From positions 1 to 64,000 of the forward strand of contig JANXDB010000020.1 in NCBI GenBank assembly GCA_025060015.1: a DNA stretch of 64,000 bases, read 5' to 3'. The notes beneath the pieces are model-generated. The model was not told where the DNA came from and did no database searches. It saw only the letters and a list, made by a program, of their open reading frames with translations. Of this stretch, positions 1 through 64,000 are shown one piece after another. Each line of letters begins with the position of its first letter. Within the stretch, counting starts at the first letter, position 1. The position numbers and the translations under genes were made by a program. The stretch is from Caldimicrobium sp. Its GTDB lineage: Bacteria; Desulfobacterota; Thermodesulfobacteria; Thermodesulfobacteriales; Thermodesulfobacteriaceae.

Positions 1-184
1 CAGAAAAAAACTGAAGAACGCCTTGAAGAACTCGCCTCAGCCCAGAAAAAAACTGAAGAACGCCTTGAAGAACTCGCCTCAGCCCAGAAAAAAACTGAAG
101 AACGCCTTGAAGAACTCGCCTTAGCCCAGAAAAAAACTGAAGAACGCCTTGAAGAACTCGCCTTAGCCCAGAAAAAAACTGAAG
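1..184 (+). repeat. 42-bp in-frame tandem repeat (minisatellite)
   Basis: Four complete 42-bp units occupy 1-168 and a partial fifth unit runs to ~184. Units are identical except for one synonymous-region change (gcctcagcc in the first two, gccttagcc in the next two). Each encodes 14 residues, so gain or loss of units keeps the frame. Near-identity at the DNA level, including silent positions, points to recent expansion by slippage or recombination. The array continues upstream of the window. Confidence 0.95.
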
Positions 185-639
185 AAGAAGTAAGGCTCCT
201 CACTAAAGAAGTTAAAAAGATTAAGTTCGATTTAGAAAATGTAAAGGATCACGTTGGTGCCTTAGCTAACACTGTAGGCTATACCCTGGAAAACGAGGCA
301 TACAAATATTTACCCAAACTATTAAAAGAGTTTTACAATATTCAAGTATTAGGGGATCTCAAGAGAGATTTTATCGAAATTGCTCCAAAGAAATATGTTG
401 AAATCAACATCCTCGGTAGAGCAAAGAAAGACGGCGAAGATCTCTTTATTGTTGGAGAGAGCAAGGTTCAGCTCAGAATTTCTCACATCAAGGAGTTTAA
501 GAAAAAATTAGAGAAAATCAGAGAGGTTGTTAAAATAAAACTCCTGCCTATATTTGTATGTCATCAGGCAAAACCTGAAGTTAAGCAGTTCTGCAGCGAA
601 CAGGGAATACTGCTCTTCCTTAGCTATCAGTTCAAATGA
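1..639 (+). CDS. Coiled-coil protein with nuclease-like C-terminal domain (5' end outside window)
   Basis: The reading frame is open from base 1 to TGA at 637-639, giving the last 212 residues of a longer protein. The first ~60 residues are a tandem array of the 14-residue unit [14 protein letters not shown], which predicts a long heptad-type coiled coil. The region after ~residue 95 has the spacing VEINILGR...DLFIVGESK followed by a strand and helices. This resembles the E-x(n)-ExK core of PD-(D/E)XK nuclease-fold proteins found after coiled coils in many thermophiles (DUF3782-like). No catalytic activity can be claimed. The queF start codon overlaps its stop, so the two may be cotranscribed. 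It is absent from the ORF track because its start lies upstream of the window. Confidence 0.75.
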
Positions 640-1046
640 TGGAAAGACACCTTTCAAGGGAACTTAAATACGGTGAGATAGCTATCGAGGAAGCTCAACT
701 TGAAGCTTGGGAAAATCCCTCACCTGATAGAGATTACACCATCGAGATAACCTTTCCAGAATTCACCTGTCTTTGCCCAAGATCAGGGTATCCTGATTTT
801 GCCATAATTAGGATATCCTATGTACCTGACAAAAAGATAGTTGAACTTCGTTCGTTAAAACTATGGCTGAATAAATTTAGAAATCGTCACATTTCTCATG
901 AGGCAGTGACGAACGAGATCTTCGATGCCCTTTGGAGTCTTCTTGCTCCAAGAAGACTCAAGGTTGTGGCAGACTTTCACCCTAGAGGCAACGTTCACAC
1001 CATCATTACAGTGAAAAGGGAAGTAAATTGCCTAAGCCCTCTTTAA
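636..1046 (+). CDS. queF: NADPH-dependent 7-cyano-7-deazaguanine reductase QueF
   Basis: QueF reduces preQ0 to preQ1 in queuosine biosynthesis, in the cytoplasm. The 136-residue length fits the unimodular (type I) QueF. The signature [14 protein letters not shown] carries the nucleophilic Cys of the thioimide intermediate and the catalytic Asp of PDF. The later motif [20 protein letters not shown] matches the family's NADPH/substrate segment. The ATG at 636 overlaps the previous stop; a second ATG follows directly at 639 and could equally be used. The next gene, ahbB, overlaps its 3' end by 19 nt, so the two are translationally linked although their pathways are unrelated. Confidence 0.95.
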
Positions 1047-1510
1047 GTGAAAACGAAAAAAAAATTCTTCTAGCCCTAATAGAGGGTTTTCCATTGGTCT
1101 CAAGACCCTTTGCTGAAATAGCCAGAAATCTTAATCTCGATGAAGAAGAGGTGATCAAAGTCGTTCAAAATCTCCTCAACAAAGGTGTAATCCGTAGGCT
1201 TGGAGCTACTATTCGTCACAATCTTGCAGGCTATAAGGGAAATGCCATGGTTGCCTGGATAGTTCCTGAGGAACGGTTAGAGGAAGTGGGAAGAATTCTT
1301 GCTCAAAGACCCTTTGTGTCTCATTGTTATGTAAGAAAAACCTATCCACATTGGCCCTACAACCTATATACCATGTGTCATGCCAAAACCAAAGAAGAAC
1401 TGGTTGAAATTATCAAAAGTTGCTCACAAGAGTTAAACCTTCCCCAGTATGAAATGCTTTTCACCGTGAGAGAAATAAGAAGAAAACACGCTCAATACAA
1501 GATGGAGTAA
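1028..1510 (+). CDS. ahbB: Siroheme decarboxylase subunit AhbB (Lrp/AsnC fold)
   Basis: Together with AhbA it decarboxylates siroheme to 12,18-didecarboxysiroheme, the first step of the alternative heme route used by sulfate reducers and methanogens. The N-terminal half is an Lrp-type winged helix (residues ~5-60). The segments [20 protein letters not shown] and [12 protein letters not shown] are characteristic of the B-type subunit; A-type subunits lack the HWPYN segment. The start is TTG at 1028, preceded by AAGGGAAG at suitable spacing and lying inside queF. AhbA and the later genes AhbC/AhbD are not in this window. Its 3' end overlaps the convergent gene 1492-3141. Confidence 0.85.
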
Positions 1511-3141
1511 AGAAAACTTTCTGTTTGTCCAGGAAAAACTCCCTTGACAGTAGTGAAAAAAAGTTCTCTGTTTTTACTTCCAAAACCCGTTAAAATGCCT
1601 GTTTCCTGGAGGGGTAGGCTCCTGAATACGTAAGTTCCCTGAAAGGTTAAATAGTACAGTTGAAAACTGCCCTGATTTAGGGGAATGGTCTTAAGATCCT
1701 CTGATACTCTCTCTAAAGGGAAATCGACTTTAGCAAAGAGTAGCTCAGGTTTGCCGTCATTGGTAAGATCTACCAAAAGAGGACTGAAAAGGGGAACTGC
1801 CACAGCCTTGATCACTTCCTGGCCTTTCTTACCTTTGGCTAGGGTTAGTCTGAAAAAGTGTTTGGTGGCACTAAAGGGGGTAACAAAAACCTGCCTGTTG
1901 CCCTTGTAAATAGTGAGCCTTCCGTCGGGTAGATAGTAGGCTAGCTCTCTTTCACCGTCACCATCTAGGTCGATGAAATTAGCACCTATAAGGCGAAAGT
2001 TCTCTGGTACCTCAACCCTGCTCACATACCTAATCTGATTAGACTCTCTCTTAACTATATAGACCTCCTTTCCAAACATACTTTCCTGATCAAAGGTCTG
2101 GGCAAGCAAAGTATCCTTCTGGCCTGTTCCGGCATAGTCCACAAATTGCAAGAATAAATTCAACCGCTGAACAACAGGACTTAGTCCCTGCGGTGTAAAT
2201 CTAAGCACCTCACTTCTCATTCCCAAATTCTTCTCATAGACGTTAATAGCTATCCAACCATAAGGGCCAGTGGAAATGGATAGTATGTCTCCCTTATCAG
2301 GCTTGTACTTAGCTAGTAATCCACCTCTTATCTTGACAATAAAGAGCCCCTCTTTGTTAAAATAGATCATCTCTAAAACACCGTCTCCATCAACATCAGC
2401 AAATTCTGCTTGGAGGACCTCCCCAGGCATTTTTCCAAGGAGAGATACTTGAGAGAATTGAGGACTTTGAACGACGGGTTGAGGTTGTTGGATCTGGGGA
2501 GCCTGCGGTATGGCTGCTAAGGCTAGAGTTGCTGATGGACTTCCATAGGCTCTAACCAGGTCAAGATAACTGTTATAAGCTTTGATGTAATTAACGCCTA
2601 CAGAGATTAAAATATCCACCTTTTTTGCATGAAGATCTGCTGAGGTAATCTGTGCAGTTCTTAAATTAGGTTCGAATAGGATCTCACTCTCAGGCAATAG
2701 ATTCTTCATGGTGATAAAGAGTCCCTCATCAAGGGGATTTCCCTCGGTGGTTATTAAAAAACGAAGGTCAGCAAATCTCTTGGCAGGAGTGGGAATAGGA
2801 AAATCCTCCTTCTTCGAGAGGATCCTTGCTGTGGCAAAATTCTCATCGACTCTTAAGACCTCAATCTTCCCTATTGGTTCCTTTAAAAAACCAAGGCTCT
2901 CCTTTGTTTCAGGATGGATAATCTTTCTTGACTTTTTATAGACCGTGAATACATCCTTTGGTTTGACTCCCTGCGCCCTACCCTTGTCGATGATAACCTC
3001 ATTACCCTCAATACCTATCAATAAAGCGGCTATGGGTTGATAATCTCTTTTTATCTCATCTAAAATCTTTGGTGTGACCTGGGCATAAGCTATAGTAAAG
3101 CTCAAAAGGAGAGTGATGATTATTTTAATGAAAAGACTCAT
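1492..3141 (-). CDS. Secreted FG-GAP/VCBS-repeat protein
   Basis: The 549-residue product begins with a clear signal peptide (LLLSFTIAYA). Residues ~40-110 contain VIIDKGRAQGVKPKDVFTVY, resembling the small beta domain found in FlgT-like and similar envelope proteins. A Pro/Gln-rich linker (residues ~205-230) leads to a C-terminal half with Asp-rich calcium-loop motifs (DVDGDGVLEM, DLDGDGEREL, DLTNDGKPEL) typical of FG-GAP/VCBS beta-propeller blades. It is probably a periplasmic or surface protein with unknown ligand. It lies 46 nt downstream of ftsH on the same strand. No enzymatic motif is visible. Confidence 0.75.
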   Translation of the reverse strand: MSLFIKIIITLLLSFTIAYAQVTPKILDEIKRDYQPIAALLIGIEGNEVIIDKGRAQGVKPKDVFTVYKKSRKIIHPETKESLGFLKEPIGKIEVLRVDENFATARILSKKEDFPIPTPAKRFADLRFLITTEGNPLDEGLFITMKNLLPESEILFEPNLRTAQITSADLHAKKVDILISVGVNYIKAYNSYLDLVRAYGSPSATLALAAIPQAPQIQQPQPVVQSPQFSQVSLLGKMPGEVLQAEFADVDGDGVLEMIYFNKEGLFIVKIRGGLLAKYKPDKGDILSISTGPYGWIAINVYEKNLGMRSEVLRFTPQGLSPVVQRLNLFLQFVDYAGTGQKDTLLAQTFDQESMFGKEVYIVKRESNQIRYVSRVEVPENFRLIGANFIDLDGDGERELAYYLPDGRLTIYKGNRQVFVTPFSATKHFFRLTLAKGKKGQEVIKAVAVPLFSPLLVDLTNDGKPELLFAKVDFPLERVSEDLKTIPLNQGSFQLYYLTFQGTYVFRSLPLQETGILTGFGSKNRELFFTTVKGVFPGQTESFLYSILY

Positions 3142-3187
3142 CTATTCCCTCCAGAGATATGAAATAACCTTTTATAAGTTAATTACT

Positions 3188-5014
3188 CTAATCTTCGTAT
3201 AATAGTCTGTTTAGAGTTTCGCCTTCTAACACTTCTTTTTGCAAAAGCTCTTCTACAAGCTTTTCTAACCTTTCCCTTTTGCTCTCAATCACCTCTTTTG
3301 ATTTATCATAACAGCTTTTCAATATTTTAGCAATTTCTTGATCTATAAGCCTTGAGGTCTCTTCGGATATTAGTTCTCTTTCTCGATAGGGTGTGTCCAA
3401 GAAAAGAGCCTCTCTTTTTCTAAAGGTTTGAGGTCCGAGGATTTCACTCATTCCGTAATCAAGCACCATAGCCCTGGCAAGCTCGGTTGCCTTTTCTAAG
3501 TCATTCTGAGCCCCAGTGGAAACCTCCTCAAAGTAAAGTTCTTCAGCTACCCTTCCTCCAAAGAGAACGGCAATTTTTGATAGGATTTCACCTTTAGTAA
3601 TCAGATACTTCTCTTCTTCTGGTAGCTGTAAGGTATATCCTAAAGCTGTTACCCCTCTCGGAATAATAGAGACCCTATGAACCTTCTCTTTTGGAGTGAG
3701 CACTGAGGCTACGATAGCGTGTCCTGCCTCATGGTAGGCAATTCTTCTTTTTTCTTCTGACGTGAGGTACCTGCTTTTTCTTGCCAGACCCGCAATAACT
3801 CTGTCAATGGCTTCCTCAAAATCCTCAAGTTCCACAGCCTCTTTGCCCTTTCTTGCTGCAAGAAGTGCCGCTTCGTTCACAATATTGGCCAGATCTGCAC
3901 CCACCATACCCACTGTCCTTGCTGCAATTACCTTTAAATTCACATTTTCTGCCAGCTTAATATTACGAGAATGTATTTTAAGGATGGCCTCTCTTCCCTT
4001 TAAGTCTGGTCTATCGACAACCACCACTCTATCGAATCTCCCAGGCCTCAAAAGTGCTGAATCAAGGATCTCAGGCCTATTAGTTGCCGCAATGATTATC
4101 ACCCCTTTCCGAGGATCAAAGCCATCCATTTCAGTCAAAAGCTGAGTCAGGGTATGTTCCCTCTCCTCAGTTCCACCGGCAGGACTAAGTCCCCTAACCC
4201 TGCCCACGGCATCAATCTCGTCGATAAAGATTATACAAGGTGCCATTTTTTCTGCCTGGGTAAAGAGATCTCTCACCCTTGCAGCCCCTACTCCAACAAA
4301 CATCTCTACAAATGAGGACCCTGATATTGAAATAAAGGGCACCCCTGCCTCACCTGCCACCGCTTTGGCAAGAAGGGTTTTGCCTGTGCCAGGTGGGCCA
4401 ACTAAAAGAACTCCCTTTGGTATTTTGGCTCCCAATGAGACAAATCTTTGAGGATATTTCAGGAAATCAATAATCTCCTTTAACTCCTCCACCGCCTCAT
4501 CTACACCTGCCACATCTTGGAAGGTAACCTTTATCTCATTTTCCACATAAATTCTAGCCTTACTTTTACCCACACTCATTATGCCGCCATCTGGTGAGAC
4601 AAAACGCCTGAAAATGAAAATCCAAAAAAGAATCAAAAGTAAAACAGGAACAACCCAGGAAAGTAAATTAATCCAAAAACCACTCTCAGGCTTGATCTCA
4701 AAGTTTATGCCCCTTTCCTCAAGAAGCCTTATAAGATCAGGATCATCTCCCCTGTGTGTGATGAAAATAGGTGTCAATTTAATGGGCTTTCCTCTTATCT
4801 CATGAAGGGTCTCTGCTGCCCCCTCCTTGAATTTCCCCTGGATGTCTCTTTTTCCTATAATTACATCTTGCACTTGGCCTTTTTTTAGAAGAGCCTTAAA
4901 CTCGTAGTAAGAAAGCTTTTCAACGGGATTAAGATACCTTTGGAGCACATAAATGGTTGGAAGAGAAATAAAAACAAGAATGAGGATGAAAAGGGTTTTA
5001 TGAGAGAAATTCAT
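3188..5014 (-). CDS. ftsH: ATP-dependent zinc metalloprotease FtsH
   Basis: Membrane-anchored AAA+ protease that degrades misfolded and regulatory membrane proteins. There are two membrane segments (near the N-terminus and at ~residues 115-135), a Walker A GPPGTGKT, Walker [13 protein letters not shown], the second region of homology [20 protein letters not shown], and the zinc site HEAGH. The ORF track extends to 5065, but the ATG at 5014 forms an ATGA overlap with the stop of the upstream phosphofructokinase and directly precedes the typical N-terminal helix, so 5014 is preferred (608 aa, the usual family length). Confidence 0.97.
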
Positions 5015-6360
5015 TGTGAGTTCAAAAAATCCCTCTGGCCAGTTGATTCCAGCACCGAGAGCCAAAATCTGCTTTGGAGATTAAGCTGTTTCCTCTTTTT
5101 AACAGCCTCTTTCAGAGGGATGTGAACAAACTGATCGTTTAAATAGCTGATCATAAGTCCTGTTTTGCCTGCCATTCCGGCATGAACAGCATATTGCCCT
5201 AAGAAACCGCAATACATCCTATCTTCCACATTTGCAGGCACACTTCTTATGATGTAACTAGGATCAATGTATCTTATTATCACCTCTAAGTTTTTTTCTT
5301 TGAAATACTTCTCAATCCTTTCCTTTAGGTATCTTCCAATATCACCTAACTTGATATTTCCTGAGACATCATACTCTGGGGGATCCTTTCTTACGTATTT
5401 TTGTCCAGCTCCCTCTGCCACCACAATTACCGCATGTTTTCTTGCTAACAATCTCCTCTCAAGCTCAGCAAGGAATCCTTTAGGACCATCGAGGTCAAAG
5501 TCCATTTCTGGTACAAGACAAAAATTAACCTCCTTAGTTGCTAAGGTCGCTGCTGCAGCAATAAAGCCAGAGTGTCTCCCCATCAACTTCACCAGCCCAA
5601 TACCGTATGGCACGGCTATGGCCTCGGTGTGGGCACAGCGTATAGCCTCACAAGCAAGCTCAACTGCTGTATCGAAACCAAAGGTCTTTGATACAAGCCA
5701 AATGTCATTATCAATGGTCTTGGGGATAGCAACAACTGCTATTTTTAAACCTCGCCTGGTAATCTCATCCTTGATCTTGGTTGCAGCCCTGAAGGTTCCA
5801 TCTCCGCCAATCATGAAGAGAATTTGTATGTTCATTCTCTCCAGGGTATCTACTATCTCCTCGATCTCTTGATGCCCTCTGGATGTTCCTAAGAAAGTTC
5901 CACCCATACTATGGATATCCTTAACAACCTCAGGATTGAGTTCCACTACAGGGTGTCCGTAGTGAGCAATAAAACCTTGTAGTCCATAACGAAAACCAAT
6001 GATCTTGTTCACACCATATGAATAATAAAGAGTCATAACGATGCTTCTTATTACATCATTAATCCCTGGACAAAGGCCTCCACAGGTTACAATTGCCACC
6101 TTTGTTTTAGAGGGATCAAAGTAGATATAAGGCCTTGGTCCTGCAAGTTCAAGAGAAGGAGCTCCGATTCCTTTGCTCAATCTTTCACTAAGATAACTGT
6201 AATTAACTCTCAAGGTTACTCTGTTATTGTCAGTAACAAAACACTGGTGTGGAAGGTTTAGGGGACTTGGTATTTTAGCAGGACCTAAAACCTCTATTTC
6301 AGTTTCAATATCTTCAATTATCTCTTCTGTAAATTCCATGGGATCACAGATGTTACTCAT
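5011..6360 (-). CDS. 6-phosphofructokinase, long (plant/TP0108-like) type
   Basis: Phosphorylates fructose 6-phosphate in glycolysis. It carries GGLCPGINDVIR, GGDGTFRAATKI, PKTIDNDIWLV and MGRHSGFIAAAATLA. Gly in GGDGT argues for ATP rather than pyrophosphate as donor, whereas Lys in PKTIDND is the residue typical of PPi-type enzymes. This mixed signature is the one known in the plant-type and TP0108-type ATP-PFK group, whose ~450-residue length it also shares. The ATG at 6360 has AAGGAG upstream. It sits between hisD (23-nt gap) and ftsH (ATGA overlap). Donor specificity cannot be settled from sequence alone. Confidence 0.88.
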   Translation of the reverse strand: MSNICDPMEFTEEIIEDIETEIEVLGPAKIPSPLNLPHQCFVTDNNRVTLRVNYSYLSERLSKGIGAPSLELAGPRPYIYFDPSKTKVAIVTCGGLCPGINDVIRSIVMTLYYSYGVNKIIGFRYGLQGFIAHYGHPVVELNPEVVKDIHSMGGTFLGTSRGHQEIEEIVDTLERMNIQILFMIGGDGTFRAATKIKDEITRRGLKIAVVAIPKTIDNDIWLVSKTFGFDTAVELACEAIRCAHTEAIAVPYGIGLVKLMGRHSGFIAAAATLATKEVNFCLVPEMDFDLDGPKGFLAELERRLLARKHAVIVVAEGAGQKYVRKDPPEYDVSGNIKLGDIGRYLKERIEKYFKEKNLEVIIRYIDPSYIIRSVPANVEDRMYCGFLGQYAVHAGMAGKTGLMISYLNDQFVHIPLKEAVKKRKQLNLQSRFWLSVLESTGQRDFLNSQ

Positions 6361-6383
6361 ACAGGCACTCCTTTCAAGAAACT

Positions 6384-7700
6384 CTAAGGGTTTTTCATTT
6401 TTCTTAATCTAACCGCCACAGCTTCCGCATGGGAGGGAAGATTTTCGTTCAATGCCATTGTTATGACTCTTGGTCCATCTTGCTTTAGTGCCTGAGGTGA
6501 ATATTTGATAAAATTTATCCTCTTTAAAAATCTATCCACTGAGAGGCCACTACTAAATCTTGCTAAGCCCATGGTAGGTAACACATGGTTTGGTCCTGCG
6601 ATGTAATCGCCCACTGCCTCAGGAGTATGGGCTCCCAAGAAAACTGCTCCAGCATTTTTTATACAAGCAAGATAGGCCTCGGGATTTGCCACCAGTAGTT
6701 CCAAATGTTCTGGTGCTATGGTGTTAGCTATTTTAAAGGCTTCATCGATGGTATTTACCTTAATTAAAGCACCTCTCTTTTGCAAAGCCTCCCTGGCAAT
6801 TTCACTTCTTAGCCCTCTACTTAGGGCATCCTTTAGTTTTGCCTTTACCTCTCTGATGAGCCTTCCTGAGGTAGTCAAAAGGATACTCATGCTTTGAGGA
6901 TCATGTTCTGCCTGAGCAAGGAGATCCCAGACTACAAAATCAGCATCTGCGTTATCATCGGCAACAATCACCACCTCACTTGGCCCAGCCAAAAGATCAA
7001 TCCCCACCTGGAAGGAGACTATCTTTTTTGCCAGAGTGACATATATGTTCCCTGGACCACAGATCACGTCAACCTTCGGAATATTCTCCGTTCCATGTGC
7101 CATGGCAAAGATACTCCAGGGACCACCAACCCTGTAGATCTCATCCACTCCGGTCTCCTTTGCTGCAACCAAAAGGGCAGGATGAAGAGACTTATCTCCC
7201 CTTGGTGGAGAACACATGATGACTCTCTTAACACCAGCAAGTTTTGCTGGAATAGCCGTCATTACCACAGTTGATATGAGAGGGGTCTCTCCCCCCTTCC
7301 CACCTGGAATGTAAAGCCCTGCAGAGTCAACGGGTTTTATCAACTGCCCAAGAAGACATCCATCATCAGTGCTTTCAAACCAACTCTGCGGCAAAATCCT
7401 GGCATGAAAGTTCCTAACCTTGGCCACCGCAAGTCTTATTGCCTCTAAAAGCCTCTCATCAATTTCTTTATAAGCCCTTTGGATTTCATCCTCTGAGATT
7501 CTGAATTCCTCTGGCTTGAGATCTACCTGATCAAATTTAGAGGTGAATTTGCACAGGGCAATATCACCCTCCCTCTGCACAGATCTGCCTATACTTCTTA
7601 CACTCCTTTCTAACCTTGATGGATAGGTCTCCAAACGGGAAGAAAGTGAAGCTAAAAACCTTTCCACTCTGGAACTAGGATATTTCAAGATCCTTATCAT
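6384..7700 (-). CDS. hisD: Histidinol dehydrogenase
   Basis: Catalyses the last two NAD-dependent oxidations of histidine biosynthesis, L-histidinol to L-histidine. Family segments seen include DSAGLYIPGGKGGETPLIS, DVICGPGNIYVTLAKK, AGPSEVVIVAD, QAEHDP and APEHLEL, with the zinc and base residues in place, and the C-terminal GPNHVLPT. The track begins at a TTG (7718) inside purL. The ATG at 7700 lies just after the purL stop and gives the normal N-terminus, so it is preferred (438 aa). No other his genes are nearby, so the location with purL, a purine gene, is a loose operon. Confidence 0.96.
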   Translation of the reverse strand: MIRILKYPSSRVERFLASLSSRLETYPSRLERSVRSIGRSVQREGDIALCKFTSKFDQVDLKPEEFRISEDEIQRAYKEIDERLLEAIRLAVAKVRNFHARILPQSWFESTDDGCLLGQLIKPVDSAGLYIPGGKGGETPLISTVVMTAIPAKLAGVKRVIMCSPPRGDKSLHPALLVAAKETGVDEIYRVGGPWSIFAMAHGTENIPKVDVICGPGNIYVTLAKKIVSFQVGIDLLAGPSEVVIVADDNADADFVVWDLLAQAEHDPQSMSILLTTSGRLIREVKAKLKDALSRGLRSEIAREALQKRGALIKVNTIDEAFKIANTIAPEHLELLVANPEAYLACIKNAGAVFLGAHTPEAVGDYIAGPNHVLPTMGLARFSSGLSVDRFLKRINFIKYSPQALKQDGPRVITMALNENLPSHAEAVAVRLRKMKNP

Positions 7701-7704
7701 AGTA

Positions 7705-10700
7705 TTACCACTTGGCAAAGGGCTCTTGCCAGGCCCTCTTCAACTCTTCAAGGCTTGCTTCGATGATAACTTTACCAGAAAAACCTCTAATGCGAAGAAT
7801 AGGTTCATTGATTGACTCCCCAATTAAATAGCAGGGTAAGCCCTGAAAATGGGCTTCGAACTCTCTTCTATTCTCCGAAGAAACACTTACCACTATCCTT
7901 CCTGCACTCTCTGAAAACAGGAGAAAGTCCTCTCTCTTCTCCCCCTCAAAGGGGATAGCTGAAAGATCTATCTCCATTCCAAAACCTCCAGCAAAAGCCT
8001 TTTCAGCAAGACAAACCCCTAAGCCTCCATCAGAGCAGTCATGGGCCGACTCAATAAGTTTCGCATATAAACAATCTCTGACCCTTATGTAGAGCTCTTT
8101 GTTTTTCAAAACAGCTGGTTTAGGAACCTCTCCGCCTTTAATTCCGAGCATGTTAAAATACTCGGATCCGCCTAACTCTTCATGGGTCTCTCCAAGTATA
8201 TATATCAGGGCACCTGCTCTTTTTACATCCATAGTCTGCGCAAGTTCCACATCAGGAATTTTGGAGACGACAGATATAAGCAAAGTTGGTGGTATGGAAA
8301 TCTTTAGGGAGCCATCAGGGAGAATATTTCCAACCCCATATGGATTGGGATCTCCCTCTTTCAAGCCAAGATTCATAACATAGTCATTCTTCATAGAGTC
8401 CTTGCCTGAAATGAGAGGGATGCCAAAGGCAGTGCAGTATTCGTAGAGTGCTTTATTTGCTCTTACCAACTGGGCAAGCTTATATCTTCCATCGGGATTT
8501 TTTTCACTTTCAATGGGATCACACCAACAGAAATTGTCAAGTGCTGCCATGAATTCGGGATCGCCTCCCACACAGAGTGCATTCCTAACGGCCTCATCAA
8601 TGGCATTAGCTGCCATGTAATAGGTATCAAAATCAGAGAACTTTGGACAAAGCCCATGGGCAATCACAATACCGGCATTGCTGTCTAAGTTATAACGCAA
8701 GACTGCTCCGTCACTGGGACCATCTTCCATTAAACCACAGAGTGGCTTAATCACACTCCCACCTTGCACCTCATGATCGTATTGTCTGACCACATACTCC
8801 TTGGAACAGATATTGTAACTTTTAAGAAGTCCCTTTAGGATCTCCTTTAAATCTCTAGGTTCTGGAATCTCTGGCTTTATAGGATACTCTGGTTTTTTCC
8901 ACTCGGCGTATAGTCTTAGTTGGGGAACACCCTCGTGTAGAAACTCCAATGGCAGTAGTCCTACAGTCTTTCCGTCATAGAGGATGTGGAAATAGCCACT
9001 ATCTGTGAATTTACCAAGGTCTGTTGCCTGCACTCCCATTTTACTGGCAAGTTTCAAGAATGACTCTAACTTCTCCTGAGGCACAGCCACTGTCATTCGC
9101 TCTTGACTCTCTGAGAGTAAAATTTCCCAAGGTTTAAGCCCTGGATATTTGAGTGGTGCCTTTGCAAGATCAATCTCTGCACCTCCAGCTTCCTTTGCCA
9201 TCTCACCCACTGAGGAAGAGAGTCCTCCTGCCCCGTTATCGGTAATAGAATTATACAAACCAAGTTCACGAGCCTTTAAGAGAAAGTCTACCATTTTTTT
9301 CTGAGTTATGGGATCTCCGATCTGAACTGCAGTAGCTGGCGAACCCTCGTGTAAGGCTTCAGATGAAAAGGTTGCACCGTGAATGCCATCTTTTCCAATT
9401 TTACCACCAACCATTACAACGGCATCACCTGGTTGAGCCCTCTTCTCCCAACCAGGACTACCTAAGACCTTTATAGGTATGAGTCCTCCAGTTCCACAAT
9501 AAACTAAGGGCTTACCCAAAAATCTGGGATCAAAAACAATGGATCCGTTTACGGTGGGAATTCCGCTTCTGTTGCCGCCATGTTCGACCCCTTCTCTCAC
9601 ACCTTCAAAGATTCTCTTGGGATGGAGAATTCTTGGGGGAAGTGGCTTATCCCAATCAGGCGGAGCAAAGCAGAAAACATCGGTGTTAAAAAGCAGCTTA
9701 GCCCCCTTCCCCGTGCCCAAAGGATCTCTATTCACCCCAACTATGCCTGTTAGAGCCCCACCATAGGGATCAAGGGCAGATGGGCTGTTGTGAGTCTCAA
9801 CCTTAAACGCCAGGGCCCATTCATCATCAAGTCTTATGACCCCAGCGTTATCCACAAAAACCGAAAGGCAAAAATCAGCTTCCCCCTTGGCTTGTCTCAC
9901 ATCCTCGGTTGTTTTTCTAATGTAACTTTTAAAGAGGCTATCTATCTCAAGGTTCTCTCCAGTCTCGAGATCATGGTAATTAATGAGGGCATTGAAAATC
10001 TTGTGTTTACAATGCTCTGACCACGTCTGAGCAAGACTTTCAAGCTCCACATCGGTGATTTTATGATCTAAATTATGGGACTTTCTTACTTCAAGGAAAT
10101 CTGCCCTCCGAAAGTACTCTTTAATAGCCGACATTTCCTCAATAGACAATGCCAAAAGTCGTTCCTTCGATAGTCTAAGAAGTTCTTCCTCTGAGTAGCT
10201 TGATAGATCAAAGGATTCCACGATGGGAGGGAAGAATTCTGTAACCCTTGGTGGCAGATAGTCAAACCATTTACTCTTAGCCTCATTGCGGGACAAGACA
10301 AACCAGCGTTCTATGAGTTCGTTTGCTAGAAGATCCTTTGCTATGCTTTCTATTTCGTCTCTTGAGAGTTTTCCCTTTATCAATAGGAGTCTTGCGAAGT
10401 AAACTGCCTCATTTTGTGGATTAAGGGGCCTATCAATAATGTAACTCAGAGCTTCTTCAGCAACTTTACCTTCATTGTCAGTGACCCCAGGTCTGAAACC
10501 TATCTCCAAAGCCCAATCAAAATCGATGTGAAAGACTTCGTAAATTGGTTTATCAATGGTGAAAATCTCTGTTATGGGATCACAGAGCGCTGATCGTGCA
10601 AATTCTTCAATGATCTCTCTTGAAAAGCTTCCCTCGACTATATAAACTCTGACCCATTTAAGAGACTCTGGAAATAGATTTAAGTCATTTTTAATCTTTT

Positions 10701-10770
10701 TTAGGATTTTAACGGCATGACTATCATTCAGTGCTTTTTGGAAGGTAACTTCTATTCTGTGATAGGCCAT
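7705..10770 (-). CDS. purL: Phosphoribosylformylglycinamidine synthase, PurS-PurL fusion
   Basis: Converts FGAR to FGAM in purine biosynthesis using ATP and ammonia delivered by a glutaminase. The ~1020-residue chain has an N-terminal PurS-like domain (residues ~1-80), a linker domain with TWSEHCKHKIF, and two AIRS-like ATP-binding halves (for example VETHNSPSALDPYGGA and HDCSDGGLGVCLAEKAF). It ends after the synthetase region with no glutaminase domain, so a separate PurQ is needed and is not in this window. The ATG at 10770 has AAAGGA 5 nt upstream, whereas the track start at 10791 lacks a ribosome site. Confidence 0.95.
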   Translation of the reverse strand: MAYHRIEVTFQKALNDSHAVKILKKIKNDLNLFPESLKWVRVYIVEGSFSREIIEEFARSALCDPITEIFTIDKPIYEVFHIDFDWALEIGFRPGVTDNEGKVAEEALSYIIDRPLNPQNEAVYFARLLLIKGKLSRDEIESIAKDLLANELIERWFVLSRNEAKSKWFDYLPPRVTEFFPPIVESFDLSSYSEEELLRLSKERLLALSIEEMSAIKEYFRRADFLEVRKSHNLDHKITDVELESLAQTWSEHCKHKIFNALINYHDLETGENLEIDSLFKSYIRKTTEDVRQAKGEADFCLSVFVDNAGVIRLDDEWALAFKVETHNSPSALDPYGGALTGIVGVNRDPLGTGKGAKLLFNTDVFCFAPPDWDKPLPPRILHPKRIFEGVREGVEHGGNRSGIPTVNGSIVFDPRFLGKPLVYCGTGGLIPIKVLGSPGWEKRAQPGDAVVMVGGKIGKDGIHGATFSSEALHEGSPATAVQIGDPITQKKMVDFLLKARELGLYNSITDNGAGGLSSSVGEMAKEAGGAEIDLAKAPLKYPGLKPWEILLSESQERMTVAVPQEKLESFLKLASKMGVQATDLGKFTDSGYFHILYDGKTVGLLPLEFLHEGVPQLRLYAEWKKPEYPIKPEIPEPRDLKEILKGLLKSYNICSKEYVVRQYDHEVQGGSVIKPLCGLMEDGPSDGAVLRYNLDSNAGIVIAHGLCPKFSDFDTYYMAANAIDEAVRNALCVGGDPEFMAALDNFCWCDPIESEKNPDGRYKLAQLVRANKALYEYCTAFGIPLISGKDSMKNDYVMNLGLKEGDPNPYGVGNILPDGSLKISIPPTLLISVVSKIPDVELAQTMDVKRAGALIYILGETHEELGGSEYFNMLGIKGGEVPKPAVLKNKELYIRVRDCLYAKLIESAHDCSDGGLGVCLAEKAFAGGFGMEIDLSAIPFEGEKREDFLLFSESAGRIVVSVSSENRREFEAHFQGLPCYLIGESINEPILRIRGFSGKVIIEASLEELKRAWQEPFAKW

Positions 10771-10803
10771 AATTCCTTTGGAGTATACCATTACATTGTT
10801 AAG

Positions 10804-10831
10804 TTGACAACGGCAGAAATGAGATTAATAT
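10804..10831 (+). promoter_or_regulatory. Putative sigma-70 promoter of rpsT/tRNA-Ala
   Basis: A perfect TTGACA at 10804-10809 is followed after 16 nt by TAATAT (10826-10831, 4/6 to the -10 consensus). It lies in the short divergent gap between purL and rpsT and would give a leader of ~20 nt containing the strong ribosome site GAGGAGGT. Confidence 0.55.
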
Positions 10832-10858
10832 TATGAAAAAAATCTGAGGAGGTTAATT

Positions 10859-11143
10859 GTGCCACAACACAAGTCTGCAGAGAAAGCTTGGATTCAAAGT
10901 GAGAAGAGAAGACTGAGAAACAGAATCTTTAAATCAAGACTAAAGACCGAGATAAAGAAGTTTTTGGGACTATTGGAAAAGGGAGACTACGAAGCCGCAG
11001 AAAAACAGTTACAGTATACCCAGAGTCTCCTCCACAGTGGAGTAAGCAAGGGAATCCTGCATCGCAACAAAGCTGCAAACAAGATCTCAAGTCTTTACTT
11101 AAAATTCAATAAGGTCAGGCAACAAACCCAGGCACATAGTTAA
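10859..11143 (+). CDS. rpsT: 30S ribosomal protein S20
   Basis: Small basic helical protein binding the 5' domain of 16S rRNA. The 94 residues include the typical SAEKAWIQSEKRRLRNR start and the NKAANKISSLYLKFNKV end. The start is GTG at 10859, preceded by GAGGAGGT. The tRNA-Ala gene begins 3 nt after its stop, so the pair is almost certainly on one transcript that must be processed. Confidence 0.96.
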   Translation: MPQHKSAEKAWIQSEKRRLRNRIFKSRLKTEIKKFLGLLEKGDYEAAEKQLQYTQSLLHSGVSKGILHRNKAANKISSLYLKFNKVRQQTQAHS

Positions 11144-11146
11144 GAC

Positions 11147-11218
11147 GGGGATGTAGCTCAGGGGGAGAGCGCCGGAATCGCACTCCGGAGGTCGGGGGTT
11201 CAAATCCCCTCATCTCCA
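11147..11218 (+). tRNA. tRNA-Ala (anticodon CGC)
   Basis: The 72-nt cloverleaf folds with a 7-bp acceptor stem. It contains the G3:U70 wobble pair that is the alanine identity element, D arm GCTC/GAGC, anticodon stem CCGGA/TCCGG with loop ATCGCAC (anticodon CGC, reading GCG), and T loop TTCAAAT. CCA is not encoded. It directly follows rpsT. Confidence 0.95.
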
Positions 11219-11628
11219 TGCACGAATTCATCATAATCATAAATCCTCTATGAAAGATCACAAACTCTGTTGTCTCTTTTGTTAAATTCATACAAACTAA
11301 TAAAACAAACCCCTCTGAATAGGGAAATCTTTTCAATCCTTCATAAAAGATCTTACATAAGCCTTTACTTGCCTCTCTAGAGGTATTACCACTTCTCTTA
11401 GGGTTTCCGAAATTTAAAAACAGGGAATCGATGATTTCACAAAGATCGATCAAACTCTGTTAATACTAAATCTCCACGATTACGGCCCTTTAAGAGGTAA
11501 TTATGGGAGAAATCCCCACAGTTCGAAGTTATCTCTAATTTTAACCAGAAATTCAACAAATACTCTGATATAAATTGCCAAAGACGCTATCCAAATTGAC
11601 AAACAAGATAGTATAATATCTGTAAAAG
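11219..11628. other. 410-nt gap without recognised gene
   Basis: AT-rich sequence between tRNA-Ala and the photolyase gene. The only track ORF here (11115-11453, minus) runs through the antisense of the tRNA and is spurious. A small palindrome CCTCTCTAGAGG occurs near 11370. The last ~35 nt hold the photolyase promoter elements. Nothing else could be supported. Confidence 0.6.
11596..11617 (+). promoter_or_regulatory. -10 element close to the photolyase start codon
   Basis: A perfect TATAAT at 11612-11617 lies only 11 nt before the ATG at 11629. A perfect TTGACA (11596-11601) is present, but the spacing is 10 nt, too short for a standard promoter. If TATAAT is used, the mRNA would have only a ~5-nt leader. 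There is no Shine-Dalgarno sequence, so leaderless-type initiation is possible. Confidence 0.4.
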
Positions 11629-13005
11629 ATGAGCCTTGAGTTTCCAGATTTTCTACGAAAAGAGAGAATTAATATTTTAAAGAGAGGTAACATCAATTCC
11701 AAGGGGGCCTATATTCTCTATTTCATGGAGGCAAGTCAGAGGGCCGATCACAATCCTGCCCTTGAGGTGGCCATCTTTTTTGCCAACCAGGTAAAGGCTC
11801 CTTTACTTGTCTACTTTGGACTCATCGACAAATACAGGTATTCAAACGTAAGATATTACAAATTCATGCTTCAGGGAATTATAAAAACAAGGCAAAAACT
11901 GAGACAAAGGGGAATTAACTTCGTTATTCTTAAGATGGACCCCCCACAAGGTGCTATCCTGCTCGCAGATAGAGCAAAGATGATCGTCTTTGACCGTGGT
12001 TATCTGAGACATCAAAGACTCTGGAGAGAGGAAATCACAAGAAAAGTCTCCATACCTGTTCTTGAAGTTGAGGGAGAGGTGGTCGTTCCAGTGGAATTCC
12101 TCGCACAAAAGGAAGTTCCCTATGCAAGATTTCTTAGACCAAGGATTTTCAGGTATTTAACCCATTTCTTGGAACCCATTCCAACACTTGAGCCCAAAAT
12201 TAAGGACCAACTTGAGTTTCCTGAGAATTGGGAGGAAGAGACGGAAGATATCTACCTATCAAAGCTTAACATAGACAAGGGGGTATCAACAGTTGAATAC
12301 TATCAGGGAGGAGAGGATGAGGCTATGCTTAGACTCGAGGTCTTTGTCAGAGAGAGATTGGCCCTTTATGCTCAGCATCGTTCAGATCCAGGAATGAAGG
12401 TTACCTCTGAACTAAGTCCTTATCTTCGCTTTGGTCAAATCTCTCCGGTCAAGATCCTGCGCAGAGTTCTTGAGGATTACCCATTAGAAGATGAAAACGT
12501 GGCAAGTTTTGTGAATGAACTAGTAGTCTGGAGAGAATTAGCGAGAAATTATGTATGGTTCAATCCTCTATACAACCAGTATGAAGGCTTGCCTAAGTGG
12601 GCAAGGGAAACCCTGGAAGCTCATCTGGGAGACAAACGTCCATATATCTATGACTTAGATGTTTTGGAGAGGGCCGAAACCCATGATCCTTATTGGAATG
12701 CCGCACAGAGAGAACTTCTCACCAAGGGCACAATTCATAATTACATTAGGATGTATTGGTGCAAAAAGCTGATAGAGTGGACAGACCATCCAAAGCAAGC
12801 CTTTAACATAGCCTGTTACTTGAATGATAAGTATGCCCTTGATGGAAGAGATCCTAACGGATATGCAGGTATCTCATGGTGTTTCGGATCCTTTGACAGG
12901 CCCTTCCCTGAAAGACAGATCTACGGAAAAGTTCGTAAGATGAGCCAAGCATCTCTTTTAACCAAAGCCAATTTTTCAAGGTATTTAGAAGAATTCAGCT
13001 CCTAA
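11629..13005 (+). CDS. Deoxyribodipyrimidine photolyase, class II
   Basis: Uses blue light and FAD to split cyclobutane pyrimidine dimers. The N-terminal segment GAYILYFMEASQRADHNPALEVAIFFAN and the short Rossmann part match class II enzymes rather than class I. The C-terminal FAD domain contains ELVVWRELARNY, KGTIHNYIRMYWCKK and the family end AGISWCFGSFDRPF. At 458 aa it is full length for the class. The ATG at 11629 lacks an evident ribosome site. A light-dependent repair enzyme is unexpected in a deep anaerobe but occurs in hot-spring species. It borders a decayed region, so it may be an acquired gene. Confidence 0.9.
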   Translation: MSLEFPDFLRKERINILKRGNINSKGAYILYFMEASQRADHNPALEVAIFFANQVKAPLLVYFGLIDKYRYSNVRYYKFMLQGIIKTRQKLRQRGINFVILKMDPPQGAILLADRAKMIVFDRGYLRHQRLWREEITRKVSIPVLEVEGEVVVPVEFLAQKEVPYARFLRPRIFRYLTHFLEPIPTLEPKIKDQLEFPENWEEETEDIYLSKLNIDKGVSTVEYYQGGEDEAMLRLEVFVRERLALYAQHRSDPGMKVTSELSPYLRFGQISPVKILRRVLEDYPLEDENVASFVNELVVWRELARNYVWFNPLYNQYEGLPKWARETLEAHLGDKRPYIYDLDVLERAETHDPYWNAAQRELLTKGTIHNYIRMYWCKKLIEWTDHPKQAFNIACYLNDKYALDGRDPNGYAGISWCFGSFDRPFPERQIYGKVRKMSQASLLTKANFSRYLEEFSS

Positions 13006-13071
13006 AGCAAGTCTTCCAAATTTCATCTTCGCCAAGTCTCAGAACCAACGAGAAATTAAGAGAGAAACAAC

Positions 13072-13332
13072 TTGCCTTGCAAGATAGTTGGAATAACTGA
13101 GGAGCTAAATCGATTCATCCTTGATGCCAAGCATCCACTGGCAAATTATCCGCTAACCCTTACCTTTAGTTTCTCCAATCGCTATTTTCCGCCTAAGGTC
13201 GTGAACCTCTGGGTTGAACTTCATGAATTTGAAAGAATGGGATATGTGCCTGAACTTATGATCAGAGCTGGTTTTAAGGACTTACACACCTACTCGCTTC
13301 GGGGCTTGCCCAGACCTGCAGATGATCGCTAG
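13072..13332 (+). CDS. Hypothetical protein, 86 aa, possibly a gene remnant
   Basis: An open frame of 86 codons starts at TTG with no good ribosome site. The product (ending SLRGLPRPADDR) has no signal peptide, membrane segment or motif that I recognise. It lies between the photolyase gene and a row of broken genes, so it may be a fragment of a former gene. The composition resembles coding sequence, but evidence for expression is weak. Confidence 0.3.
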   Translation: MPCKIVGITEELNRFILDAKHPLANYPLTLTFSFSNRYFPPKVVNLWVELHEFERMGYVPELMIRAGFKDLHTYSLRGLPRPADDR

Positions 13333-13406
13333 ATACACCATATTCCGCTCTTCGATCCCCCTCTATGTGATCTGGGGAAAAAATCTTAGCTAGAGTACGG
13401 AGCCAG

Positions 13407-13545
13407 ATGAAGATAGCTATAGTTGGCGGTGGCTGTGAAGTTTTAAGCTTAAGTAGAGACCGAAGCCCCTATTCCTCCATTGTCATGCACGTGGTGATAA
13501 AGGGATATAGACCTGATATGTGGCATTACCTGTTGATTACTGGAT
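13407..13545 (+). pseudogene. 5' fragment of a Rossmann-fold gene cut by an IS element
   Basis: An ATG at 13407 is preceded by GGAG at 5 nt and followed by KIAIVGGGCEVLSL, which looks like the beta-alpha-beta nucleotide-binding start of a dehydrogenase-type protein. The frame runs straight into the left inverted repeat of the IS remnant at 13546 and stops inside it at 13581-13583. The remaining ~46 residues are probably the N-terminus of a gene interrupted by the insertion; the rest is not found downstream. Confidence 0.4.
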
Positions 13546-13971
13546 CGCTCCCCTTTTTTGGACAAATTAAATGTCAGAGTTAATAACTAAACCATAAATC
13601 ACTTAACTCTTTTCTAAAGCTGATCTCAAGCCTTTAGTAAGTCCTATTGATAAAGGGGGAATAGAAGAAGAAGTTGTTCCTTCCGAACAAACCTTATAGC
13701 AATGGGCCCATAGAGAGTTTCCACAGGGTATTGAGCAGGGAATGTTTGGATAGGGAGGTATTTGAGGATATAGTATCTGCGAGGATGAGGATAAATGGAT
13801 GGATAGAGAAGTATAATAGGGAGAGGGTACACTCTTCATTGGGATATGTAGTGCCTGAGGATATTTGGAAGTTAAGGAGTGAGGACAGGGATTAGATTAA
13901 CAAGAGAGATGTCCAAGAAGGGGGGCCGAAAGACAGACCCTAACATTTTAGTTGTCCAAAATTTGGGGTCA
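13546..13971 (+). mobile_element. Internally deleted IS3-type insertion sequence with both inverted repeats
   Basis: The left end (cgctccccttttttggacaa, from 13546) and the reverse complement of the right end (tgaccccaaattttggacaa, ending at 13971) match across roughly 32 bp, sharing CCCC, TTTTGGACAA and AAATGT. Between them only 426 bp remain, and the 3' end of an IS3-family transposase (13665-13895) is the sole coding remnant. A full element would be ~1.2-1.4 kb, so an internal deletion has removed OrfA and most of OrfB. It is non-autonomous but its ends could still be mobilised in trans. Confidence 0.75.
13665..13895 (+). pseudogene. C-terminal fragment of IS3-family transposase (OrfB)
   Basis: The frame after the stop at 13662 encodes PNKPYSNGPIESFHRVLSRE, then a helical segment and KYNRERVHSSLGYVVPEDI. 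This is the end of an rve-type integrase core including the Glu of the DDE triad (IESF) and the typical NxxRxHSSLGY tail. The DD part of the catalytic triad and the whole N-terminus are missing, so it cannot be active. Confidence 0.85.
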
Positions 13972-14078
13972 TCCCAGTCTTCACACCTGAGTCCCCTAAG
14001 GCGTGACCTGCGGAACAGTGTAACAAAGCTATAATTTTTCCAGCTTGAAGCTGATTAGTCTCATTTACAGTCCTAAGC

Positions 14079-14570
14079 TCAATCAGCCTTAACCCCCTTA
14101 GCAGGAAGATCCTTGGCAATTATTTGATTGCTATACATTAAAGTTCCAAAAATATCGGGTTTTCTGATCATCTCCCTTATGCGCTCAGTTGAAAAAATTA
14201 TAGTTGTAGCAATAACAATTGCATATACACTTGCAATAGCAAACATAAAGGAAGTTTTTATCAGCAGTTGCGGCCAGTAAGTCTGATTAAAAAAGCCATC
14301 AAAAAAAATCCCAGTTTCTGGCCATTTTCCAGGGGATAACATAAAGGCAAGGATCCCCACAATGATGATCATAGTGGTCCAGGAACCTATGGCAAAAATC
14401 CAACCAAGTTTAAGATGGGTTTTCTGATCCACTTTTCCTAAGGTGTAGTAATATACAATTATTCCTACAACTTCTATAATAAAGAAAACCCACTCAGTTG
14501 CCCAACCCCAGACATAATTATGGATTAAATTTGTTATATTTGTTTTTATGCTTTTAGAAATTAAAAAAAA
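14079..14570 (-). pseudogene. Relic of a cytochrome bd-type (ubiquinol) oxidase subunit I
   Basis: The open frame has no start codon at its 5' end. From ~14530 it encodes [20 protein letters not shown], then [26 protein letters not shown] and [13 protein letters not shown] with several hydrophobic helices. This matches the middle of the CydA-like oxidase subunit I family found in many anaerobes. About 85 N-terminal residues and most of the C-terminal part are absent. The track shows only the GTG-initiated 117-aa part. Its truncated end lies ~100 nt from the IS right end, which suggests that IS activity or a related deletion broke it. Confidence 0.75.
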
Positions 14571-14641
14571 TTAAAAGAAATTTTTTTGAATGTTTCACAC
14601 TTAGGGCATTGAAAATAACTTAATGTCTTAAAACATCTTAT

Positions 14642-15295
14642 CTAATATATTAAATTTAAAACCTCGTTAAAATCTGGTGTTCCTTTTACATGATAGGTTT
14701 TCATGCCCATATGTTGTGCTGGTAAAATATCGTCCTTTAGGCTATCACCGATCATAATCACCTCCACAGGCTTTAGATTAAAGTGACTCAATGCCTTTTG
14801 AAATATTTCAGGGCGTGGTTTCAGATAGCCGACCTCACATCCTATGAATATGGCATCAAAGTATTCTAAAAGCCCGTGTCCTTCAAGGATAGGGTAAAGT
14901 CTACAGTCCCAATTTGTTATCACAGCCCTTATAAATCCACTATTCTTTAGCTCTGATATAAAGGATCTAAAACCAGGCATTACTTTCACACACTCAGGTT
15001 GAGAGAAAAACCTATAAACCCTTTCAAAGGCCTTTTCAAAAAGGGGATGATCTTTGTAATCACTAAGAACCCTATCAAAAACTCTTCTCCAGGCCTCCTT
15101 ACAAAGATCTCCATTTAACGGAGGTTTTAGCTCCTCTTGAAATATAACCTCATATGCTTCTCTAAGTCTTCCTGCCACTTTTTCTGGATCTATTTCAAAA
15201 CCAAGGGGTTGGAGAAGTTTATAGTATATATCTCCCAAGGAGGGATCAAACCTTAAGAAGGTCCCTTCGGCATCAAAGAAAAATGCCCTAATCAT
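14642..15295 (-). CDS. HAD-family hydrolase
   Basis: A 217-residue cytoplasmic HAD phosphatase-like protein. Motif I is FFDAEGTFL, motif II VITNWD, motif III is the Lys in GYLKPRPEIF, and motif IV is IGDSLKDDI. The helical cap is inserted after motif I. Motif I has DxE where most HAD phosphatases have DxD; the nucleophilic Asp is kept but the usual general acid is Glu. Substrate unknown. The start ATG gives MIRAFFFDAEG, the normal position for motif I. It is 17 nt downstream of the ComEA-like gene. Confidence 0.85.
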   Translation of the reverse strand: MIRAFFFDAEGTFLRFDPSLGDIYYKLLQPLGFEIDPEKVAGRLREAYEVIFQEELKPPLNGDLCKEAWRRVFDRVLSDYKDHPLFEKAFERVYRFFSQPECVKVMPGFRSFISELKNSGFIRAVITNWDCRLYPILEGHGLLEYFDAIFIGCEVGYLKPRPEIFQKALSHFNLKPVEVIMIGDSLKDDILPAQHMGMKTYHVKGTPDFNEVLNLIY

Positions 15296-15312
15296 GAATT
15301 TAACCAGGTTTT

Positions 15313-15738
15313 TTATTTCACCACTCTTAAATCCTTTCTATACTTCTCTGGAACAAGCTCAGGAAATTGAGTATAGTGAATCCTACCTTTGTCATCTTTA
15401 TAAAAATAAAAAGAGGGCTTGGAATTCTTTATGTCTTTATATTGATCCTCAATTTTAACTTTGCTATGGCCTGATAAGTCATCCACTACAAGGTAATTTT
15501 TTATCGCTTCAAATTTTTTATCACCGATACCCTTGACTTTTTTCAATTCTTCTAAGCTCTTGAATCCACCTACCTTTTCTCTATATTCTATAATATTTTT
15601 AGCAATAGTTTCTCCAATACCTGGAAGCTTTTTTAACTCTTCTAGAGTTGCATTGTTTAAGTTGATCTTCTGTTGAGAAGAGACTATAGACGAATTAAAT
15701 AAAATGTATAAAAGCAAAACTAATAAACTTTTCAACAT
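15313..15738 (-). CDS. ComEA-like secreted helix-hairpin-helix protein
   Basis: A signal peptide (residues ~1-20) is followed by a double helix-hairpin-helix domain (INLNNATLEELKKLPGIGETIA ... LKKVKGIGDKKFEAIK) as in ComEA, which binds incoming DNA in the periplasm during natural transformation. The C-terminal ~40 residues (FYFYKDDKGRIHYTQFPELVP) resemble a DUF4124-type beta segment, an unusual addition. No ribosome site is evident; the ATG lies 5 nt after a long hairpin. Confidence 0.8.
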   Translation of the reverse strand: MLKSLLVLLLYILFNSSIVSSQQKINLNNATLEELKKLPGIGETIAKNIIEYREKVGGFKSLEELKKVKGIGDKKFEAIKNYLVVDDLSGHSKVKIEDQYKDIKNSKPSFYFYKDDKGRIHYTQFPELVPEKYRKDLRVVK

Positions 15739-15743
15739 CTTTG

Positions 15744-15782
15744 ATAGGGGAGAGAAAGATTATTTTTCCTTCTCTCCCCTAT
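15744..15782 (-). terminator. Long hairpin downstream of dsrC
   Basis: Inverted repeat with arms AGGGGAGAGAAGG and CTTTCTCTCCCCT and a ~9-nt A/T loop, giving a ~13-15-bp stem. It lies 24 nt after the dsrC stop and just before the ComEA-like start codon. There is no U-tract on either strand, so it may stabilise the 3' end of dsrC mRNA, or attenuate or mask translation of the next gene, rather than being a classical terminator. Confidence 0.6.
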
Positions 15783-15806
15783 ATTTATGGATGTATCTTT
15801 TTCTTA

Positions 15807-16127
15807 TTACACGCAACCTGTAGGTTTGGGGAGACCAGCCATTTTACATGCACCCTTTCCTGGTCCAGAGGGAAATAATTCGTAAATCTTTTTGAGGGGA
15901 TAACCTGTTACCTTGGAGAGAATTCTCACCATAGGGGCAACCCCATTCTTCTTGTAGTAATCCTGAAGAACGTTAATCACCTTCCAGTGCTCTTCAGTAA
16001 GCTCCTGTATCCCCTCTTGCTCTTTGACATACTCTACCCAATCCTGAGACCAAGCTTCTAAACCACCAGCTAAAAAGCCATCTTCATCCACTTCAAAAAC
16101 CTTTCCTTTGTACTCAACTGTAGGCAT
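15807..16127 (-). CDS. dsrC: DsrC, sulfite reductase-associated sulfur carrier (TusE family)
   Basis: DsrC is the trisulfide-forming substrate of dissimilatory sulfite reductase and passes the product to membrane DsrMKJOP. The 106-residue protein ends in GACKMAGLPKPTGCV. Both redox Cys of the mobile arm are present (10 residues between them, the second penultimate), as in true DsrC rather than TusE homologues with one Cys. AAGGAGGTG precedes the ATG. The ~118-nt upstream gap contains TTGACA on the minus strand (16209-16214) with a weakly placed TATAGG. It appears monocistronic, as dsrC usually is in sulfate reducers. Confidence 0.96.
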   Translation of the reverse strand: MPTVEYKGKVFEVDEDGFLAGGLEAWSQDWVEYVKEQEGIQELTEEHWKVINVLQDYYKKNGVAPMVRILSKVTGYPLKKIYELFPSGPGKGACKMAGLPKPTGCV

Positions 16128-16245
16128 AGGAACACCTCCTTATTTTTAGTATTACCTTGGTTTTTAACTTCATTTACTTATCAATAAACCTATATGAGCT
16201 TTTAATTTTGTCAATAGATTTTTTAAATTTTTCAATTTTAGTTAA

Positions 16246-16701
16246 CTAAAGGACTTCCTTTATAAGTGGCAACTCGTCGCACTCAGGGAATTTACTGCAT
16301 CTTATGCAATCAGCCCAAACCTTTTGAGGAAGGTCAAGTTTGTTCACCTCCTTAAATCCGAGTTTTTTAAAAAATTCTGGTGAGGTGGTTAGGACAAAGA
16401 CCTTAGGAATTCCTAGGTCTTTTGCCTCTTCTAAGCAAGCCTTAACCAATTGAGCACCCAGCCCTTTCCTTTGATACTCCTCACTGACAACAAGGGACCT
16501 TATCTCTGCTAAATCCTCCCAAAGAATGTGAAGTGCACAGGCCCCTACGATAAGATCCCTGTCTTCACAGACAACAAATTCCCTAACCCTCTCATAAAGC
16601 TCTGCCAAGGGCCTGGGTATAACATCTCCTCTTTTCGAAAAATGCATTATCAATTTGTATATATACTTTACATCTGATAGCTTAGCCTTGCGAAGCTTCA
16701 T
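16246..16701 (-). CDS. GNAT N-acetyltransferase, short ArgA-like
   Basis: The 151-residue protein is a single GNAT domain with EIRSLVVSEEYQRKGLGAQLV (acetyl-CoA-binding RxxGxG/A) and FFKKLGFKEV. The C-terminal Cys-containing tail KVWADCIRCSKFPECDE is typical of the stand-alone N-acetylglutamate synthases of deltaproteobacteria and actinobacteria. The likely role is the first step of arginine biosynthesis, acetyl-CoA plus glutamate. Related GNAT enzymes cannot be excluded. It is 16 nt downstream of the SPOR-protein gene. Confidence 0.75.
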   Translation of the reverse strand: MKLRKAKLSDVKYIYKLIMHFSKRGDVIPRPLAELYERVREFVVCEDRDLIVGACALHILWEDLAEIRSLVVSEEYQRKGLGAQLVKACLEEAKDLGIPKVFVLTTSPEFFKKLGFKEVNKLDLPQKVWADCIRCSKFPECDELPLIKEVL

Positions 16702-16717
16702 ATGTTACAATATTACT

Positions 16718-17404
16718 CTATTTACTCTCTACTATAAATGGTTTCTCAACTCCTAACCGTTCTTTTGCTATAGGAATGGCCTTCTCAGCCTCTTCTCTAC
16801 TCCCAAATTTACCTAAATATACCTTGTATAATATCTTTCCCTCTTGAGTTACCTCTTTTAATTCCGCTGAGTATCCTAGCCCTTTAATTTTATTAACCAT
16901 TTGGTCTGCCTTATCTTTCTGAGAAAAGGCTCCTACTTGCAAGGAGAATTTGCCTGCTGGCTCCTCTTTTATTTTAGTTGCCAGTTGTGCCACTTCTTTC
17001 CTTTTATACTCCGGGGCCTCTTTCACTGGCTTAGATTCAACACTTTTCTTTGGCTTTTCTGCCAACGGAACCTCCTTCTTAATCCCTTCCTCCTTCATCA
17101 CCTCCTTTGTGGTATTATCAACCTTAGCTATGCTAGTCTCATTTTGCACCGCCTTTGTCTCATTGGTGATCTTTGCAGTTTCATTGGTAACATTAGTAAC
17201 ATTTGATGTTATTGCCGGAACATTGAGGGGTGGAATTTCAGGTTTTTTATCGAGAGCTACCTCCTCAGCTACTCTCTTTCCCCCTATCTTAGTTCCGATC
17301 CAAACACCTAAAATAAAAGTCCAAATGAGAATACAAAGACCAAAGAGAACCACAAAGATAAGGGCAACTCTACTTAATTCAAACTTAACCTTCTTTTCCT
17401 CCAT
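16718..17404 (-). CDS. Inner-membrane SPOR-domain protein
   Basis: Bitopic protein: a short cytoplasmic N-terminus, one membrane helix (ALIFVVLFGLCILIWTFILGVWIG), a long Lys/Glu/Thr/Asn-rich periplasmic linker, and a C-terminal SPOR domain from ~residue 150 (FSLQVGAFSQKDKADQMV ... LYKVYLGKFGSREEAEK). SPOR domains bind denuded septal peptidoglycan, so it is likely a cell-division or envelope protein like FtsN or DedD. The linker repeats NVTNVTNETAKITNET-type units, a low-complexity stretch. Confidence 0.85.
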   Translation of the reverse strand: MEEKKVKFELSRVALIFVVLFGLCILIWTFILGVWIGTKIGGKRVAEEVALDKKPEIPPLNVPAITSNVTNVTNETAKITNETKAVQNETSIAKVDNTTKEVMKEEGIKKEVPLAEKPKKSVESKPVKEAPEYKRKEVAQLATKIKEEPAGKFSLQVGAFSQKDKADQMVNKIKGLGYSAELKEVTQEGKILYKVYLGKFGSREEAEKAIPIAKERLGVEKPFIVESK

Positions 17405-17701
17405 ATCTCATTCCTCCCATGATTTTAATTTATTATTATTTAATTCTAACAGTTTTTTTAACTATACTCAATTTTTAAATTTTTCTCCTTTATTAGATCT
17501 TTTTCTCAAAGAAAAAATAGCACATAGTGCTGTATTGTATTCAGTATCTTGAAGAGTTTTCATAATTATCAAAGATTTACAGATCAAGGTTTTATTTTAT
17601 TAAGAACTTTGGGTAGGTCAAGGGCAACTTCATTTTAGGTCTATTTAAAGAAGGCCAATTGAAAATATCGGGCCTACCAAAAAACATCTACGGATAATTT
17701 C
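17405..17701. other. 297-nt AT-rich gap downstream of ccoS
   Basis: No coding frame of note. It contains the leader of the SPOR gene and, on the minus strand, a short hairpin with a T-run that may end the cbb3 transcript (listed separately). A longer-range complementarity (GGTAGG near 17610 and CCTACC near 17675) is present but unconvincing as a structure. Confidence 0.5.
17512..17533 (-). terminator. Possible rho-independent terminator of the cbb3 cluster
   Basis: On the minus strand AGCAC-TAT-GTGCT is followed by ATTTTTTC. The stem is only 5 bp but the U-run is good. It lies ~170 nt beyond the ccoS stop and upstream of the SPOR-protein gene in the same orientation. Confidence 0.35.
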
Positions 17702-17848
17702 CTAATCCTCTTCATCATCTTCTAACATACGATATTTGGGGGCCTCTGGGTCATCAAGTTGGCCACTTTTAACTGACCAAAGAAACCACAGCCAAGCCCC
17801 AATTCCAAGGGCCAAGGAAATGCCAATCAGAAAATACAAACTCCACAT
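17702..17848 (-). CDS. ccoS: cbb3-type cytochrome oxidase assembly protein CcoS
   Basis: A 48-residue protein missed by the ORF track. It has one N-terminal membrane helix (LYFLIGISLALGIGAWLWFLW) then SVKSGQLDDPEAPKYRML and an acidic tail. The WxVKSGQxDDxExPxxRxLxDD pattern is the hallmark of CcoS, which is needed for cofactor insertion into cbb3 oxidase. The ATG at 17848 is 4 nt after the ccoI stop. It is the last gene of the cluster. Confidence 0.92.
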   Translation of the reverse strand: MWSLYFLIGISLALGIGAWLWFLWSVKSGQLDDPEAPKYRMLEDDEED

Positions 17849-17852
17849 GGCT

Positions 17853-20255
17853 TTACTTTGTAAGCCTCAAAGAATTAGCCACAACAAAAAGAGAACTCAA
17901 GGCCATCAGTATAGCTGAAATGACCGGATGTATTTTGCCCATCACCGCAAGGGGTATGGCTATGCTATTGTAGGAAAAGGCCCAAAAGAGATTCTCTTTG
18001 GCGATCTTTAAGGCTTTTCTTGAAAGCATCAAGAACCGTGGTAAACTCCTCAGGTCCTTTTTGATAAAGACACCTTGAGCGGATTCCATGGCAAGCTCGA
18101 CTCCACTTGATAGTGCTAAACTGGCATAACTCACTGCTAAGGCAGGGGCATCATTAATGCCATCACCAATCATAAGGACCTTTTCCTCTTTCTCCTGCCA
18201 TTTCTTGATAAGTTCGGCCTTTTCCATAGGAGTGGCCTTAGAGATAAAATAATCAATGTGGAGAAAATTGGCAACCCTTTTAACAGATCTTTCCTCGTCT
18301 CCGCTAAGAAGCCAAATCTCCATGTCAAAATCCTTAAGAGATCTAACTACTTCCCGTGCCTCCTCTCTAATAGTGTCATCTACTATAAACAAAGCCAAAA
18401 CCTTTTTCTCATCACCGAGAAAAACAGGAGTAAACCCCTTTTCTGTTGCCTCCTGGAGATCCTTTAGGGCTTGATCAGGCATCTCCAGATTTTTCTCATC
18501 CATAAACTTCTGATTTCCCAAATAATAAATTTTTCCCTCCACATATCCCTCAATGCCCCTACCTGGATAATTCCTGAATTGAGTTAACTTCGGTACAGAG
18601 GGCCCTTTGACAGCCTTCAGGAAAGCTTTCGCTATGGGATGGGAAGATCCGCTTTCCAAACCACAAGCTACCTTGAGGGCACTATCCTCTTCCACGGAGT
18701 AGGTTTTTACCTCCACTATCCTAGGCTCGCCTTTGGTTAAGGTGCCGGTTTTATCAAAGGCGATTTTGTTTAGATAAGGAACTCTCTCAAAAAGGGTAGA
18801 GTCCTTAATTAAAATTCCCAGTTCGTAGGACCTCTGAGTTGCTATCAAGTAAACAAGAGGTAGAGCTAGCCCAAGGGCACAGGGACAGGCAATAACTAAC
18901 ACTGAGACTGCTCTTAAAAGAGCCACCTTGGTCTCCACATGAAAGTTCCAATATAAAAAAGTCACCAAGGCAATGATTAATATCCCTGGAACAAAGACCT
19001 TTATCACTCTGTCTGCCAAAGTCTGAAGTCTTGGTTTTTCCTCTAAAGCCGTTGTAACTGCATGCAAAATCTTCGAAAGCAAAGTCTCCTTGACAGCCTT
19101 AACCTTGATTATCAGTCTTCCGTTAATGTTGAGGGATCCGGCATAAACATAGTCTTCCCTATCTTTATATACAGGCATGGGCTCCCCTGTAAACAGGGAC
19201 TCTTGAACCTCGGAACATCCCTCCACCACTACACCATCCACAGGTATCTTTTCTCCTGGCCTTACTACAACTAAGTCTCCTTCTTTCAAAGTCTCCAAAA
19301 GCACAAGAACTTCTCCAGTTTCGGAGACTTTGGTAGCATAACGAGGTTGATAACTTAGTAAAAGCCTGAGGAGAGAACTTGCTTTGAATCTCATTTTCTT
19401 CTCCAAATACCTTCCCAAAAGTATGAAGGTAATAATCATGGCGGAGGTATCAAAATAGACCTCCTTTTCAAGGAATATAGCACCTACACTGTAAAGATAG
19501 GCGGAAAAGGATCCCAAGATGATTAGCACATCCATGGATAGTTCTCTTAAACGCAGACTCATAAAGAAGTTTTTCCAAAAGGGTTGAGCTGAGTAGAACA
19601 TAACAGGGGTACTCAAACCCCAGGCAAGAAATTCGAAAAACCTTCTCAACTCCGGATCTATACCCTGGAAATAACCCGCATAAAGTGAGACCGTATAGAG
19701 CATAAGCTGCATGGAAAAAAAGCCTGCGGTTCCGAAGCGGATAAGTAAATCCTTGGCTTCAGCCTCAAGGACCTTCTCAGGATCAGAAGTCAAACCGGGT
19801 AAGGGAAGATATCCCAGGGAGGTTATGGCACTTAGGATCTCTTTTAGAGAAATCTCCTGAGGATTAAAACTTATGGTAGCCCTATGGGTGGCAAAGTTAA
19901 TGTTAACCCTTTTTATACCCTTTTTCTTTCTTAAGAATTTCTCAATAAGCCATACACAGGCAGCACATCTTAACCCAGATATGCCGAGTTTTAATTCTGC
20001 CTCCTCCTCGCTTAACCTTTTTACCGAGTCCTCAAAGAGAGTCTCTTCAACTTCCTTAAACTCAGGCTGACCAGGAATCCAACCTTTTCTCCTTTCATAG
20101 AAGGCCTCAAGATCAGCTTCTCTTATGGCTAACCTTATGGCATAGCAGCCTGCGCAACAAAAGGGCTCTAATTTTCCACCAATCTCATACCAGAGCACTT
20201 CCTCTTTCTTGAGAGGGGCTAGACAATGAACGCAACTTAGAAATGGCTCTGACAT
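17853..20255 (-). CDS. ccoI: Copper-translocating P-type ATPase CcoI/FixI
   Basis: P1B-type ATPase that exports copper for the CcoN CuB site. Order: an N-terminal Cys-rich metal-binding segment (CVHC ... CCAGC), an HMA domain with LRCAACVWLIEKFLRK, eight predicted membrane helices, actuator TGE (LFTGEPMPV), CPCALGLALP ion channel motif, phosphorylation DKTGTLTKGEP and the hinge GDGINDAPALA. At 800 aa it has the usual length. It immediately follows the SafE-like gene (stop and start adjacent) and precedes ccoS. Confidence 0.95.
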   Translation of the reverse strand: MSEPFLSCVHCLAPLKKEEVLWYEIGGKLEPFCCAGCYAIRLAIREADLEAFYERRKGWIPGQPEFKEVEETLFEDSVKRLSEEEAELKLGISGLRCAACVWLIEKFLRKKKGIKRVNINFATHRATISFNPQEISLKEILSAITSLGYLPLPGLTSDPEKVLEAEAKDLLIRFGTAGFFSMQLMLYTVSLYAGYFQGIDPELRRFFEFLAWGLSTPVMFYSAQPFWKNFFMSLRLRELSMDVLIILGSFSAYLYSVGAIFLEKEVYFDTSAMIITFILLGRYLEKKMRFKASSLLRLLLSYQPRYATKVSETGEVLVLLETLKEGDLVVVRPGEKIPVDGVVVEGCSEVQESLFTGEPMPVYKDREDYVYAGSLNINGRLIIKVKAVKETLLSKILHAVTTALEEKPRLQTLADRVIKVFVPGILIIALVTFLYWNFHVETKVALLRAVSVLVIACPCALGLALPLVYLIATQRSYELGILIKDSTLFERVPYLNKIAFDKTGTLTKGEPRIVEVKTYSVEEDSALKVACGLESGSSHPIAKAFLKAVKGPSVPKLTQFRNYPGRGIEGYVEGKIYYLGNQKFMDEKNLEMPDQALKDLQEATEKGFTPVFLGDEKKVLALFIVDDTIREEAREVVRSLKDFDMEIWLLSGDEERSVKRVANFLHIDYFISKATPMEKAELIKKWQEKEEKVLMIGDGINDAPALAVSYASLALSSGVELAMESAQGVFIKKDLRSLPRFLMLSRKALKIAKENLFWAFSYNSIAIPLAVMGKIHPVISAILMALSSLFVVANSLRLTK

Positions 20256-20951
20256 CTATCTAATAAACTCTGACCAGATAAAATAGGCACCTGCTATAAT
20301 CAGAAGAATACCAGCAAGATAGTTGAATTTTTCTCTGAGAAAGGTTTTTCCCTTAAAGGTTGCCTCACTAACCAGAAAAAGAGAAGGGATGGTTGCTAAA
20401 CCAAAGATAAGTAGAGCTAAAAATCCCTTAGCAAAGGCAACCAAGGGTATTTTCTCCTTAACACCAAGGGCTGATACTGCAATAAATCCTGCATAGGAAA
20501 GCCCACAGGGAAGAAGACCATTTAAAATGCCAGCTGGAAATAGGTAGCTTAGGCCACCACTTTTGATTAAATTTGCCATCCTCACACTTAGAGCCTCTAC
20601 TTTGAAAAGCAATCTTATAAATCTCGGTTTCCTGCGAAGGATCAAAAGAAGACCCATTACGATCAAAAGAAGGCTAACCAGAAGCACTAAAATCCTCTGG
20701 AAGGGCTCTAAATATTCCGCACCGGCAAGAAAGGATCCGAGAAAAGCCATAAAACCGCCAACAAAGGCATAACTCAAGGCCCTCCCCAAATGATAAAAGA
20801 CATAAACTCTGACTCTATCCCAGAGGGAAAGCCCCTCCATCACCGAGGATAAAAAAAGCATAAGGGGGCCGCACATTCCGATACAATGGCCAAAGCCCCC
20901 CATAAATCCAGAAACAGCAAGGATTAAGAAGATGGGCTTTTCAACTTCCAT
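20256..20951 (-). CDS. SafE/TauE-like membrane protein of cbb3 clusters (COG2836 type)
   Basis: A 231-residue protein with about six membrane helices. It starts with GFMGGFGHCIGMCGPLML, a Cys/His/Met-rich first helix, and has GILNGLLPCGLSYAGF in the middle; the duplicated half pattern resembles DsbD-type transporters. Homologues are regularly found between ccoG/H and ccoI and are thought to help copper supply to the oxidase. The sulfite exporter name of the wider family is not evidence for sulfite transport here. Confidence 0.8.
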   Translation of the reverse strand: MEVEKPIFLILAVSGFMGGFGHCIGMCGPLMLFLSSVMEGLSLWDRVRVYVFYHLGRALSYAFVGGFMAFLGSFLAGAEYLEPFQRILVLLVSLLLIVMGLLLILRRKPRFIRLLFKVEALSVRMANLIKSGGLSYLFPAGILNGLLPCGLSYAGFIAVSALGVKEKIPLVAFAKGFLALLIFGLATIPSLFLVSEATFKGKTFLREKFNYLAGILLIIAGAYFIWSEFIR

Positions 20952-21368
20952 CTATCGGTTTTTGATATGAAAAAGTATTTTGGCAAGGGTTTTCTTAGTG
21001 GATAAATCTATAACCTCTGCTTGCCACAGGGTTTTTTTGCATCGGGGAAGGATGATCTTGCCCTCATATTGCGCTGCTAAGATCTTTTTTACTTTGGCCT
21101 TGTTTTCTCCCATGTACATCTCCGGCATGGTAAAATCAACTAAAAGCTCTTCAGCTTGAAGAGGCGGATCAATCTGGATCTCTATTGTTAACTCCTGCAT
21201 TGCCCTTACTGGTTTGGGTTTCAAGTCAAATATAATCTTATGCTTGCCAAAAAACACCTCACAGGCACTTTTCTGAAGATCACACTCGGTCTCTTTTGCT
21301 ACAAGGGCCCTCTGAGAGAAACCCACAAAGAGCAGTAAGACCAAAGCTAAACTTAGGAAAGAGCGCAT
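20952..21368 (-). CDS. Periplasmic protein, possibly FixH/YtkA-like
   Basis: A 138-residue protein with a signal peptide (LALVLLLFVGFSQRALVA). The mature part contains two Cys early on (CDLQKSACEVFF) and beta segments LTIEIQIDPPLQAEELLVDFTMPEMYMGEN, whose Met-rich loop could bind copper. The fold pattern resembles YtkA/FixH-type immunoglobulin-like domains. Its position between nosL-like and SafE-like genes suggests a role in copper handling for the oxidase. Specific function unknown. Confidence 0.55.
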   Translation of the reverse strand: MRSFLSLALVLLLFVGFSQRALVAKETECDLQKSACEVFFGKHKIIFDLKPKPVRAMQELTIEIQIDPPLQAEELLVDFTMPEMYMGENKAKVKKILAAQYEGKIILPRCKKTLWQAEVIDLSTKKTLAKILFHIKNR

Positions 21369-21881
21369 TTAGTTTCCTCCCTTCTGCATCCTTTTCATCT
21401 TTCTTCTCTCACGGATCATCTTGGTGTCTTCATACATATCCTCATAAGCTGCCTTAATTGCCTCTTCAAAGTTTCCAAGCTTACCTCCATTTCTCTGAAT
21501 GAAAGCCAAGGCATCCTCCTTCTTCTCAAAGGCCCATTTGGCACGCTTAGTCATCACACCCTTTATAGATCCACCTATCACCCAATAGGCCCTTTCAGCA
21601 TCTATAAGTTTTTTCGTGTTGTAATCAGCAACCAAGATCTTCACCGGTGCTTTATCTATGTTGATAGCCATATCCAAAGCAGCACAGTGAAGACTACAAA
21701 CTCCCTCCTCATGGCCATCATCATAAACCACAAGCATCCTGCTAAAATTGAAAGCCTTTCGGTCCATCTGGCAGTACTTACAGGTTGGATGCTTCACAAT
21801 ATCATCATCTACTGCCTGTAATAGGGCAAAACCTCCAAACAATAATAACACAAAAAGAATCAAACTAACCACTCGCTTCAT
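21369..21881 (-). CDS. NosL-like copper-binding periplasmic protein
   Basis: After an N-terminal signal segment the protein has TCKYCQMDRKAFNFSRMLVVYDDG and GVCSLHCAAL, the Cys/Met/His pattern of NosL-family copper chaperones. The C-terminus is long, charged and helical, ending RRKMKRMQKGGN. No nitrous-oxide reductase is nearby, so in this setting it probably serves cbb3 assembly. RBS GGAGGTGAG precedes the ATG. A good -10 TATAAT lies on the minus strand (21934-21939) without a clear -35, so the copper genes may also form a second transcription unit. Confidence 0.8.
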   Translation of the reverse strand: MKRVVSLILFVLLLFGGFALLQAVDDDIVKHPTCKYCQMDRKAFNFSRMLVVYDDGHEEGVCSLHCAALDMAINIDKAPVKILVADYNTKKLIDAERAYWVIGGSIKGVMTKRAKWAFEKKEDALAFIQRNGGKLGNFEEAIKAAYEDMYEDTKMIRERRKMKRMQKGGN

Positions 21882-22030
21882 AACTCACCTCCTACTCGAA
21901 AATTTTTGAAGTGTTTGAGAAGGCTCTATCTCAATTATAACAATTTTTTGAACATAACACTATTTAGTAAAGATGTCTTAAAAGTTAAAATAAATATCTC
22001 TAAAGCTCCCTGGGAGTTCCATTTCAAAGA

Positions 22031-22477
22031 CTATCTGTAATCCACCTCAATTCGCTTGAACAGAGGAAAGACTTCACCTTCGTAGGGTAAAAAAAAGATA
22101 AGATTCCACTTTCCCGAAAAGGGAATCTTTATCTTGGTAAGAAAATTAGAGCCCTCTTTAGGTGTGGCTTCATATTCCAGATCATATTCATTGTTTGCTA
22201 TCCAGCTCACTCTTACCTTAATTCTGTTCACTCTATACTGATTCATGGCATCTTCATTAATTTTGAAGATAAGGTCGTTTTCACCCACCTTAAAGGTTGG
22301 GGAAGACAAAGTGAGATTATAGAACTTCTCTGCCTTTTTGTATTTATCATAGGAAATTCCAAGCTCGTAGGATTTTTCGTAGATCTTGCCATCAAAGTTC
22401 TTTTTACCAATGTATATGGAGAAAGCAATGGCAGAAAGACCAATAAAAATAACCAAATACACCAACCCTCTAATCAT
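22031..22477 (-). CDS. ccoH: CcoH/FixH-like cbb3 assembly protein
   Basis: 148 residues with one N-terminal membrane helix (YLVIFIGLSAIAFSIYIG) followed by KSYELGISYDKYKKAEKF and a periplasmic beta domain, the arrangement of FixH/CcoH, which contacts CcoP and CcoN during assembly. Its start overlaps the ccoG stop (4 nt). A 149-nt gap follows before the nosL-like gene. Confidence 0.85.
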   Translation of the reverse strand: MIRGLVYLVIFIGLSAIAFSIYIGKKNFDGKIYEKSYELGISYDKYKKAEKFYNLTLSSPTFKVGENDLIFKINEDAMNQYRVNRIKVRVSWIANNEYDLEYEATPKEGSNFLTKIKIPFSGKWNLIFFLPYEGEVFPLFKRIEVDYR

Positions 22478-23637
22478 AAAACCTCAAAATTCTCACTTTT
22501 TACCAGTTTCTTTTGATTAAGATAGATTTTTATTTCAAATTTCTTTATATCCTTAGGCACAAAGACCAGCAGACGAACCTTTTTCTTCTCCTCTGAAGCT
22601 AAGACAATCTCCTCTGGGACAACCTTTAGAAAAGGCACAGTGCTTATTTTTATTTTCTGAGGGGACTTATTTTTGTTTTCCAATGAAAGCCAAAAGGCTC
22701 CAATAGTGTTTTCTCTAGCTTCCTTTGGGGTTGAAAAACCGAGATCTCTGCCTAAATGAATTTCCACTGGGTTTATCTTAAAGGAGTAGAAAATAGTTCC
22801 ACCAAGTGAGAGGAAAAAAAGAAGGGTAGTAATCCAGATGGCTGGCCTAAAAAATTCCTTTAGGGTAAGACCCTTTTTTGATCCCCATAGGTATCTAATT
22901 AAGCCTGGCTTTTCCTTTTTGAGAAAAACCCTATCACAGGCTGAAAGACACTCCGCACAGGCAATACAGGCGATACCTGAGCCCTCTCTTATGTCAATCT
23001 TTACCGGACAGGCCCTTACACAGGCTTTACAGTTGATACACTCCTCCTTTCTCTCAGGATCAAGGGCGATTAACAGCGTCTTATCGTCAAAAAGCACAGT
23101 CTGAGCTCGGGCATAGGGACAGATCTTGGCACAGAAAGTTCGCCTCCAATAGAGGAAGTTAAAAAAAGTGGGCACAAAGATCAATATGAAAAAGGCAGTT
23201 GTCAGCCTGCCAGGTGGTTCTCCTCTGAAAAGTTTTTCCCAAAATTCGTAGGGAGAAATAAAATACCATATGAGGGTTAAACTGACCCATAGGCTCAGCA
23301 AAAAGATAACTGAGTAAAAAAGAACTTTTCTCTTTTGTAACTTCTCCGTAAAATCACATAGGACTGTTTGAGGACAGCACCAACCACACCAAATCCTACC
23401 AAAGGCAAGGGTTATCAGAAGAAATAGAAAAGTAAAAGCCAGCGTGAGAAGAAGCAGGAGAAAAAAATCCTCAAGATAGAGAGTCTTCCCCAAAAAATAC
23501 AGCTTTAGGGTGGGCACATCAAAGCGAAGGGCACTTTCACCGGACACTTTGATCCAGGGCAAAATAAAAAAGGTGGCGGCAAGGAAAAACTTCACACCCC
23601 ACCGCCACCCCTGAAGACTAAGAACCCTTCTCTTCAT
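22474..23637 (-). CDS. ccoG: CcoG (RdxA/FixG) 4Fe-4S membrane protein
   Basis: Cupric reductase-like assembly factor of cbb3 oxidase. Several membrane helices carry WCGWCCPQTV and the CPYARAQ loop; a ferredoxin-type domain follows with CINCKACVRACP and CIACAECLSAC, then a C-terminal periplasmic Ig-like domain. The track starts at a TTG (23673); the ATG at 23637 gives MKRRVLSLQGWRW and is preferred (387 aa). It overlaps the ccoQ-like gene by 20 nt. Confidence 0.93.
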   Translation of the reverse strand: MKRRVLSLQGWRWGVKFFLAATFFILPWIKVSGESALRFDVPTLKLYFLGKTLYLEDFFLLLLLTLAFTFLFLLITLAFGRIWCGWCCPQTVLCDFTEKLQKRKVLFYSVIFLLSLWVSLTLIWYFISPYEFWEKLFRGEPPGRLTTAFFILIFVPTFFNFLYWRRTFCAKICPYARAQTVLFDDKTLLIALDPERKEECINCKACVRACPVKIDIREGSGIACIACAECLSACDRVFLKKEKPGLIRYLWGSKKGLTLKEFFRPAIWITTLLFFLSLGGTIFYSFKINPVEIHLGRDLGFSTPKEARENTIGAFWLSLENKNKSPQKIKISTVPFLKVVPEEIVLASEEKKKVRLLVFVPKDIKKFEIKIYLNQKKLVKSENFEVL

Positions 23638-23770
23638 CGTCGTCTTGGAGCATGCGGTATTTTGGTTCCTCAATCTTTTCCTTTCTCTTCCTGTTAAAGT
23701 AATAGGCTATGATCATGGCAAAGGCAATCACTAAAATAGATCCATATAATAGATATTCCGTTGGACTCAT
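23618..23770 (-). CDS. ccoQ: CcoQ-like small subunit with a CcoS-like tail
   Basis: A 50-residue protein not in the track: one membrane helix (LLYGSILVIAFAMIIAYYF), a basic patch RKRKEK, then EEPKYRMLQDDDEE. Position between ccoP and ccoG and topology fit CcoQ/FixQ. However, the tail PKYRMLxDDxEE is almost the same as the tail of CcoS from this cluster (PKYRMLEDDEED), so it may be a CcoS paralogue acting at the CcoQ position. The ATG overlaps the stop of the 29-aa gene (ATGA), and its 3' end overlaps ccoG. Confidence 0.8.
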   Translation of the reverse strand: MSPTEYLLYGSILVIAFAMIIAYYFNRKRKEKIEEPKYRMLQDDDEEKGS

Positions 23771-23856
23771 TTGCCCCTCATCTTAAAGTATAGTAAAAGT
23801 AGCGCAAGGGCTGCTAGACTTGTAAAACCTATAGTGGCTATGATGGTTATATCCAT
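23767..23856 (-). CDS. 29-aa single-helix membrane peptide between ccoP and ccoQ
   Basis: A tiny frame with an excellent ribosome site (AAGGAGG, 6-7 nt before the ATG) encodes one hydrophobic helix, TIIATIGFTSLAALALLLLYF, with a basic end KMRGK. It ends in an ATGA overlap with the ccoQ-like gene and starts 11 nt after ccoP. This tight coupling indicates it is translated as part of the oxidase operon. It may be a small cbb3 subunit analogous to CcoM or a second CcoQ; no homologue can be named from sequence alone. Confidence 0.7.
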   Translation of the reverse strand: MDITIIATIGFTSLAALALLLLYFKMRGK

Positions 23857-23867
23857 GGTAATCCTCC

Positions 23868-24395
23868 TTATTTTTGTAAAGTTCGTATATAGGCAACCAT
23901 GGACCATATGGCATTTTTATCAAACTGAGCCTCATAGGGAGGCATTCCTTTGTCAGTTCCCTTGGCTATGATTTTGTAAAGCTCACCATCAGAGATATCT
24001 TTTTCTGCGCCAAGCCATACTCTATCTTGTAAACCCGGTCCAATACCACCCTCTCCGTTTGCCCCATGACAAGCGGCACAGTTCTTTGCATAGAGATCTT
24101 TTCCCATAGCTATGGCTTTGGAATCTCCTGCCAGAGGATTTTTATCCTCGATAACTGCTGGTTCCGCTTTAGCCTTAAGACGTTGTGCTATAACTGGGTC
24201 CTTTGCTAATTCTTCCTGTAGTTCCTTTTCCTGGGACCAACCGGTAAAAGCTGGAGTATAGGCATAGATATAGTAAATGCCCCAGATGATCAGACCCCAG
24301 AAAAGAATTAGCCAACCCTTGGGAATTGGTCTGCTGCAACACTCCTCTGTTTCAAACTCTCTTAAATCATCGGCCTCTTCATATATATGCTTCAT
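23868..24395 (-). CDS. ccoP: cbb3 oxidase subunit CcoP, mono-heme form
   Basis: 175 residues: an N-terminal cytoplasmic segment with a CC pair (EECCSRPIPKGW), one membrane helix (LILFWGLIIWGIYYIYAY), and one class I cytochrome c domain with NCAACHGANGEGGIGPGL and a distal Met in KGMPPY. Classical CcoP has two CxxCH motifs and ~300 residues; only one is present here, so the electron path lacks one heme. It lies 22 nt after ccoO. Confidence 0.93.
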   Translation of the reverse strand: MKHIYEEADDLREFETEECCSRPIPKGWLILFWGLIIWGIYYIYAYTPAFTGWSQEKELQEELAKDPVIAQRLKAKAEPAVIEDKNPLAGDSKAIAMGKDLYAKNCAACHGANGEGGIGPGLQDRVWLGAEKDISDGELYKIIAKGTDKGMPPYEAQFDKNAIWSMVAYIRTLQK

Positions 24396-24417
24396 ATTTT
24401 CACCTCCCCAAAGTTTT

Positions 24418-25002
24418 TTACTTTTTGACTGCCGTTCCTAAAACCTGCATATAAGCCACCAACGCATCCATCTCTGTCTTGCCTTTCAGAGCTTCTATTT
24501 CCTCCTTTGTATAGGGAAATCCCAAAGCCTTCATGTGGGCTTCGATCTGCTGTGGATCTAACTTTCTTTCTTTCAAAAAGGCATATTTAGGCATATTACT
24601 TTGAGGAAAGAAGGCCTGAGGATTTTCAAAGTGCTTATAGTGCCATTCATCGGGATATTTTCCTCCAATCCTTGCTAGATCAGGACCAGTTCTTTTAGAA
24701 CCCCAGAGGAAGGGACGATCATATGCAAACTCACCGGCCTTAGAATATTCACCATAGCGTAGTACCTCAGTTTTTAATGGTCTCACAGTCTGAGTGTGAC
24801 AGTAGAAACAACCCTCTCTTTGATATACATCCCTGCCAGCCAGTTGCAAGGCCGTAAAAGGCTTTAATCCCTCAAGTTTGGGATGCATTTCCGGTCTAAA
24901 CATGGGATAAAGCATGGTAATAATGGTTCCTGCAAGGACTGCTAGAGTAGCCAAAACGGCCAGAACTACAGGATTTCTCTCTATGACATGATGGAGACTC
25001 AT
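24418..25002 (-). CDS. ccoO: cbb3 oxidase subunit CcoO (mono-heme cytochrome c)
   Basis: 194 residues with one N-terminal membrane anchor and a cytochrome c domain: GCFYCHTQTVRPL for covalent heme, GPDLARIGGKY, and SNMPKY with the axial Met. It passes electrons from CcoP to CcoN. It starts 14 nt after ccoN. Confidence 0.95.
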   Translation of the reverse strand: MSLHHVIERNPVVLAVLATLAVLAGTIITMLYPMFRPEMHPKLEGLKPFTALQLAGRDVYQREGCFYCHTQTVRPLKTEVLRYGEYSKAGEFAYDRPFLWGSKRTGPDLARIGGKYPDEWHYKHFENPQAFFPQSNMPKYAFLKERKLDPQQIEAHMKALGFPYTKEEIEALKGKTEMDALVAYMQVLGTAVKK

Positions 25003-25016
25003 ACTCTCACCTCCCC

Positions 25017-26417
25017 TTAAGCACTTTTTTCTTTGGCCTTTTTGACAGTCATGTAGATATTATAGAGAAAGAAAAGCATACCTATGGTAAAGATCACCCC
25101 AGCTATGGTTCTCATTTGCCAATAGGGATAGTTCTTGGCGATGATTTCAATCATGGTGTATTTCAATGAGCCATCGGGATTGACGGCTTTTTGTAGAGCA
25201 CCCTGTTGTATTCCAGTAATCCACATGGTAATGGAGAAGAGGAGCTGTCCCACCAGCACAAACCAGAAGTGCAAGTTTGCAATCTTAACGCTGTATATCT
25301 CAGTCCTGTAAATCTTGGGAATCATGTAATAGATACAGGCAACCACTGTAAGGGTAACCCATCCCATGGTCCCCATATGAACATGCCCTATAACCCAATC
25401 GGTGTAATGAATGAGAGAGCTTACCACTCTCAAACTCTGAGTTGGACCCTGCACTGTTTGAAGGCCATAAAAGGTAATAGCTAATAGGAAAAACTTTGTA
25501 AGATAGTTGTTCTTTGCCTTTTCCCAGTCTTGTCCCACTGTGTAATAACCGTTAATCACTGAACCCCAGGAAGGTGCAATTAAAAACATGGTAAAGACAA
25601 TTCCCAGGGTTTGAATCCAGTCAGGAAGGGGTGTATAGACGAGATGATGAGCACCGGTCCAGAGATAGGCAAAGACTAGAGACCAAAAAGATATAATGGA
25701 AAGCCTGTGGCTGTAAATGGGTAATCCCGTAGATTTGGGAAGAAAATAATAAAACATGGCCAGAATTGGAGTTGTGAAGACAAATCCCACAGCGTTGTGG
25801 CCATACCACCATTCCACATTGGCGCTGTTAACTCCTGCAAAGAGGTGATAACTTTTAAGCCACCCAGCTGGGATGGCAAGATTATTTATGATGTAAAGTA
25901 TAGCAACAGCGATGACCGTAGCCACGATGAACCAAAGGGAGACATACATCTGAGGCTCTCTTCTAGTAAAGATGGTGCCAAAGATATTTATAGCAAACAT
26001 AACCCAAAGGATTACCACCCCGATGTCCAAGGGCCATTCCAATTCTGCATACTCAAGAGACTGGGTTGCTCCGGCAAGAAGACTCAGGGCTGCAAGGGCA
26101 ATGGCAATGTTGAAAATGTAAAGCTGTGCCCTAGCAAGCCTTGGAAAAAGAAGAGGCCTCTTGCAGAGCCTCATGGTGATGTAGTAGGTGATTCCAAAAA
26201 TCGCACCCACTCCCAAACCAAAGGCTAATCCGTTGGTATGAACAGCTCTCAGACGACCAAAGGTAAAATAGGGTGCCACGTTGGTCTCTGGAAGCCACAT
26301 CTGAATGGAAATCCAAAGACCAATAAGAATTCCCACTACACCCCAAAAAAGAGAAGAATAAATAAAGCCTAAAACAGTTCGGTAATCGTAACTGTAATCA
26401 AAACGTTCCTCTGCCAT
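25017..26417 (-). CDS. ccoN: cbb3 oxidase catalytic subunit CcoN
   Basis: 466-residue heme-copper oxidase subunit I (type C), ~12 helices, reducing O2 to water with proton pumping and high affinity. His ligands are seen in RAVHTNGLAFG (low-spin heme), WWYGHNAVGF with the cross-link-type Tyr downstream, GAHHLVYTPLPDW (CuB) and DWVIGHVHMGTMGWV (high-spin and low-spin hemes). It is the first gene of the cluster, with RBS GGGGGTGG and a good promoter. High-affinity respiration in a DsrC-bearing organism suggests oxygen scavenging or microaerobic use. Confidence 0.96.
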   Translation of the reverse strand: MAEERFDYSYDYRTVLGFIYSSLFWGVVGILIGLWISIQMWLPETNVAPYFTFGRLRAVHTNGLAFGLGVGAIFGITYYITMRLCKRPLLFPRLARAQLYIFNIAIALAALSLLAGATQSLEYAELEWPLDIGVVILWVMFAINIFGTIFTRREPQMYVSLWFIVATVIAVAILYIINNLAIPAGWLKSYHLFAGVNSANVEWWYGHNAVGFVFTTPILAMFYYFLPKSTGLPIYSHRLSIISFWSLVFAYLWTGAHHLVYTPLPDWIQTLGIVFTMFLIAPSWGSVINGYYTVGQDWEKAKNNYLTKFFLLAITFYGLQTVQGPTQSLRVVSSLIHYTDWVIGHVHMGTMGWVTLTVVACIYYMIPKIYRTEIYSVKIANLHFWFVLVGQLLFSITMWITGIQQGALQKAVNPDGSLKYTMIEIIAKNYPYWQMRTIAGVIFTIGMLFFLYNIYMTVKKAKEKSA

Positions 26418-26447
26418 AACCCCACCCCCTAAAATTATTTTTAGGTT

Positions 26448-26461
26448 TCAAATAAATCTTA
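26448..26461 (-). promoter_or_regulatory. Candidate redox-regulator box upstream of ccoN
   Basis: The minus-strand sequence TAAGATTTATTTGA matches 11/14 to the perfect palindrome TAAGATTAATCTTA found before fprA and overlaps the -10 region. The following ~30 nt up to the start codon are also nearly the same as in the dfx leader (AAAAATA, TTTTAGGGGGTG). Inferred to be an operator; the binding protein is unknown. Confidence 0.45.
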
Positions 26462-26484
26462 TATTTAAAATCTCAACTTGTCAA
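26456..26484 (-). promoter_or_regulatory. Promoter of the cbb3 cluster
   Basis: On the minus strand a perfect TTGACA (plus 26479-26484) is followed after 17 nt by TAAGAT (plus 26456-26461). The -10 is contained in the 14-bp box shared with dfx and fprA. Downstream, before the RBS, there is an imperfect palindrome CCTAAAAATAATTTTAGG (26428-26445). Confidence 0.6.
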
Positions 26485-26696
26485 TATTAAATTTTTACCT
26501 TTATATTTTTTGAAAAATTGTATCACCAAAAACTATCTACGCATCTCTTTTCTTTTCGCAAGCTAAATCTTATGCTACCTCATACTCTCAGGATGGGACT
26601 AGGCCATGTGGAGGATCTGTTATTGATTGGACCTCTTAGGGATTGTGAGTCCTAATCCAGTGAACAGGATTCTTTTCACCTTTTTAAATCCTGGGC

Positions 26697-28349
26697 CTAC
26701 ATCCTGTTTGGACTGCTGACACCTAAAAGGTTCAGCCCATTGTTTATGACAATCCTACAGCCCTCTGACAAGGCAAGTCGTGCTAAGCTTAAGTCTTTAT
26801 CCTCACCTAGAATCCTAAACTTGTTATAGTATTCGTGAAAGATTCCTGCAAGATCCAAAAGAAAATAGGTGATCTTGTAGGGAGCAAACTGGGTAGCTGC
26901 AAGCTCAACATGATCTGAAAACTCTGCTATTCTCTTTAGAAGTGCTAGCTCTTCTTTTTCTCTTAAGAGGGTCAAATCTGCCCTATGGATCTCCTCAAGA
27001 TCATAGCCAACCGCCTCTGCCTTCTCCTTTAGAGAACAAATCCTGGCATGGGCGTATTGCACGTAATATACTGGATTTTCTGCAGAATGTTTCTTTGCCA
27101 GTTCTACATCAAAATCAAGAGGTGAGTCCTGACTGCGAGAGAGAAAGATGAACCTCACCGCATCAACTCCAACCTCTCTAACTAGCTCTTTTAACTCCAC
27201 GTATTCTGCCTTTCGTGTGGACATGCTCTTTAGCTCGCCCCCCTCAAGGAGATTGACCATCTGTATAAGAAGAATAACAAGCTTTTCTGAAGGGATATCC
27301 ATTGCCTTTAAAACTCCCTTAAGCCTTGCCACATAGCCATGATGGTCTGCTCCCCAAAGATTAATGGCAAGATCATAGCCCCTTTTAAAAAACTTTTCAT
27401 AGTGATAGGCAATATCACTGGCAAAATAGGTCCAATCATTGCTGCTTTTTTTGATTACTCGATCCTTTTCATCGCCAAATAGAGAGGACTTAAACCACAA
27501 AGCACCCTCTGATTCATATACAAGTCCCCTTTTCTTTAGCTCCTCGATAACCTCTTCCACTAAACCACTCTCGTAGAGCCCCTTTTCTGAGTACCATTGA
27601 TCAAACTCCACTCGAAAGTTCTTCAAATCATTCTTTATATCCTCTAAAATGATCTTTATGGCTAATTCTCTACATAGGGCAATAGCCTCTCTTTCCCCCT
27701 TCTTTAAAAGATCCTCAAAGAGTCTTAGGGCAACCTTGGCGATTTCGTATATGTAATCCCCTTGATAATAGTCCTCTGGAAAGGATATCCTTTCGCCTAC
27801 TAACTCCTTTGCTCTAAGGTAAACCGAGGCTCCAAGGATATCCATCTGGGTTCCCCTGTCGTTGATATAGTATTCTTTATTAACCTCATAGCCTGCAAAT
27901 TTAAAAATCCTTGCCAAGGCATCGCCATAGGCAGCTCCTCTGCCATGTCCAATATGTAGAGGGCCTGTGGGATTTGCTGAAACAAACTCAATTAAAACCT
28001 TCTTTCCACCTCCGATATCCACCTTTCCAAAGCTATCTCCGTCCTTTAAGGCCTCTTTTAGCGTCTCGAACAAAAGGGAATTTCTCAGCCAAAAGTTGAT
28101 GAAGCCCGGACCAGCTATCTCTACCCTTTCAAAGAGTGCCCTCTCTTCTTTTAATTGATTAGAGAGATCTTCAGCGATCTTCCGTGGATTCTCCTTAAGT
28201 ACACCCTGAAGAACTAAGGCAACGTTGGTTGAAAGGTCTCCAAAATCCTCCCTCTTTGGTTTCTCCACCTCAAAGTTAATTTTATCTATTTCTGTGTAGG
28301 ATTTTTGAATACTTCTATCAATGATCTCCCTTATCCTTCTCCTTATCAC
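26697..28349 (-). CDS. argS: Arginyl-tRNA synthetase
   Basis: Class I synthetase charging tRNA-Arg. It has the N-terminal additional domain, the HIGH-type motif GPLHIGHGRGAAYGD, WGADHHGYVARLKG, KSMSTRKAEYV in the KMSKS position, and the helical anticodon-binding DALR domain at the C-terminus. The 550-aa length is normal. Start GTG at 28349 lies inside the preceding small Cys protein gene (32-nt overlap) with GAGAGAAGAAAG upstream. Last gene of the grpE-dnaK strand run. Confidence 0.95.
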   Translation of the reverse strand: MIRRRIREIIDRSIQKSYTEIDKINFEVEKPKREDFGDLSTNVALVLQGVLKENPRKIAEDLSNQLKEERALFERVEIAGPGFINFWLRNSLLFETLKEALKDGDSFGKVDIGGGKKVLIEFVSANPTGPLHIGHGRGAAYGDALARIFKFAGYEVNKEYYINDRGTQMDILGASVYLRAKELVGERISFPEDYYQGDYIYEIAKVALRLFEDLLKKGEREAIALCRELAIKIILEDIKNDLKNFRVEFDQWYSEKGLYESGLVEEVIEELKKRGLVYESEGALWFKSSLFGDEKDRVIKKSSNDWTYFASDIAYHYEKFFKRGYDLAINLWGADHHGYVARLKGVLKAMDIPSEKLVILLIQMVNLLEGGELKSMSTRKAEYVELKELVREVGVDAVRFIFLSRSQDSPLDFDVELAKKHSAENPVYYVQYAHARICSLKEKAEAVGYDLEEIHRADLTLLREKEELALLKRIAEFSDHVELAATQFAPYKITYFLLDLAGIFHEYYNKFRILGEDKDLSLARLALSEGCRIVINNGLNLLGVSSPNRM

Positions 28350-28515
28350 CTTTCTTCTCTCCCTTAAAAATTTGCCAATCTAAGGAAAAATCAGGGCATT
28401 TTATAGGTTTTACATTATCAAAGGAATACTTTTTAGTGCAAACCCCTCTCCAAGCACATCTTACGCAGAAAATGGGATCCTCTTTAGAGTTATCCTGGAA
28501 AGGCTTCGCACTCAA
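28318..28515 (-). CDS. Small Cys-containing protein between cooT and argS
   Basis: A frame overlapping both neighbours encodes ~65 residues with CVRCAWRGVCTKKYS and CPDFSLDWQIF, four Cys that could form a small metal site, then a Lys/Asp-rich tail. A TTG at 28515 is preceded by GGGGAAGG at 6 nt and is a better start than the track TTG at 28542. Overlaps of 26 and 32 nt with its neighbours argue for a translationally coupled gene. Function unknown. Confidence 0.5.
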   Translation of the reverse strand: MSAKPFQDNSKEDPIFCVRCAWRGVCTKKYSFDNVKPIKCPDFSLDWQIFKGEKKGDKEKDKGDH

Positions 28516-28690
28516 TGATAACCTTCCCCTTGAGAAAATCAACTGAGGTCACTTTCCCCTTCAATTTTTGAGGCGGCTCAAAAAAACTCTTAAGCCAAAC
28601 CTCCTCACCTTTAATCTCAAGTTGAGTTATGTCTTTGACATATTCCCTCTCTTCATTGCCTACTTTTATCCAGATCTTAGCCTGGCACAT
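28490..28690 (-). CDS. CooT-like nickel-binding protein
   Basis: 66 residues starting MCQAKIWI, with a conserved N-terminal Cys at position 2, then a short beta barrel (REYVKDITQLEIKGEEVWL ... LKGKVTSVDFLKGKVII). This fits the CooT family, small dimers binding Ni through Cys2, named from CO-dehydrogenase maturation. No CODH genes are in the window, so the client is unknown. The ATG overlaps the end of the rluA-type gene. Confidence 0.75.
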   Translation of the reverse strand: MCQAKIWIKVGNEEREYVKDITQLEIKGEEVWLKSFFEPPQKLKGKVTSVDFLKGKVIIECEAFPG

Positions 28691-29429
28691 CCTTAATCCT
28701 CTCCTTCATGGTATTGATTTTACTAAGAAACTCTAAAATTGACCCTTTGTCAAGGGTGTTTACACCATAATAAGGAGGCACCTTTGCCCATAGTTCCATA
28801 AGTTCTTGTGAGTATGGATGAGGAAAATCAAGGTATAATGCATGTAGAAGAATAGCCCTTCCACCAAGTAGCGACCTTTTAGAACCGTAAAGTCTATCCC
28901 CTACAATAGGATAGCCCCTGGAAGATAGTGCAACCCTCAGTTGATGCTTCCTGCCTGTAAGTGGAGACAGGAGAAGAAGGGTCTCCTCCTTTTCTCTCTT
29001 CAGAATCTCATAAAGAGTGAATGCTCGTTTTGCCTCTGCCGAAGGCTGGGAGAGTATTTTTACACCCTTGGCTGATCCATCGATTTTCAAATAGTCCTCC
29101 CATAAACCATAAGAAGGACCTTCCATTAGACCCTCAACTTTAGCAAGATAGAGTTTTCTCCATTTCCCCTCTCTGATGAGATTAAAGAGCTTACTAGCAC
29201 ACTTACTTCTTTTTGCTAAAACACAGACTCCTGAAACGGGTTTATCTAAACGATGTGCTACCGCTAAAAAAACCTTTCCAGGTTTGTTTTCACGTTTTTT
29301 AATGTAGTCCTTCAATAGCTCTAATAATGACTCTTTACTCTGCCTTGCTCCTTGAGTTACCAAACCAGCTGGCTTATTTACAACAATTAGATAATTATCG
29401 AGGTATATTATTTCTACTTCTCTTCTCAA
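28677..29429 (-). CDS. RluA-family rRNA/tRNA pseudouridine synthase
   Basis: Catalytic motif HRLDKPVSGVCVLAK includes the essential Asp. Upstream VNKPAGLVTQG and downstream GRKHQLRVALSSRGYPIVGDRLYG are family features. There is no S4 domain, so it is a RluA/RluC-like core enzyme of ~250 aa. The track start (29531) lies deep inside the AsmA gene; a TTG at 29429 with GAGGAGAG ahead gives the usual N-terminus and a 35-nt overlap. Target uridine not predictable. Confidence 0.85.
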   Translation of the reverse strand: MRREVEIIYLDNYLIVVNKPAGLVTQGARQSKESLLELLKDYIKKRENKPGKVFLAVAHRLDKPVSGVCVLAKRSKCASKLFNLIREGKWRKLYLAKVEGLMEGPSYGLWEDYLKIDGSAKGVKILSQPSAEAKRAFTLYEILKREKEETLLLLSPLTGRKHQLRVALSSRGYPIVGDRLYGSKRSLLGGRAILLHALYLDFPHPYSQELMELWAKVPPYYGVNTLDKGSILEFLSKINTMKERIKDVPG

Positions 29430-32400
29430 TAAGATCTCTCCTCTTGATCTCCCAAGGAATTCTTGGTTTTTGGTAAAACTCCTCTTGAATGCCAAAAAAC
29501 TTGAAGATGAATCTAAAAAATCCCTTACCAATGCTTACTGGATGTAGAGGCACAATTTGGGGTTGATCGTAGGTGCCTATGACCTCTATGGGGAGATAGA
29601 TAAACATCCTCTCCTTGCCAAGGATCCACTTATTGATATAGGGTATGTGTTCAATAATTGAGTCGATGGTTTTAAAAGGAGAAACGAGAAAGGTCATTGA
29701 TACTCCCTTGTCCCTCAGAGACACAGGCCCATTACCAAAGAGCCTAAAACCTGGAGCTGATAGAAAAAGGGTATCCACATGTAGTTTGGTATTTTCAATC
29801 TCTCCTTTAAAATTAAGTTCTTCATAGGGTAAGAGATTGTTTTCTAGATTAGGGATCTTACCTCTAAAGAGATCAATGGGGCTGAGAAAGGCCAAAACCC
29901 TAACTAAAAGTGGAGCTCGGTAAAGATAACCCCTTTCAGAGGTTATCTCAACTTTACCATAGCTTTCCTCCAGCAGTTTTCTCTTTCCATCGGTGTAAAA
30001 AAATCCCTCTATTTTAAAAGGGCCCTCTAATATAGTTCTTGGCATCTCCTCTGGATAAAGACAGGAAAAGAAATCCAAAAACTCACTTTTAGTAGGGGGT
30101 ATCTCGATGAAGAGATACTGAAAGGAGGGATTCTTCTCAAACTCCGTATGCAACTTAAGTCCACAAAAGTTGACCTCTGAAAGCTCCACTCTAAGTAATT
30201 GATTCTCTCTGAGGATAATCTTCCCGTAGGAGTTCTTGACTTCATGGGAGGTTGGTAAGGTGAGTTTTCCTATACCAAAGGATATCTCTCCCTTTAAAGG
30301 AAGGTTGAAGACGGTCTCTATGAGAGACCTATCTTCAACTTTGGCTGCATCCTTTCTTTGGTAATCCTCCCTGAGATCCAAATTTTCTAAAGTTAAGGTC
30401 CCATTGACTTGAAGAAGATCCTCTTCCCCTTTTAGGGTTACCTCTCCAGAGAGTCGACTCTTTTTGTATTGTATGGATAGATCCTTTCCTATAATAGATT
30501 TTGTGTCAAAAGAAAAGGACCCTGAGAGGATAATCTCAGGAGAGGATCTAATCAACACTGACTCTATCTGAGATTTGCCCTTTAGTGTAAATGGATTTTC
30601 CCTTAGATAGGCCTTTAGGGTCTTACTAAAATCACCCTCCTGCCAGAATCTCTCAACCTTATGCCATTTCTCTTCATTTGCTTCAAGAACTAGATTTCCC
30701 TTAAGTTTGCCTCCAAAAATCAACGGCTTTTCAAAGAGACCAGCTAACTCCCGAAAATCTACACGACCATTATAATTCAGTACATAATCCCTTTCCTTTT
30801 TTAGGTAGATATCAAAGGCGGTTTCTTTAGAGGAGATCTCTCCCGCAAGTTTCAAGGTCTCTCCCCTCTCGAAGGCCAGATCAAGATCAATTTCTCCTAA
30901 CTTTGCTTTGCCTGTAAAGAACAGCAAGGCCCCATCATACCAAAGTGAAAATCTCTCAAGATTTATCGGGACCTTCTTAAGGGTAAAAGAGGAATTTTCC
31001 GCTATAACCAATCGCTGTAAATTTTGTAAGGTCTCTTCCCCAATTTTCCCCTCACCCTCTAAGTAAACACTTTCTGAAGAGCCATCAAATATACCCTCTA
31101 TAAGAATCTGGGAATCTCTGTGATAAAATCTGCTGGGTTTGACCCTAACCTTACCATCATCAAAGGTAAAGGAGAGGATAGGTGATTGAAAATCCAAAGT
31201 ATAGTCTCCCGAGGAGAATTGGCCTTTAAGGGAGGTTATGTCTCCTTTAAAATGAAGAGCCTGCAGTAGTTCCTTATAATCTGACACCTGTCCCTCTCTG
31301 GAAAGTGGTCCCTCAAAAGTTAGGTCCTTCAGATAGATCTCTGAAAAGGCAATATCGTATTTATCTATAAGATCATAAATCTCAGGTTTTAACTCTCTAT
31401 AATCCTGTAAAAGGTAATATGGAAGCAGGGCTTCTTTTGCCCTTGCTCGAAGACTAAGGCTTGATAGGTTTATCTCCCCCTCTATACCCCTTAGATAACT
31501 TCCGTCAAGTTTAAGCACTAAATCATGAAAGCCCAGCTTTTCCCCTTCAAAGGATATTGAACCCCTCTCCCAGTAAAGAAAATCCTTTAAAGGGTAAAAT
31601 TTCAAACCTAACCCTTCAGCAGTCAAGACCACACTCGGTTGTAATGATTCTATTTTGCCACTGACATTAAGATTACCCATAATACTACCCTTGAGTTCCC
31701 AATCTTTAAGAAAAGAGAGTCCCTCAGTGAGTTTTATGGCAACCTTCTTAACTTTAGTCGCATCTCCTGAGAAGCTCCCCTGAAGTGCAAGGCTTTTATC
31801 TTGTCCAAGGAGATTGAGTGTCAACCGAGACACCTGGAATCGGATCTGCTCATCAACAAGAGACCGTCCTCTAAAATGAAAGCCCAAATCTTTAAAGGAT
31901 AGTTCTCCCTCGGTATCGGTAAAAGTTAGGTCTTTTTCAGGGATATAAAACTCACCCTGAGAGATCTTTCCCTCAACATGGAGATTTTCTGGTAAAAGTA
32001 ATTTTGAAATAGTTGACCCCTTTGTTACCAGAGTCAAGTCAGTTAAATGACCACCTCTAATTCTATTAAAAAGTTCCTGTGCAAGCTCTGTTGAAAGGTG
32101 AGGTGTGAGTAATTCTTTAACATGAGACCAATCCAATTCATTTAGTTTGCCCTCCAATTGATAACTATTACTTGTCCTAATTAACTGCAATTCACCCCTC
32201 ACCTGAGGATATTTCATATCAATGGGAGCAAGCCTTAGCTCATATTCCTCTATATCTCCTTGAAAATAACCCTGAAAGAATCCACAGGCAACCGGTGCTT
32301 CTCCTTTGTCAAAGGCTATACAGGGAGCAGCTCCGGTAAAGCCAGCATAGGCCTTGCCCTTTTCAATACTTAACTCCAAATCCAAATCAAAGTTGGTTTT

Positions 32401-33063
32401 GGTAAGCACACTCAAATCCTTTAATCGCAATTTAGCAAGATCCAAGGACTTTAACTTGAGAGAACTCTCCATAAAAGAATTCTCAAGATTATACCTGAGG
32501 TCAACCTCTAAGGAAGAGAAGGCATCGCCCTTGACTTTGCCTTTAAGTAAAAACTGAGGATATCTACTTACTGCCCTTAGACTGGCAATCTCTAACCTAA
32601 TTAGACTATTCTTTGCTACTTCATATTCAACGGTTCCATTTCTTATATCCAAGGTGACCTGAGAAATCCTTTTTAGGATGGACAAGAGTTCTTCCATTTT
32701 AAACTTGGAAGGCTCCACTGACCAGTAGATTTTGACATGTGGATTTTTCATATAAACAAAAGAGGGATAGAAGTTGAAAGTCAAAATTCTTTTCCAATCA
32801 AAATCTAGCCTTCCCTTAGGAAGGCTAAATTCAAGGTCCTTACTGGAGATCTTTAGATTTTCAAAGGTTAATAACAATTTGTATATGTTCACATCAACCT
32901 TTTTATAATCCACATCAACCTTTATCTTTTCTGATAGAAAAGCTTTTACTCTCTCCTTGAATAGGGAGTTATTGAGTATAAATTCGAGATTGAAAGCAAT
33001 AAGGCTCAAAATCATTATAAAAAGGACCAAGAGAAGGGAAAAGAAAAGGAATAGACGTTTCAT
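29395..33063 (-). CDS. Large AsmA/YhdP-like envelope protein
   Basis: 1222 residues with a single N-terminal membrane helix (LFFSLLLVLFIMILSLIAFNLEF) followed by a very long beta-rich periplasmic region of repeated strand pairs, and an AsmA-type C-terminal module (LLVRVLAFLSPIDLFRG ... LFLSAPGFRLFGNGPVSLRDKGVSMTFL). Proteins of this AsmA/TamB/YhdP group form bridges for phospholipid transport to the outer membrane. It supports a diderm envelope. It lies 10 nt downstream of pdxA. Confidence 0.85.
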   Translation of the reverse strand: MKRLFLFFSLLLVLFIMILSLIAFNLEFILNNSLFKERVKAFLSEKIKVDVDYKKVDVNIYKLLLTFENLKISSKDLEFSLPKGRLDFDWKRILTFNFYPSFVYMKNPHVKIYWSVEPSKFKMEELLSILKRISQVTLDIRNGTVEYEVAKNSLIRLEIASLRAVSRYPQFLLKGKVKGDAFSSLEVDLRYNLENSFMESSLKLKSLDLAKLRLKDLSVLTKTNFDLDLELSIEKGKAYAGFTGAAPCIAFDKGEAPVACGFFQGYFQGDIEEYELRLAPIDMKYPQVRGELQLIRTSNSYQLEGKLNELDWSHVKELLTPHLSTELAQELFNRIRGGHLTDLTLVTKGSTISKLLLPENLHVEGKISQGEFYIPEKDLTFTDTEGELSFKDLGFHFRGRSLVDEQIRFQVSRLTLNLLGQDKSLALQGSFSGDATKVKKVAIKLTEGLSFLKDWELKGSIMGNLNVSGKIESLQPSVVLTAEGLGLKFYPLKDFLYWERGSISFEGEKLGFHDLVLKLDGSYLRGIEGEINLSSLSLRARAKEALLPYYLLQDYRELKPEIYDLIDKYDIAFSEIYLKDLTFEGPLSREGQVSDYKELLQALHFKGDITSLKGQFSSGDYTLDFQSPILSFTFDDGKVRVKPSRFYHRDSQILIEGIFDGSSESVYLEGEGKIGEETLQNLQRLVIAENSSFTLKKVPINLERFSLWYDGALLFFTGKAKLGEIDLDLAFERGETLKLAGEISSKETAFDIYLKKERDYVLNYNGRVDFRELAGLFEKPLIFGGKLKGNLVLEANEEKWHKVERFWQEGDFSKTLKAYLRENPFTLKGKSQIESVLIRSSPEIILSGSFSFDTKSIIGKDLSIQYKKSRLSGEVTLKGEEDLLQVNGTLTLENLDLREDYQRKDAAKVEDRSLIETVFNLPLKGEISFGIGKLTLPTSHEVKNSYGKIILRENQLLRVELSEVNFCGLKLHTEFEKNPSFQYLFIEIPPTKSEFLDFFSCLYPEEMPRTILEGPFKIEGFFYTDGKRKLLEESYGKVEITSERGYLYRAPLLVRVLAFLSPIDLFRGKIPNLENNLLPYEELNFKGEIENTKLHVDTLFLSAPGFRLFGNGPVSLRDKGVSMTFLVSPFKTIDSIIEHIPYINKWILGKERMFIYLPIEVIGTYDQPQIVPLHPVSIGKGFFRFIFKFFGIQEEFYQKPRIPWEIKRRDLIEKRSRNNIPR

Positions 33064-33073
33064 TGTTTTTATA

Positions 33074-34012
33074 TTACCATTTTTTTGCCAACCTGGTAGC
33101 TAATTTTACGGCCTCAATAAAGCTTGTCGGATCTGCTTCCCCTTTTCCTGCGATATCATAGGCTGTGCCATGCACCGGCGAGGTTCTCACTATGGGTAGA
33201 CCGAGAGTTAAATTCACCCCATCTCGAAAATGTAACATCTTAAAGGGAATCAATCCTTGATCATGATAAAGGGCAACAAGGAAATCAAATCTTCCTTGGA
33301 GGGTCCAATAAAATAGACTATCCGCTGGGAAGGGACCATAGAGAGGTATACCATTTTCTTTGGCCTCAAATACGGCAGGCTTAAGGATCTTTTCCTCCTC
33401 ATCACCAAGCAGGCCACTTTCTCCAGCATGAGGGTTTAATCCACAGAGGGCTATCTTGTAATCTCTTTTTTTGCTACTTAACCTTCTCAAGAAATCAAAG
33501 ACAAGCTTTGCTACCTCCACCACTTTATTCTTTGTTATCTCATAGGGCACTTTTCTTAAAGGAATGTGAGTGGTAATCAGGGCGAGTCTCAGTCTTTTTC
33601 CGTAAAAGGCCATGGCATAGGTTGATGCTTCAAGCTCCTTGGCAAGCCACTCAGTGTGGCCTCTGTAGGGTAAACCAGCTACCTTCAGTCCTTCTTTATT
33701 TATGGGAAGGGTTATAAGACCTCTAATCTCCCCACGATTAATGGCAGAGATAGCCTCCTTAATATATCTTGTCATAGCTATGTGGCTTTCATAGGTTGGA
33801 TAACCGGGGCTTACCTTAAGAGATGATAGGTTGATAATACTGAGATTGGGAGGCAGGGTTTTTTTACGGCGTCTTGTCTCCTCTCTGATTAGGAGTTCAT
33901 CTCCGAAAAGAATGAACCAGGCTTTGATCTTTGCTAATTCTGAAAAACTTTTTACCAAAATCTCTAGGGAGACCCCAGCAGGGTCACCCAGGGTTATTCC
34001 AAGTTTTATCAT
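33074..34012 (-). CDS. pdxA: 4-hydroxythreonine-4-phosphate dehydrogenase
   Basis: NAD-dependent enzyme of the DXP-dependent pyridoxal phosphate route. The N-terminus [15 protein letters not shown], the substrate loop [10 protein letters not shown] and the metal/substrate motif [16 protein letters not shown] are present. 312 aa, normal length. Its ATG overlaps the dnaK stop (ATGA). Confidence 0.95.
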
Positions 34013-35904
34013 TTCATCTCTTCAAAATCTGCATCAATCACCTCATCACCAGTCTTTTTGGTTGTCTGTCCCGCACTGGCAGTACCTTGAGCCTTTGTGC
34101 GGTATAGCATCTCTGCTAACCTGTATGATGCTTGAGTAAGCTCATCGCTTGCCCTCTTAATGGCATTGATATCATCGGTTTCCATGGTGTCTCTGAGTTG
34201 TTTTATCTTCTCTTGCACATCCTTTTTTAAATCCTCAGAGACCTTGTCTCCCAGTTCCTTTAGGGTCTTTTCAACGGAGTAGATCAACGAATCAGCTTGA
34301 TTTCGTACCTCTGCCAGCTCTTTCTTTTTTCTATCCTCCTCAGAAAATTGCTCTGCCTCTTTGAGGATCCTCTGAATCTCCTCCTCAGATAGCCCAGAGC
34401 TTGGTCTAACTACAATGGACTGCTCTTTACCGGTGCCTAAATCCTTAGCAGTAACATGAAGAATTCCATCGGCATCTATGTCATAGGTCACTTCAATCTG
34501 GGGAACACCTCTTGGTGCTGGCGGAATACCTACTAAATCAAACTTAGCAATACTCTTGTTGTCCTTTGCAAGAGGCCTTTCTCCCTGTAAAACATGGATG
34601 GTAACAGCTGTTTGATTATCGGTTGCGGTGGTAAAAATCTGACTTTTACGAGTGGGAATGGTTGTGCCTCTGGGTATTAAAACCGTAAAAACCCCACCTA
34701 AGGTCTCTATACCCAAGGAAAGAGGTGTAACATCTAAAAGGAGCACATCCTTTACCTCTCCCTTTAACACCCCTGCCTGTATCGCAGCACCCATAGCCAC
34801 CACTTCATCCGGATTGACTCCCTTTACAGGTTCTTTGCCAAAGATCTCCTTAACCTTTTGCTGAACCTTGGGCATTCTGGTCATACCACCAACTAAGATA
34901 ACCTCGGATATGTCCTGAGGTGTGATTCCTGCATCCTTCATGGCAATTCTGCAGGGTTCTTCCAACTTGTTAATTAAATCTTCAACCAGGGCCTCAAGTT
35001 TGGCACGGGTGAGTTTTGTGACCAAATGCTTTGGACCAGTTGCATCTGCCGTTATAAAGGGAAGGTTTATCTCTGTCTCTAAAGTGGAAGATAGTTCGAT
35101 CTTTGCCTTCTCAGCAGCCTCCTTTAATCTCTGAAGAGCCATCTTATCCTTTCTTAAATCGATTCCATTCTCCCTCATAAACTCTTCAGCGATGTAATCC
35201 ACTATTCTCATGTCAAAATCTTCTCCACCAAGGAAGGTATCACCGGAAGTTGACTTAACCTCGAATACTCCGTCACCAATTTCCAATATGGAAATATCAA
35301 AGGTACCACCTCCCAGGTCAAATACGGCGATTAATCCCTCCTTTTTCTTCTCCATTCCATAGGCAAGACAAGCGGCAGTGGGCTCGTTGATTATTCGGAT
35401 TACATTTAGCCCGGCTATCCTTCCAGCATCCTTCGTTGCCTGCCTCTGTGTATCATCGAAATAAGCAGGCACTGTGATAACCACATCGGTTACCTCTTCT
35501 CCTAAGTATTCTTCTAGATCCTGCTTAATTTTGCGTAGGATCATGGCAGATATCTCAGGAGGACTGTATTTTTTGCCTCTGATCTCCACATGGGCGTCCC
35601 CGTTTGGTGCTTCCACTATCTTATATGGAACCTTTTTTCTCCACTCCTGCACCATGGGATCATTGAATTTTCTTCCCATAAGTCTCTTTATGCCAAAGAT
35701 GGTATTTTCGGCATTTATGATAGCTTGCCTCTTTGCAGGTAACCCCACCAAAATTTCTCCACTCTCTTGAAAGGCAACTATAGAGGGTGTAGTCCTTCCA
35801 CCTTCTCTATTAGGTATAACTTTAGATTCACCACCCTCAAAAAGGGCCACACAGGAGTTTGTAGTCCCAAGATCGATTCCCACAACTGGTATCTTCTTAG
35901 CCAT
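34009..35904 (-). CDS. dnaK: Chaperone DnaK (Hsp70)
   Basis: 631 residues with the nucleotide-binding domain signatures [13 protein letters not shown] (here [13 protein letters not shown]), [14 protein letters not shown] and [13 protein letters not shown], the conserved linker [15 protein letters not shown], the substrate-binding domain and a helical lid with a short C-terminal tail. It works with GrpE (25 nt upstream) and a DnaJ that is not in this window. No CIRCE element is seen ahead of grpE. Confidence 0.98.
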
Positions 35905-35929
35905 GGCTTTAACCTCCTCTTATCTAAAT

Positions 35930-36451
35930 TTATTCTTGAGCTCCCTGTTCTTCTTCAGCTAAGGTTTCTTTGGTAGAAATCTTTTCTTTTGGTCCTCCTT
36001 GACACACACATACTAAGGCTGGTCTAATGACTCTGTCGTGTAATTGATACCCCTTTTGAAAAATCCTTATAATACTACCTTCTGGCATCTCCTCGTGGGG
36101 TTCTGCTTGAAGAGCTTCGTGGAAATGGGGATGAAAGGGATCCCCAATGGTAGGTTCAAATTGTCTGAGACCAAACTTCTCCAAAGTCTGAACTAAGACC
36201 TTTAAGGTCAGCTCTACCCCCTGTTTGAGAGCCTCAATATTGGCGCTTTTCTCAAAGGCTGTAAGCGCCATCTCTAAGTTGTCAACCGTAGGAAGGAGTT
36301 CCTTGAAAACAGATTCCAAGGCAAATTTAAAATACTCTTCCTTTTCTCTCTTGAAGGCTTTTTTGAGATTCTCAAGCTCTGCAGCATATCTTAAAGCCCT
36401 ATCCTTCCATTCCTTTAATTCCTCTTCCGGTGCAGTCTTGATTTCCTCCAT
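35930..36451 (-). CDS. grpE: Nucleotide exchange factor GrpE
   Basis: 173 residues: N-terminal helical coiled coil (LKEWKDRALRYAAELENLKKAF), then GVELTLKVLVQTLEKFGL and the beta wing HEALQAEPHEEMPEGSIIRIFQKGYQLHDRVIRPA, the GrpE signature. RBS AGGAGG before the ATG. hrcA, which often precedes grpE, is absent here; nadC is divergent. Confidence 0.96.
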   Translation of the reverse strand: MEEIKTAPEEELKEWKDRALRYAAELENLKKAFKREKEEYFKFALESVFKELLPTVDNLEMALTAFEKSANIEALKQGVELTLKVLVQTLEKFGLRQFEPTIGDPFHPHFHEALQAEPHEEMPEGSIIRIFQKGYQLHDRVIRPALVCVCQGGPKEKISTKETLAEEEQGAQE

Positions 36452-36571
36452 CCCAAGGCCTCCTACTCAATACTTTACAAAGGGTGATTTTCGTTTAACA
36501 TAAAAAATAAGATCAAACTCTCTTTTTTCCAGTATTTTTTGAGATTTTATGCTTTGCAAGGAGTTTACGCT

Positions 36572-37432
36572 ATGCATCCTGAACTGTGGCAAATTAGAGA
36601 GATAGTTCTCAGGGCTTTAGAGGAGGACCTGCCCTTTGGAGATATAACCTCAGAAATACTCATACCTGCAAATCTCATGGCTAAGGCCTATTTTTTAGCT
36701 AAGGATAATTTGGTGCTATGTGGACAACCTGTTGCGGAGAGGGTATTTCAAGAGGTTGATCCTGAAGTGCAAATTGAATGGTTTTACCAGGAAGGATCAG
36801 AAATACAACCAATGACAAAATTTGGCTATGCAAAGGGTAAAGCCATTAGCCTTTTGAAGGGAGAAAGGGTTGCCTTGAATTTTTTGCAGCATCTTTCAGG
36901 CATTGCAACTAAGGTGAGAAGAATGAGCTCAAGGCTGGGGAAGGGCAAGACCTTTTTACTAGACACGAGAAAAACCATTCCAGGCCTTAAGGTTCTTCAG
37001 AAGTATGCAGTAAAAATTGGGGGTGGAGAAAACCATCGTTTCTCCCTTTCTGATGGCATCCTCATCAAGGATAATCATATCAAAGCCTTAGGTGGACTCC
37101 CCAAGGTCCTGGAAAAACTAAAAGCCATTCAAAATATGCTCAAAATCGAATTAGAAGTAAAAACCCTAGAGGAGCTCGACTTAGTATTGGAGACCCCAAA
37201 TAGGGTGGATAGAGTCCTTCTGGATAACTTCTCTCCCGAAGAGATCAAAAAAGCCTTAGAAAAGGTCAAGGCCTTGAGGCCAGACCTGGAAGTTGAGGTT
37301 TCTGGTGGAATCACCGAGGAAAATGTAGAACTTTATGCCTCTTTAGGTGTTCCATATATCTCCAGTGGGGCCCTTACACACAGCGTAAGAGCTGTGGATA
37401 TAAGTTTTAAGATCGAGGAAACCTGGGAATAA
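36572..37432 (+). CDS. nadC: Nicotinate-nucleotide pyrophosphorylase (carboxylating)
   Basis: Quinolinate phosphoribosyltransferase of de novo NAD synthesis. Features: EEDLPFGDITSEIL, LLDTRKTIPGLKVLQKYAVKIGGGENHRFSLSDGILIKDNH with substrate-binding Arg/Lys/His residues, and VEVSGGITEENVELYASLGVPYISSGALTHS. The track uses TTG at 36539; the ATG at 36572 has AAGGAG at good spacing and gives a normal N-terminus (286 aa). It is single and convergent with ppaC. Confidence 0.95.
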   Translation: MHPELWQIREIVLRALEEDLPFGDITSEILIPANLMAKAYFLAKDNLVLCGQPVAERVFQEVDPEVQIEWFYQEGSEIQPMTKFGYAKGKAISLLKGERVALNFLQHLSGIATKVRRMSSRLGKGKTFLLDTRKTIPGLKVLQKYAVKIGGGENHRFSLSDGILIKDNHIKALGGLPKVLEKLKAIQNMLKIELEVKTLEELDLVLETPNRVDRVLLDNFSPEEIKKALEKVKALRPDLEVEVSGGITEENVELYASLGVPYISSGALTHSVRAVDISFKIEETWE

Positions 37433-37435
37433 ACA

Positions 37436-37449
37436 GGGGCAAGAGCCCC
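37436..37449. terminator. Small GC hairpin between convergent nadC and ppaC
   Basis: GGGGC-AAGA-GCCCC sits in the 26-nt space between the two stop codons. It is short and lacks a U-tract, but it is the only structure available to separate the two convergent transcripts. Confidence 0.4.
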
Positions 37450-37458
37450 CAAGGCTAA

Positions 37459-38424
37459 CTATCCAGCAAAGGCCTTTTCTAAGGGTGGAATAACCTGTTT
37501 CTTTCTACTCATTACTCCGTCAAGCCACATGCCCTTGCCTTCGATCTTCTTACCAAAGGCCTTCTCAATGATAGCTGGTTCATCAGTGACCACGAAAAGA
37601 TCTGTGCCTTCTTTCATAATATCAGTGAGCATAAAGACAATGCTATGATAACCACCTTCCTGTTTCATTTTGACAAGCTCATTATATATTTCTTCTTTTC
37701 TACCCTCAATAAGAGAAAGATCAATGACCTCGATCTGGCCTGCTCCAACCTTTTTACCACTCATATTGTAGTCCTTGTAATCTCTCATGATGATGTCCCT
37801 TACACTCATACCACTCACATCTGAAAGCTTTGATTTGACCTCAATGCCAAACTTGGTGATATCCTCAACGCCTGCAATCTTGGCTAAGGCTTCGCCAGCA
37901 GCTTTGTCCATGGGAGTAGTGGTAGCTGACTTAAAAATAACAGTATCACTGAGGATGGCAGAAAGCATGATGCTTGCAATATTCTTAGGAATTTCCACTC
38001 CTGTGGTATCGTAGAGATATTTAATGGTGGTTGCAGAGCATCCTACAGGAAAATTGACAAAGCAAATGGGATTAGGTGTGGTAACATCACCAATCTTGTG
38101 ATGATCTACCACTGCCACAACTTCAGCCTGGTTTAGATTATCTACACTTTGAACCACATCACTGTGATCAACAAGAGCTATCTTCTTTCCCGCACCATCG
38201 GTCATCATCTCTGGCACTGCAAAGCCAAACTTTTCTAGGACAAACTTTGTTTCTGCATTGGGCTCACCCTGTCTTACAGGAACTGCCTCAAGCTCAGGCA
38301 TTTTCATCTGGGCAAGAACGCCTCTTTTTTTCCATTCATTCCACAGATGAGCAAAGGCAATAGCTGAACAAATTGAGTCCGTATCTGGATTCTTGTGACC
38401 AACAACATAAAGGGTGTCAGCCAT
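37459..38424 (-). CDS. ppaC: Manganese-dependent inorganic pyrophosphatase (family II)
   Basis: Hydrolyses pyrophosphate in the cytoplasm. DHH-family motifs: YVVGHKNPDTDSICSAIAF, VDHSD, VAVVDHHKIGD and the DHHA2 domain end (WLDGVMSRKKQVIPPLEKAF). 321 aa without CBS/DRTGG inserts. Pyrophosphate removal is important for sulfate activation in sulfate reducers. RBS GGAGGTG and a clear promoter are upstream. Confidence 0.96.
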   Translation of the reverse strand: MADTLYVVGHKNPDTDSICSAIAFAHLWNEWKKRGVLAQMKMPELEAVPVRQGEPNAETKFVLEKFGFAVPEMMTDGAGKKIALVDHSDVVQSVDNLNQAEVVAVVDHHKIGDVTTPNPICFVNFPVGCSATTIKYLYDTTGVEIPKNIASIMLSAILSDTVIFKSATTTPMDKAAGEALAKIAGVEDITKFGIEVKSKLSDVSGMSVRDIIMRDYKDYNMSGKKVGAGQIEVIDLSLIEGRKEEIYNELVKMKQEGGYHSIVFMLTDIMKEGTDLFVVTDEPAIIEKAFGKKIEGKGMWLDGVMSRKKQVIPPLEKAFAG

Positions 38425-38711
38425 AACACACCTCCTTTTTGATTTTTTGAGATTTTACTTATAGATTATCACTTGTCAAGACTATGTATTTTAACCATGT
38501 TTTAATCAATGTCCCGTGATTCCTCTGTCTACGCCAAGATAGGTATTCACGGTCTGCCAAAACATATAGGTATTAGTTCTTTTCAGCTGATTATGTGGCC
38601 AAACTAACCCTGATTTCATCGGCGGTTTAAACTTTTTTATTGACAATCAAAACAATAGGAAGTAATTTACTTACCACAGGGTGTTTTGGGAGAGACAAAA
38701 GATTACTACCA
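38425..38711. other. 287-nt divergent region between ppaC and the permease gene
   Basis: Contains the ppaC promoter, then a hairpin-forming stretch at 38514-38552 (outer stem CCGTGA/TCACGG, inner CCT..GTCT/AGATAGG). A TTGACA on the plus strand (38640-38645) could serve the permease gene. No coding frame seen other than the 5' extension of the permease ORF, which begins at TTG within this TTGACA and is not favoured. Confidence 0.5.
38452..38479 (-). promoter_or_regulatory. Promoter of ppaC
   Basis: On the minus strand a perfect TTGACA (plus 38474-38479) is followed after 16 nt by TAAAAT (plus 38452-38457, 5/6). It would start the mRNA ~20 nt before the ATG, next to AAAGGAGGTG. Confidence 0.7.
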
Positions 38712-39977
38712 ATGAACCTTAAAAAAGAATTAAAATACCTCATAACATTTCTCTTGCTGTTTACTTTTTTCTATGTCTTTCCAGCTCCAGAGAGAATTCT
38801 TCAGGGCATAAAAGAAGGCACACTACTTTTGAGGTTATACATAAGGGAACATTTTCTGTTCTGTTTGGTGCCGGCTTTTTTCGTGGCAGGTGCCATTAGC
38901 ACCTTTCTCTCGAAGGAATCCATCATCAGATTACTGGGACCCTCTTCTCCAAAGGCATTAGCCTACTTAGTTGCCTCTGTATCTGGAACCATCATAGCAG
39001 TTTGTTCCTGTACTGTGTTACCTCTCTTTGCAGGCCTCTACCTGCAGGGCGTAGGCCTTGGTCCAGCTATAACCTTTCTTTACTCAGGTCCAGCTATCAA
39101 TATCTTAGCCATGATATTAACGGCTAAGGTTCTAGGACTCAACATAGGCTTGGCAAGAACCATAGGATCCATTACCATGAGCATCCTATTAGGCATTCTT
39201 ATGCACCTTTTCTTCAAAGGATCAGAACCACAAAGGAAAATCCCAAGCCTTGAGACTAAAGGGGCTTCAGAGATGTCTCTTGGCATTAAAAAAAGCATCT
39301 GCCTTCTCCTGACCCTTGTTGGCATCCTCATCATTGGAACCAGCAAATTCAGCTTTAAAGAACCTCTTCTCTTTCTTTTTTATGCTCTTCTATTGATTGA
39401 GCTTTATATCTTCCTTGGTTTATCTGTGAATAAGGTCTTCCTTGCTCTATCAATAGTTACCCTATCAGCCCTGTTATTTCCATCAATTGAGATCCCCTTT
39501 GTCTTTGGAGTGTTTATGGTGTCCTATTACTCAAATTCAAGTAGAGGTCTTCTTAAAGAGTGGTTTGATCAATCCTATCTACTTGCAAGGCAGATTTTTC
39601 CCTGGCTTTTTTTAGGTGTATTCATGGCTGGATTTCTCTTAGGAGGAGTAGAGGGTGAAGGGTACATCCCCAAAAGAGTTATAGAAGAGCTGTTAGGGGG
39701 GAATAGCTTTTTCACTTATCTTTTGGCCTCCATTTTAACGGCACTTATGTACTTTGCCACTTTAACAGAGGTTCCGATTATTCAGGGGCTCCTGGCCCAG
39801 GGAATTGATGCTGGACTAGCAATCACCATGCTCCTTGCAGGCCCTGCCCTCTCACTACCGAGCTTGCTTGTGCTCAAGGCTATCATCGGCCCGAAAAAAA
39901 CCTTAGTTTATGCTTCCTTAGTTGTGTTCCTATCTGCCCTCTATGGTTTTTTATATCAGATTATGGTGAAAATCTAG
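38712..39977 (+). CDS. UPF0718-family permease (ArsP-like)
   Basis: About ten membrane helices in 421 residues. The motif SVSGTIIAVCSCTVLPLFAGLY contains the CSC of this permease family, and the repeat YSGPAINILAMIL / LLAGPALSLPSLLVL marks an internal duplication. Some members (ArsP) export organoarsenicals, but most are uncharacterised. The track starts at TTG 38640; the ATG at 38712 just before the first helix is preferred although its ribosome site is weak. A CxxC thioredoxin gene follows after 13 nt, the usual pairing for this family. Confidence 0.8.
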   Translation: MNLKKELKYLITFLLLFTFFYVFPAPERILQGIKEGTLLLRLYIREHFLFCLVPAFFVAGAISTFLSKESIIRLLGPSSPKALAYLVASVSGTIIAVCSCTVLPLFAGLYLQGVGLGPAITFLYSGPAINILAMILTAKVLGLNIGLARTIGSITMSILLGILMHLFFKGSEPQRKIPSLETKGASEMSLGIKKSICLLLTLVGILIIGTSKFSFKEPLLFLFYALLLIELYIFLGLSVNKVFLALSIVTLSALLFPSIEIPFVFGVFMVSYYSNSSRGLLKEWFDQSYLLARQIFPWLFLGVFMAGFLLGGVEGEGYIPKRVIEELLGGNSFFTYLLASILTALMYFATLTEVPIIQGLLAQGIDAGLAITMLLAGPALSLPSLLVLKAIIGPKKTLVYASLVVFLSALYGFLYQIMVKI

Positions 39978-39990
39978 TGGAGGTTTAGCT

Positions 39991-40230
39991 ATGCCTAGGG
40001 AAATCAAGATCTTAGGTGTAAGCTGTTCAAAGTGTGATCTCCTGTATGAAAATGTTGTAATGGCTCTGGAGGAATTAGGCTTAGATGCCAATATCATCAA
40101 AGTCAAAGATCCTCACAGGATAGCCTTAGAGGGTATTCTCATCACCCCAGGGTTGATGGTTGATGGAAAGATTATCTCACAAGGGAAGGTTCTCTCTGTG
40201 GAAGAGCTGAAAGATATTCTAAAGAGCTAA
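39991..40230 (+). CDS. Small redox-active thioredoxin-fold protein
   Basis: 79 residues of the MTH895/TM0996 type: beta strand IKILGVSCSKCDLLYENV with CSKC active site, then ITPGLMVDGKIISQGKVLSVEEL with the cis-Pro of thioredoxin folds. RBS GGAGG precedes the ATG. Its coupling to a UPF0718 permease suggests it reduces or delivers thiol-bound cargo for that transporter; this is inference. Confidence 0.85.
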   Translation: MPREIKILGVSCSKCDLLYENVVMALEELGLDANIIKVKDPHRIALEGILITPGLMVDGKIISQGKVLSVEELKDILKS

Positions 40231-40232
40231 GC

Positions 40233-42026
40233 TTACATCTCAACTCTTGTTAGTACTCCGTGTAATTTGGTTGTGGGTAACTCAAGAAACTTGATAAAAT
40301 GGGGACTCAAGTGTTTAATCAAACCATAGAGCTTCCACACAGGATGTCTGGTCTCAATGGTTTCTAGGCCATAGAAAATCGCCCTCTCGTCGATCCCATG
40401 CTCACGGAGGATATCCTCTATTCGCAAAGGTTCCATATATCCATAGGCTATCTCAAAAACCTTGGCACCACAACAGATCTCTTCTAAAAAACCCGTGGTA
40501 ATACCATAGGGTTCATTTTTTCTTATCAGACAGACAAAGATATTCTCTTCATAGATTATGCCGTGAAAAAACATGGTTTCCACCACATAGGGCGGGAAGG
40601 TGTAGGGATCTCTTATAAAGAAAAGAGCTGTGCCAGGTATTTTGGGATTGGTTTTATAGACTCTTTGAAATTTATGCACAAACTCCTCTCGGGTCAAGAA
40701 TTTCATGTTGTTGTAAAGGGCCTTTTGCCCCTGGGTATATAAAATGATGATCACAAAGGGAACCCCTGCCAGTATCACGGACCAAAAACCTCCCTCGAAA
40801 AACTTGTGCCAGGTTGATGTAAAGTAAAGAGCTGAAATCATGGCGGTAAATATAGATAGCAAGAGAAAAGCGATTTTTCTCTTTATGAAAAACACTGATA
40901 CTAAAAAGAGTCCTGTGATGGTCATATCTCCAGTAACTGCAAGACCATAGGCAGAGGCAAGCTTAGAGGAACTTCCAAACTGATACATTATAAAACAAAC
41001 TGCCATGTAGAAAAACCAGTTAACTGTTCCTATATAAATTTGGGCACTTAGCTCGTGGGAGGTGTATTTTACCTTTAAAATAGGTAGAATCCTTGCGGAT
41101 ATTGCTTGATAAACAATACTAAACATGGCACTGATCATGGCCTGAGATGCTATTATAGTTGCCAAAAGAGCAAGCATGAGAAAAGGAACATAGAGATATG
41201 GAATAGCTTTAAGACACATTTCAAAGAGCACATACTTTGCCTGAGGGTTCATCAACAAAAAAGCACCTTGGCCAAAGTAGTTGATAACCAGTGCAATAAA
41301 GACCAATCTCCAGGCCTGTTTTATAGGTTTTGCTCCTAGATGACCCATGTCGGCATACATGGCTTCACTTCCCGTGGCACAGAGGATTATCTCCCCAAGG
41401 ATAAGATATCCCTTCCATCCCTGCTTAAGCAGGAAATCAAGACCATATAAAGGATTAATAGCCATTAAAACCTCAGGCACCTGTGATATGTAGTAAACAC
41501 CTAGAGAAAACAGGCTCACAAACCAGAGGACCATCACCGGTCCAAAGGTCCCAGAAACTCTCTCGGTTCCCCTTGGCTGATAAGCAAAAAGTAGCGTGGC
41601 AATAAGGATACTGATTAAAACGATGTGGATTTCCTTGAGTTGAGGAAGCCCAGGAATAAGAGAAATGCCCTCAACGGCACTGAGAATACTTATAGCAGGA
41701 GTTATAACTCCATCCCCCATGAGAAGGGAGATGGCAACAAAAGAAACTAAGGTTACCAAGGATAGGCTCCTCTTTGACTTAAGAAGAGCCTTTAAGATTT
41801 CAGAGAGTATAAGGGTTCCGCCCTCTCCACGCATACTTAAACTCATGGCAAGAACTGTGTACTGAAGAGTGGGAAGAATAATCAAGGTCCAGAAGATCAA
41901 AGAAAGAACACCTAAGACATTCTCTTTAGTTACTGGCAAAAGAAGAAAGACAACGCTTAAGGTATAGATAGGGCTTGTGCCAATATCCCCAAAGACAAGC
42001 CCTATAGCCTTTACTATCCTTTGCAT
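40233..42026 (-). CDS. kup: Kup-type potassium uptake protein
   Basis: 597 residues, 12 membrane helices at the N-terminus starting with GLVFGDIGTSPIYTL, the family signature, and GTGEM-region equivalent GEGGTLILSEI; the C-terminal ~140 residues form a cytoplasmic domain (PGTALFFIRDPYTFPPYV). A K+/H+ symporter. Convergent with the thioredoxin gene with only 2 nt between stops. Confidence 0.93.
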   Translation of the reverse strand: MQRIVKAIGLVFGDIGTSPIYTLSVVFLLLPVTKENVLGVLSLIFWTLIILPTLQYTVLAMSLSMRGEGGTLILSEILKALLKSKRSLSLVTLVSFVAISLLMGDGVITPAISILSAVEGISLIPGLPQLKEIHIVLISILIATLLFAYQPRGTERVSGTFGPVMVLWFVSLFSLGVYYISQVPEVLMAINPLYGLDFLLKQGWKGYLILGEIILCATGSEAMYADMGHLGAKPIKQAWRLVFIALVINYFGQGAFLLMNPQAKYVLFEMCLKAIPYLYVPFLMLALLATIIASQAMISAMFSIVYQAISARILPILKVKYTSHELSAQIYIGTVNWFFYMAVCFIMYQFGSSSKLASAYGLAVTGDMTITGLFLVSVFFIKRKIAFLLLSIFTAMISALYFTSTWHKFFEGGFWSVILAGVPFVIIILYTQGQKALYNNMKFLTREEFVHKFQRVYKTNPKIPGTALFFIRDPYTFPPYVVETMFFHGIIYEENIFVCLIRKNEPYGITTGFLEEICCGAKVFEIAYGYMEPLRIEDILREHGIDERAIFYGLETIETRHPVWKLYGLIKHLSPHFIKFLELPTTKLHGVLTRVEM

Positions 42027-42071
42027 GCCCCAATTCTAACACTTAATTGAGGTTTTAAAAGGATTTGCAGA

Positions 42072-42791
42072 TCAACTCTGATAAAACTTTTTAGCCTCTT
42101 GAAAATCCCAAGGTCTTATTTTGATTCCATCAAAGATGATTAGGGATGTTCTCTTTTCCATTAAAATCTCAAAAGCTTTCTCAATGATCGGTCTGTGTTG
42201 ACGCATGTCCAGGCACCTTTGAAATGGCCTTAAGCTCCATAGTGTGAGCAGAAGAACCCCATCATCCTGGGAATTAAGATGAAAAATCAGATATTCTTGG
42301 GCTCTAACTGATACTAGTTCTTCAGTATATCTCTGAGCTAATCTTCCTACACCCCAAATAATTCCTCGCTGGGCAGGTGGAAAGTCTAGATAGTTTCCCT
42401 CAGGCCAGATGTAAGAGACGTATATCTGAAGATATTCCCTTCTCAGCTGTTCACTGTGATATAGAGTCTCTCCAAAGGCTTCTCCCACACCCCAAGCCAT
42501 CCCTCCTGATTCTTCGTTGAGCATCCACATTAGTCTTCTCATCAAAATTCTGGCTTTTTCTATTTCCTCTTTGGCAATCTTTGCAGAAGTGATACCAAAG
42601 GCATAGATGGCCTTCCAGCGCACTCTTTCGTCAAGATGTAAAAAGGCGGAAATAAAATGACTAATGATTTTAGTAAGAGGATAGGGCTCGATAGCTTCCT
42701 CGAGCCCCTCAAGCTCTGTATTTTCAAGAATATGCCAAATTTTTTTCTTAAGATAGATCTCCTCTTTAGGCAGAACAGAGCTCCTTAACAC
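42072..42791 (-). CDS. HEAT-repeat protein of the DVU0298 type
   Basis: 239 residues of helical repeats (for example FLHLDERVRWKAIYAFGIT, AQRGIIWGVGRLAQRY, DDGVLLLTLWSLRPF). The pattern matches the DVU0298 family described in sulfate reducers, function unknown. The start is GTG at 42791, inside the end of fprA (26-nt overlap), so it is translationally coupled to the flavodiiron gene and is probably linked to oxygen or redox response. Confidence 0.7.
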   Translation of the reverse strand: MLRSSVLPKEEIYLKKKIWHILENTELEGLEEAIEPYPLTKIISHFISAFLHLDERVRWKAIYAFGITSAKIAKEEIEKARILMRRLMWMLNEESGGMAWGVGEAFGETLYHSEQLRREYLQIYVSYIWPEGNYLDFPPAQRGIIWGVGRLAQRYTEELVSVRAQEYLIFHLNSQDDGVLLLTLWSLRPFQRCLDMRQHRPIIEKAFEILMEKRTSLIIFDGIKIRPWDFQEAKKFYQS

Positions 42792-43965
42792 GCTGAGCTA
42801 CCTTTCTTCCAAGCTCTACACAGTCTGAAAGAACTTTCTCATCTGGCACATACTTTACCCTTATGCCATCGTGCACAACCTCTGCCTGAATCTCCTGCAA
42901 GTATTGATTTAATAGCTTCACCGCTTCTCCACTCCAGCCATAGGATCCAAAGGCTGCTCCTACCTTACCTCTTGGTCTAAGGCCCTTCATATAGGTCAAA
43001 AATCCTGATACTGTTGGTAGCAATCCGTTATTAAGAGTGGGGGAACCAAGGACCAACCCTCTGCTCTGAAGAACATCACTCATAAGCTCCGTCCAATCGG
43101 CAACAGAAAGCTTACAGAGTTTAACCTCTACACTCTCCTCAAAAACTCCCTCCATAACTGCGTAAGCCATCTTCTCGGTGCTTTTCCACATGGTGTCGTA
43201 TATTATCAAGACCATGGGATCACACACATAGGAACTCCATTTCTCATACAGAGCAACAATCTTATCGGGATTCTTTCTCCAAATAACACCATGATCTGGA
43301 CATATCATTTCAATCTCAAGGTTCATCTCCTTAACAGTCTGAAGCAACTTATTAACCTGTGGCGAGTATGGATATACTATGTTGGCGTAGTATTTGGCTG
43401 CTTCCTGAATAAGCTCACAGGTGTCTACATCATCATCAAATCGGCCACTTGAAGCATAATGAGCACCGAAGGCATCCTGAGATATAAGAGTCTTCTCTTC
43501 AGGAATATACGTCATCATACTATCAGGCCAGTGAATCATTGGTGTTTCAATAAATTTCAATGTTCGTTTACCAGTCCTTACCTCAAAACCCGTTTTCACC
43601 TCTTCAAAGGGAAAACTCTCCTGATGAAAATGAGCAAGGATTCCCAACCGGGCATTTCTTGTAAGAAAGATCTTCTCAGGCTTTATTGCCTGAACCACTC
43701 TCACAAAAGCTCCGGCATGATCTGGCTCGATATGGTTTATAACAAGATAGTCTATTTTCTCAGGATTTATCACCGAAGAGATCCTCTTAAGGAGCTCCTC
43801 CTCGAAACCATGTTTAACCGTATCAAAGAGGGTAATCTTCTCATCCAAGAGTAGAAAGGCATTGTAGGTAGTTCCTCTGACGGTGGAATAACCATGGAAA
43901 TTCCTCACATTCCAGTCTATGGCACCCACCCAGAACAAATCTTCTCTCACTTTCACTGCTTTCAT
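42766..43965 (-). CDS. fprA: Flavodiiron protein (FprA-type A flavoprotein)
   Basis: Rubredoxin:oxygen (and/or NO) oxidoreductase. The N-terminal metallo-beta-lactamase domain has the diiron ligands NHIEPDHAG, a later Asp and H (ICPDHGVIW); residues ~255-395 are a flavodoxin domain (LIIYDTMWKSTEKMA ... VLGSPTLNNGLLPTV ... AFGSYGWSGEAV). 399 aa, two-domain class A, so it needs rubredoxin as donor, which is encoded two genes upstream. A 14-bp perfect palindrome lies 20 nt before the ATG; RBS AGGAGGGGG. Confidence 0.96.
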   Translation of the reverse strand: MKAVKVREDLFWVGAIDWNVRNFHGYSTVRGTTYNAFLLLDEKITLFDTVKHGFEEELLKRISSVINPEKIDYLVINHIEPDHAGAFVRVVQAIKPEKIFLTRNARLGILAHFHQESFPFEEVKTGFEVRTGKRTLKFIETPMIHWPDSMMTYIPEEKTLISQDAFGAHYASSGRFDDDVDTCELIQEAAKYYANIVYPYSPQVNKLLQTVKEMNLEIEMICPDHGVIWRKNPDKIVALYEKWSSYVCDPMVLIIYDTMWKSTEKMAYAVMEGVFEESVEVKLCKLSVADWTELMSDVLQSRGLVLGSPTLNNGLLPTVSGFLTYMKGLRPRGKVGAAFGSYGWSGEAVKLLNQYLQEIQAEVVHDGIRVKYVPDEKVLSDCVELGRKVAQRVKELCSA

Positions 43966-43985
43966 CGTCTAACCCCCTCCTACAC

Positions 43986-43999
43986 TAAGATTAATCTTA
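43986..43999 (-). promoter_or_regulatory. 14-bp perfect palindrome upstream of fprA
   Basis: TAAGATTAATCTTA is its own reverse complement. It lies 20 nt before the fprA start codon and contains the stop codon of the DsrE-like gene. Related sequences occur before dfx (12/14) and ccoN (11/14). Inferred operator of a redox-responsive regulator. Confidence 0.5.
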
Positions 44000-44347
44000 A
44001 AAGGTTATGACCTGATACCCCTCTTTCAAAAATCTTGCCATACCTGCGTGATTTGCCATATCATCGAGTATTTTCAAACCCTTACTTAAGGCAACCTCGT
44101 AAGTTCCGAATTTCTGTGAACAGGCCTTACATACGCCCTCCATCAGTCCCTTTTCCAGAATCCTATTATATAGATTGGACAATGAACTTTCATCGTTGTA
44201 TAAATCGGGAATCAACTTTACTGATTCACTCTCTAAAATCACTTTAACTATCATACCTTTATCTGCTATGTCCAGGGCATTCAGTAATACATGGATAAAA
44301 CACATAGAATCATTCCTAAAGGCAAAGAGAACATATTTGTTAGACAT
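43997..44347 (-). CDS. DsrE-like small cytoplasmic protein
   Basis: 116 residues with the DsrE-like fold pattern: VLFAFRNDSMCFIHVLLNALDIADKG, VILESESVKLI, and EGVCKACSQKFGT followed by MARFLKEGYQVITF. The two Cys in CKAC fit DsrE/F/H-family sulfur carriers or their redox relatives. Sited between rubredoxin and the flavodiiron protein genes, so a role in persulfide or oxygen stress handling is possible. Confidence 0.7.
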   Translation of the reverse strand: MSNKYVLFAFRNDSMCFIHVLLNALDIADKGMIVKVILESESVKLIPDLYNDESSLSNLYNRILEKGLMEGVCKACSQKFGTYEVALSKGLKILDDMANHAGMARFLKEGYQVITF

Positions 44348-44385
44348 AGACCACCTCGAAAAAAAAGATAGATCGATAGATTTGA

Positions 44386-44547
44386 TTAATCTTCTGGGCT
44401 AAAATCGTCCTTTGAAGCCCCGCATACTGGACAGGTCCAGTTATCGGGAAGCTTCTCAAAGGGTGTCCCTGGAGGAATATTCTGGCTTGGGTCTCCTGTT
44501 TCTGGATCATACACGTATCCGCAAACATTACATTTGTATCTTTTCAT
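44386..44547 (-). CDS. Rubredoxin
   Basis: 53-residue protein missed by the track (a shadow ORF at 44340-44528 hides it). [20 protein letters not shown] and [17 protein letters not shown] carry the two CxxC(G) knuckles binding one iron, with the aromatic core residues intact. RBS AAAGGAGG ahead of the ATG. It lies between dfx and the DsrE-like gene and is the likely electron donor to both the superoxide reductase and FprA. Confidence 0.97.
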
Positions 44548-44591
44548 TTTAGTCCTCCTTTATTGATGTTTTTTTAATTCTTGTTAGAAAT

Positions 44592-44993
44592 TTACTTCGA
44601 TGGCTCACAAACCTGAGCTCCCTCCCAGTAGGCATGTAGATTACACCACTCTTTAGCAAGGACTTTGTTAGCCTGAACTCTAAACTCCGCAGCTGGCTCA
44701 TCCCCAGGCTTCAAAAATTTTATATAAACCCTATTATCATCGGTGTGTAACTCAATCCACTCAATGTAATGCTCTTCCGTCATTGCATGGGGTGAGCTTC
44801 CAACTTTTACCTTATAAACATCTCCATGTTTTTCAATAACAGGCACATGCTTTTCAACCGATGCATCCACAGTGCCTGGTTTTTGAAGTTCCATGGGTTT
44901 ATTACAACATACAAGAGCCCCCATTCCACCATGCATGACCAAAACGATGTTTCCACAGATCTGACACTTGTAAAGTTCTAATCTCTCTGCCAT
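44592..44993 (-). CDS. Desulfoferrodoxin (superoxide reductase, 2Fe-SOR)
   Basis: 133 residues with two iron centres. Center I: CQIC ... VCCNKPM (desulforedoxin domain). Center [31 protein letters not shown] and CNLHAYWEG give the four His and one Cys ligands. The Glu/Lys lid EKH is present. It reduces superoxide to peroxide without making O2. First gene of the cluster dfx-rub-dsrE-fprA-HEAT; RBS AGGGGGTG. Confidence 0.97.
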
Positions 44994-45022
44994 AATACAC
45001 CCCCTAAAAGATATTTTTAATT

Positions 45023-45036
45023 TAAAACTAATCTTA
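45023..45036 (-). promoter_or_regulatory. Candidate redox-regulator box upstream of desulfoferrodoxin
   Basis: Minus-strand TAAGATTAGTTTTA matches 12/14 to the perfect box of fprA. It sits 29 nt before the start codon, the same distance as in ccoN within one base, followed by the shared leader AAAAATA..TTTTAGGGGGTG. A convincing -35 is missing, so an activator may be needed. Confidence 0.45.
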
Positions 45037-45076
45037 TTACCAAATTTTTCAAGTTATCTCTTAAAAAAATAACAAT

Positions 45077-45493
45077 TTATAAAGATCTATAGATCGCCTT
45101 CAATTCTGATAGAACCTCTCTGATGATCTTTCGCCATTTTTCCTCCTTTTTGGGAATCTCAGATGGTTTTTTATGAGAATATCTCTTTTTTATTTCAAAT
45201 TCTGGAAAGAGTGATAGGCCCTCTTCTCTTGTCTCTGATGAAGGCCTTTCTTGAGTGAGAATCTTTTTTCTTATGCCGTCTAAGGAGTAGCCTTCCTCCA
45301 GTAATCTCTTGATTTGATAGAGTAGTTTTAATTGTTCTTTCTTATAGAAATTTCTCTTGGCTATTTTGTGAGGTTTTATCTCGGGAAAGCGTTTTTCCCA
45401 GTAGTCAAGAATATGGGGTTTGATTTGCAAGATCCTACAAACCTCTCTGACACTGAGAAATAGTGGGTCATGTTTTTTATTCTCCCGCTTCAT
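45077..45493 (-). CDS. MerR-type transcriptional regulator
   Basis: 138 residues: a MerR winged helix-turn-helix (FLSVREVCRILQIKPHILDYWEKRFPEIKPHKIAKRNFYKKEQLKLLYQIKRLL) and a charged C-terminal tail without recognisable effector domain. Such short MerR proteins follow ihfA in many deltaproteobacteria. It overlaps ihfA by 17 nt and so belongs to the translation operon. Confidence 0.85.
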   Translation of the reverse strand: MKRENKKHDPLFLSVREVCRILQIKPHILDYWEKRFPEIKPHKIAKRNFYKKEQLKLLYQIKRLLEEGYSLDGIRKKILTQERPSSETREEGLSLFPEFEIKKRYSHKKPSEIPKKEEKWRKIIREVLSELKAIYRSL

Positions 45494-45773
45494 TATGTAG
45501 CTCTCTCCGTAGCGAAGGAGAAAGATTAAACTGAACCTTTTTAAAGGAGGGTATTATCACCTCTTCTCCGGTCTTTAGATTTCTTCCCTTTCTTGGACGG
45601 GTTTTTTTCAGTTCAAAAATTCCAAAATTAGAGATCTTGACCTTTTCACCAAGGTCGAGGGCATTTTTCATCTCTTCCATCAGGGAATCAATGATCTGAT
45701 TGAGCAAACTTTGAGAAAGACCACTTCTTTTCTGAAGTTCTCTAAGAATCTCTCTTTTAGTAAGTTTCTTCAT
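45477..45773 (-). CDS. ihfA: Integration host factor/HU family protein (IHF-alpha position)
   Basis: 98 residues starting MKKLTKREILRELQKRSGLS, with the DNA-binding arm signature GEKVKISNFGIFELKKTRPRKGRNLKTGEEVIIP. The location after pheT is the classical ihfA position. The track start (45815) lies inside pheT; ATG 45773 gives the normal N-terminus. Confidence 0.92.
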   Translation of the reverse strand: MKKLTKREILRELQKRSGLSQSLLNQIIDSLMEEMKNALDLGEKVKISNFGIFELKKTRPRKGRNLKTGEEVIIPSFKKVQFNLSPSLRRELHNEAGE

Positions 45774-45786
45774 TAACTTTGTTATG

Positions 45787-48186
45787 TTATCTAGGCTTTG
45801 CCCTAAAGTGATCAAAAAGCCCTTTTGCTATATCTTCGTGGATCTTCTCAACTTCTTCATCCCTCAGGGTATGATCCTCTGCTCTATACCAAAATCTGAG
45901 ACTGATACTCTTATGTCCCTGTGGAATGGGTTCTCCTTCGTAGAGGGCAACAAGGTCAACCTTTTCTAAATAGGGTAACTTAAGATTTAGAAGAAACTTT
46001 TCTATGGCCTCAAAGGGGATATTCTTCTCCATCACACAGGTTATGTCTCTAAAAGTGGAGGGATATTTGGGAGGTTTATTAACGGTGATGTTTTTCTGAG
46101 CTCTAAAATAAGGTTCAACAAGGACCTCAAGGTCGAGCTCTGCAACAAAGAGGGGCTCCTTCAAATCAAAGTCTTCAATTATGAGCTTTTTCATTGCACC
46201 GGCATAGCCTACCCTCTTGCCCTCAAGATAGATATCAAAGGATTGCCCTGCCTTTAAAAAGGGCTCTTCTGACCCAGGCCTCAACTGGAGAGGAAGCTTC
46301 ATGGCTAAAGACATAGCTTCAAGCACCCCTTTGAGATCAAAGAGATCAAGTGGTCTCTTTTTCCCCTCCCAAGGGGTCTTTACCATATCTCCCATAAGTA
46401 AAAGGCCCAAGAACTCTCTCTCCTCTGCCAGATCCTTTGCTGGATAAAAAACTTTTCCAACTTCGAAGATTCGTAAATTCTCTACTTCTCTATGGATGTT
46501 AAACCTTGCTGTTTCAAGAAGCCCTGGCAAAAGGGTCGTTCTCATAACTGAGAGAGAATGTGAAATGGGGTTGGTAAGTCTTATGACATCTAGCCGTCTG
46601 TCAGTGGGATTTAAGTTAAGAGCCTCTATGCTCCCAGGATTGATAAAACTGTAATTTATCGTTTCATAAAATCCAAAGGCTCTAAGGATCTCCTTTACTT
46701 TCTTATTAAAAATCAAATCAGACCTTGGCCTTGCAGAAAAGATTGTGGCCTTTGGAAAGGTTGTGGGAATTTGATCATAACCATATAGTCTAGCAATTTC
46801 CTCAACTAAATCCTCTGGCAAGGAGAGATCTTGCCTATAGGAGAAAGGCCTAATACTATAAGCTTCACCCTCACACTTAACCTCACCGAGTTTGAAAAGA
46901 AAACTATCGATCTTTTCTCTCCCAAGCTCAAAACCAAGGATTTTATGGATCTTTCTTAAGTTGATATCTATGGAAGGAGGTTGATAAGGACAGGGATATT
47001 GATCTACAATTTCTGATACTTCGATGTTAGGCATTAGGGCCAGGATGAGTTCAGTTGCCCTCTTTAGAGCCAGTGGTATTCCCTCAGGATCTACCTTTCT
47101 TTCAAAACGGTAACTACTCTCTGTGGTGATGCGGTGTCTTTGGCCTGAAAGTCTGATCCTTTTGGGATTGAACCAAGCGGATTCAAGGAATATCTCCTCA
47201 GTGCTTTCACTTACTCCAGAGGACTCTCCTCCCATAATACCGGCTAAAACCAAGGCTTCCTCTCTATCAGCTATGACCAGATCCTTCTCATGTAACTCTA
47301 TTTCCCTTCCATCAAGAAGAGTCAACTTCTCTTGGGGGTTTGCCCTTCTTATGAGAATTTCTCCACCTCTAATCTTGTTCCAGTCAAAGGCATGTAGTGG
47401 CTGTCCAAGCTCTAAAAGCACATAATTGGTAATGTCTACTATGTTATTAATTGGTCTTTGTCCACAGAGGAAAAGCCTCTTTAGAACAAAAAATGGGCTT
47501 TCGCCGACCTTAACCCCCCTTAGATATCTTCCGGCATATCTGTAACAACCATCGGTGTCCTGAATTTCAATTCTTCCGGGATAGGAAATAAGGGGCAATT
47601 TCTCCTTATCAAGAGACAGAACCTTTAGATCCCAACCTGTGATCAGATGAAGTTCTCTTGTTATTCCGTATATGGAAAGAAGATCGCCTCTGTTGGGAGT
47701 TATGGCAACCTCCAACACAGGCTCCTTGATCTGCAGAAGATCGTAAATAGATTTTCCAATCTCTGTCTCTTCGCTGAAGATCAGGAGACGGTCTTTGATC
47801 TCGGAAACCCCAGCCTCAAAAGGTGAGACAAAGCTTCCCTTTGACTCATAACCCTTTACCACCTTTGTCTCAATACGCCTATGATCAAAGGTCATAGAAC
47901 CCGGCTTAGCAAAGGCAACTACTTGGCCACTTTTTACCTGATCGATTGCTGTGGTTAAAACTGTGTATACCTCCTTTCCATCGGTGACCTTACAGAGACA
48001 GACTTCTCTGAGATCCTCTGGCCTTAAAACCTCTAAGATCTTTACCGATACTATCTCACCTAATTTGCGATAGGGATCAAAGATCTCTTCTACTTCATGC
48101 CCGGCTAGGGTGAGAATTTCTGCGATCTTTTCAGGAGTGTCCCTGAGATCGATAAATTCTGCTAACCATGTTATTGGGACCCTCAA
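45787..48186 (-). CDS. pheT: Phenylalanyl-tRNA synthetase beta subunit
   Basis: 799 residues: N-terminal tRNA-binding (EMAP-like) domain around residues 40-150, B3/B4 editing domain with GQPLHAFDWNKI, B5 domain, catalytic-like core (SFINPGSIEALNL, LTNPIS) and C-terminal ferredoxin-like anticodon-binding domain (KYPSTFRDITCVMEKNIPFEAIE). Follows pheS by 9 nt. Confidence 0.97.
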   Translation of the reverse strand: MRVPITWLAEFIDLRDTPEKIAEILTLAGHEVEEIFDPYRKLGEIVSVKILEVLRPEDLREVCLCKVTDGKEVYTVLTTAIDQVKSGQVVAFAKPGSMTFDHRRIETKVVKGYESKGSFVSPFEAGVSEIKDRLLIFSEETEIGKSIYDLLQIKEPVLEVAITPNRGDLLSIYGITRELHLITGWDLKVLSLDKEKLPLISYPGRIEIQDTDGCYRYAGRYLRGVKVGESPFFVLKRLFLCGQRPINNIVDITNYVLLELGQPLHAFDWNKIRGGEILIRRANPQEKLTLLDGREIELHEKDLVIADREEALVLAGIMGGESSGVSESTEEIFLESAWFNPKRIRLSGQRHRITTESSYRFERKVDPEGIPLALKRATELILALMPNIEVSEIVDQYPCPYQPPSIDINLRKIHKILGFELGREKIDSFLFKLGEVKCEGEAYSIRPFSYRQDLSLPEDLVEEIARLYGYDQIPTTFPKATIFSARPRSDLIFNKKVKEILRAFGFYETINYSFINPGSIEALNLNPTDRRLDVIRLTNPISHSLSVMRTTLLPGLLETARFNIHREVENLRIFEVGKVFYPAKDLAEEREFLGLLLMGDMVKTPWEGKKRPLDLFDLKGVLEAMSLAMKLPLQLRPGSEEPFLKAGQSFDIYLEGKRVGYAGAMKKLIIEDFDLKEPLFVAELDLEVLVEPYFRAQKNITVNKPPKYPSTFRDITCVMEKNIPFEAIEKFLLNLKLPYLEKVDLVALYEGEPIPQGHKSISLRFWYRAEDHTLRDEEVEKIHEDIAKGLFDHFRAKPR

Positions 48187-48195
48187 AGCTCTCCC

Positions 48196-49209
48196 CTATT
48201 TAAAGGACTCTAAAAAATAGAGATGATTTTCGAAAAAGAGCCTTATATCATCTATTCCGTACTTAAGCATGGCTATTCGCTCCACACCAAGGCCGAAGGC
48301 AAAGCCTTGCCACTGCTCAGGATCGTAATTCACAGCCCTTAAGACCTCGGGATGAACCATTCCCGCTCCAAGGATCTCGATCCATCCAGTATTGCTGCAA
48401 ACTCTACATCCTTCTCCCCCACATATAACACAGCCTATATCCATCTCTAGACTGGGCTCTGTGAAGGGGAAATAGCTTGGTCTGAATCTAAGCCTTGTCC
48501 CCTCTCCAAAGACCTCTCTTGCAAAATAGGATAAAACGCCCTTAAGATCAGAGAAACTCACCTCTCTATCAACCATAAGCCCTTCTACCTGATGAAACAT
48601 TGGAGAGTGTCGAACATCGGCATCACAACGATAGACCTTACCAGGAGCTATAATTCTTAAGGGTGGTTTTCTTGCAAGCATAGCCCTTATTTGAATAGGA
48701 GAGGTGTGGGTCCTCAACAAAGCTCCACTTTGGAGATAAAAGGTTGCCTGCATGTCTCGTGCAGGGTGCCATTCTGGTATGTTAAGGGCAGTAAAGTTGT
48801 AATACTCCGATTCAATTTCTGGTCCAGTGACTACCTCAAAACCTAAAGGAGTGAAAACTTCACAAAGCTCGTCGATGACCTTTGCCAGAGGATGAACCCC
48901 ACCGTATAGGGGCCTCCTACCAGGTAAAGTTATGTCTATGTCAAGGGGTTTATCTTCCTCTAAGAATAACAACTCTCTCTTTTTACTTTCAAGTTCGTCC
49001 TCTAAGTATTGCCTTAACTGATTTAGTTCAGCACCTGTCTTTTTTCTCTCCTCTAGGGGTAGACCTTTGATCTCTCTTAAAGCCTGAGTGATAGAGCCCT
49101 TTTTTCCTAAGAATTTAACTTTGAAATTTTCTAAATCCGAGAGGGATCTAAGAGCCCTAAGTTCCCTTAGGGCCTCGTCCTTTATTCTCTGAATCTCTTC
49201 AATTTTCAT
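48196..49209 (-). CDS. pheS: Phenylalanyl-tRNA synthetase alpha subunit
   Basis: 337 residues: N-terminal coiled coil, class II motif 2 (GKVYRCDADVRHSPMFHQVEGLMVD) and motif 3 (FAFGLGVERIAMLKYGIDDIR). A CxxC pair (CVICGGEGCRVC) is present in the insert. Catalyses Phe-tRNA formation with PheT. Confidence 0.97.
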   Translation of the reverse strand: MKIEEIQRIKDEALRELRALRSLSDLENFKVKFLGKKGSITQALREIKGLPLEERKKTGAELNQLRQYLEDELESKKRELLFLEEDKPLDIDITLPGRRPLYGGVHPLAKVIDELCEVFTPLGFEVVTGPEIESEYYNFTALNIPEWHPARDMQATFYLQSGALLRTHTSPIQIRAMLARKPPLRIIAPGKVYRCDADVRHSPMFHQVEGLMVDREVSFSDLKGVLSYFAREVFGEGTRLRFRPSYFPFTEPSLEMDIGCVICGGEGCRVCSNTGWIEILGAGMVHPEVLRAVNYDPEQWQGFAFGLGVERIAMLKYGIDDIRLFFENHLYFLESFK

Positions 49210-49218
49210 GCTTGTAGA

Positions 49219-49575
49219 TCAGTGCAAATTGCCTTTGGCTACATCAACGAGTTTTCCAAAGGTTTCAGGTTCATTGACTGCCAAATAGGCCAAAACCTTT
49301 CTATCCAGTTCAACCCCTGCTTTTCTTAAGCCACCCATGAATCTGCTGTAGTTGAGACCATGAAGTCTTGCAGCGGCATTGATCCTTATTTGCCAAAGCT
49401 TTCTGAATTCTCTCTTTTTGGTACGCCTATCTCTGTATGCATAGACAAGGGCCCTCTCTACAGTCTCCTTAGCTCTTCTGAATATGTTTTTCCTCTGTCC
49501 CCAATATCCCTTAGCCAATTTTAGTAATTTCTTATGTCTCCTTCTGGTTTTGTAACCTCCCTTTGTCCTTGGCAT
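49219..49575 (-). CDS. rplT: 50S ribosomal protein L20
   Basis: 118 residues with [30 protein letters not shown] and [23 protein letters not shown]. Early 50S assembly protein, often autoregulating rpmI-rplT. 35 nt after rpmI. Confidence 0.98.
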
Positions 49576-49610
49576 GGATCTAACCTCCCTTAGAAAATTC
49601 TAAACAAATT

Positions 49611-49811
49611 TTATAGCTTATCTGCCAGGGCTTTTTCAAGATGGGGATAATAACCCTTAAAAAGCTCTTTGTATTTGCTTAGAGTTCTCTTGGTCTTTGA
49701 ACTTTTCTTCCTGAGGAGATGCCTCTTTCCACTGGTCTTGTGCATAATTTTACCGGTAGCTGTGACTTTAAACCTCTTTGCAGCACTTCTATTGGTCTTC
49801 ATTTTGGGCAT
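49611..49811 (-). CDS. rpmI: 50S ribosomal protein L35
   Basis: 66 residues: [37 protein letters not shown]. It is the first gene of the minus-strand translation operon; infC, which normally precedes it, is missing here. RBS AGAGGTG before the ATG. Confidence 0.98.
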
Positions 49812-50023
49812 GCTCTCACACCTCTCAGTTTTTTTAGAATTCTCCTAAATTTAATCCTACTTTATATAAAAACAAGCCCCCAAGAAATACCCATGCTAAG
49901 AGAGTTTTTCAAGTTGAGAAAAAATACAATAACCGCAGACTATAACGCTGAAGCTGATTTTTGACTTTCAAATTATCCCTAAGCATAAACCAATTTACTT
50001 CGCTTTCCCAATATGGAAGCCCC

Positions 50024-50048
50024 TTTTCGCACCTGTCAGGTGCGAAAA
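50024..50048. promoter_or_regulatory. 25-bp perfect palindrome between divergent operons
   Basis: Two 12-nt arms (TTTTCGCACCTG and its exact complement CAGGTGCGAAAA) flank a single central T. Because the T-run precedes and the A-run follows the stem on both strands, it does not fit a rho-independent terminator. More likely it is an operator for a dimeric regulator, or a cruciform. Confidence 0.6.
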
Positions 50049-50127
50049 TAAGTCCTATTTTTTAATTAAAGAGCCCTCTTGCTGGTTTACCCGGTCTTCA
50101 TAGACAAACACCTCTCTATGTCTGGGA

Positions 50128-50155
50128 TTGTAAATTTTGAAAAGAGAGTTATAAT
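50128..50155 (+). promoter_or_regulatory. Promoter of the rpsP operon
   Basis: TTGTAA (50128-50133), 16-nt spacer, perfect TATAAT (50150-50155). The start point would be ~50162, giving a ~30-nt leader with AAAGGAGGG before the GTG start of rpsP. Confidence 0.7.
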
Positions 50156-50192
50156 GTAACTTTAAATTTTCTCTCTAAAGGAGGGTAAAAAG

Positions 50193-50435
50193 GTGCCAGT
50201 TAGAATCAGACTCATGAGGATGGGTAGGAAGAGAAGGCCATTTTTCAGGGTAGTTGCTGCAGATTCCCGGTCACCAAGAGATGGTAAGTTCCTGGACACA
50301 CTCGGTTATTATGATCCACTAAAAAAGCCCTATGAATTCAAGGTTGATCCAGAAAAGGTGAAGCTTTGGATACAGAAAGGGGCTGAACCTACAGAGACGG
50401 TTAGAGCTCTTCTCAAGAAAGAGGGCTATCTCTAA
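50193..50435 (+). CDS. rpsP: 30S ribosomal protein S16
   Basis: 80 residues: [44 protein letters not shown] start at 50193 with AAAGGAGGG. First gene of rpsP-khpA-rimM-trmD. Confidence 0.98.
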
Positions 50436-50476
50436 TGTGACCTTTTAGTTATAAATCTCGGGAAGGAGGGTGGAGC

Positions 50477-50716
50477 ATGAGCAAACTCAAAGACCTTGTG
50501 GAGCAGATAGCTAAGGTTCTGGTAGACAAACCAGATGCTGTTCAAATCAATGAAATCGAGGGAGAACAAACCTCTGTTATCGAATTAAGAGTTGCAAAGG
50601 AAGATCTTGGTAAGATCATCGGTAAAGAGGGAAGAACTGCTAAGGCTATAAGAACCATTCTTGGAGCCGCTGGAAGCAAACTGAAGAAAAGAGTGGTGCT
50701 GGAAATAATTGAATAA
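50477..50716 (+). CDS. khpA: KH-domain RNA-binding protein KhpA
   Basis: 79 residues with one KH domain; the GxxG loop is [16 protein letters not shown]. Binds RNA in complex with KhpB in other bacteria. Usual place between rpsP and rimM. RBS GGAGGGTGGAG. Confidence 0.93.
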
Positions 50717-50719
50717 TTC

Positions 50720-51244
50720 TTGGTAAAGAAAAATCTAATACCACTCTATAAAGTTCTCTCTACTCATGGCTTAAAGGGCAATCTTAAGGTTGCCCTCCTA
50801 TCCTCTGAGGAGGATCTACCCCAGAAAATTCAAACTCTGTATCTGCCTAAGCCTCAAGAGAAAATCCTCAAAGTAAAGGAGGTTAAAAAAGCACCTGTTC
50901 AATACCAGTTCATCATCTCCTTTGAGGATCTTAATTATGACGAGGCCAAAACCTTGATTAATCAAATCCTGTACGCCAAGCCAGAGGATCTCCCAGAACC
51001 ATCTACAGAAGAGATCTATTACTTTCAACTAGAGGACCTTGAGGTTGTTGACCTAGTGGGAAAGCTTTGGGGTAAAGTGGTAAAGATAATGCCCATGGGA
51101 GAGTATGCGCTCTTGCTAATAAAATCGGAGGAAAGACCAAATTTTTATCTTCCTCTGGTAGAGGAATACGTGGAAGAGATCAATCTGAGTGAAGGGGTCT
51201 TAAAGGTAAAAGATATCAGTGCTTTGGTCGAAGCCCAATCATAG
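50720..51244 (+). CDS. rimM: Ribosome maturation factor RimM
   Basis: 174 residues: an N-terminal beta barrel starting PLYKVLSTHGLKGNLKV and a PRC-barrel C-terminal half (YYFQLEDLEVVDLVGKLWGKV). Helps 30S head assembly with S19. Start TTG at 50720, 3 nt after khpA; its stop abuts trmD. Confidence 0.93.
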   Translation: MVKKNLIPLYKVLSTHGLKGNLKVALLSSEEDLPQKIQTLYLPKPQEKILKVKEVKKAPVQYQFIISFEDLNYDEAKTLINQILYAKPEDLPEPSTEEIYYFQLEDLEVVDLVGKLWGKVVKIMPMGEYALLLIKSEERPNFYLPLVEEYVEEINLSEGVLKVKDISALVEAQS

Positions 51245-52570
51245 ATGAGGTTTTACCTTTTAACCATCTTTCCTAATTATTTTATCTCTCCTAGCAGGGT
51301 TGGTCTCCTTGGGAAGGCCCTTGAAAAGGGGTTGATTCAAGTAGAAATCCTTGATCTCAGAGACTTTAGCAAGGATAAACACAAAACAGTTGATGATGAA
51401 CCCTATGGTGGCGGAGAGGGAATGGTCTTTAAACCAGAGCCTTTATATAGGGCTATAAATTTTGTAAAGGAAAAAGATCCCCAAACAAAAGTGATCTATC
51501 TCTCACCTCAGGGTAAGCTTTTCGATCAGGACCAAGCCCACAGGCTTTCACAGTGTGAGAGTTTGCTCCTGATCTGTGGAAGGTATGAGGGCATAGATGA
51601 GAGAATAAGGGCTAACTTCGTGGATGAAGAAATATCAATAGGGGATTATGTGCTCTTTGGGGGTGAAGTTGCTTCATTAGTGTTGATTGAAGCCATTTCC
51701 AGGCTCATTCCAGGAGTCGTTGGAAGGAAGGACTCCATAGAGAGAGAATCCTTTACCTCCGGACTGCTTAAATATCCTGCCTATACAAGACCAAAAGACT
51801 TTTTAGGTTTTAGAGTCCCTGAGGTGCTGATCTCTGGCAATCACCAGGACATTGAAACCTTTCGGAGAAGAGAAAGCCTAAGATTAACCTTAGAGAGAAG
51901 GCCAGAACTCCTTGGTAAGGCAAAACTCGAAGCCAAAGATTTAGCGATTTTAAAAAATCTACTACTAAGGCAGAGACTCTACCTTATTCTGATCCATTAT
52001 CCAGTATTGGACAAGGAGGGCAAAATAATAGCATCCTCCCTCACTAATACAGATCTTCATGATCTGGCGCGATTAGGCAGGACCTACGGCCTACCGGGAA
52101 TTTATATCGTTCAACCCCTTAAAGAGCAAAGGGAGCTTGCCCAGGAACTCATAGATTACTGGACAACAGGAAAGGGATCCACCAAAAATCCCCTAAGAAA
52201 AGAGGCCATAAAATTACTAAGGGTGGTAGCGTCCCTTGATGAGGCACTGACTGATATAAAAGATAAGGAGGAACAAGATCCCCTTCTAGTTGGGACTGAT
52301 GCCTCCCCTAAGAGAGAATTCATATCACCCAAAGAGCTTAGATCCCTCCTTTGGGAGAAGCCTATTTGTCTTTTGTTAGGAACAGCCTGGGGTATAGAGA
52401 ACTCCTTGCTTGAGAAATGTCACTTGTTTATTGAACCCATCTGGGGAAGATTGGACTACTATAATCATCTATCCGTAAGAAGCGCAAGCGCAATTCTCGT
52501 AGATCGCATATTGGGAGATTACACATTTTTTAAGAGAGAGATTAACTGCAAATCCTGCACCACAAGATGA
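51245..52570 (+). CDS. trmD: TrmD tRNA (guanine-37-N1)-methyltransferase fused to a second SPOUT-type methyltransferase domain
   Basis: Residues 1-~235 are a complete TrmD: FPNYF, DDEPYGGGEGMVFKPEPL, ICGRYEGIDERI, SIGDYVLFGGEVASLVLIEAISRLIPGVVG, LKYPAYTRPKDF. Residues ~240-441 form an additional domain (LILIHYPVLDKEGKIIASSLTNTDLHDLAR ... LLLGTAWGIENSLLEKC ... NHLSVRSASAILVDRILGD) matching the SAM-dependent RNA methyltransferase family PF09936, known from Thermotoga TM1570 and usually encoded separately beside trmD. The single ORF has no internal stop. rplS, which normally follows, is absent. The target of the second domain is unknown. Confidence 0.92.
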   Translation: MRFYLLTIFPNYFISPSRVGLLGKALEKGLIQVEILDLRDFSKDKHKTVDDEPYGGGEGMVFKPEPLYRAINFVKEKDPQTKVIYLSPQGKLFDQDQAHRLSQCESLLLICGRYEGIDERIRANFVDEEISIGDYVLFGGEVASLVLIEAISRLIPGVVGRKDSIERESFTSGLLKYPAYTRPKDFLGFRVPEVLISGNHQDIETFRRRESLRLTLERRPELLGKAKLEAKDLAILKNLLLRQRLYLILIHYPVLDKEGKIIASSLTNTDLHDLARLGRTYGLPGIYIVQPLKEQRELAQELIDYWTTGKGSTKNPLRKEAIKLLRVVASLDEALTDIKDKEEQDPLLVGTDASPKREFISPKELRSLLWEKPICLLLGTAWGIENSLLEKCHLFIEPIWGRLDYYNHLSVRSASAILVDRILGDYTFFKREINCKSCTTR

Positions 52571-52694
52571 ACTTTTTGCAATGATCGGGCTTCGCACCGG
52601 TGATACCTAAAGAAAACAATACAAGAAAAATCTTTAATTTTTGGCATAAATTTTGATAGATTTTAAGTGATCTTGCTTGCCAGAGAGGGTTACC

Positions 52695-53549
52695 ATGCCG
52701 AGACTTAACTTAAGGGGTTTTATCTCCATTTCCACAGGCTTCACCTTTGCCCTGTCATTAGTTAGTGGCATTGTTTTGTTCTTCACCCCACAGGGAAGAA
52801 TTGCCTACTGGATTGATTGGGAGTTTCTCTGGTTAAACAAAACAGAATGGACAAACTGGCACATACTCTCAAGCATCTTTTTTCTTCTCTTTGGATCCCT
52901 TCACCTTTATCAAAACTTTAAAGCCTTTCTTCAGCATCTTTACAAAAGGGCAAAACACCTGAAAATCTTACCCACGGAGACACTAGTAAGTTCAGCTCTT
53001 TGCCTATTTCTTATCGTTTCTGCTTTATTAAATCTTCCCCCTTTGAGTTATATCATAAAGTTAAGTGAGAATCTCAAAAAGAGTTGGGTCAGATCACCTG
53101 ATTATGAACCTCCCGTACCCCATGCAGAGACGCTTAGTCTAAAGGCCTTCTGTCTCAGACAGAAGATAGATATTGAACTTGCCTTAAACACTTTGAAAGA
53201 TCATGGTGTCTCCGTTAAAGGACCTGAGGAGACACTCAAAGATATAGCCAAAAGAAATAAAATTTCACCAGCAAAGATTTATCAAATTATTAAGCCTTTG
53301 GAGCCTAAAGAAAAGGCAAAGATAGAACAGCTGAGTATAGAGGAACTTGAGACCCAATTAGCAGGAAAGGGCGTAGGGAGAAAAAACCTAAGAGCGCTCT
53401 CTCAAGAATTGGGCTTTGATTATGAAAAAGCCAAGGAAAACCTTAAAAGACGTGGATACACCTTTGAAGAATCAGAGACCATGAGAGATATTGCCAGTAG
53501 ATATCAGAAAAGACCTATAGAGGTCCTAAAAGAGGCTTTAGAGCCTTGA
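52695..53549 (+). CDS. DUF4405-type membrane protein with C-terminal helical repeats
   Basis: About four membrane helices in the first ~125 residues with NWHILSSIFFLLFGSLHLYQNF, His residues placed as in small cytochrome b-like DUF4405 proteins. The C-terminal ~150 residues contain two or three similar helix-turn units (ALNTLKDHGVSVKGPEETLKDIAKRNKISPAKIYQII ... NLKRRGYTFEESETMRDIASRYQKRPIEVLKEAL). Perhaps a membrane electron carrier with a sensory part. ATG 52695 with GAGAGGG is preferred over the track start. Confidence 0.65.
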   Translation: MPRLNLRGFISISTGFTFALSLVSGIVLFFTPQGRIAYWIDWEFLWLNKTEWTNWHILSSIFFLLFGSLHLYQNFKAFLQHLYKRAKHLKILPTETLVSSALCLFLIVSALLNLPPLSYIIKLSENLKKSWVRSPDYEPPVPHAETLSLKAFCLRQKIDIELALNTLKDHGVSVKGPEETLKDIAKRNKISPAKIYQIIKPLEPKEKAKIEQLSIEELETQLAGKGVGRKNLRALSQELGFDYEKAKENLKRRGYTFEESETMRDIASRYQKRPIEVLKEALEP

Positions 53550-53573
53550 CAAGCCTTAAAAAACGATTATATT
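53546..53573 (+). promoter_or_regulatory. Promoter of initiator tRNA
   Basis: Perfect TTGACA (53546-53551, overlapping the stop of the DUF4405 gene), 16-nt spacer and TATATT (53568-53573, 5/6). The start point would be ~10 nt before the tRNA. Confidence 0.7.
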
Positions 53574-53590
53574 TAAGGTAGTTTAAAGAA

Positions 53591-53664
<74 letters not shown>

Positions 53665-53699
53665 CTCATCTTTTCTACTTATTCCCATGAGGTTTTTCT

Positions 53700-54737
53700 G
53701 TGTTAGAAATCGACCGCATAAAAAAGCAGATTCTCCGAAGCCTTGCCAAAGGGCAAGCTTCTTTCTGGGAACTGATAAATTATCAGGATTCCCATATCGT
53801 CAACTTTCTTGAGGCTCTAAAAGAACTCCTTAACTCAGGAAAAATCCGCTACCAAAAACCCTATTTTCAGTTAAATGAGCACTATTCATCGGCAGAAAAA
53901 TATCACCACCCTGGATGTCTTTTTTGCCAACCCTTTAAAGAGGATCCCTTTTGGCAAAAAATACTTGAAGATTTTAAAAGTCTGACAAGGGAAAGGCCAC
54001 TTCCAACTAGTGACTATGATCAGGGTTTTATTCGCCCTGAAGACACCCTCAAAAGAGCTGCCTTCATTTACGAAAGGGGGGATCTTGAAGACTGTGAGAT
54101 CTTCATCTTAGGAGATGATGACCTCCTCTCCATAGCCTTAGCCCTAATCGGGCTTCCCAAAAAGATCGTAGTAGTGGAGATAGACCAGAGAATCAACGAC
54201 TTCATAGCTAAAAAAATGACCGAGATAGGATATAAAGACATTGAAATCCACAATTACAATGTCCTTGATTCGTTGCCAGAGGTGTTCTTGAAAAAATTTG
54301 ATGTTTTTGTCACCGATCCTGTTGAGACTCAAAAGGGATTAAAACTCTTTGTCTCTCGTTGTATAAGCACTTTAAAGGGAAAAGGTTCCACAGGTTACCT
54401 TGGCTTTACTCATAGAGAGGCCTCCCTCCAGAAATGGAGGGATTTCCAGAGATTCATGCTTGATTCTGGCTTTGTAATAACGGATATTCTTCGAGATTTC
54501 ACCACTTATCCTGAGAAGGAAAATTCCTGGGTTGATTTTTACCGAACCTATCGCATCATGAAAGAATTCGACCTGGAGTTGCCGGATGTAGACTGGTATA
54601 AATCCTGTTTTCTCCGTTTTGAGGTGGTAGAAGGGCCTTATCTCTTTGATGTTCCAACTCCTGCCGATTTGGAGGAGTTATACTTTGATGAGGAGGCCTG
54701 GGCCACACCTCTTCCCTCGTACTTAGAAAAAAAGTAA
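53700..54737 (+). CDS. bpsA: Branched-chain polyamine synthase BpsA-like
   Basis: Transfers aminopropyl groups from decarboxylated SAM to spermidine N4, giving quaternary branched polyamines that protect nucleic acids at high temperature. A winged-helix-like N-terminus (~1-60) and a possible metal knuckle (HHPGCLFCQ) precede a Rossmann methyltransferase-like domain with FILGDDDLLSIAL, VVEIDQRINDFI and FVTDPVET, the BpsA motifs. 345 aa, as in Thermococcus-type BpsA. Start GTG 53700 with GAGG. Strong indicator of thermophily. Confidence 0.88.
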   Translation: MLEIDRIKKQILRSLAKGQASFWELINYQDSHIVNFLEALKELLNSGKIRYQKPYFQLNEHYSSAEKYHHPGCLFCQPFKEDPFWQKILEDFKSLTRERPLPTSDYDQGFIRPEDTLKRAAFIYERGDLEDCEIFILGDDDLLSIALALIGLPKKIVVVEIDQRINDFIAKKMTEIGYKDIEIHNYNVLDSLPEVFLKKFDVFVTDPVETQKGLKLFVSRCISTLKGKGSTGYLGFTHREASLQKWRDFQRFMLDSGFVITDILRDFTTYPEKENSWVDFYRTYRIMKEFDLELPDVDWYKSCFLRFEVVEGPYLFDVPTPADLEELYFDEEAWATPLPSYLEKK

Positions 54738-54753
54738 AAGGAGGCAAGATTAT

Positions 54754-55317
54754 ATGAGCTATACCACTTCTGATTTTAGACGTGGCTTAAAGGTAGAGTG
54801 GGAAGGCAAACCCTATGAAATTCTGGAATTCCAACACTCAAAAGTCGCTCAGGGTCAAGCAACCGTTAGAACCAAAATGAGGGATCTCCTTACCGGAAGG
54901 GTAATAGAGGTAAATTTTCGCTCTGGCGAAAAATTTGAAAAACCCGATCTACAAGAGAGGGAGATGCAATATCTTTACAGAGAGGGAGATAGATTAGTTT
55001 TTATGGATTTGGAAGATTATGATCAGATCTATGTCTCTGAAAAGGAGATAGGGGAGAATTTAAAATTTCTAAAAGAAAACATTCAGGTTACTGTACTCTA
55101 TTACAAAGGTAAGGTCATAGGTTTGGAGTTACCTAAAGTTGTGGAGCTTAAAGTGGTAAGGACAGAACCAGGGGTTAAAGGAGATACCGTGGGTACTGCT
55201 ACCAAGCCTGCTACCTTAGAGACCGGTGCCACCATTCAAGTGCCACTTTTCATTCAAGAAGGAGACCATGTAAAAATCGATACCAGGACCGGGGAATACC
55301 TGGAGAGGGCAAACTAA
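54754..55317 (+). CDS. efp: Elongation factor P
   Basis: Rescues ribosomes stalled at polyproline. 187 residues, three beta-barrel domains; C-terminal signature GATIQVPLFIQEGDHVKIDTRTGEYLERA. The domain I tip reads HSKVAQGQATVR, so the residue aligned with the modified Lys34 of E. coli EF-P is Gln33. Neither the lysyl (EpmA) nor rhamnosyl-Arg type would apply. RBS AAAGGAGG. Next gene starts within its stop codon (TAATG). Confidence 0.95.
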   Translation: MSYTTSDFRRGLKVEWEGKPYEILEFQHSKVAQGQATVRTKMRDLLTGRVIEVNFRSGEKFEKPDLQEREMQYLYREGDRLVFMDLEDYDQIYVSEKEIGENLKFLKENIQVTVLYYKGKVIGLELPKVVELKVVRTEPGVKGDTVGTATKPATLETGATIQVPLFIQEGDHVKIDTRTGEYLERAN

Positions 55318-55520
55318 TGCTCACTATAAAAAAACTGCAGGAATTTAAGGAGTATTTGGAGAGTGGAGCCTTTATAGAGGACTTTGAAATGAGGCCTCCA
55401 GATGGGCAGGCGGAGATGCTTGATCTTCTTGATCTACTCTTTGAGATCTGCGAAAAGGCAGATGAAATACTGAGTAAACACTTCTATAAACAATGGGGAG
55501 AAAGAGTGTTTCAAAAATAG
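55317..55520 (+). CDS. Small acidic protein downstream of efp
   Basis: 67 residues, helical and acidic (EMLDLLDLLFEICEKADEILSKHFYKQWGE), no known motif. The ATG shares a base with the efp stop, so it is translationally coupled. Function unknown. Confidence 0.65.
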   Translation: MLTIKKLQEFKEYLESGAFIEDFEMRPPDGQAEMLDLLDLLFEICEKADEILSKHFYKQWGERVFQK

Positions 55521-55526
55521 CTAAAA

Positions 55527-55874
55527 ATGATATATTTCATCAGGGCAAGGACCCATTATAACTACGCAATCTCTCTTTGGAAAGAGATCTCCGAGGGCAA
55601 AAGAAAACCAGATCCAACCCTACTAGAGGGCATATTTCACCAGGCTCTAAAGGCTCTATATGCCGTAACAGAGGTATCACCAAAAGATAGACCTCTCACC
55701 AATGAGGAAATCCTTGAGAAGGTTCTGCCTACTCTGAGTGATGAAGAGAAAAGAACTGTTCTTAAAGTGCGGTCCATATTGTATGAAAAGGAGAGGTTTC
55801 CAACGGAGATCCTGATGGAAGAGATGGCTTCCTTTCTAGAGGCAGTCAAGAGATGTCTTCAGCCGATTCTCTGA
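55527..55874 (+). CDS. Helical protein of unknown function
   Basis: 115 residues, largely helical (IRARTHYNYAISLWKEISEGK ... LEGIFHQALKALYAVTEVSP). The pattern of a four-helix bundle with a HQALKALYAV segment recalls HEPN-type domains, but the RxxxxH motif is not evident. It overlaps the diguanylate cyclase gene by 22 nt, suggesting joint function. Confidence 0.6.
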   Translation: MIYFIRARTHYNYAISLWKEISEGKRKPDPTLLEGIFHQALKALYAVTEVSPKDRPLTNEEILEKVLPTLSDEEKRTVLKVRSILYEKERFPTEILMEEMASFLEAVKRCLQPIL

Positions 55875-56743
55875 AGAGGTTAGCTTTATCCCATGACAGC
55901 CTTTATCAGGTCTTGGATAACTTAGGAAGTGGCCTGATAATCCTCGATCTTAACAAGGTCATTATAGGCTTAAACAAATGGGCTCTGAAGATGACTGGTT
56001 ACGAAGAGGAAGAACTGCTGGGTAAACTTGCTCCAGAAACCTTATTTGCTCTCTTTACAACCGAGAGATGTACCTTTGAATATCTCCTGCAAAATAATTG
56101 GTGTGAATTTGATGCCCTCATGAAGAGGAAAGATCAAAGCACCTTTTATGCCCATCTTTTGGTAACGGTTATAGATACTCATGATAGAGGAAAAATGATC
56201 GTTATCAATTTTTTCGATATTACAGAGAAAAAGGCTTTAGAAAAGGAGCTTTTTCAGGCATCCATTACAGACTATCTTACTGGATTATACAATCGTAGAT
56301 TTATCATGGAAACCCTTCAAAAGGAAAAGGAGCTTTCAGATCGCTATAATTTACCCTTTTCATTGGTTCTCTTGGATCTTGATTACTTTAAATTCATAAA
56401 CGACATTTACGGACACGACATGGGAGATAGGGTTCTGATAGAAGTTGGCCGAATTCTTAAGGAAAAGATCAGGGCTTCTGATGTATCTGCCCGCATGGGT
56501 GGTGAAGAGTTTTTAATACTTCTTAGAAATACCACCTTAGATAAGGCCACTATTGTTGCAGAAAAAATAAGGGAGGAAATCACAGGCATTAAAATTCCAC
56601 CCCTGGATTGGGTTTCTGCAAGCTTTGGGGTTACGGCCTACCAAAAAAATGAACCTATTAATGATACACTCAGAAGAGCGGATCTTGCCTTGCTTAAGGC
56701 CAAGGCTTTGGGAAAAAATTGCGTAATAACCTTTGAGGAGTAA
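55853..56743 (+). CDS. PAS-GGDEF diguanylate cyclase
   Basis: Makes c-di-GMP. Residues ~15-130 are a PAS domain (LDNLGSGLIILDLNKVIIGLNKWALKMTGYEEEELLGK). The GGDEF domain starts at SITDYLTGLYNRRFIMETL; the active site is GGEEF and an RxxD inhibitory site (RASD) lies 5 residues upstream, so product inhibition is expected. No membrane segment, so it senses a cytoplasmic signal. No effector or phosphodiesterase gene is adjacent. Confidence 0.93.
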   Translation: MSSADSLKRLALSHDSLYQVLDNLGSGLIILDLNKVIIGLNKWALKMTGYEEEELLGKLAPETLFALFTTERCTFEYLLQNNWCEFDALMKRKDQSTFYAHLLVTVIDTHDRGKMIVINFFDITEKKALEKELFQASITDYLTGLYNRRFIMETLQKEKELSDRYNLPFSLVLLDLDYFKFINDIYGHDMGDRVLIEVGRILKEKIRASDVSARMGGEEFLILLRNTTLDKATIVAEKIREEITGIKIPPLDWVSASFGVTAYQKNEPINDTLRRADLALLKAKALGKNCVITFEE

Positions 56744-56752
56744 AATTAAAAC

Positions 56753-56953
56753 ATGGAAGAGGATAGAATTAGAACCTATTTAGAGGTCTTAGCCTGCCCC
56801 AAATGTAAAGGTGATCTGTCCTTTTACGAAGAAAGGGAAAAAAATCTCCAGGGCTTTCTTTGCAAGAGATGTGCCTTAATTTATCCCATTGTAGAGGATA
56901 TCCCTAACATGATACCAGAAGAGGCTATTTCACTTCAAGATGAGTCATCCTAA
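56753..56953 (+). CDS. Trm112-like zinc-ribbon protein
   Basis: 66 residues: YLEVLACPKCKGDLSFYEE ... GFLCKRCALIYPIVEDIPNMIPEEA. Two CxxC knuckles and the YPIVEDIPNM signature of the Trm112p-like family, activators of methyltransferases or LPS-related enzymes. Overlaps the next gene by 14 nt. Confidence 0.9.
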   Translation: MEEDRIRTYLEVLACPKCKGDLSFYEEREKNLQGFLCKRCALIYPIVEDIPNMIPEEAISLQDESS

Positions 56954-57476
56954 AAACCCAAAACCAGTGCTTTATTTCATGGCTGTGGCAGAAAAGGAAA
57001 AGGGAGTCTTCCTCAGTATCGCTCGAAGTTTCGAAGGGGATCTGGGAATGATTGTCTTGCAAGGAACCCCCTTTGATTTCTCATCCTTTACTACCTATTA
57101 TAACGAAGAGATGGGTAAACCTCTCTGGAAGAACTTTTATTTTTTTGAAAAATTGAGAGAGCCTGAGTTTTTGCCAGAGCTCAAACATCGTTGCTACCAA
57201 GTAGAAAGGGTCACTGCCTTACCCGAGGGCAATAGGACAGTTAACATAGACCCAGGTTATCTCAATCTTGCCAAGGTGGTGCTCTCTACCTTTAAAGATT
57301 ATGCCCATCGAATTTACCTCGGAAACTCGGTCTACGCAGAAGTGACCCTGATATACAAAGAGAGGTGCTTTCAGAGTTTACCCTGGACTTATCCAGACTA
57401 TAAGACACCTCAAACCCTTGAAATCTTCAATAAAGCAAGAGTTTATTACAAGAAAAGAATTCATGCTTATAGATAG
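56940..57476 (+). CDS. DUF4416 family protein
   Basis: 178 residues with PVLYFMAVAEKEK, YYNEEMGKPLWKNFYFFEKL, RTVNIDPGYLNLAKVVLSTFKDYAHRIYLG and FQSLPWTYPDYKT, a set of conserved blocks in this uncharacterised family common in thermophilic and sulfate-reducing bacteria. Overlaps moaA by 14 nt. Confidence 0.85.
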   Translation: MSHPKNPKPVLYFMAVAEKEKGVFLSIARSFEGDLGMIVLQGTPFDFSSFTTYYNEEMGKPLWKNFYFFEKLREPEFLPELKHRCYQVERVTALPEGNRTVNIDPGYLNLAKVVLSTFKDYAHRIYLGNSVYAEVTLIYKERCFQSLPWTYPDYKTPQTLEIFNKARVYYKKRIHAYR

Positions 57477-58422
57477 ATTCGGAAGATCCATTGAGTATTT
57501 AAGAATCTCGGTTACTGATCGTTGTAATTTTCGCTGCATTTACTGTGAAAGTAGAGGCCCTTTACAAAGACTTTCTGCAAGGGACATCCTAACATATGAG
57601 GAGATTTTAGAGATAGTTGAGACTGCTGTAGGACTCGGGGTCAAGAGGGTTAGAATCACAGGTGGTGAACCCCTTTTCAGGAGGAATATTGAAGATCTTA
57701 TAGAGAAACTCTCTTCCATAGAAGGACTTTGTGATCTAAGTCTAACCACCAATGGATATCTTCTCTTAGAGAAGGCTGAAGTCCTAAAAAAGAGTGGCCT
57801 AAAAAGGTTAAATGTAAGTCTTGATACTATGGATCCAAAAAAGTTTGCCAAGCTTACAGGTGGCTTTGACTTCAAGAAAGTCTGGGATGGGTTATTATTA
57901 GCAGAAAAACTTGGCTTTACTCCCTTAAAGATAAATGTGGTTGTTATAAAAGGGGTTAATGATGATGAGATTTTAGACCTTGCCAAGTTAACTTTGGAGC
58001 ATCCCTGGGAGATCCGCTTTATCGAGTATATGCCCATTGGAAACTCTGGTAGATGGAAAAGAGAAGATGTGATATGGATAGAGGAGGTCAAGGGAACAGT
58101 AGAGAAGCTCTATCCACTAAGACCTAGTTCTTCTATTGGTGGTGGTCCAGCCAAGGTATTTCAGTGGATGGGTGCTATTGGCAAAATCGGTTTCATCTCT
58201 CCTCTCTCGGAACATTTTTGTAGTAGTTGCAATCGTTTAAGAATCACTGCTGATGGTAAACTTAGAGCCTGCCTTTTTAGTGATCAAGAGATTGATCTAA
58301 AAGCCTATCTTAGAGAAAAGAAGGGATCCCTTGAAGAAGCCTTCTCTTTAGCTCTTAAAGTAAAGCCAGAGGTGCGAAATCTTCAAGCTACCAGAAGGGC
58401 TATGCGAGCCATCGGGGGTTAA
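57463..58422 (+). CDS. moaA: GTP 3',8-cyclase MoaA
   Basis: Radical SAM enzyme beginning molybdenum/tungsten cofactor synthesis. SAM cluster RISVTDRCNFRCIYC, RITGGEPL, and the C-terminal second cluster FCSSCNRLRITADGKLRACLFS. The terminal GG (IGG) needed for activity is present. ATG 57463 (MLIDRFGRSIEYLRISV) is preferred over the track start. 319 aa. Confidence 0.96.
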   Translation: MLIDRFGRSIEYLRISVTDRCNFRCIYCESRGPLQRLSARDILTYEEILEIVETAVGLGVKRVRITGGEPLFRRNIEDLIEKLSSIEGLCDLSLTTNGYLLLEKAEVLKKSGLKRLNVSLDTMDPKKFAKLTGGFDFKKVWDGLLLAEKLGFTPLKINVVVIKGVNDDEILDLAKLTLEHPWEIRFIEYMPIGNSGRWKREDVIWIEEVKGTVEKLYPLRPSSSIGGGPAKVFQWMGAIGKIGFISPLSEHFCSSCNRLRITADGKLRACLFSDQEIDLKAYLREKKGSLEEAFSLALKVKPEVRNLQATRRAMRAIGG

Positions 58423-58426
58423 TATC

Positions 58427-59281
58427 ATGGAAAGGGAAATATTTTTAGCTAACGGACAGTTAAAACCCGATAAACCTACTTTAGTATTAAAGCTTTACAA
58501 GCCTGTAAGCAAGGGTAGTTTTGTCCTGGCTGAGTTTCCTGAGGGTAGAAAGGAGGTTTTTAAGATAGTAGACTACTGCTTTCCCTTTCCCTTCGACCTC
58601 CAGGATATCCCTGTGGTTTTGAGAAAGGCTAATACCAAAGAGATTCAAAATTTTGAAAAAAAATTAGAGTTAGAAAAAAAGGGCAAAGAGCTCTGCCTGC
58701 AATTTGCAAAAGAGCTTGGTCTTGAGATGAAACTTGTGGATGTGGAATGTTATTTTGACAGAAGTAAAATAATCTTTTACTACACCGCAGAGGGAAGAAT
58801 AGATTTCAGAGAGCTGGTGAAACAGTTAGCTCGAGCCCTTCGCATGCGAATTGAGATGAGACAAATCGGTGTAAGAAATGAAACGGCACTCTTAGGTGGT
58901 CTTGGTATCTGTGGAAAGGAATTCTGCTGTGCCCAGTTTTTAAAAAGCTTTGAAGCACTATCAATAAAAATGGCTAAGGATCAAGGGTTAATCCTTGATC
59001 CCAACAAAATATCAGGTCCCTGCGGAAGACTTCTCTGCTGTCTAGCCTACGAAGAAAAGATCTATCAGGAATTCTTAAAGGATCTCCCCAAAGTGGGGAG
59101 CAAGATAAACATTGAAGAAAACTACTTTAAAATTTTAAAATATAACTTTTTCTCCCGAAGTGTTACCTTGGAGTCCCCAGAGGGTAGTCTTTACACCATA
59201 CCTATAAGTGAATTGAAGAATTACGTGGTTGTGGAAGACATGCAAATTAACGAGGGAGAGAAAGAGGTTTGGCAGGAATGA
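58427..59281 (+). CDS. PSP1/RicT-like protein
   Basis: 284 residues with the PSP1 C-terminal domain: LGGLGICGKEFCCAQFLKSF and GPCGRLLCCLAYE, the Cys-rich motif that in Bacillus RicT (YaaT) coordinates an Fe-S cluster with RicA/RicF. Role here may be mRNA processing control. Its stop overlaps the metG ATG, a common arrangement with metG. Confidence 0.88.
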   Translation: MEREIFLANGQLKPDKPTLVLKLYKPVSKGSFVLAEFPEGRKEVFKIVDYCFPFPFDLQDIPVVLRKANTKEIQNFEKKLELEKKGKELCLQFAKELGLEMKLVDVECYFDRSKIIFYYTAEGRIDFRELVKQLARALRMRIEMRQIGVRNETALLGGLGICGKEFCCAQFLKSFEALSIKMAKDQGLILDPNKISGPCGRLLCCLAYEEKIYQEFLKDLPKVGSKINIEENYFKILKYNFFSRSVTLESPEGSLYTIPISELKNYVVVEDMQINEGEKEVWQE

Positions 59282-61158
59282 GAGAACTTTTTTACATAAC
59301 CACTCCTATATACTATGTGAACAGTTATCCCCACTTAGGACACAGTTACACCACCATTCTTGTTGATACCTTGGCAAGGTTTTATCGCCTAAAGAATTTT
59401 GAAGTCTTTTTCTTAACAGGAACTGATGAACATGGAGATAAAATAGTAAAGGCCTCAGCGGAAAAGGGTAAAGATCCCCAAGAATTTGTAGATGAAATCG
59501 CCTCAGCTTTTAAGCACACCTGGGATTCCTTGGGAATAGAATACAATAACTTCATAAGAACCACCTCTTTGGAGCATAAAAAAACAGTGCAACATCTGCT
59601 GCAAACCCTTTATGAAAAGGGAGAGTTTTACTTTGATGAGTATGAAGGTGCCTATTGTTTTGGTTGTGAGAGATTTTTAACCTCCAAAGAACTTGATGAA
59701 AATGGCCTTTGCAGGGATCATAAGCGCCCTCCGGTTCATCTGAGAGAGAAAAATTACTTTTTTCCCTTGGAGAAATATCGATCCTGGTTAAAGGATTATC
59801 TTTACAAGGAAGATCTTATCTATCCACGCTTTTACAAGGAAGAAGTGCTAAATCTCTTAGAGGATCCCTTGCCACCTCTTTGCATCTCCAGACCCAAGAG
59901 CAGGCTTTCCTGGGGTATAGAACTTCCCTTCGACCCTGATTTTGTCACCTATGTGTGGTTTGATGCTCTACTCAATTATCTTTCTGGCATTGGATATCCC
60001 CATCATCCTCAATGGCAGGCCTACTGGGAAAGAGCCCATCATGTTATTGCCAAGGACATTCTCAAGCCCCATGCTATATACTGGCCCATCATGCTAAAAG
60101 CCATGGGGCTTCCGGTCTATAAAAAACTCTATGTTCATGGTTACTGGCTTCAACAAAAACACAAAATGTCAAAATCTCTTGGCAATGTGATAGATCCCCT
60201 GGAGGTCTCTGGTAAATTCGGAAGAGATGCCTTGAGATACTATCTTTTACGAGAGATGGCCTTTGGCTACGATGCAGAGTTTGATTTAAACCATTTTCTG
60301 GTGAGATATAATTCCGATTTAGCCAACGATTACGGAAATCTCATTTTTAGAACCCTAAATCTTATGGAAAAACACTTTCAGGGCAAGGTGCCTCCCTATG
60401 GTGACCTTTTGTCTGAGGACTTAGAATTCAGAAAGACCTCAGAAAAAGCTTTGGATAGATACTTCAAACTCTTTGAGGATTTACAGTTTCATCTAGCCTT
60501 GGAAGAACTATGGCAGGCCATTCGCTTTGCCAATGTTTACATTGATAAGACTGCTCCTTGGAAGGCTATTAAAGAGGGTAACAGGAGACGTGCTGGAACC
60601 GTCCTTAGAAACTTACTTTCAGCAATCAAAAGTTTTGCCATAGCTCTCTATCCCATTTTACCTGATACTTCAGGACTTTTACTTAGAAACCTCTCCCAGG
60701 AGATTTCAGATCTTGACTTTACAACCTGTTACAATTGGGAACTTCCTAAGGAAGGAACATCGGTTGCAAAGGGACAACCCCTTTTTCCAAGAATAGAAAA
60801 GGAGGCGCAGGAGGAACCAATGAAGGAAGAACAAGTAGAGTTATACTCCATAGAGGAATTTCATAAATGGGATCTCCGAGTAGGAAAGATAGTGGCAGCT
60901 GAAAAAATAGCAGGTGCCGATAAACTTCTTAAATTAGAGGTCTCCTGTCCAGAGAGGAGGCAAATTGTCTCTGGCATAGCCCAATATTACAGACCAGAGG
61001 ATCTAATAGGTAAAGAGGTGATTCTGGTTATGAACTTAAAGCCGGCAAAGATAAGGGGGGTCCTTTCAGAGGGAATGCTACTTGCTGCCCATGACGAAAG
61101 AGGTCTAACTCTGGTTATACCTGAGAGAGAAGTTTCTCCAGGTGCCAAGGTATCATAG
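59278..61158 (+). CDS. metG: Methionyl-tRNA synthetase
   Basis: Class I synthetase: HLGHSYTT (HIGH), KMSKSLGNV, a zinc knuckle region CFGCERFLTSKELDENGLCRDH, anticodon domain and a fused C-terminal tRNA-binding EMAP-like domain (FHKWDLRVGKIVAAEKI ... SEGMLLAAHDERG). ATG at 59278 forms an ATGA overlap with the RicT-like gene; the track TTG at 59269 is less likely. 627 aa. Confidence 0.96.
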   Translation: MRELFYITTPIYYVNSYPHLGHSYTTILVDTLARFYRLKNFEVFFLTGTDEHGDKIVKASAEKGKDPQEFVDEIASAFKHTWDSLGIEYNNFIRTTSLEHKKTVQHLLQTLYEKGEFYFDEYEGAYCFGCERFLTSKELDENGLCRDHKRPPVHLREKNYFFPLEKYRSWLKDYLYKEDLIYPRFYKEEVLNLLEDPLPPLCISRPKSRLSWGIELPFDPDFVTYVWFDALLNYLSGIGYPHHPQWQAYWERAHHVIAKDILKPHAIYWPIMLKAMGLPVYKKLYVHGYWLQQKHKMSKSLGNVIDPLEVSGKFGRDALRYYLLREMAFGYDAEFDLNHFLVRYNSDLANDYGNLIFRTLNLMEKHFQGKVPPYGDLLSEDLEFRKTSEKALDRYFKLFEDLQFHLALEELWQAIRFANVYIDKTAPWKAIKEGNRRRAGTVLRNLLSAIKSFAIALYPILPDTSGLLLRNLSQEISDLDFTTCYNWELPKEGTSVAKGQPLFPRIEKEAQEEPMKEEQVELYSIEEFHKWDLRVGKIVAAEKIAGADKLLKLEVSCPERRQIVSGIAQYYRPEDLIGKEVILVMNLKPAKIRGVLSEGMLLAAHDERGLTLVIPEREVSPGAKVS

Positions 61159-61167
61159 GTAGATTTT

Positions 61168-61782
61168 ATGCATAGATTTAATCCCTTTGAGATATCCTTT
61201 GAAACACTTCTTGAAATTTGCAAAGAGCGACATGGCCATCTCTGCGCAGGACAGGTTATTGGTGCAAGATTATCTCTTCTCGGCCTTCAACTGATCGGAA
61301 TAAAAGATCCCCATGGGGAAGACAGAAAAAAGTTTTTAGTCTTTGTGGAGATTGATCGCTGTGCAACCGATGCTATTCAAACAGTAACAGGAGCTACACT
61401 TGGCAAGCGAACAATGAAATACCTTGATTATGGGATAATGGCTGCAACCTTTCTCAATCTGGAGACCAATAAAGCCTTTCGAATTATGGCTAAAGAATCT
61501 GCTAAAGAGAAGGCCAAAGAATACTTCCCTGAAATTGAGACACCTGCATTAAGAGAGCTCTTGGCTTATAAAATAATGCCAGTAGATGATCTTTTTGAGG
61601 TGGAAGAAGTAATTGTAAGGCTTAATGATTGTGATTTACCCGGCAAACCCAAAAAAAAGGTAATTTGTGCTAAATGTCAAGTGGTCATTAGAGACGGAAA
61701 GGAGGTTTATGTGGAGGATAAGCCCTACTGTAAGCTATGCGCTGGTTTAAGCTACTTTGAGAGGAAAAGTGCCCATGGGTAA
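61168..61782 (+). CDS. FmdE-like protein with C-terminal zinc ribbon
   Basis: 204 residues: ICKERHGHLCAGQVIGARLSLLGL, DRCATDAIQTVTGATLGKRTMKYLDYG, the FmdE core with a Cys/His metal site, followed by CAKCQVVIRDGKEVYVEDKPYCKLC. FmdE genes accompany molybdenum or tungsten formylmethanofuran dehydrogenases in methanogens and occur widely in sulfate reducers with unknown role. Located near moaA, which may be relevant. Confidence 0.88.
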   Translation: MHRFNPFEISFETLLEICKERHGHLCAGQVIGARLSLLGLQLIGIKDPHGEDRKKFLVFVEIDRCATDAIQTVTGATLGKRTMKYLDYGIMAATFLNLETNKAFRIMAKESAKEKAKEYFPEIETPALRELLAYKIMPVDDLFEVEEVIVRLNDCDLPGKPKKKVICAKCQVVIRDGKEVYVEDKPYCKLCAGLSYFERKSAHG

Positions 61783-62152
61783 AGTTTTTGAACTGGAAAT
61801 TGAGACAACAAACAAAGAAGAGATAATAGATATTACCTCTGAGATTGAATACATAGTCGAACAAAGGGATATCGAAGAGGGTATGATATGTCTGTATGTG
61901 CCTCATACCTCTGCAGCGGTGACAATTCATCGTAAGCTTGATGACCCCAAAAAGCCTCGTCTACCTGAACTCTTAGAAAAGGTCAATCCTGAAGAAGAGG
62001 CTAGTCCCTATACCAAAGCAGCCCTCGTTGCCCCAACAGAGATCCTTGTGGTTAAAGATAGAAAAGTTATTCTTGGTAGCAACCAGAGAATATATCTCTA
62101 TGAATTTAACGGGCCAAAGAAGAGAAGAATGTTCATGTACATAAGCGATTAA
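61775..62152 (+). CDS. YjbQ/UPF0047-like protein, divergent
   Basis: 125 residues. The N-terminal half has CLYVPHTSAAVTIH and the end has LGSNQRIYLYEFNGPKKRRMFMYI, corresponding to the family's HTSA and GTWQxIyLxE blocks. The central His-containing block (D..AH.K..LLG in typical members) is replaced by SPYTKAALVAP, and GTWQ by GSNQ, so the proposed thiamin-phosphate synthase side activity may be lost. ATG 61775 overlaps fmdE by 8 nt. Confidence 0.75.
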   Translation: MGKVFELEIETTNKEEIIDITSEIEYIVEQRDIEEGMICLYVPHTSAAVTIHRKLDDPKKPRLPELLEKVNPEEEASPYTKAALVAPTEILVVKDRKVILGSNQRIYLYEFNGPKKRRMFMYISD

Positions 62153-62490
62153 CCTGGAGGCCAATCCATAGGTCTTCCTGCTAACACATGAAAGTGTATG
62201 TGAAAAACAGTTTGTCCTGCCTCTTCTTTGCAGTTTGTGACTACTCTGAAACCCTTTTCATCAAATCCTAAATCCCGTGCCACTCTGTTTATTACAGTGT
62301 AGATGTGACCTATTAACTCCTTGTCCCTCTCCTCTAATTCAAGAAGGGTGGAGATGTGTTTTTTGGGGATAACGAGGATGTGAAAGGGCGCCTGAGGATT
62401 AATATCATGAAAGGCAAGCACCTTTTCATCTTCATAGACTTTCTTGGCAGGTATTTCCCCATTAACAATCTTACAGAAAATACAATTCAT
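62149..62490 (-). CDS. HIT-family nucleotide hydrolase (HinT-like)
   Basis: 113 residues: CIFCKIVNGEIPAKKVYEDEKVLAFHDINPQAPFH, and QTVFHIHFHVLAGR with the catalytic HxHxHxx triad. Likely hydrolyses aminoacyl-AMP or other phosphoramidates. ATG 62490 with GGGTGG is preferred over GTG 62496. Its stop overlaps the convergent YjbQ-like gene by 4 nt. Confidence 0.94.
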   Translation of the reverse strand: MNCIFCKIVNGEIPAKKVYEDEKVLAFHDINPQAPFHILVIPKKHISTLLELEERDKELIGHIYTVINRVARDLGFDEKGFRVVTNCKEEAGQTVFHIHFHVLAGRPMDWPPG

Positions 62491-62529
62491 ACCCACCCCC
62501 GCTGATAAGTATATTCTCTATTCTCTATT

Positions 62530-62724
62530 CTAAACGAGGGGTTTTAAAATTTCAATAGCCTCCATAAGTTTTTTTGCAGCTTGCCTTATGGCTGAGGACA
62601 AGGCTTGTCCACCCTCGTGAGAGGATGCCTTCTCCGCTAAATCTTCAAACTCTTTAGCATGTTCTTCCGTATGCTCAATAAAGTGTTTCAAGATATGCTT
62701 AATCTTATCCAATTCAGTCATCAT
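62530..62724 (-). CDS. Small His-rich helical protein
   Basis: 64 residues, entirely helical: LDKIKHILKHFIEHTEEHAKEFEDLAEKASSHEGG, with six His on helical faces that could bind metal. No Cys. AGGAGGGG precedes the ATG and two palindrome-like repeats (62767-62779 and 62794-62807) lie upstream. I recognise no characterised family. Confidence 0.7.
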   Translation of the reverse strand: MMTELDKIKHILKHFIEHTEEHAKEFEDLAEKASSHEGGQALSSAIRQAAKKLMEAIEILKPLV

Positions 62725-63065
62725 AGGTCCCCTCCTCTTTTTAAAAAATCCGTATCAAAATCATAGTGAAATTATTTCAGAAATAAATCAATATGAAATT
62801 TTATTCACAAAAGAGTACTATGACATGATAGTATCTAACTTGGAATATCATGCTGTGGTCTTAACATTTTGAATAGGTTACTGGATGCGCTACTTAGAAC
62901 TATACTCAAGTTTACTAGGTTGATAAACGAGCTAAAGGAGAGAAAAAGGTGGTATTGGAAGCTTTTTGCCTGTGCATGGCACAAAAGTTAATAAATAAAG
63001 AGTGCTGAATTGATATAAATTTTCTTTCTTGAGCTTCAAGAAAAGTTTATTAAAATATCCTTAAT
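62725..63065. other. 341-nt divergent gap between the His-rich protein and ribE
   Basis: Holds the two TGAAAT-type palindromes near the small gene, an unannotated plus-strand frame of ~45 codons (62866-62990; contains LINELKERKRWYWKLF) without a ribosome site that may be a gene relic, and an inverted repeat TTTCTTGA-GCT-TCAAGAAA (63025-63043) just before ribE. No FMN riboswitch is apparent. Confidence 0.5.
62767..62807 (-). promoter_or_regulatory. Pair of TGAAAT palindromes upstream of the His-rich protein
   Basis: TGAAATTATTTCA (62767-62779) is a perfect odd palindrome, and TGAAATTTTATTCA (62794-62807) is a close second copy, 27 nt apart centre to centre. They lie ~45-80 nt before the start codon, where an operator would be expected. 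Inferred only. Confidence 0.35.
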
Positions 63066-63722
63066 ATGTTTACAGGTATCATTGAAGGAAGAGGTAGGAT
63101 CAGGACCCTACAACCACAGGGGCAAGGCATGTATGTGGAGATCGAAAGCGAGGTTCCTCTAACTGATACAAAAGTAGGTGATAGTATAGCTGTTGACGGC
63201 ATTTGCCTTACAGCCAATACTGTATCTCCTAAGGGATTTTCTGCCCACATCTCCCCAGAGACACTATCAAGGACAACCTTTAAGCTCAAAAAACCAGGAG
63301 AATATGTAAATCTGGAAAGGGCTTTACGCCTGGGTGACCCCATTGGAGGACACCTAGTCTCGGGACATGTGGATGGAATAGCCAAAATTAATAAGCTCTC
63401 CTTGGTTGGTTATTATTATCTTCTTGAAATTGACCTTCCCAGGGAGTTTAGCTACTATCTCGTTCCAAAGGGATCCATAGCCATTGATGGTATAAGCTTA
63501 ACGATAAACGAGGTAGTGGACTGTTTAATTAAGCTCATGATAATTCCTCACACTTATAAAGTTACCACTCTCTCCCTAAAAAGAGAGGGAGACTTAGTTA
63601 ACTTTGAGATAGATCTGATTGCCAAGATGGTCTATAGGTTGGTAAAGCCCTATCTCAGAGAGGAAAGTAAAGAAAGCTCTTCTATAACCATTGAATTTCT
63701 TAGAAACCATGGTTTTGCCTAA
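63066..63722 (+). CDS. ribE: Riboflavin synthase (alpha chain)
   Basis: Dismutates two 6,7-dimethyl-8-ribityllumazines to riboflavin. 218 residues with two lumazine-binding repeats: MFTGIIEGRGRI ... GDSIAVDGICLTANTV and GGHLVSGHVDG ... GSIAIDGISLTINEV. A TAAAAT lies ~10 nt before the ATG and there is no ribosome site, so initiation may be near-leaderless. Confidence 0.95.
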   Translation: MFTGIIEGRGRIRTLQPQGQGMYVEIESEVPLTDTKVGDSIAVDGICLTANTVSPKGFSAHISPETLSRTTFKLKKPGEYVNLERALRLGDPIGGHLVSGHVDGIAKINKLSLVGYYYLLEIDLPREFSYYLVPKGSIAIDGISLTINEVVDCLIKLMIIPHTYKVTTLSLKREGDLVNFEIDLIAKMVYRLVKPYLREESKESSSITIEFLRNHGFA

Positions 63723-63754
63723 AAGTTATATAAAACAATTAGGAGGAGACAGCG

Positions 63755-64000
63755 ATGCGGCTTAATCCAGAGAGGGATATTGTAGAGCAATTAGCCTTAA
63801 AACTTTTAGTGAGCGCAAGGACAGCACCCAAAGCCAGAGGGCAGGATGATCTGGTTCTGGGTCTAGTCACAGAAAAGGATGAATTGGAGAGAATTGCTCA
63901 AGAGATGGAAAAAATAGCTGAAAGAGGAGAGGCCTTTAAGTTTTTCAAAAGGGATGCAGATAACCTGAGAAACTCAGAGGCTTTGGTTCTGATCTCTCTT
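63755..64000 (+). CDS. DUF2148 ferredoxin-domain protein (3' end outside window)
   Basis: The first 82 codons are present: NPERDIVEQLALKLLVSARTAPKARGQDDLVLGLV, the start of the DUF2148 family, which later carries a Cys-rich ferredoxin-like region not visible here. AGGAGGAG precedes the ATG, 32 nt after ribE. Function unknown. Confidence 0.85.
   Translation, partial: MRLNPERDIVEQLALKLLVSARTAPKARGQDDLVLGLVTEKDELERIAQEMEKIAERGEAFKFFKRDADNLRNSEALVLISL

Follow-up and report, generated by a model that had tools for sequence, protein, structure and literature searches.

The genome of Caldimicrobium sp. studied here (G000; order Thermodesulfobacteriales, 99% complete, 67 contigs) contains a complete gene cluster for a C-family haem-copper oxidase of the cbb3 type. 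We put the probability at roughly 0.78 that this cluster was obtained in a single acquisition by the ancestor of G000 and its sister species Caldimicrobium sp. SKYB6 (G013) from a Thermodesulfovibrionia-like donor within the Nitrospirota, and that it now stands in place of bd-type oxidases. The cluster fills positions 17702-26417 of the window (the whole stretch of 64,000 nucleotides that was analysed) on the minus strand, in the order ccoN, ccoO, ccoP, ccoQ-like, ccoG, ccoH, NosL, YtkA-like, DsbD_2, ccoI and ccoS. All features for which coordinates are given below lie on this strand. A preliminary description of this DNA had reported a complete one-strand set of N, O, P, G, H, I and S genes; searches with Pfam and NCBIfam profiles recovered every one of them, and the boundaries that it gave, the end of ccoS at 17702 and the start of ccoN at 26417, are exact.

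The catalytic subunit I, CcoN (25017-26417, 466 aa), belongs to the COX1 superfamily (347.8 bits, Pfam) and aligns over its full length to CcoN of Pseudomonas stutzeri (PDB 3MK7/5DJQ), with 200 of 457 columns identical (44%). The two proteins share the fold family, the ligands of haem b, haem b3 and CuB and the His-Tyr pair. All metal ligands and the cross-link tyrosine are kept (H60, H207, Y251, H257, H258, H345 and H347), the roles of these residues being established for 3MK7. The score of CcoN with the NCBIfam model TIGR00780 (514.6 bits) lies under the cut-off of 583.15, as do the scores in 42 of the 50 Desulfobacterota genomes with a CcoN match; this cut-off is a curation threshold rather than a property of the enzyme.

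The assembly genes of a cbb3 oxidase, ccoG, ccoH, ccoI and ccoS, were all found. The polyferredoxin assembly factor CcoG (22474-23637; Fer4_18 and Fer4_5) matched TIGR02745 with an E value of 3e-64, below the cut-off; its start was placed at the ATG at 23637 according to the start of ccoG in G013, the open reading frame itself running from a TTG at 23673. CcoH (22031-22477) was recognized by FixH (33.6 bits), the copper P1B-type ATPase CcoI (17853-20255) by E1-E2_ATPase, HMA, ATPase-cat_bd and, above cut-off, the copper ATPase model TIGR01511, and the 48-aa maturation protein CcoS (17702-17848) by FixS (66.0 bits, cut-off 23.1). The 50-aa membrane protein at 23618-23770 had aptly been called Q-like, since it reaches 24.9 bits with FixQ at a cut-off of 29; a gene of this kind occupies the same position in G013 and most relatives. 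A possible promoter of the cluster, TTGACA-17-TAAGAT (26456-26484), agrees with the consensus at 10 of 12 positions and lies 39 bases before the start of ccoN; in a promoter and terminator scan of the region, promoter-like sites were no commoner than expected by chance.

The NosL-like and SafE-like copper genes named in the preliminary description are present as well. The NosL-family protein (21369-21881), a probable Cu(I) chaperone, matched PF05573 with 48.0 bits (cut-off 24) and NosL in the PDB with an E value of 5e-5, and contains the motif CKYCQM; a search against PADLOC gave no match. The DsbD_2/SafE-like membrane protein (20256-20951) scored 114.7 bits. The 138-aa protein encoded between them (20952-21368) itself gave no Pfam match, but 4 of its 14 homologues matched YtkA (PF13115). 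Its AF2 model (pLDDT 90) is closest in the PDB to the Helicobacter pylori copper protein CrdA (TM 0.51/0.63), and the columns C29, C36, M81, M84, M86 and C110 are conserved. This YtkA-like periplasmic protein thus probably handles copper, as judged from the predicted fold and conserved Met and Cys residues. The preliminary description was silent on the name of this gene, as it was on the exchange of oxidases, the insertion site and the changed partition of CcoO and CcoP.

The phylogeny of CcoN, which had been proposed as a test of transfer, pointed to the Nitrospirota and not to a typical aerobic lineage: CcoN of G000 nests inside that phylum with support of 99/98. Vertical inheritance within the Desulfobacterota followed by many losses could be suggested by the scattered occurrence of cbb3 in the phylum, with matches at E 1e-40 in 50 of 395 genomes, but we regard it as extremely improbable, because it is contradicted by the tree and a single clade of all Desulfobacterota CcoN was rejected by the AU test (p-AU 2.6e-87). 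Moreover, a COX1 match above the family cut-off was obtained in only 2 of the 41 genomes of the order (39 without), and the site of the cluster is empty in all six congeners compared (G012-G017). In each of these, argS (26697-28349 in G000) directly adjoins the gene of a SPOR-domain protein (16718-17404), and the two native genes are separated by the cluster in G000 only. Neither junction exhibited repeats, transposase genes or remains of mobile elements, only chance matches of 7-17 bases. The G+C content of the cluster (0.421) is that of the host (0.41), also at third codon positions, so composition gives no sign of a recent arrival.

Among the congeners, only G013 possesses the cluster, at another locus (L002), beside metK. 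This difference in position would be expected if G000 and G013 had acquired their clusters independently. Such a double acquisition is nevertheless improbable, since the two are sister species whose clusters agree in gene order, in NosL and in the rare arrangement in which CcoO stands apart from a protein that combines a membrane helix with one cytochrome c domain (TM-c), with CcoN 93% identical and assembly genes that diverged like core genes (60-67% versus 54-72%). A single gain followed by a relocation explains this more simply. The distribution of the genome over 67 contigs could also raise the suspicion of a binning or assembly artefact, which is hardly credible given that within one contig the cluster is bordered by native genes at either end, that its G+C content equals that of the host and that the independent assembly of SKYB6 contains the same cluster in the neighbourhood of the native genes metK and ahcY.

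A single transfer is also consistent with the comparison with clusters from Thermodesulfovibrionia and other Nitrospirota (L003-L010), which have the same gene order (N-O-P-Q-G-H-YtkA-DsbD_2-I) and whose CcoN and CcoO are 80-86% and 73-80% identical to those of G000. The true donor is absent from the sampling; the nearest cluster is L003 (86%), whose own phylum is not stated. In contrast to G000, the clusters L003-L010 encode CcoO fused to a cytochrome c domain, carry the FixP_N helix as a separate small gene and lack NosL; in L003, two small cytochrome c genes are found at the NosL position. CcoO of G000 (24418-25002, 194 aa) is an unfused mono-haem subunit II, with a single CxxCH, and matched FixO (247.8 bits) and, above cut-off, the NCBIfam model PRK14487. 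CcoP (23868-24395, 175 aa; FixP_N and Cytochrome_CBB3, Pfam) combines the membrane helix with a single cytochrome c domain, in which there is one CxxCH, and thus carries one haem instead of the usual two, which are found in P. stutzeri; in NCBIfam, a mono-haem version is represented by the fused PRK14486. Its helix part is identical at 38 of 63 positions to the helix that L003 encodes as a separate gene, and its cytochrome part at 58 of 100 to the end of the fused L003 CcoO. These matches indicate that a donor-type CcoO-cytochrome c fusion and a separate membrane helix were re-partitioned into CcoO and a one-heme CcoP on the branch of G000 and G013. The resulting partition is not a unique trait: it evolved in G354 (L135) as well, and the distant canonical cbb3 branch usually has it. 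NosL, found within the order in G000 and G013 only (2 of 41 genomes), appears to have been added to the cluster on the same branch. NosL is named from the assembly of N2O reductase; its location next to cbb3 genes and its absence from the rest of the order point to a role in copper delivery outside that enzyme.

The gain of cbb3 coincides with changes in the bd-type oxidases. Canonical CydA is encoded in G012, G014, G016 and G017 but was not found in G000 or G013, each of which is 99% complete. In addition, the window contains what is left of an eroded CydA-like/cytochrome c gene (13981-14583, a weak CydA match), blocks of which are 91-95% identical between G000 and G013. Compared with the intact copies in G014 and G016, both species share a frame-breaking 53-base deletion. 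Judging from these sequences, the branch of G000 and G013 gained cbb3, lost canonical cytochrome bd and had a second CydA-like/cytochrome c gene inactivated by the shared deletion. The cbb3 enzyme was thus apparently taken up in exchange for the oxidase kept by the relatives. Since some relatives that have no cbb3 (G027, G028 and G031) lack cytochrome bd too, the exchange counts as one event in a single branch and could be coincidental; the association of bd absence with cbb3 presence (Fisher p 0.023, 30 good genomes) derives from one lineage, so that the cases are not independent. CydAB of G012, G014, G016 and G017 is likewise a membrane O2 reductase that presumably does the same job, although it uses quinol directly, needs no copper and does not pump protons.

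The Caldimicrobium group has been described as anaerobic thermophilic sulfur bacteria. The claim that the host bears dsrC was borne out (15807-16127; TIGR03342 114.2 bits, cut-off 53.5), and DsrA (557.2 bits) and DsrB (521.4 bits), whose absence would have counted against the earlier reading, were detected by profile search elsewhere in the genome. With dsrAB and dsrC, G000 falls into a sulfate/sulfite-reducing lineage, and dsrA-type genes occur in all 41 searched genomes of the order. The earlier reading is supported in part, namely as regards the dsrC-bearing host and an oxidase cluster that appears intact. The quinol:cytochrome c link and the c-type cytochrome for which a check had been recommended were also found, as a Rieske and cytochrome b pair and a small cytochrome c. 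The latter is not tied to cbb3, because it also occurs in G012, G016 and G017. Both components are older in the lineage than cbb3.

From the genes present, we infer the expression of the oxidase, its electron route, proton pumping and role. The likely work of the cluster is high-affinity reduction of O2 to water, which CcoN would perform with a low-spin haem b and the haem b3-CuB site. Menaquinol would most likely donate electrons to the native Rieske/cytochrome b complex, from which the small c-type cytochrome would carry them to the CcoP and CcoO haems, and these would pass them to CcoN; copper would be delivered by CcoI together with NosL and the YtkA-like protein. That the complex is mainly a nitric oxide reductase is highly unlikely: members of this haem-copper oxidase family are able to reduce NO and the name of NosL recalls N2O reductase, but the full oxidase assembly set, the retained CuB ligands and the identity of the catalytic subunit, which is a CcoN and not a NorB, speak against it.

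Most oxidases of sulfate-reducing bacteria belong to the bd type and are interpreted as protection. We consider the chances about even that the cbb3 enzyme, too, only scavenges oxygen with little or no energy yield. Desulfoferrodoxin and flavodiiron protein genes lie in the same window, and membrane oxidases of sulfate reducers are usually interpreted as defence (PMC10591310; PMC11451228). On the other hand, cbb3 takes the place of a bd oxidase, although bd would suffice for scavenging without a copper assembly set, the quinol-cytochrome c link is present, and proton pumping by cbb3 oxidases is well established. The oxidase may mainly keep O2 low at the oxic-anoxic border, with a possible gain of energy. 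More tentatively, the laterally acquired, proton-pumping enzyme, in a rebuilt form that has a one-haem CcoP and makes use of a recruited NosL, may have supplanted the bd-type quinol oxidases native to the lineage and may permit true growth by microaerobic respiration.

A cbb3 oxidase in a Dsr-bearing member of the Desulfobacterota is not new by itself: the sulfate reducer Desulfofaba has bd-I and cbb3 oxidases, and O2 reduction was measured in the genus (PMC10116758). However, Desulfofaba retains bd beside cbb3, whereas G000 is without canonical bd. None of the papers searched links Caldimicrobium with cbb3, and an enzyme of this known type had not been known from the lineage. Within one and the same lineage, cbb3 was gained across phyla, canonical bd disappeared and a second bd-like gene fell into decay. 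The passage from a fused CcoO-cytochrome to CcoO and a one-haem CcoP represents a natural experiment on the building of cbb3 electron-entry modules, and G000 and G013 set against four bd-bearing sister species offer a clean comparison for the question whether a change of oxidase turns O2 defence into respiration.

The cbb3 oxidase genes of the window form a complete cluster, placed on a single strand at the very position that the preliminary description gave: ccoN, ccoO, ccoP, a ccoQ-like gene, ccoG, ccoH, the NosL gene, a gene for a 138-aa protein, a DsbD_2/SafE-like gene, ccoI and ccoS run from position 26417 down to 17702, all eleven on the minus strand. The alignment of CcoN with the P. 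stutzeri protein (3MK7; 200 identical residues in 457 columns) spans its full length, and CcoN retains H60, H207, Y251, H257, H258, H345 and H347; from the 3MK7 structure we take these residues to be the cross-link tyrosine and the ligands of haem b, haem b3 and CuB.

Contig C37 (65,953 bases), which holds the window, belongs to a 1.6-Mb genome (G000) that is 99% complete; the genomes compared are metagenome assemblies. The dsrC-bearing nature of the host was confirmed: DsrC is encoded within the window, and DsrA (557 bits) and DsrB (521 bits) are also encoded in the genome. Profile searches detected dsrA-type genes in all 41 genomes of the order Thermodesulfobacteriales, and the match exceeded the curated cut-off in 37. 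The cultured congener C. thiodismutans was described as a sulfur disproportionator (PMC5459899).

COX1 exceeded the family cut-off in only two of the 41 genomes, G000 and the sister species Caldimicrobium sp. SKYB6 (G013; contig JANXCE010000014.1, 47,944 bases), and CcoN is patchy in Desulfobacterota (50 of 395 genomes at E 1e-40). CcoN phylogeny, previously proposed as a test of transfer, was analyzed in a tree of 109 sequences and a careful tree of 43. The window and SKYB6 proteins group with CcoN of an uncultured bacterium (locus L003; 86%) and then with Nitrospirota (L004, L010), with support of 99/98. A single clade with other Desulfobacterota CcoN was rejected (cost 205.6 log units, p-AU 2.6e-87). 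Except for NosL, which is absent from the remaining 39 genomes of the order, the donor-type clusters have their genes arranged as in Caldimicrobium. In L003, the closest donor-type cluster sampled, two small one-haem cytochrome c genes (6313–7010) occupy the place of NosL. The composition of the cluster matches the host, so either this was no recent transfer or the donor resembled the host in composition.

The neighbour order dnaK, pdxA, asmA, rluD, argS and SPOR is conserved in the congeners G012–G017, with the SPOR-domain gene approximately 16–30 bases after argS (the G017 contig stops within this gene), as is the order of the acetyltransferase, dsrC, comEA and HAD genes beyond it where the contig permits. 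In G000, it is this interval, from the argS stop to the SPOR-domain gene, that holds the cluster; in SKYB6, the cluster is at a different place, directly before metK. The cluster junctions showed neither repeats nor mobile-element genes. The SKYB6 cluster (L002, 21–9786) adjoins two oppositely oriented pairs of a TauE/SafE-type permease and a partner gene, which flank a histidine kinase, response regulators and a large PPDK-like protein. G000 and SKYB6 are sisters in both the DsrAB tree rooted on G001 (100/99) and the tree of eight neighbour genes (3,487 columns, 100/100), and have in common the cbb3 cluster, NosL, the CcoO/CcoP partition and the bd-family state. Two separate acquisitions would account for the two locations; since both clusters share derived features, we favour a single acquisition, after which the cluster would have moved.

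CcoO is fused to a cytochrome c domain at 93 of 106 surveyed loci, and the FixP_N helix is a separate small gene in 89 of these 93. In G000 and SKYB6, CcoO is unfused, and the helix and the cytochrome c domain make up a single protein, a one-haem CcoP. In G000, the helix part of this CcoP is identical to the L003 helix gene at 38 of 63 residues, and its cytochrome c part matches the end of the L003 CcoO fusion at 58 of 100. Among the surveyed loci, this partition occurs a second time, in an unrelated Desulfobacterota cbb3 cluster (L135, 106–2344), and the rearrangement therefore arose at least twice.

CcoI is a Cu(I) exporter. The Cu(I) protein NosL is known in connection with the CuZ site of N2O reductase (PMC7558416). 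Four of the 14 members of the 138-aa protein family match YtkA, Met and Cys residues are conserved among the homologues, and the model (pLDDT 90) most resembles CrdA, a copper protein of H. pylori (TM 0.51/0.63). In Bacillus subtilis, YtkA-domain proteins help to load oxidases with copper (PMC13344008). A predicted periplasmic copper relay serving CuB is thus likely.

Canonical CydA (580–599 bits) is encoded in G012, G014, G016 and G017 and was not found in a search of the two draft genomes G000 and SKYB6. The radical-SAM/nine-haem/two-haem block is directly followed by cydAB in G016 and G012; in G000, SKYB6 and G014 no cydAB adjoins it, and the G014 cydAB is located elsewhere. This block, with the nine-haem (429 aa) and two-haem cytochromes beside the radical SAM gene (L175, 8455–10161), is kept across the genus. 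G016 and G014 have intact copies of a second gene, CydA-like and fused to a cytochrome c domain; in SKYB6 and G000 this gene shows an identical 53-base deletion that disrupts the reading frame ahead of the cytochrome domain, and the G000 remnant (window 13981–14583) is further decayed. Such a fusion (438 aa; L163, 5997–8524), accompanied by a 399-aa membrane partner with no Pfam match, is widespread in the order and may be a relative of bd oxidases that is linked to cytochrome c.

A candidate quinol:cytochrome c link and a c-type cytochrome, which the preliminary description suggested looking for, were both found: G000 encodes a Rieske protein (128 aa) and cytochrome b (276 aa) as a pair, and a 115-aa one-haem cytochrome c. 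As Rieske proteins occur in 30 of the 41 genomes, this link predates the oxidase; the 115-aa cytochrome is likewise older. On the proposed route, electrons would enter from menaquinol and pass via Rieske/cytochrome b, cytochrome c, CcoP, CcoO and CcoN to O2. Also observed in the same genome were a di-haem MauG/peroxidase-like protein (L183, 1423–2484; MbnH/MauG families, below cut-off) and a membrane protein (window 52677–53549) that combines a DUF4405 cytochrome-b-like part with an extended C-terminal part containing repeat-like stretches.

Judged from sequence, the oxidase may serve either protection or respiration. A NorV-type flavodiiron protein, a 116-aa protein without NCBIfam match and desulfoferrodoxin are encoded side by side about 16 kb from the cluster (42766–44993) and make up a defence group against O2 and superoxide; the flavodiiron protein and desulfoferrodoxin fit an O2-exposed life. 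The loss of bd together with the gain of a cytochrome c oxidase would argue for a role beyond scavenging. However, bd is also missing in the cbb3-less relatives G027, G028 and G031, and the association of bd absence with cbb3 presence (Fisher p 0.023) comes from one lineage only and is not independent.

Sulfate reducers chiefly possess bd oxidases, regarded as detoxification enzymes (PMC10591310), and some also have haem-copper oxidases (PMC11451228). Desulfofaba carries bd beside cbb3 (PMC10116758), whereas G000 and SKYB6 have cbb3 and no canonical CydA was found in them. The occurrence of cbb3 in a Dsr-bearing bacterium is therefore already known; our literature search found no mention of Caldimicrobium together with cbb3. 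What appears to be new here is the combination of a probable cross-phylum cbb3 transfer, bd loss and re-partitioned subunits.
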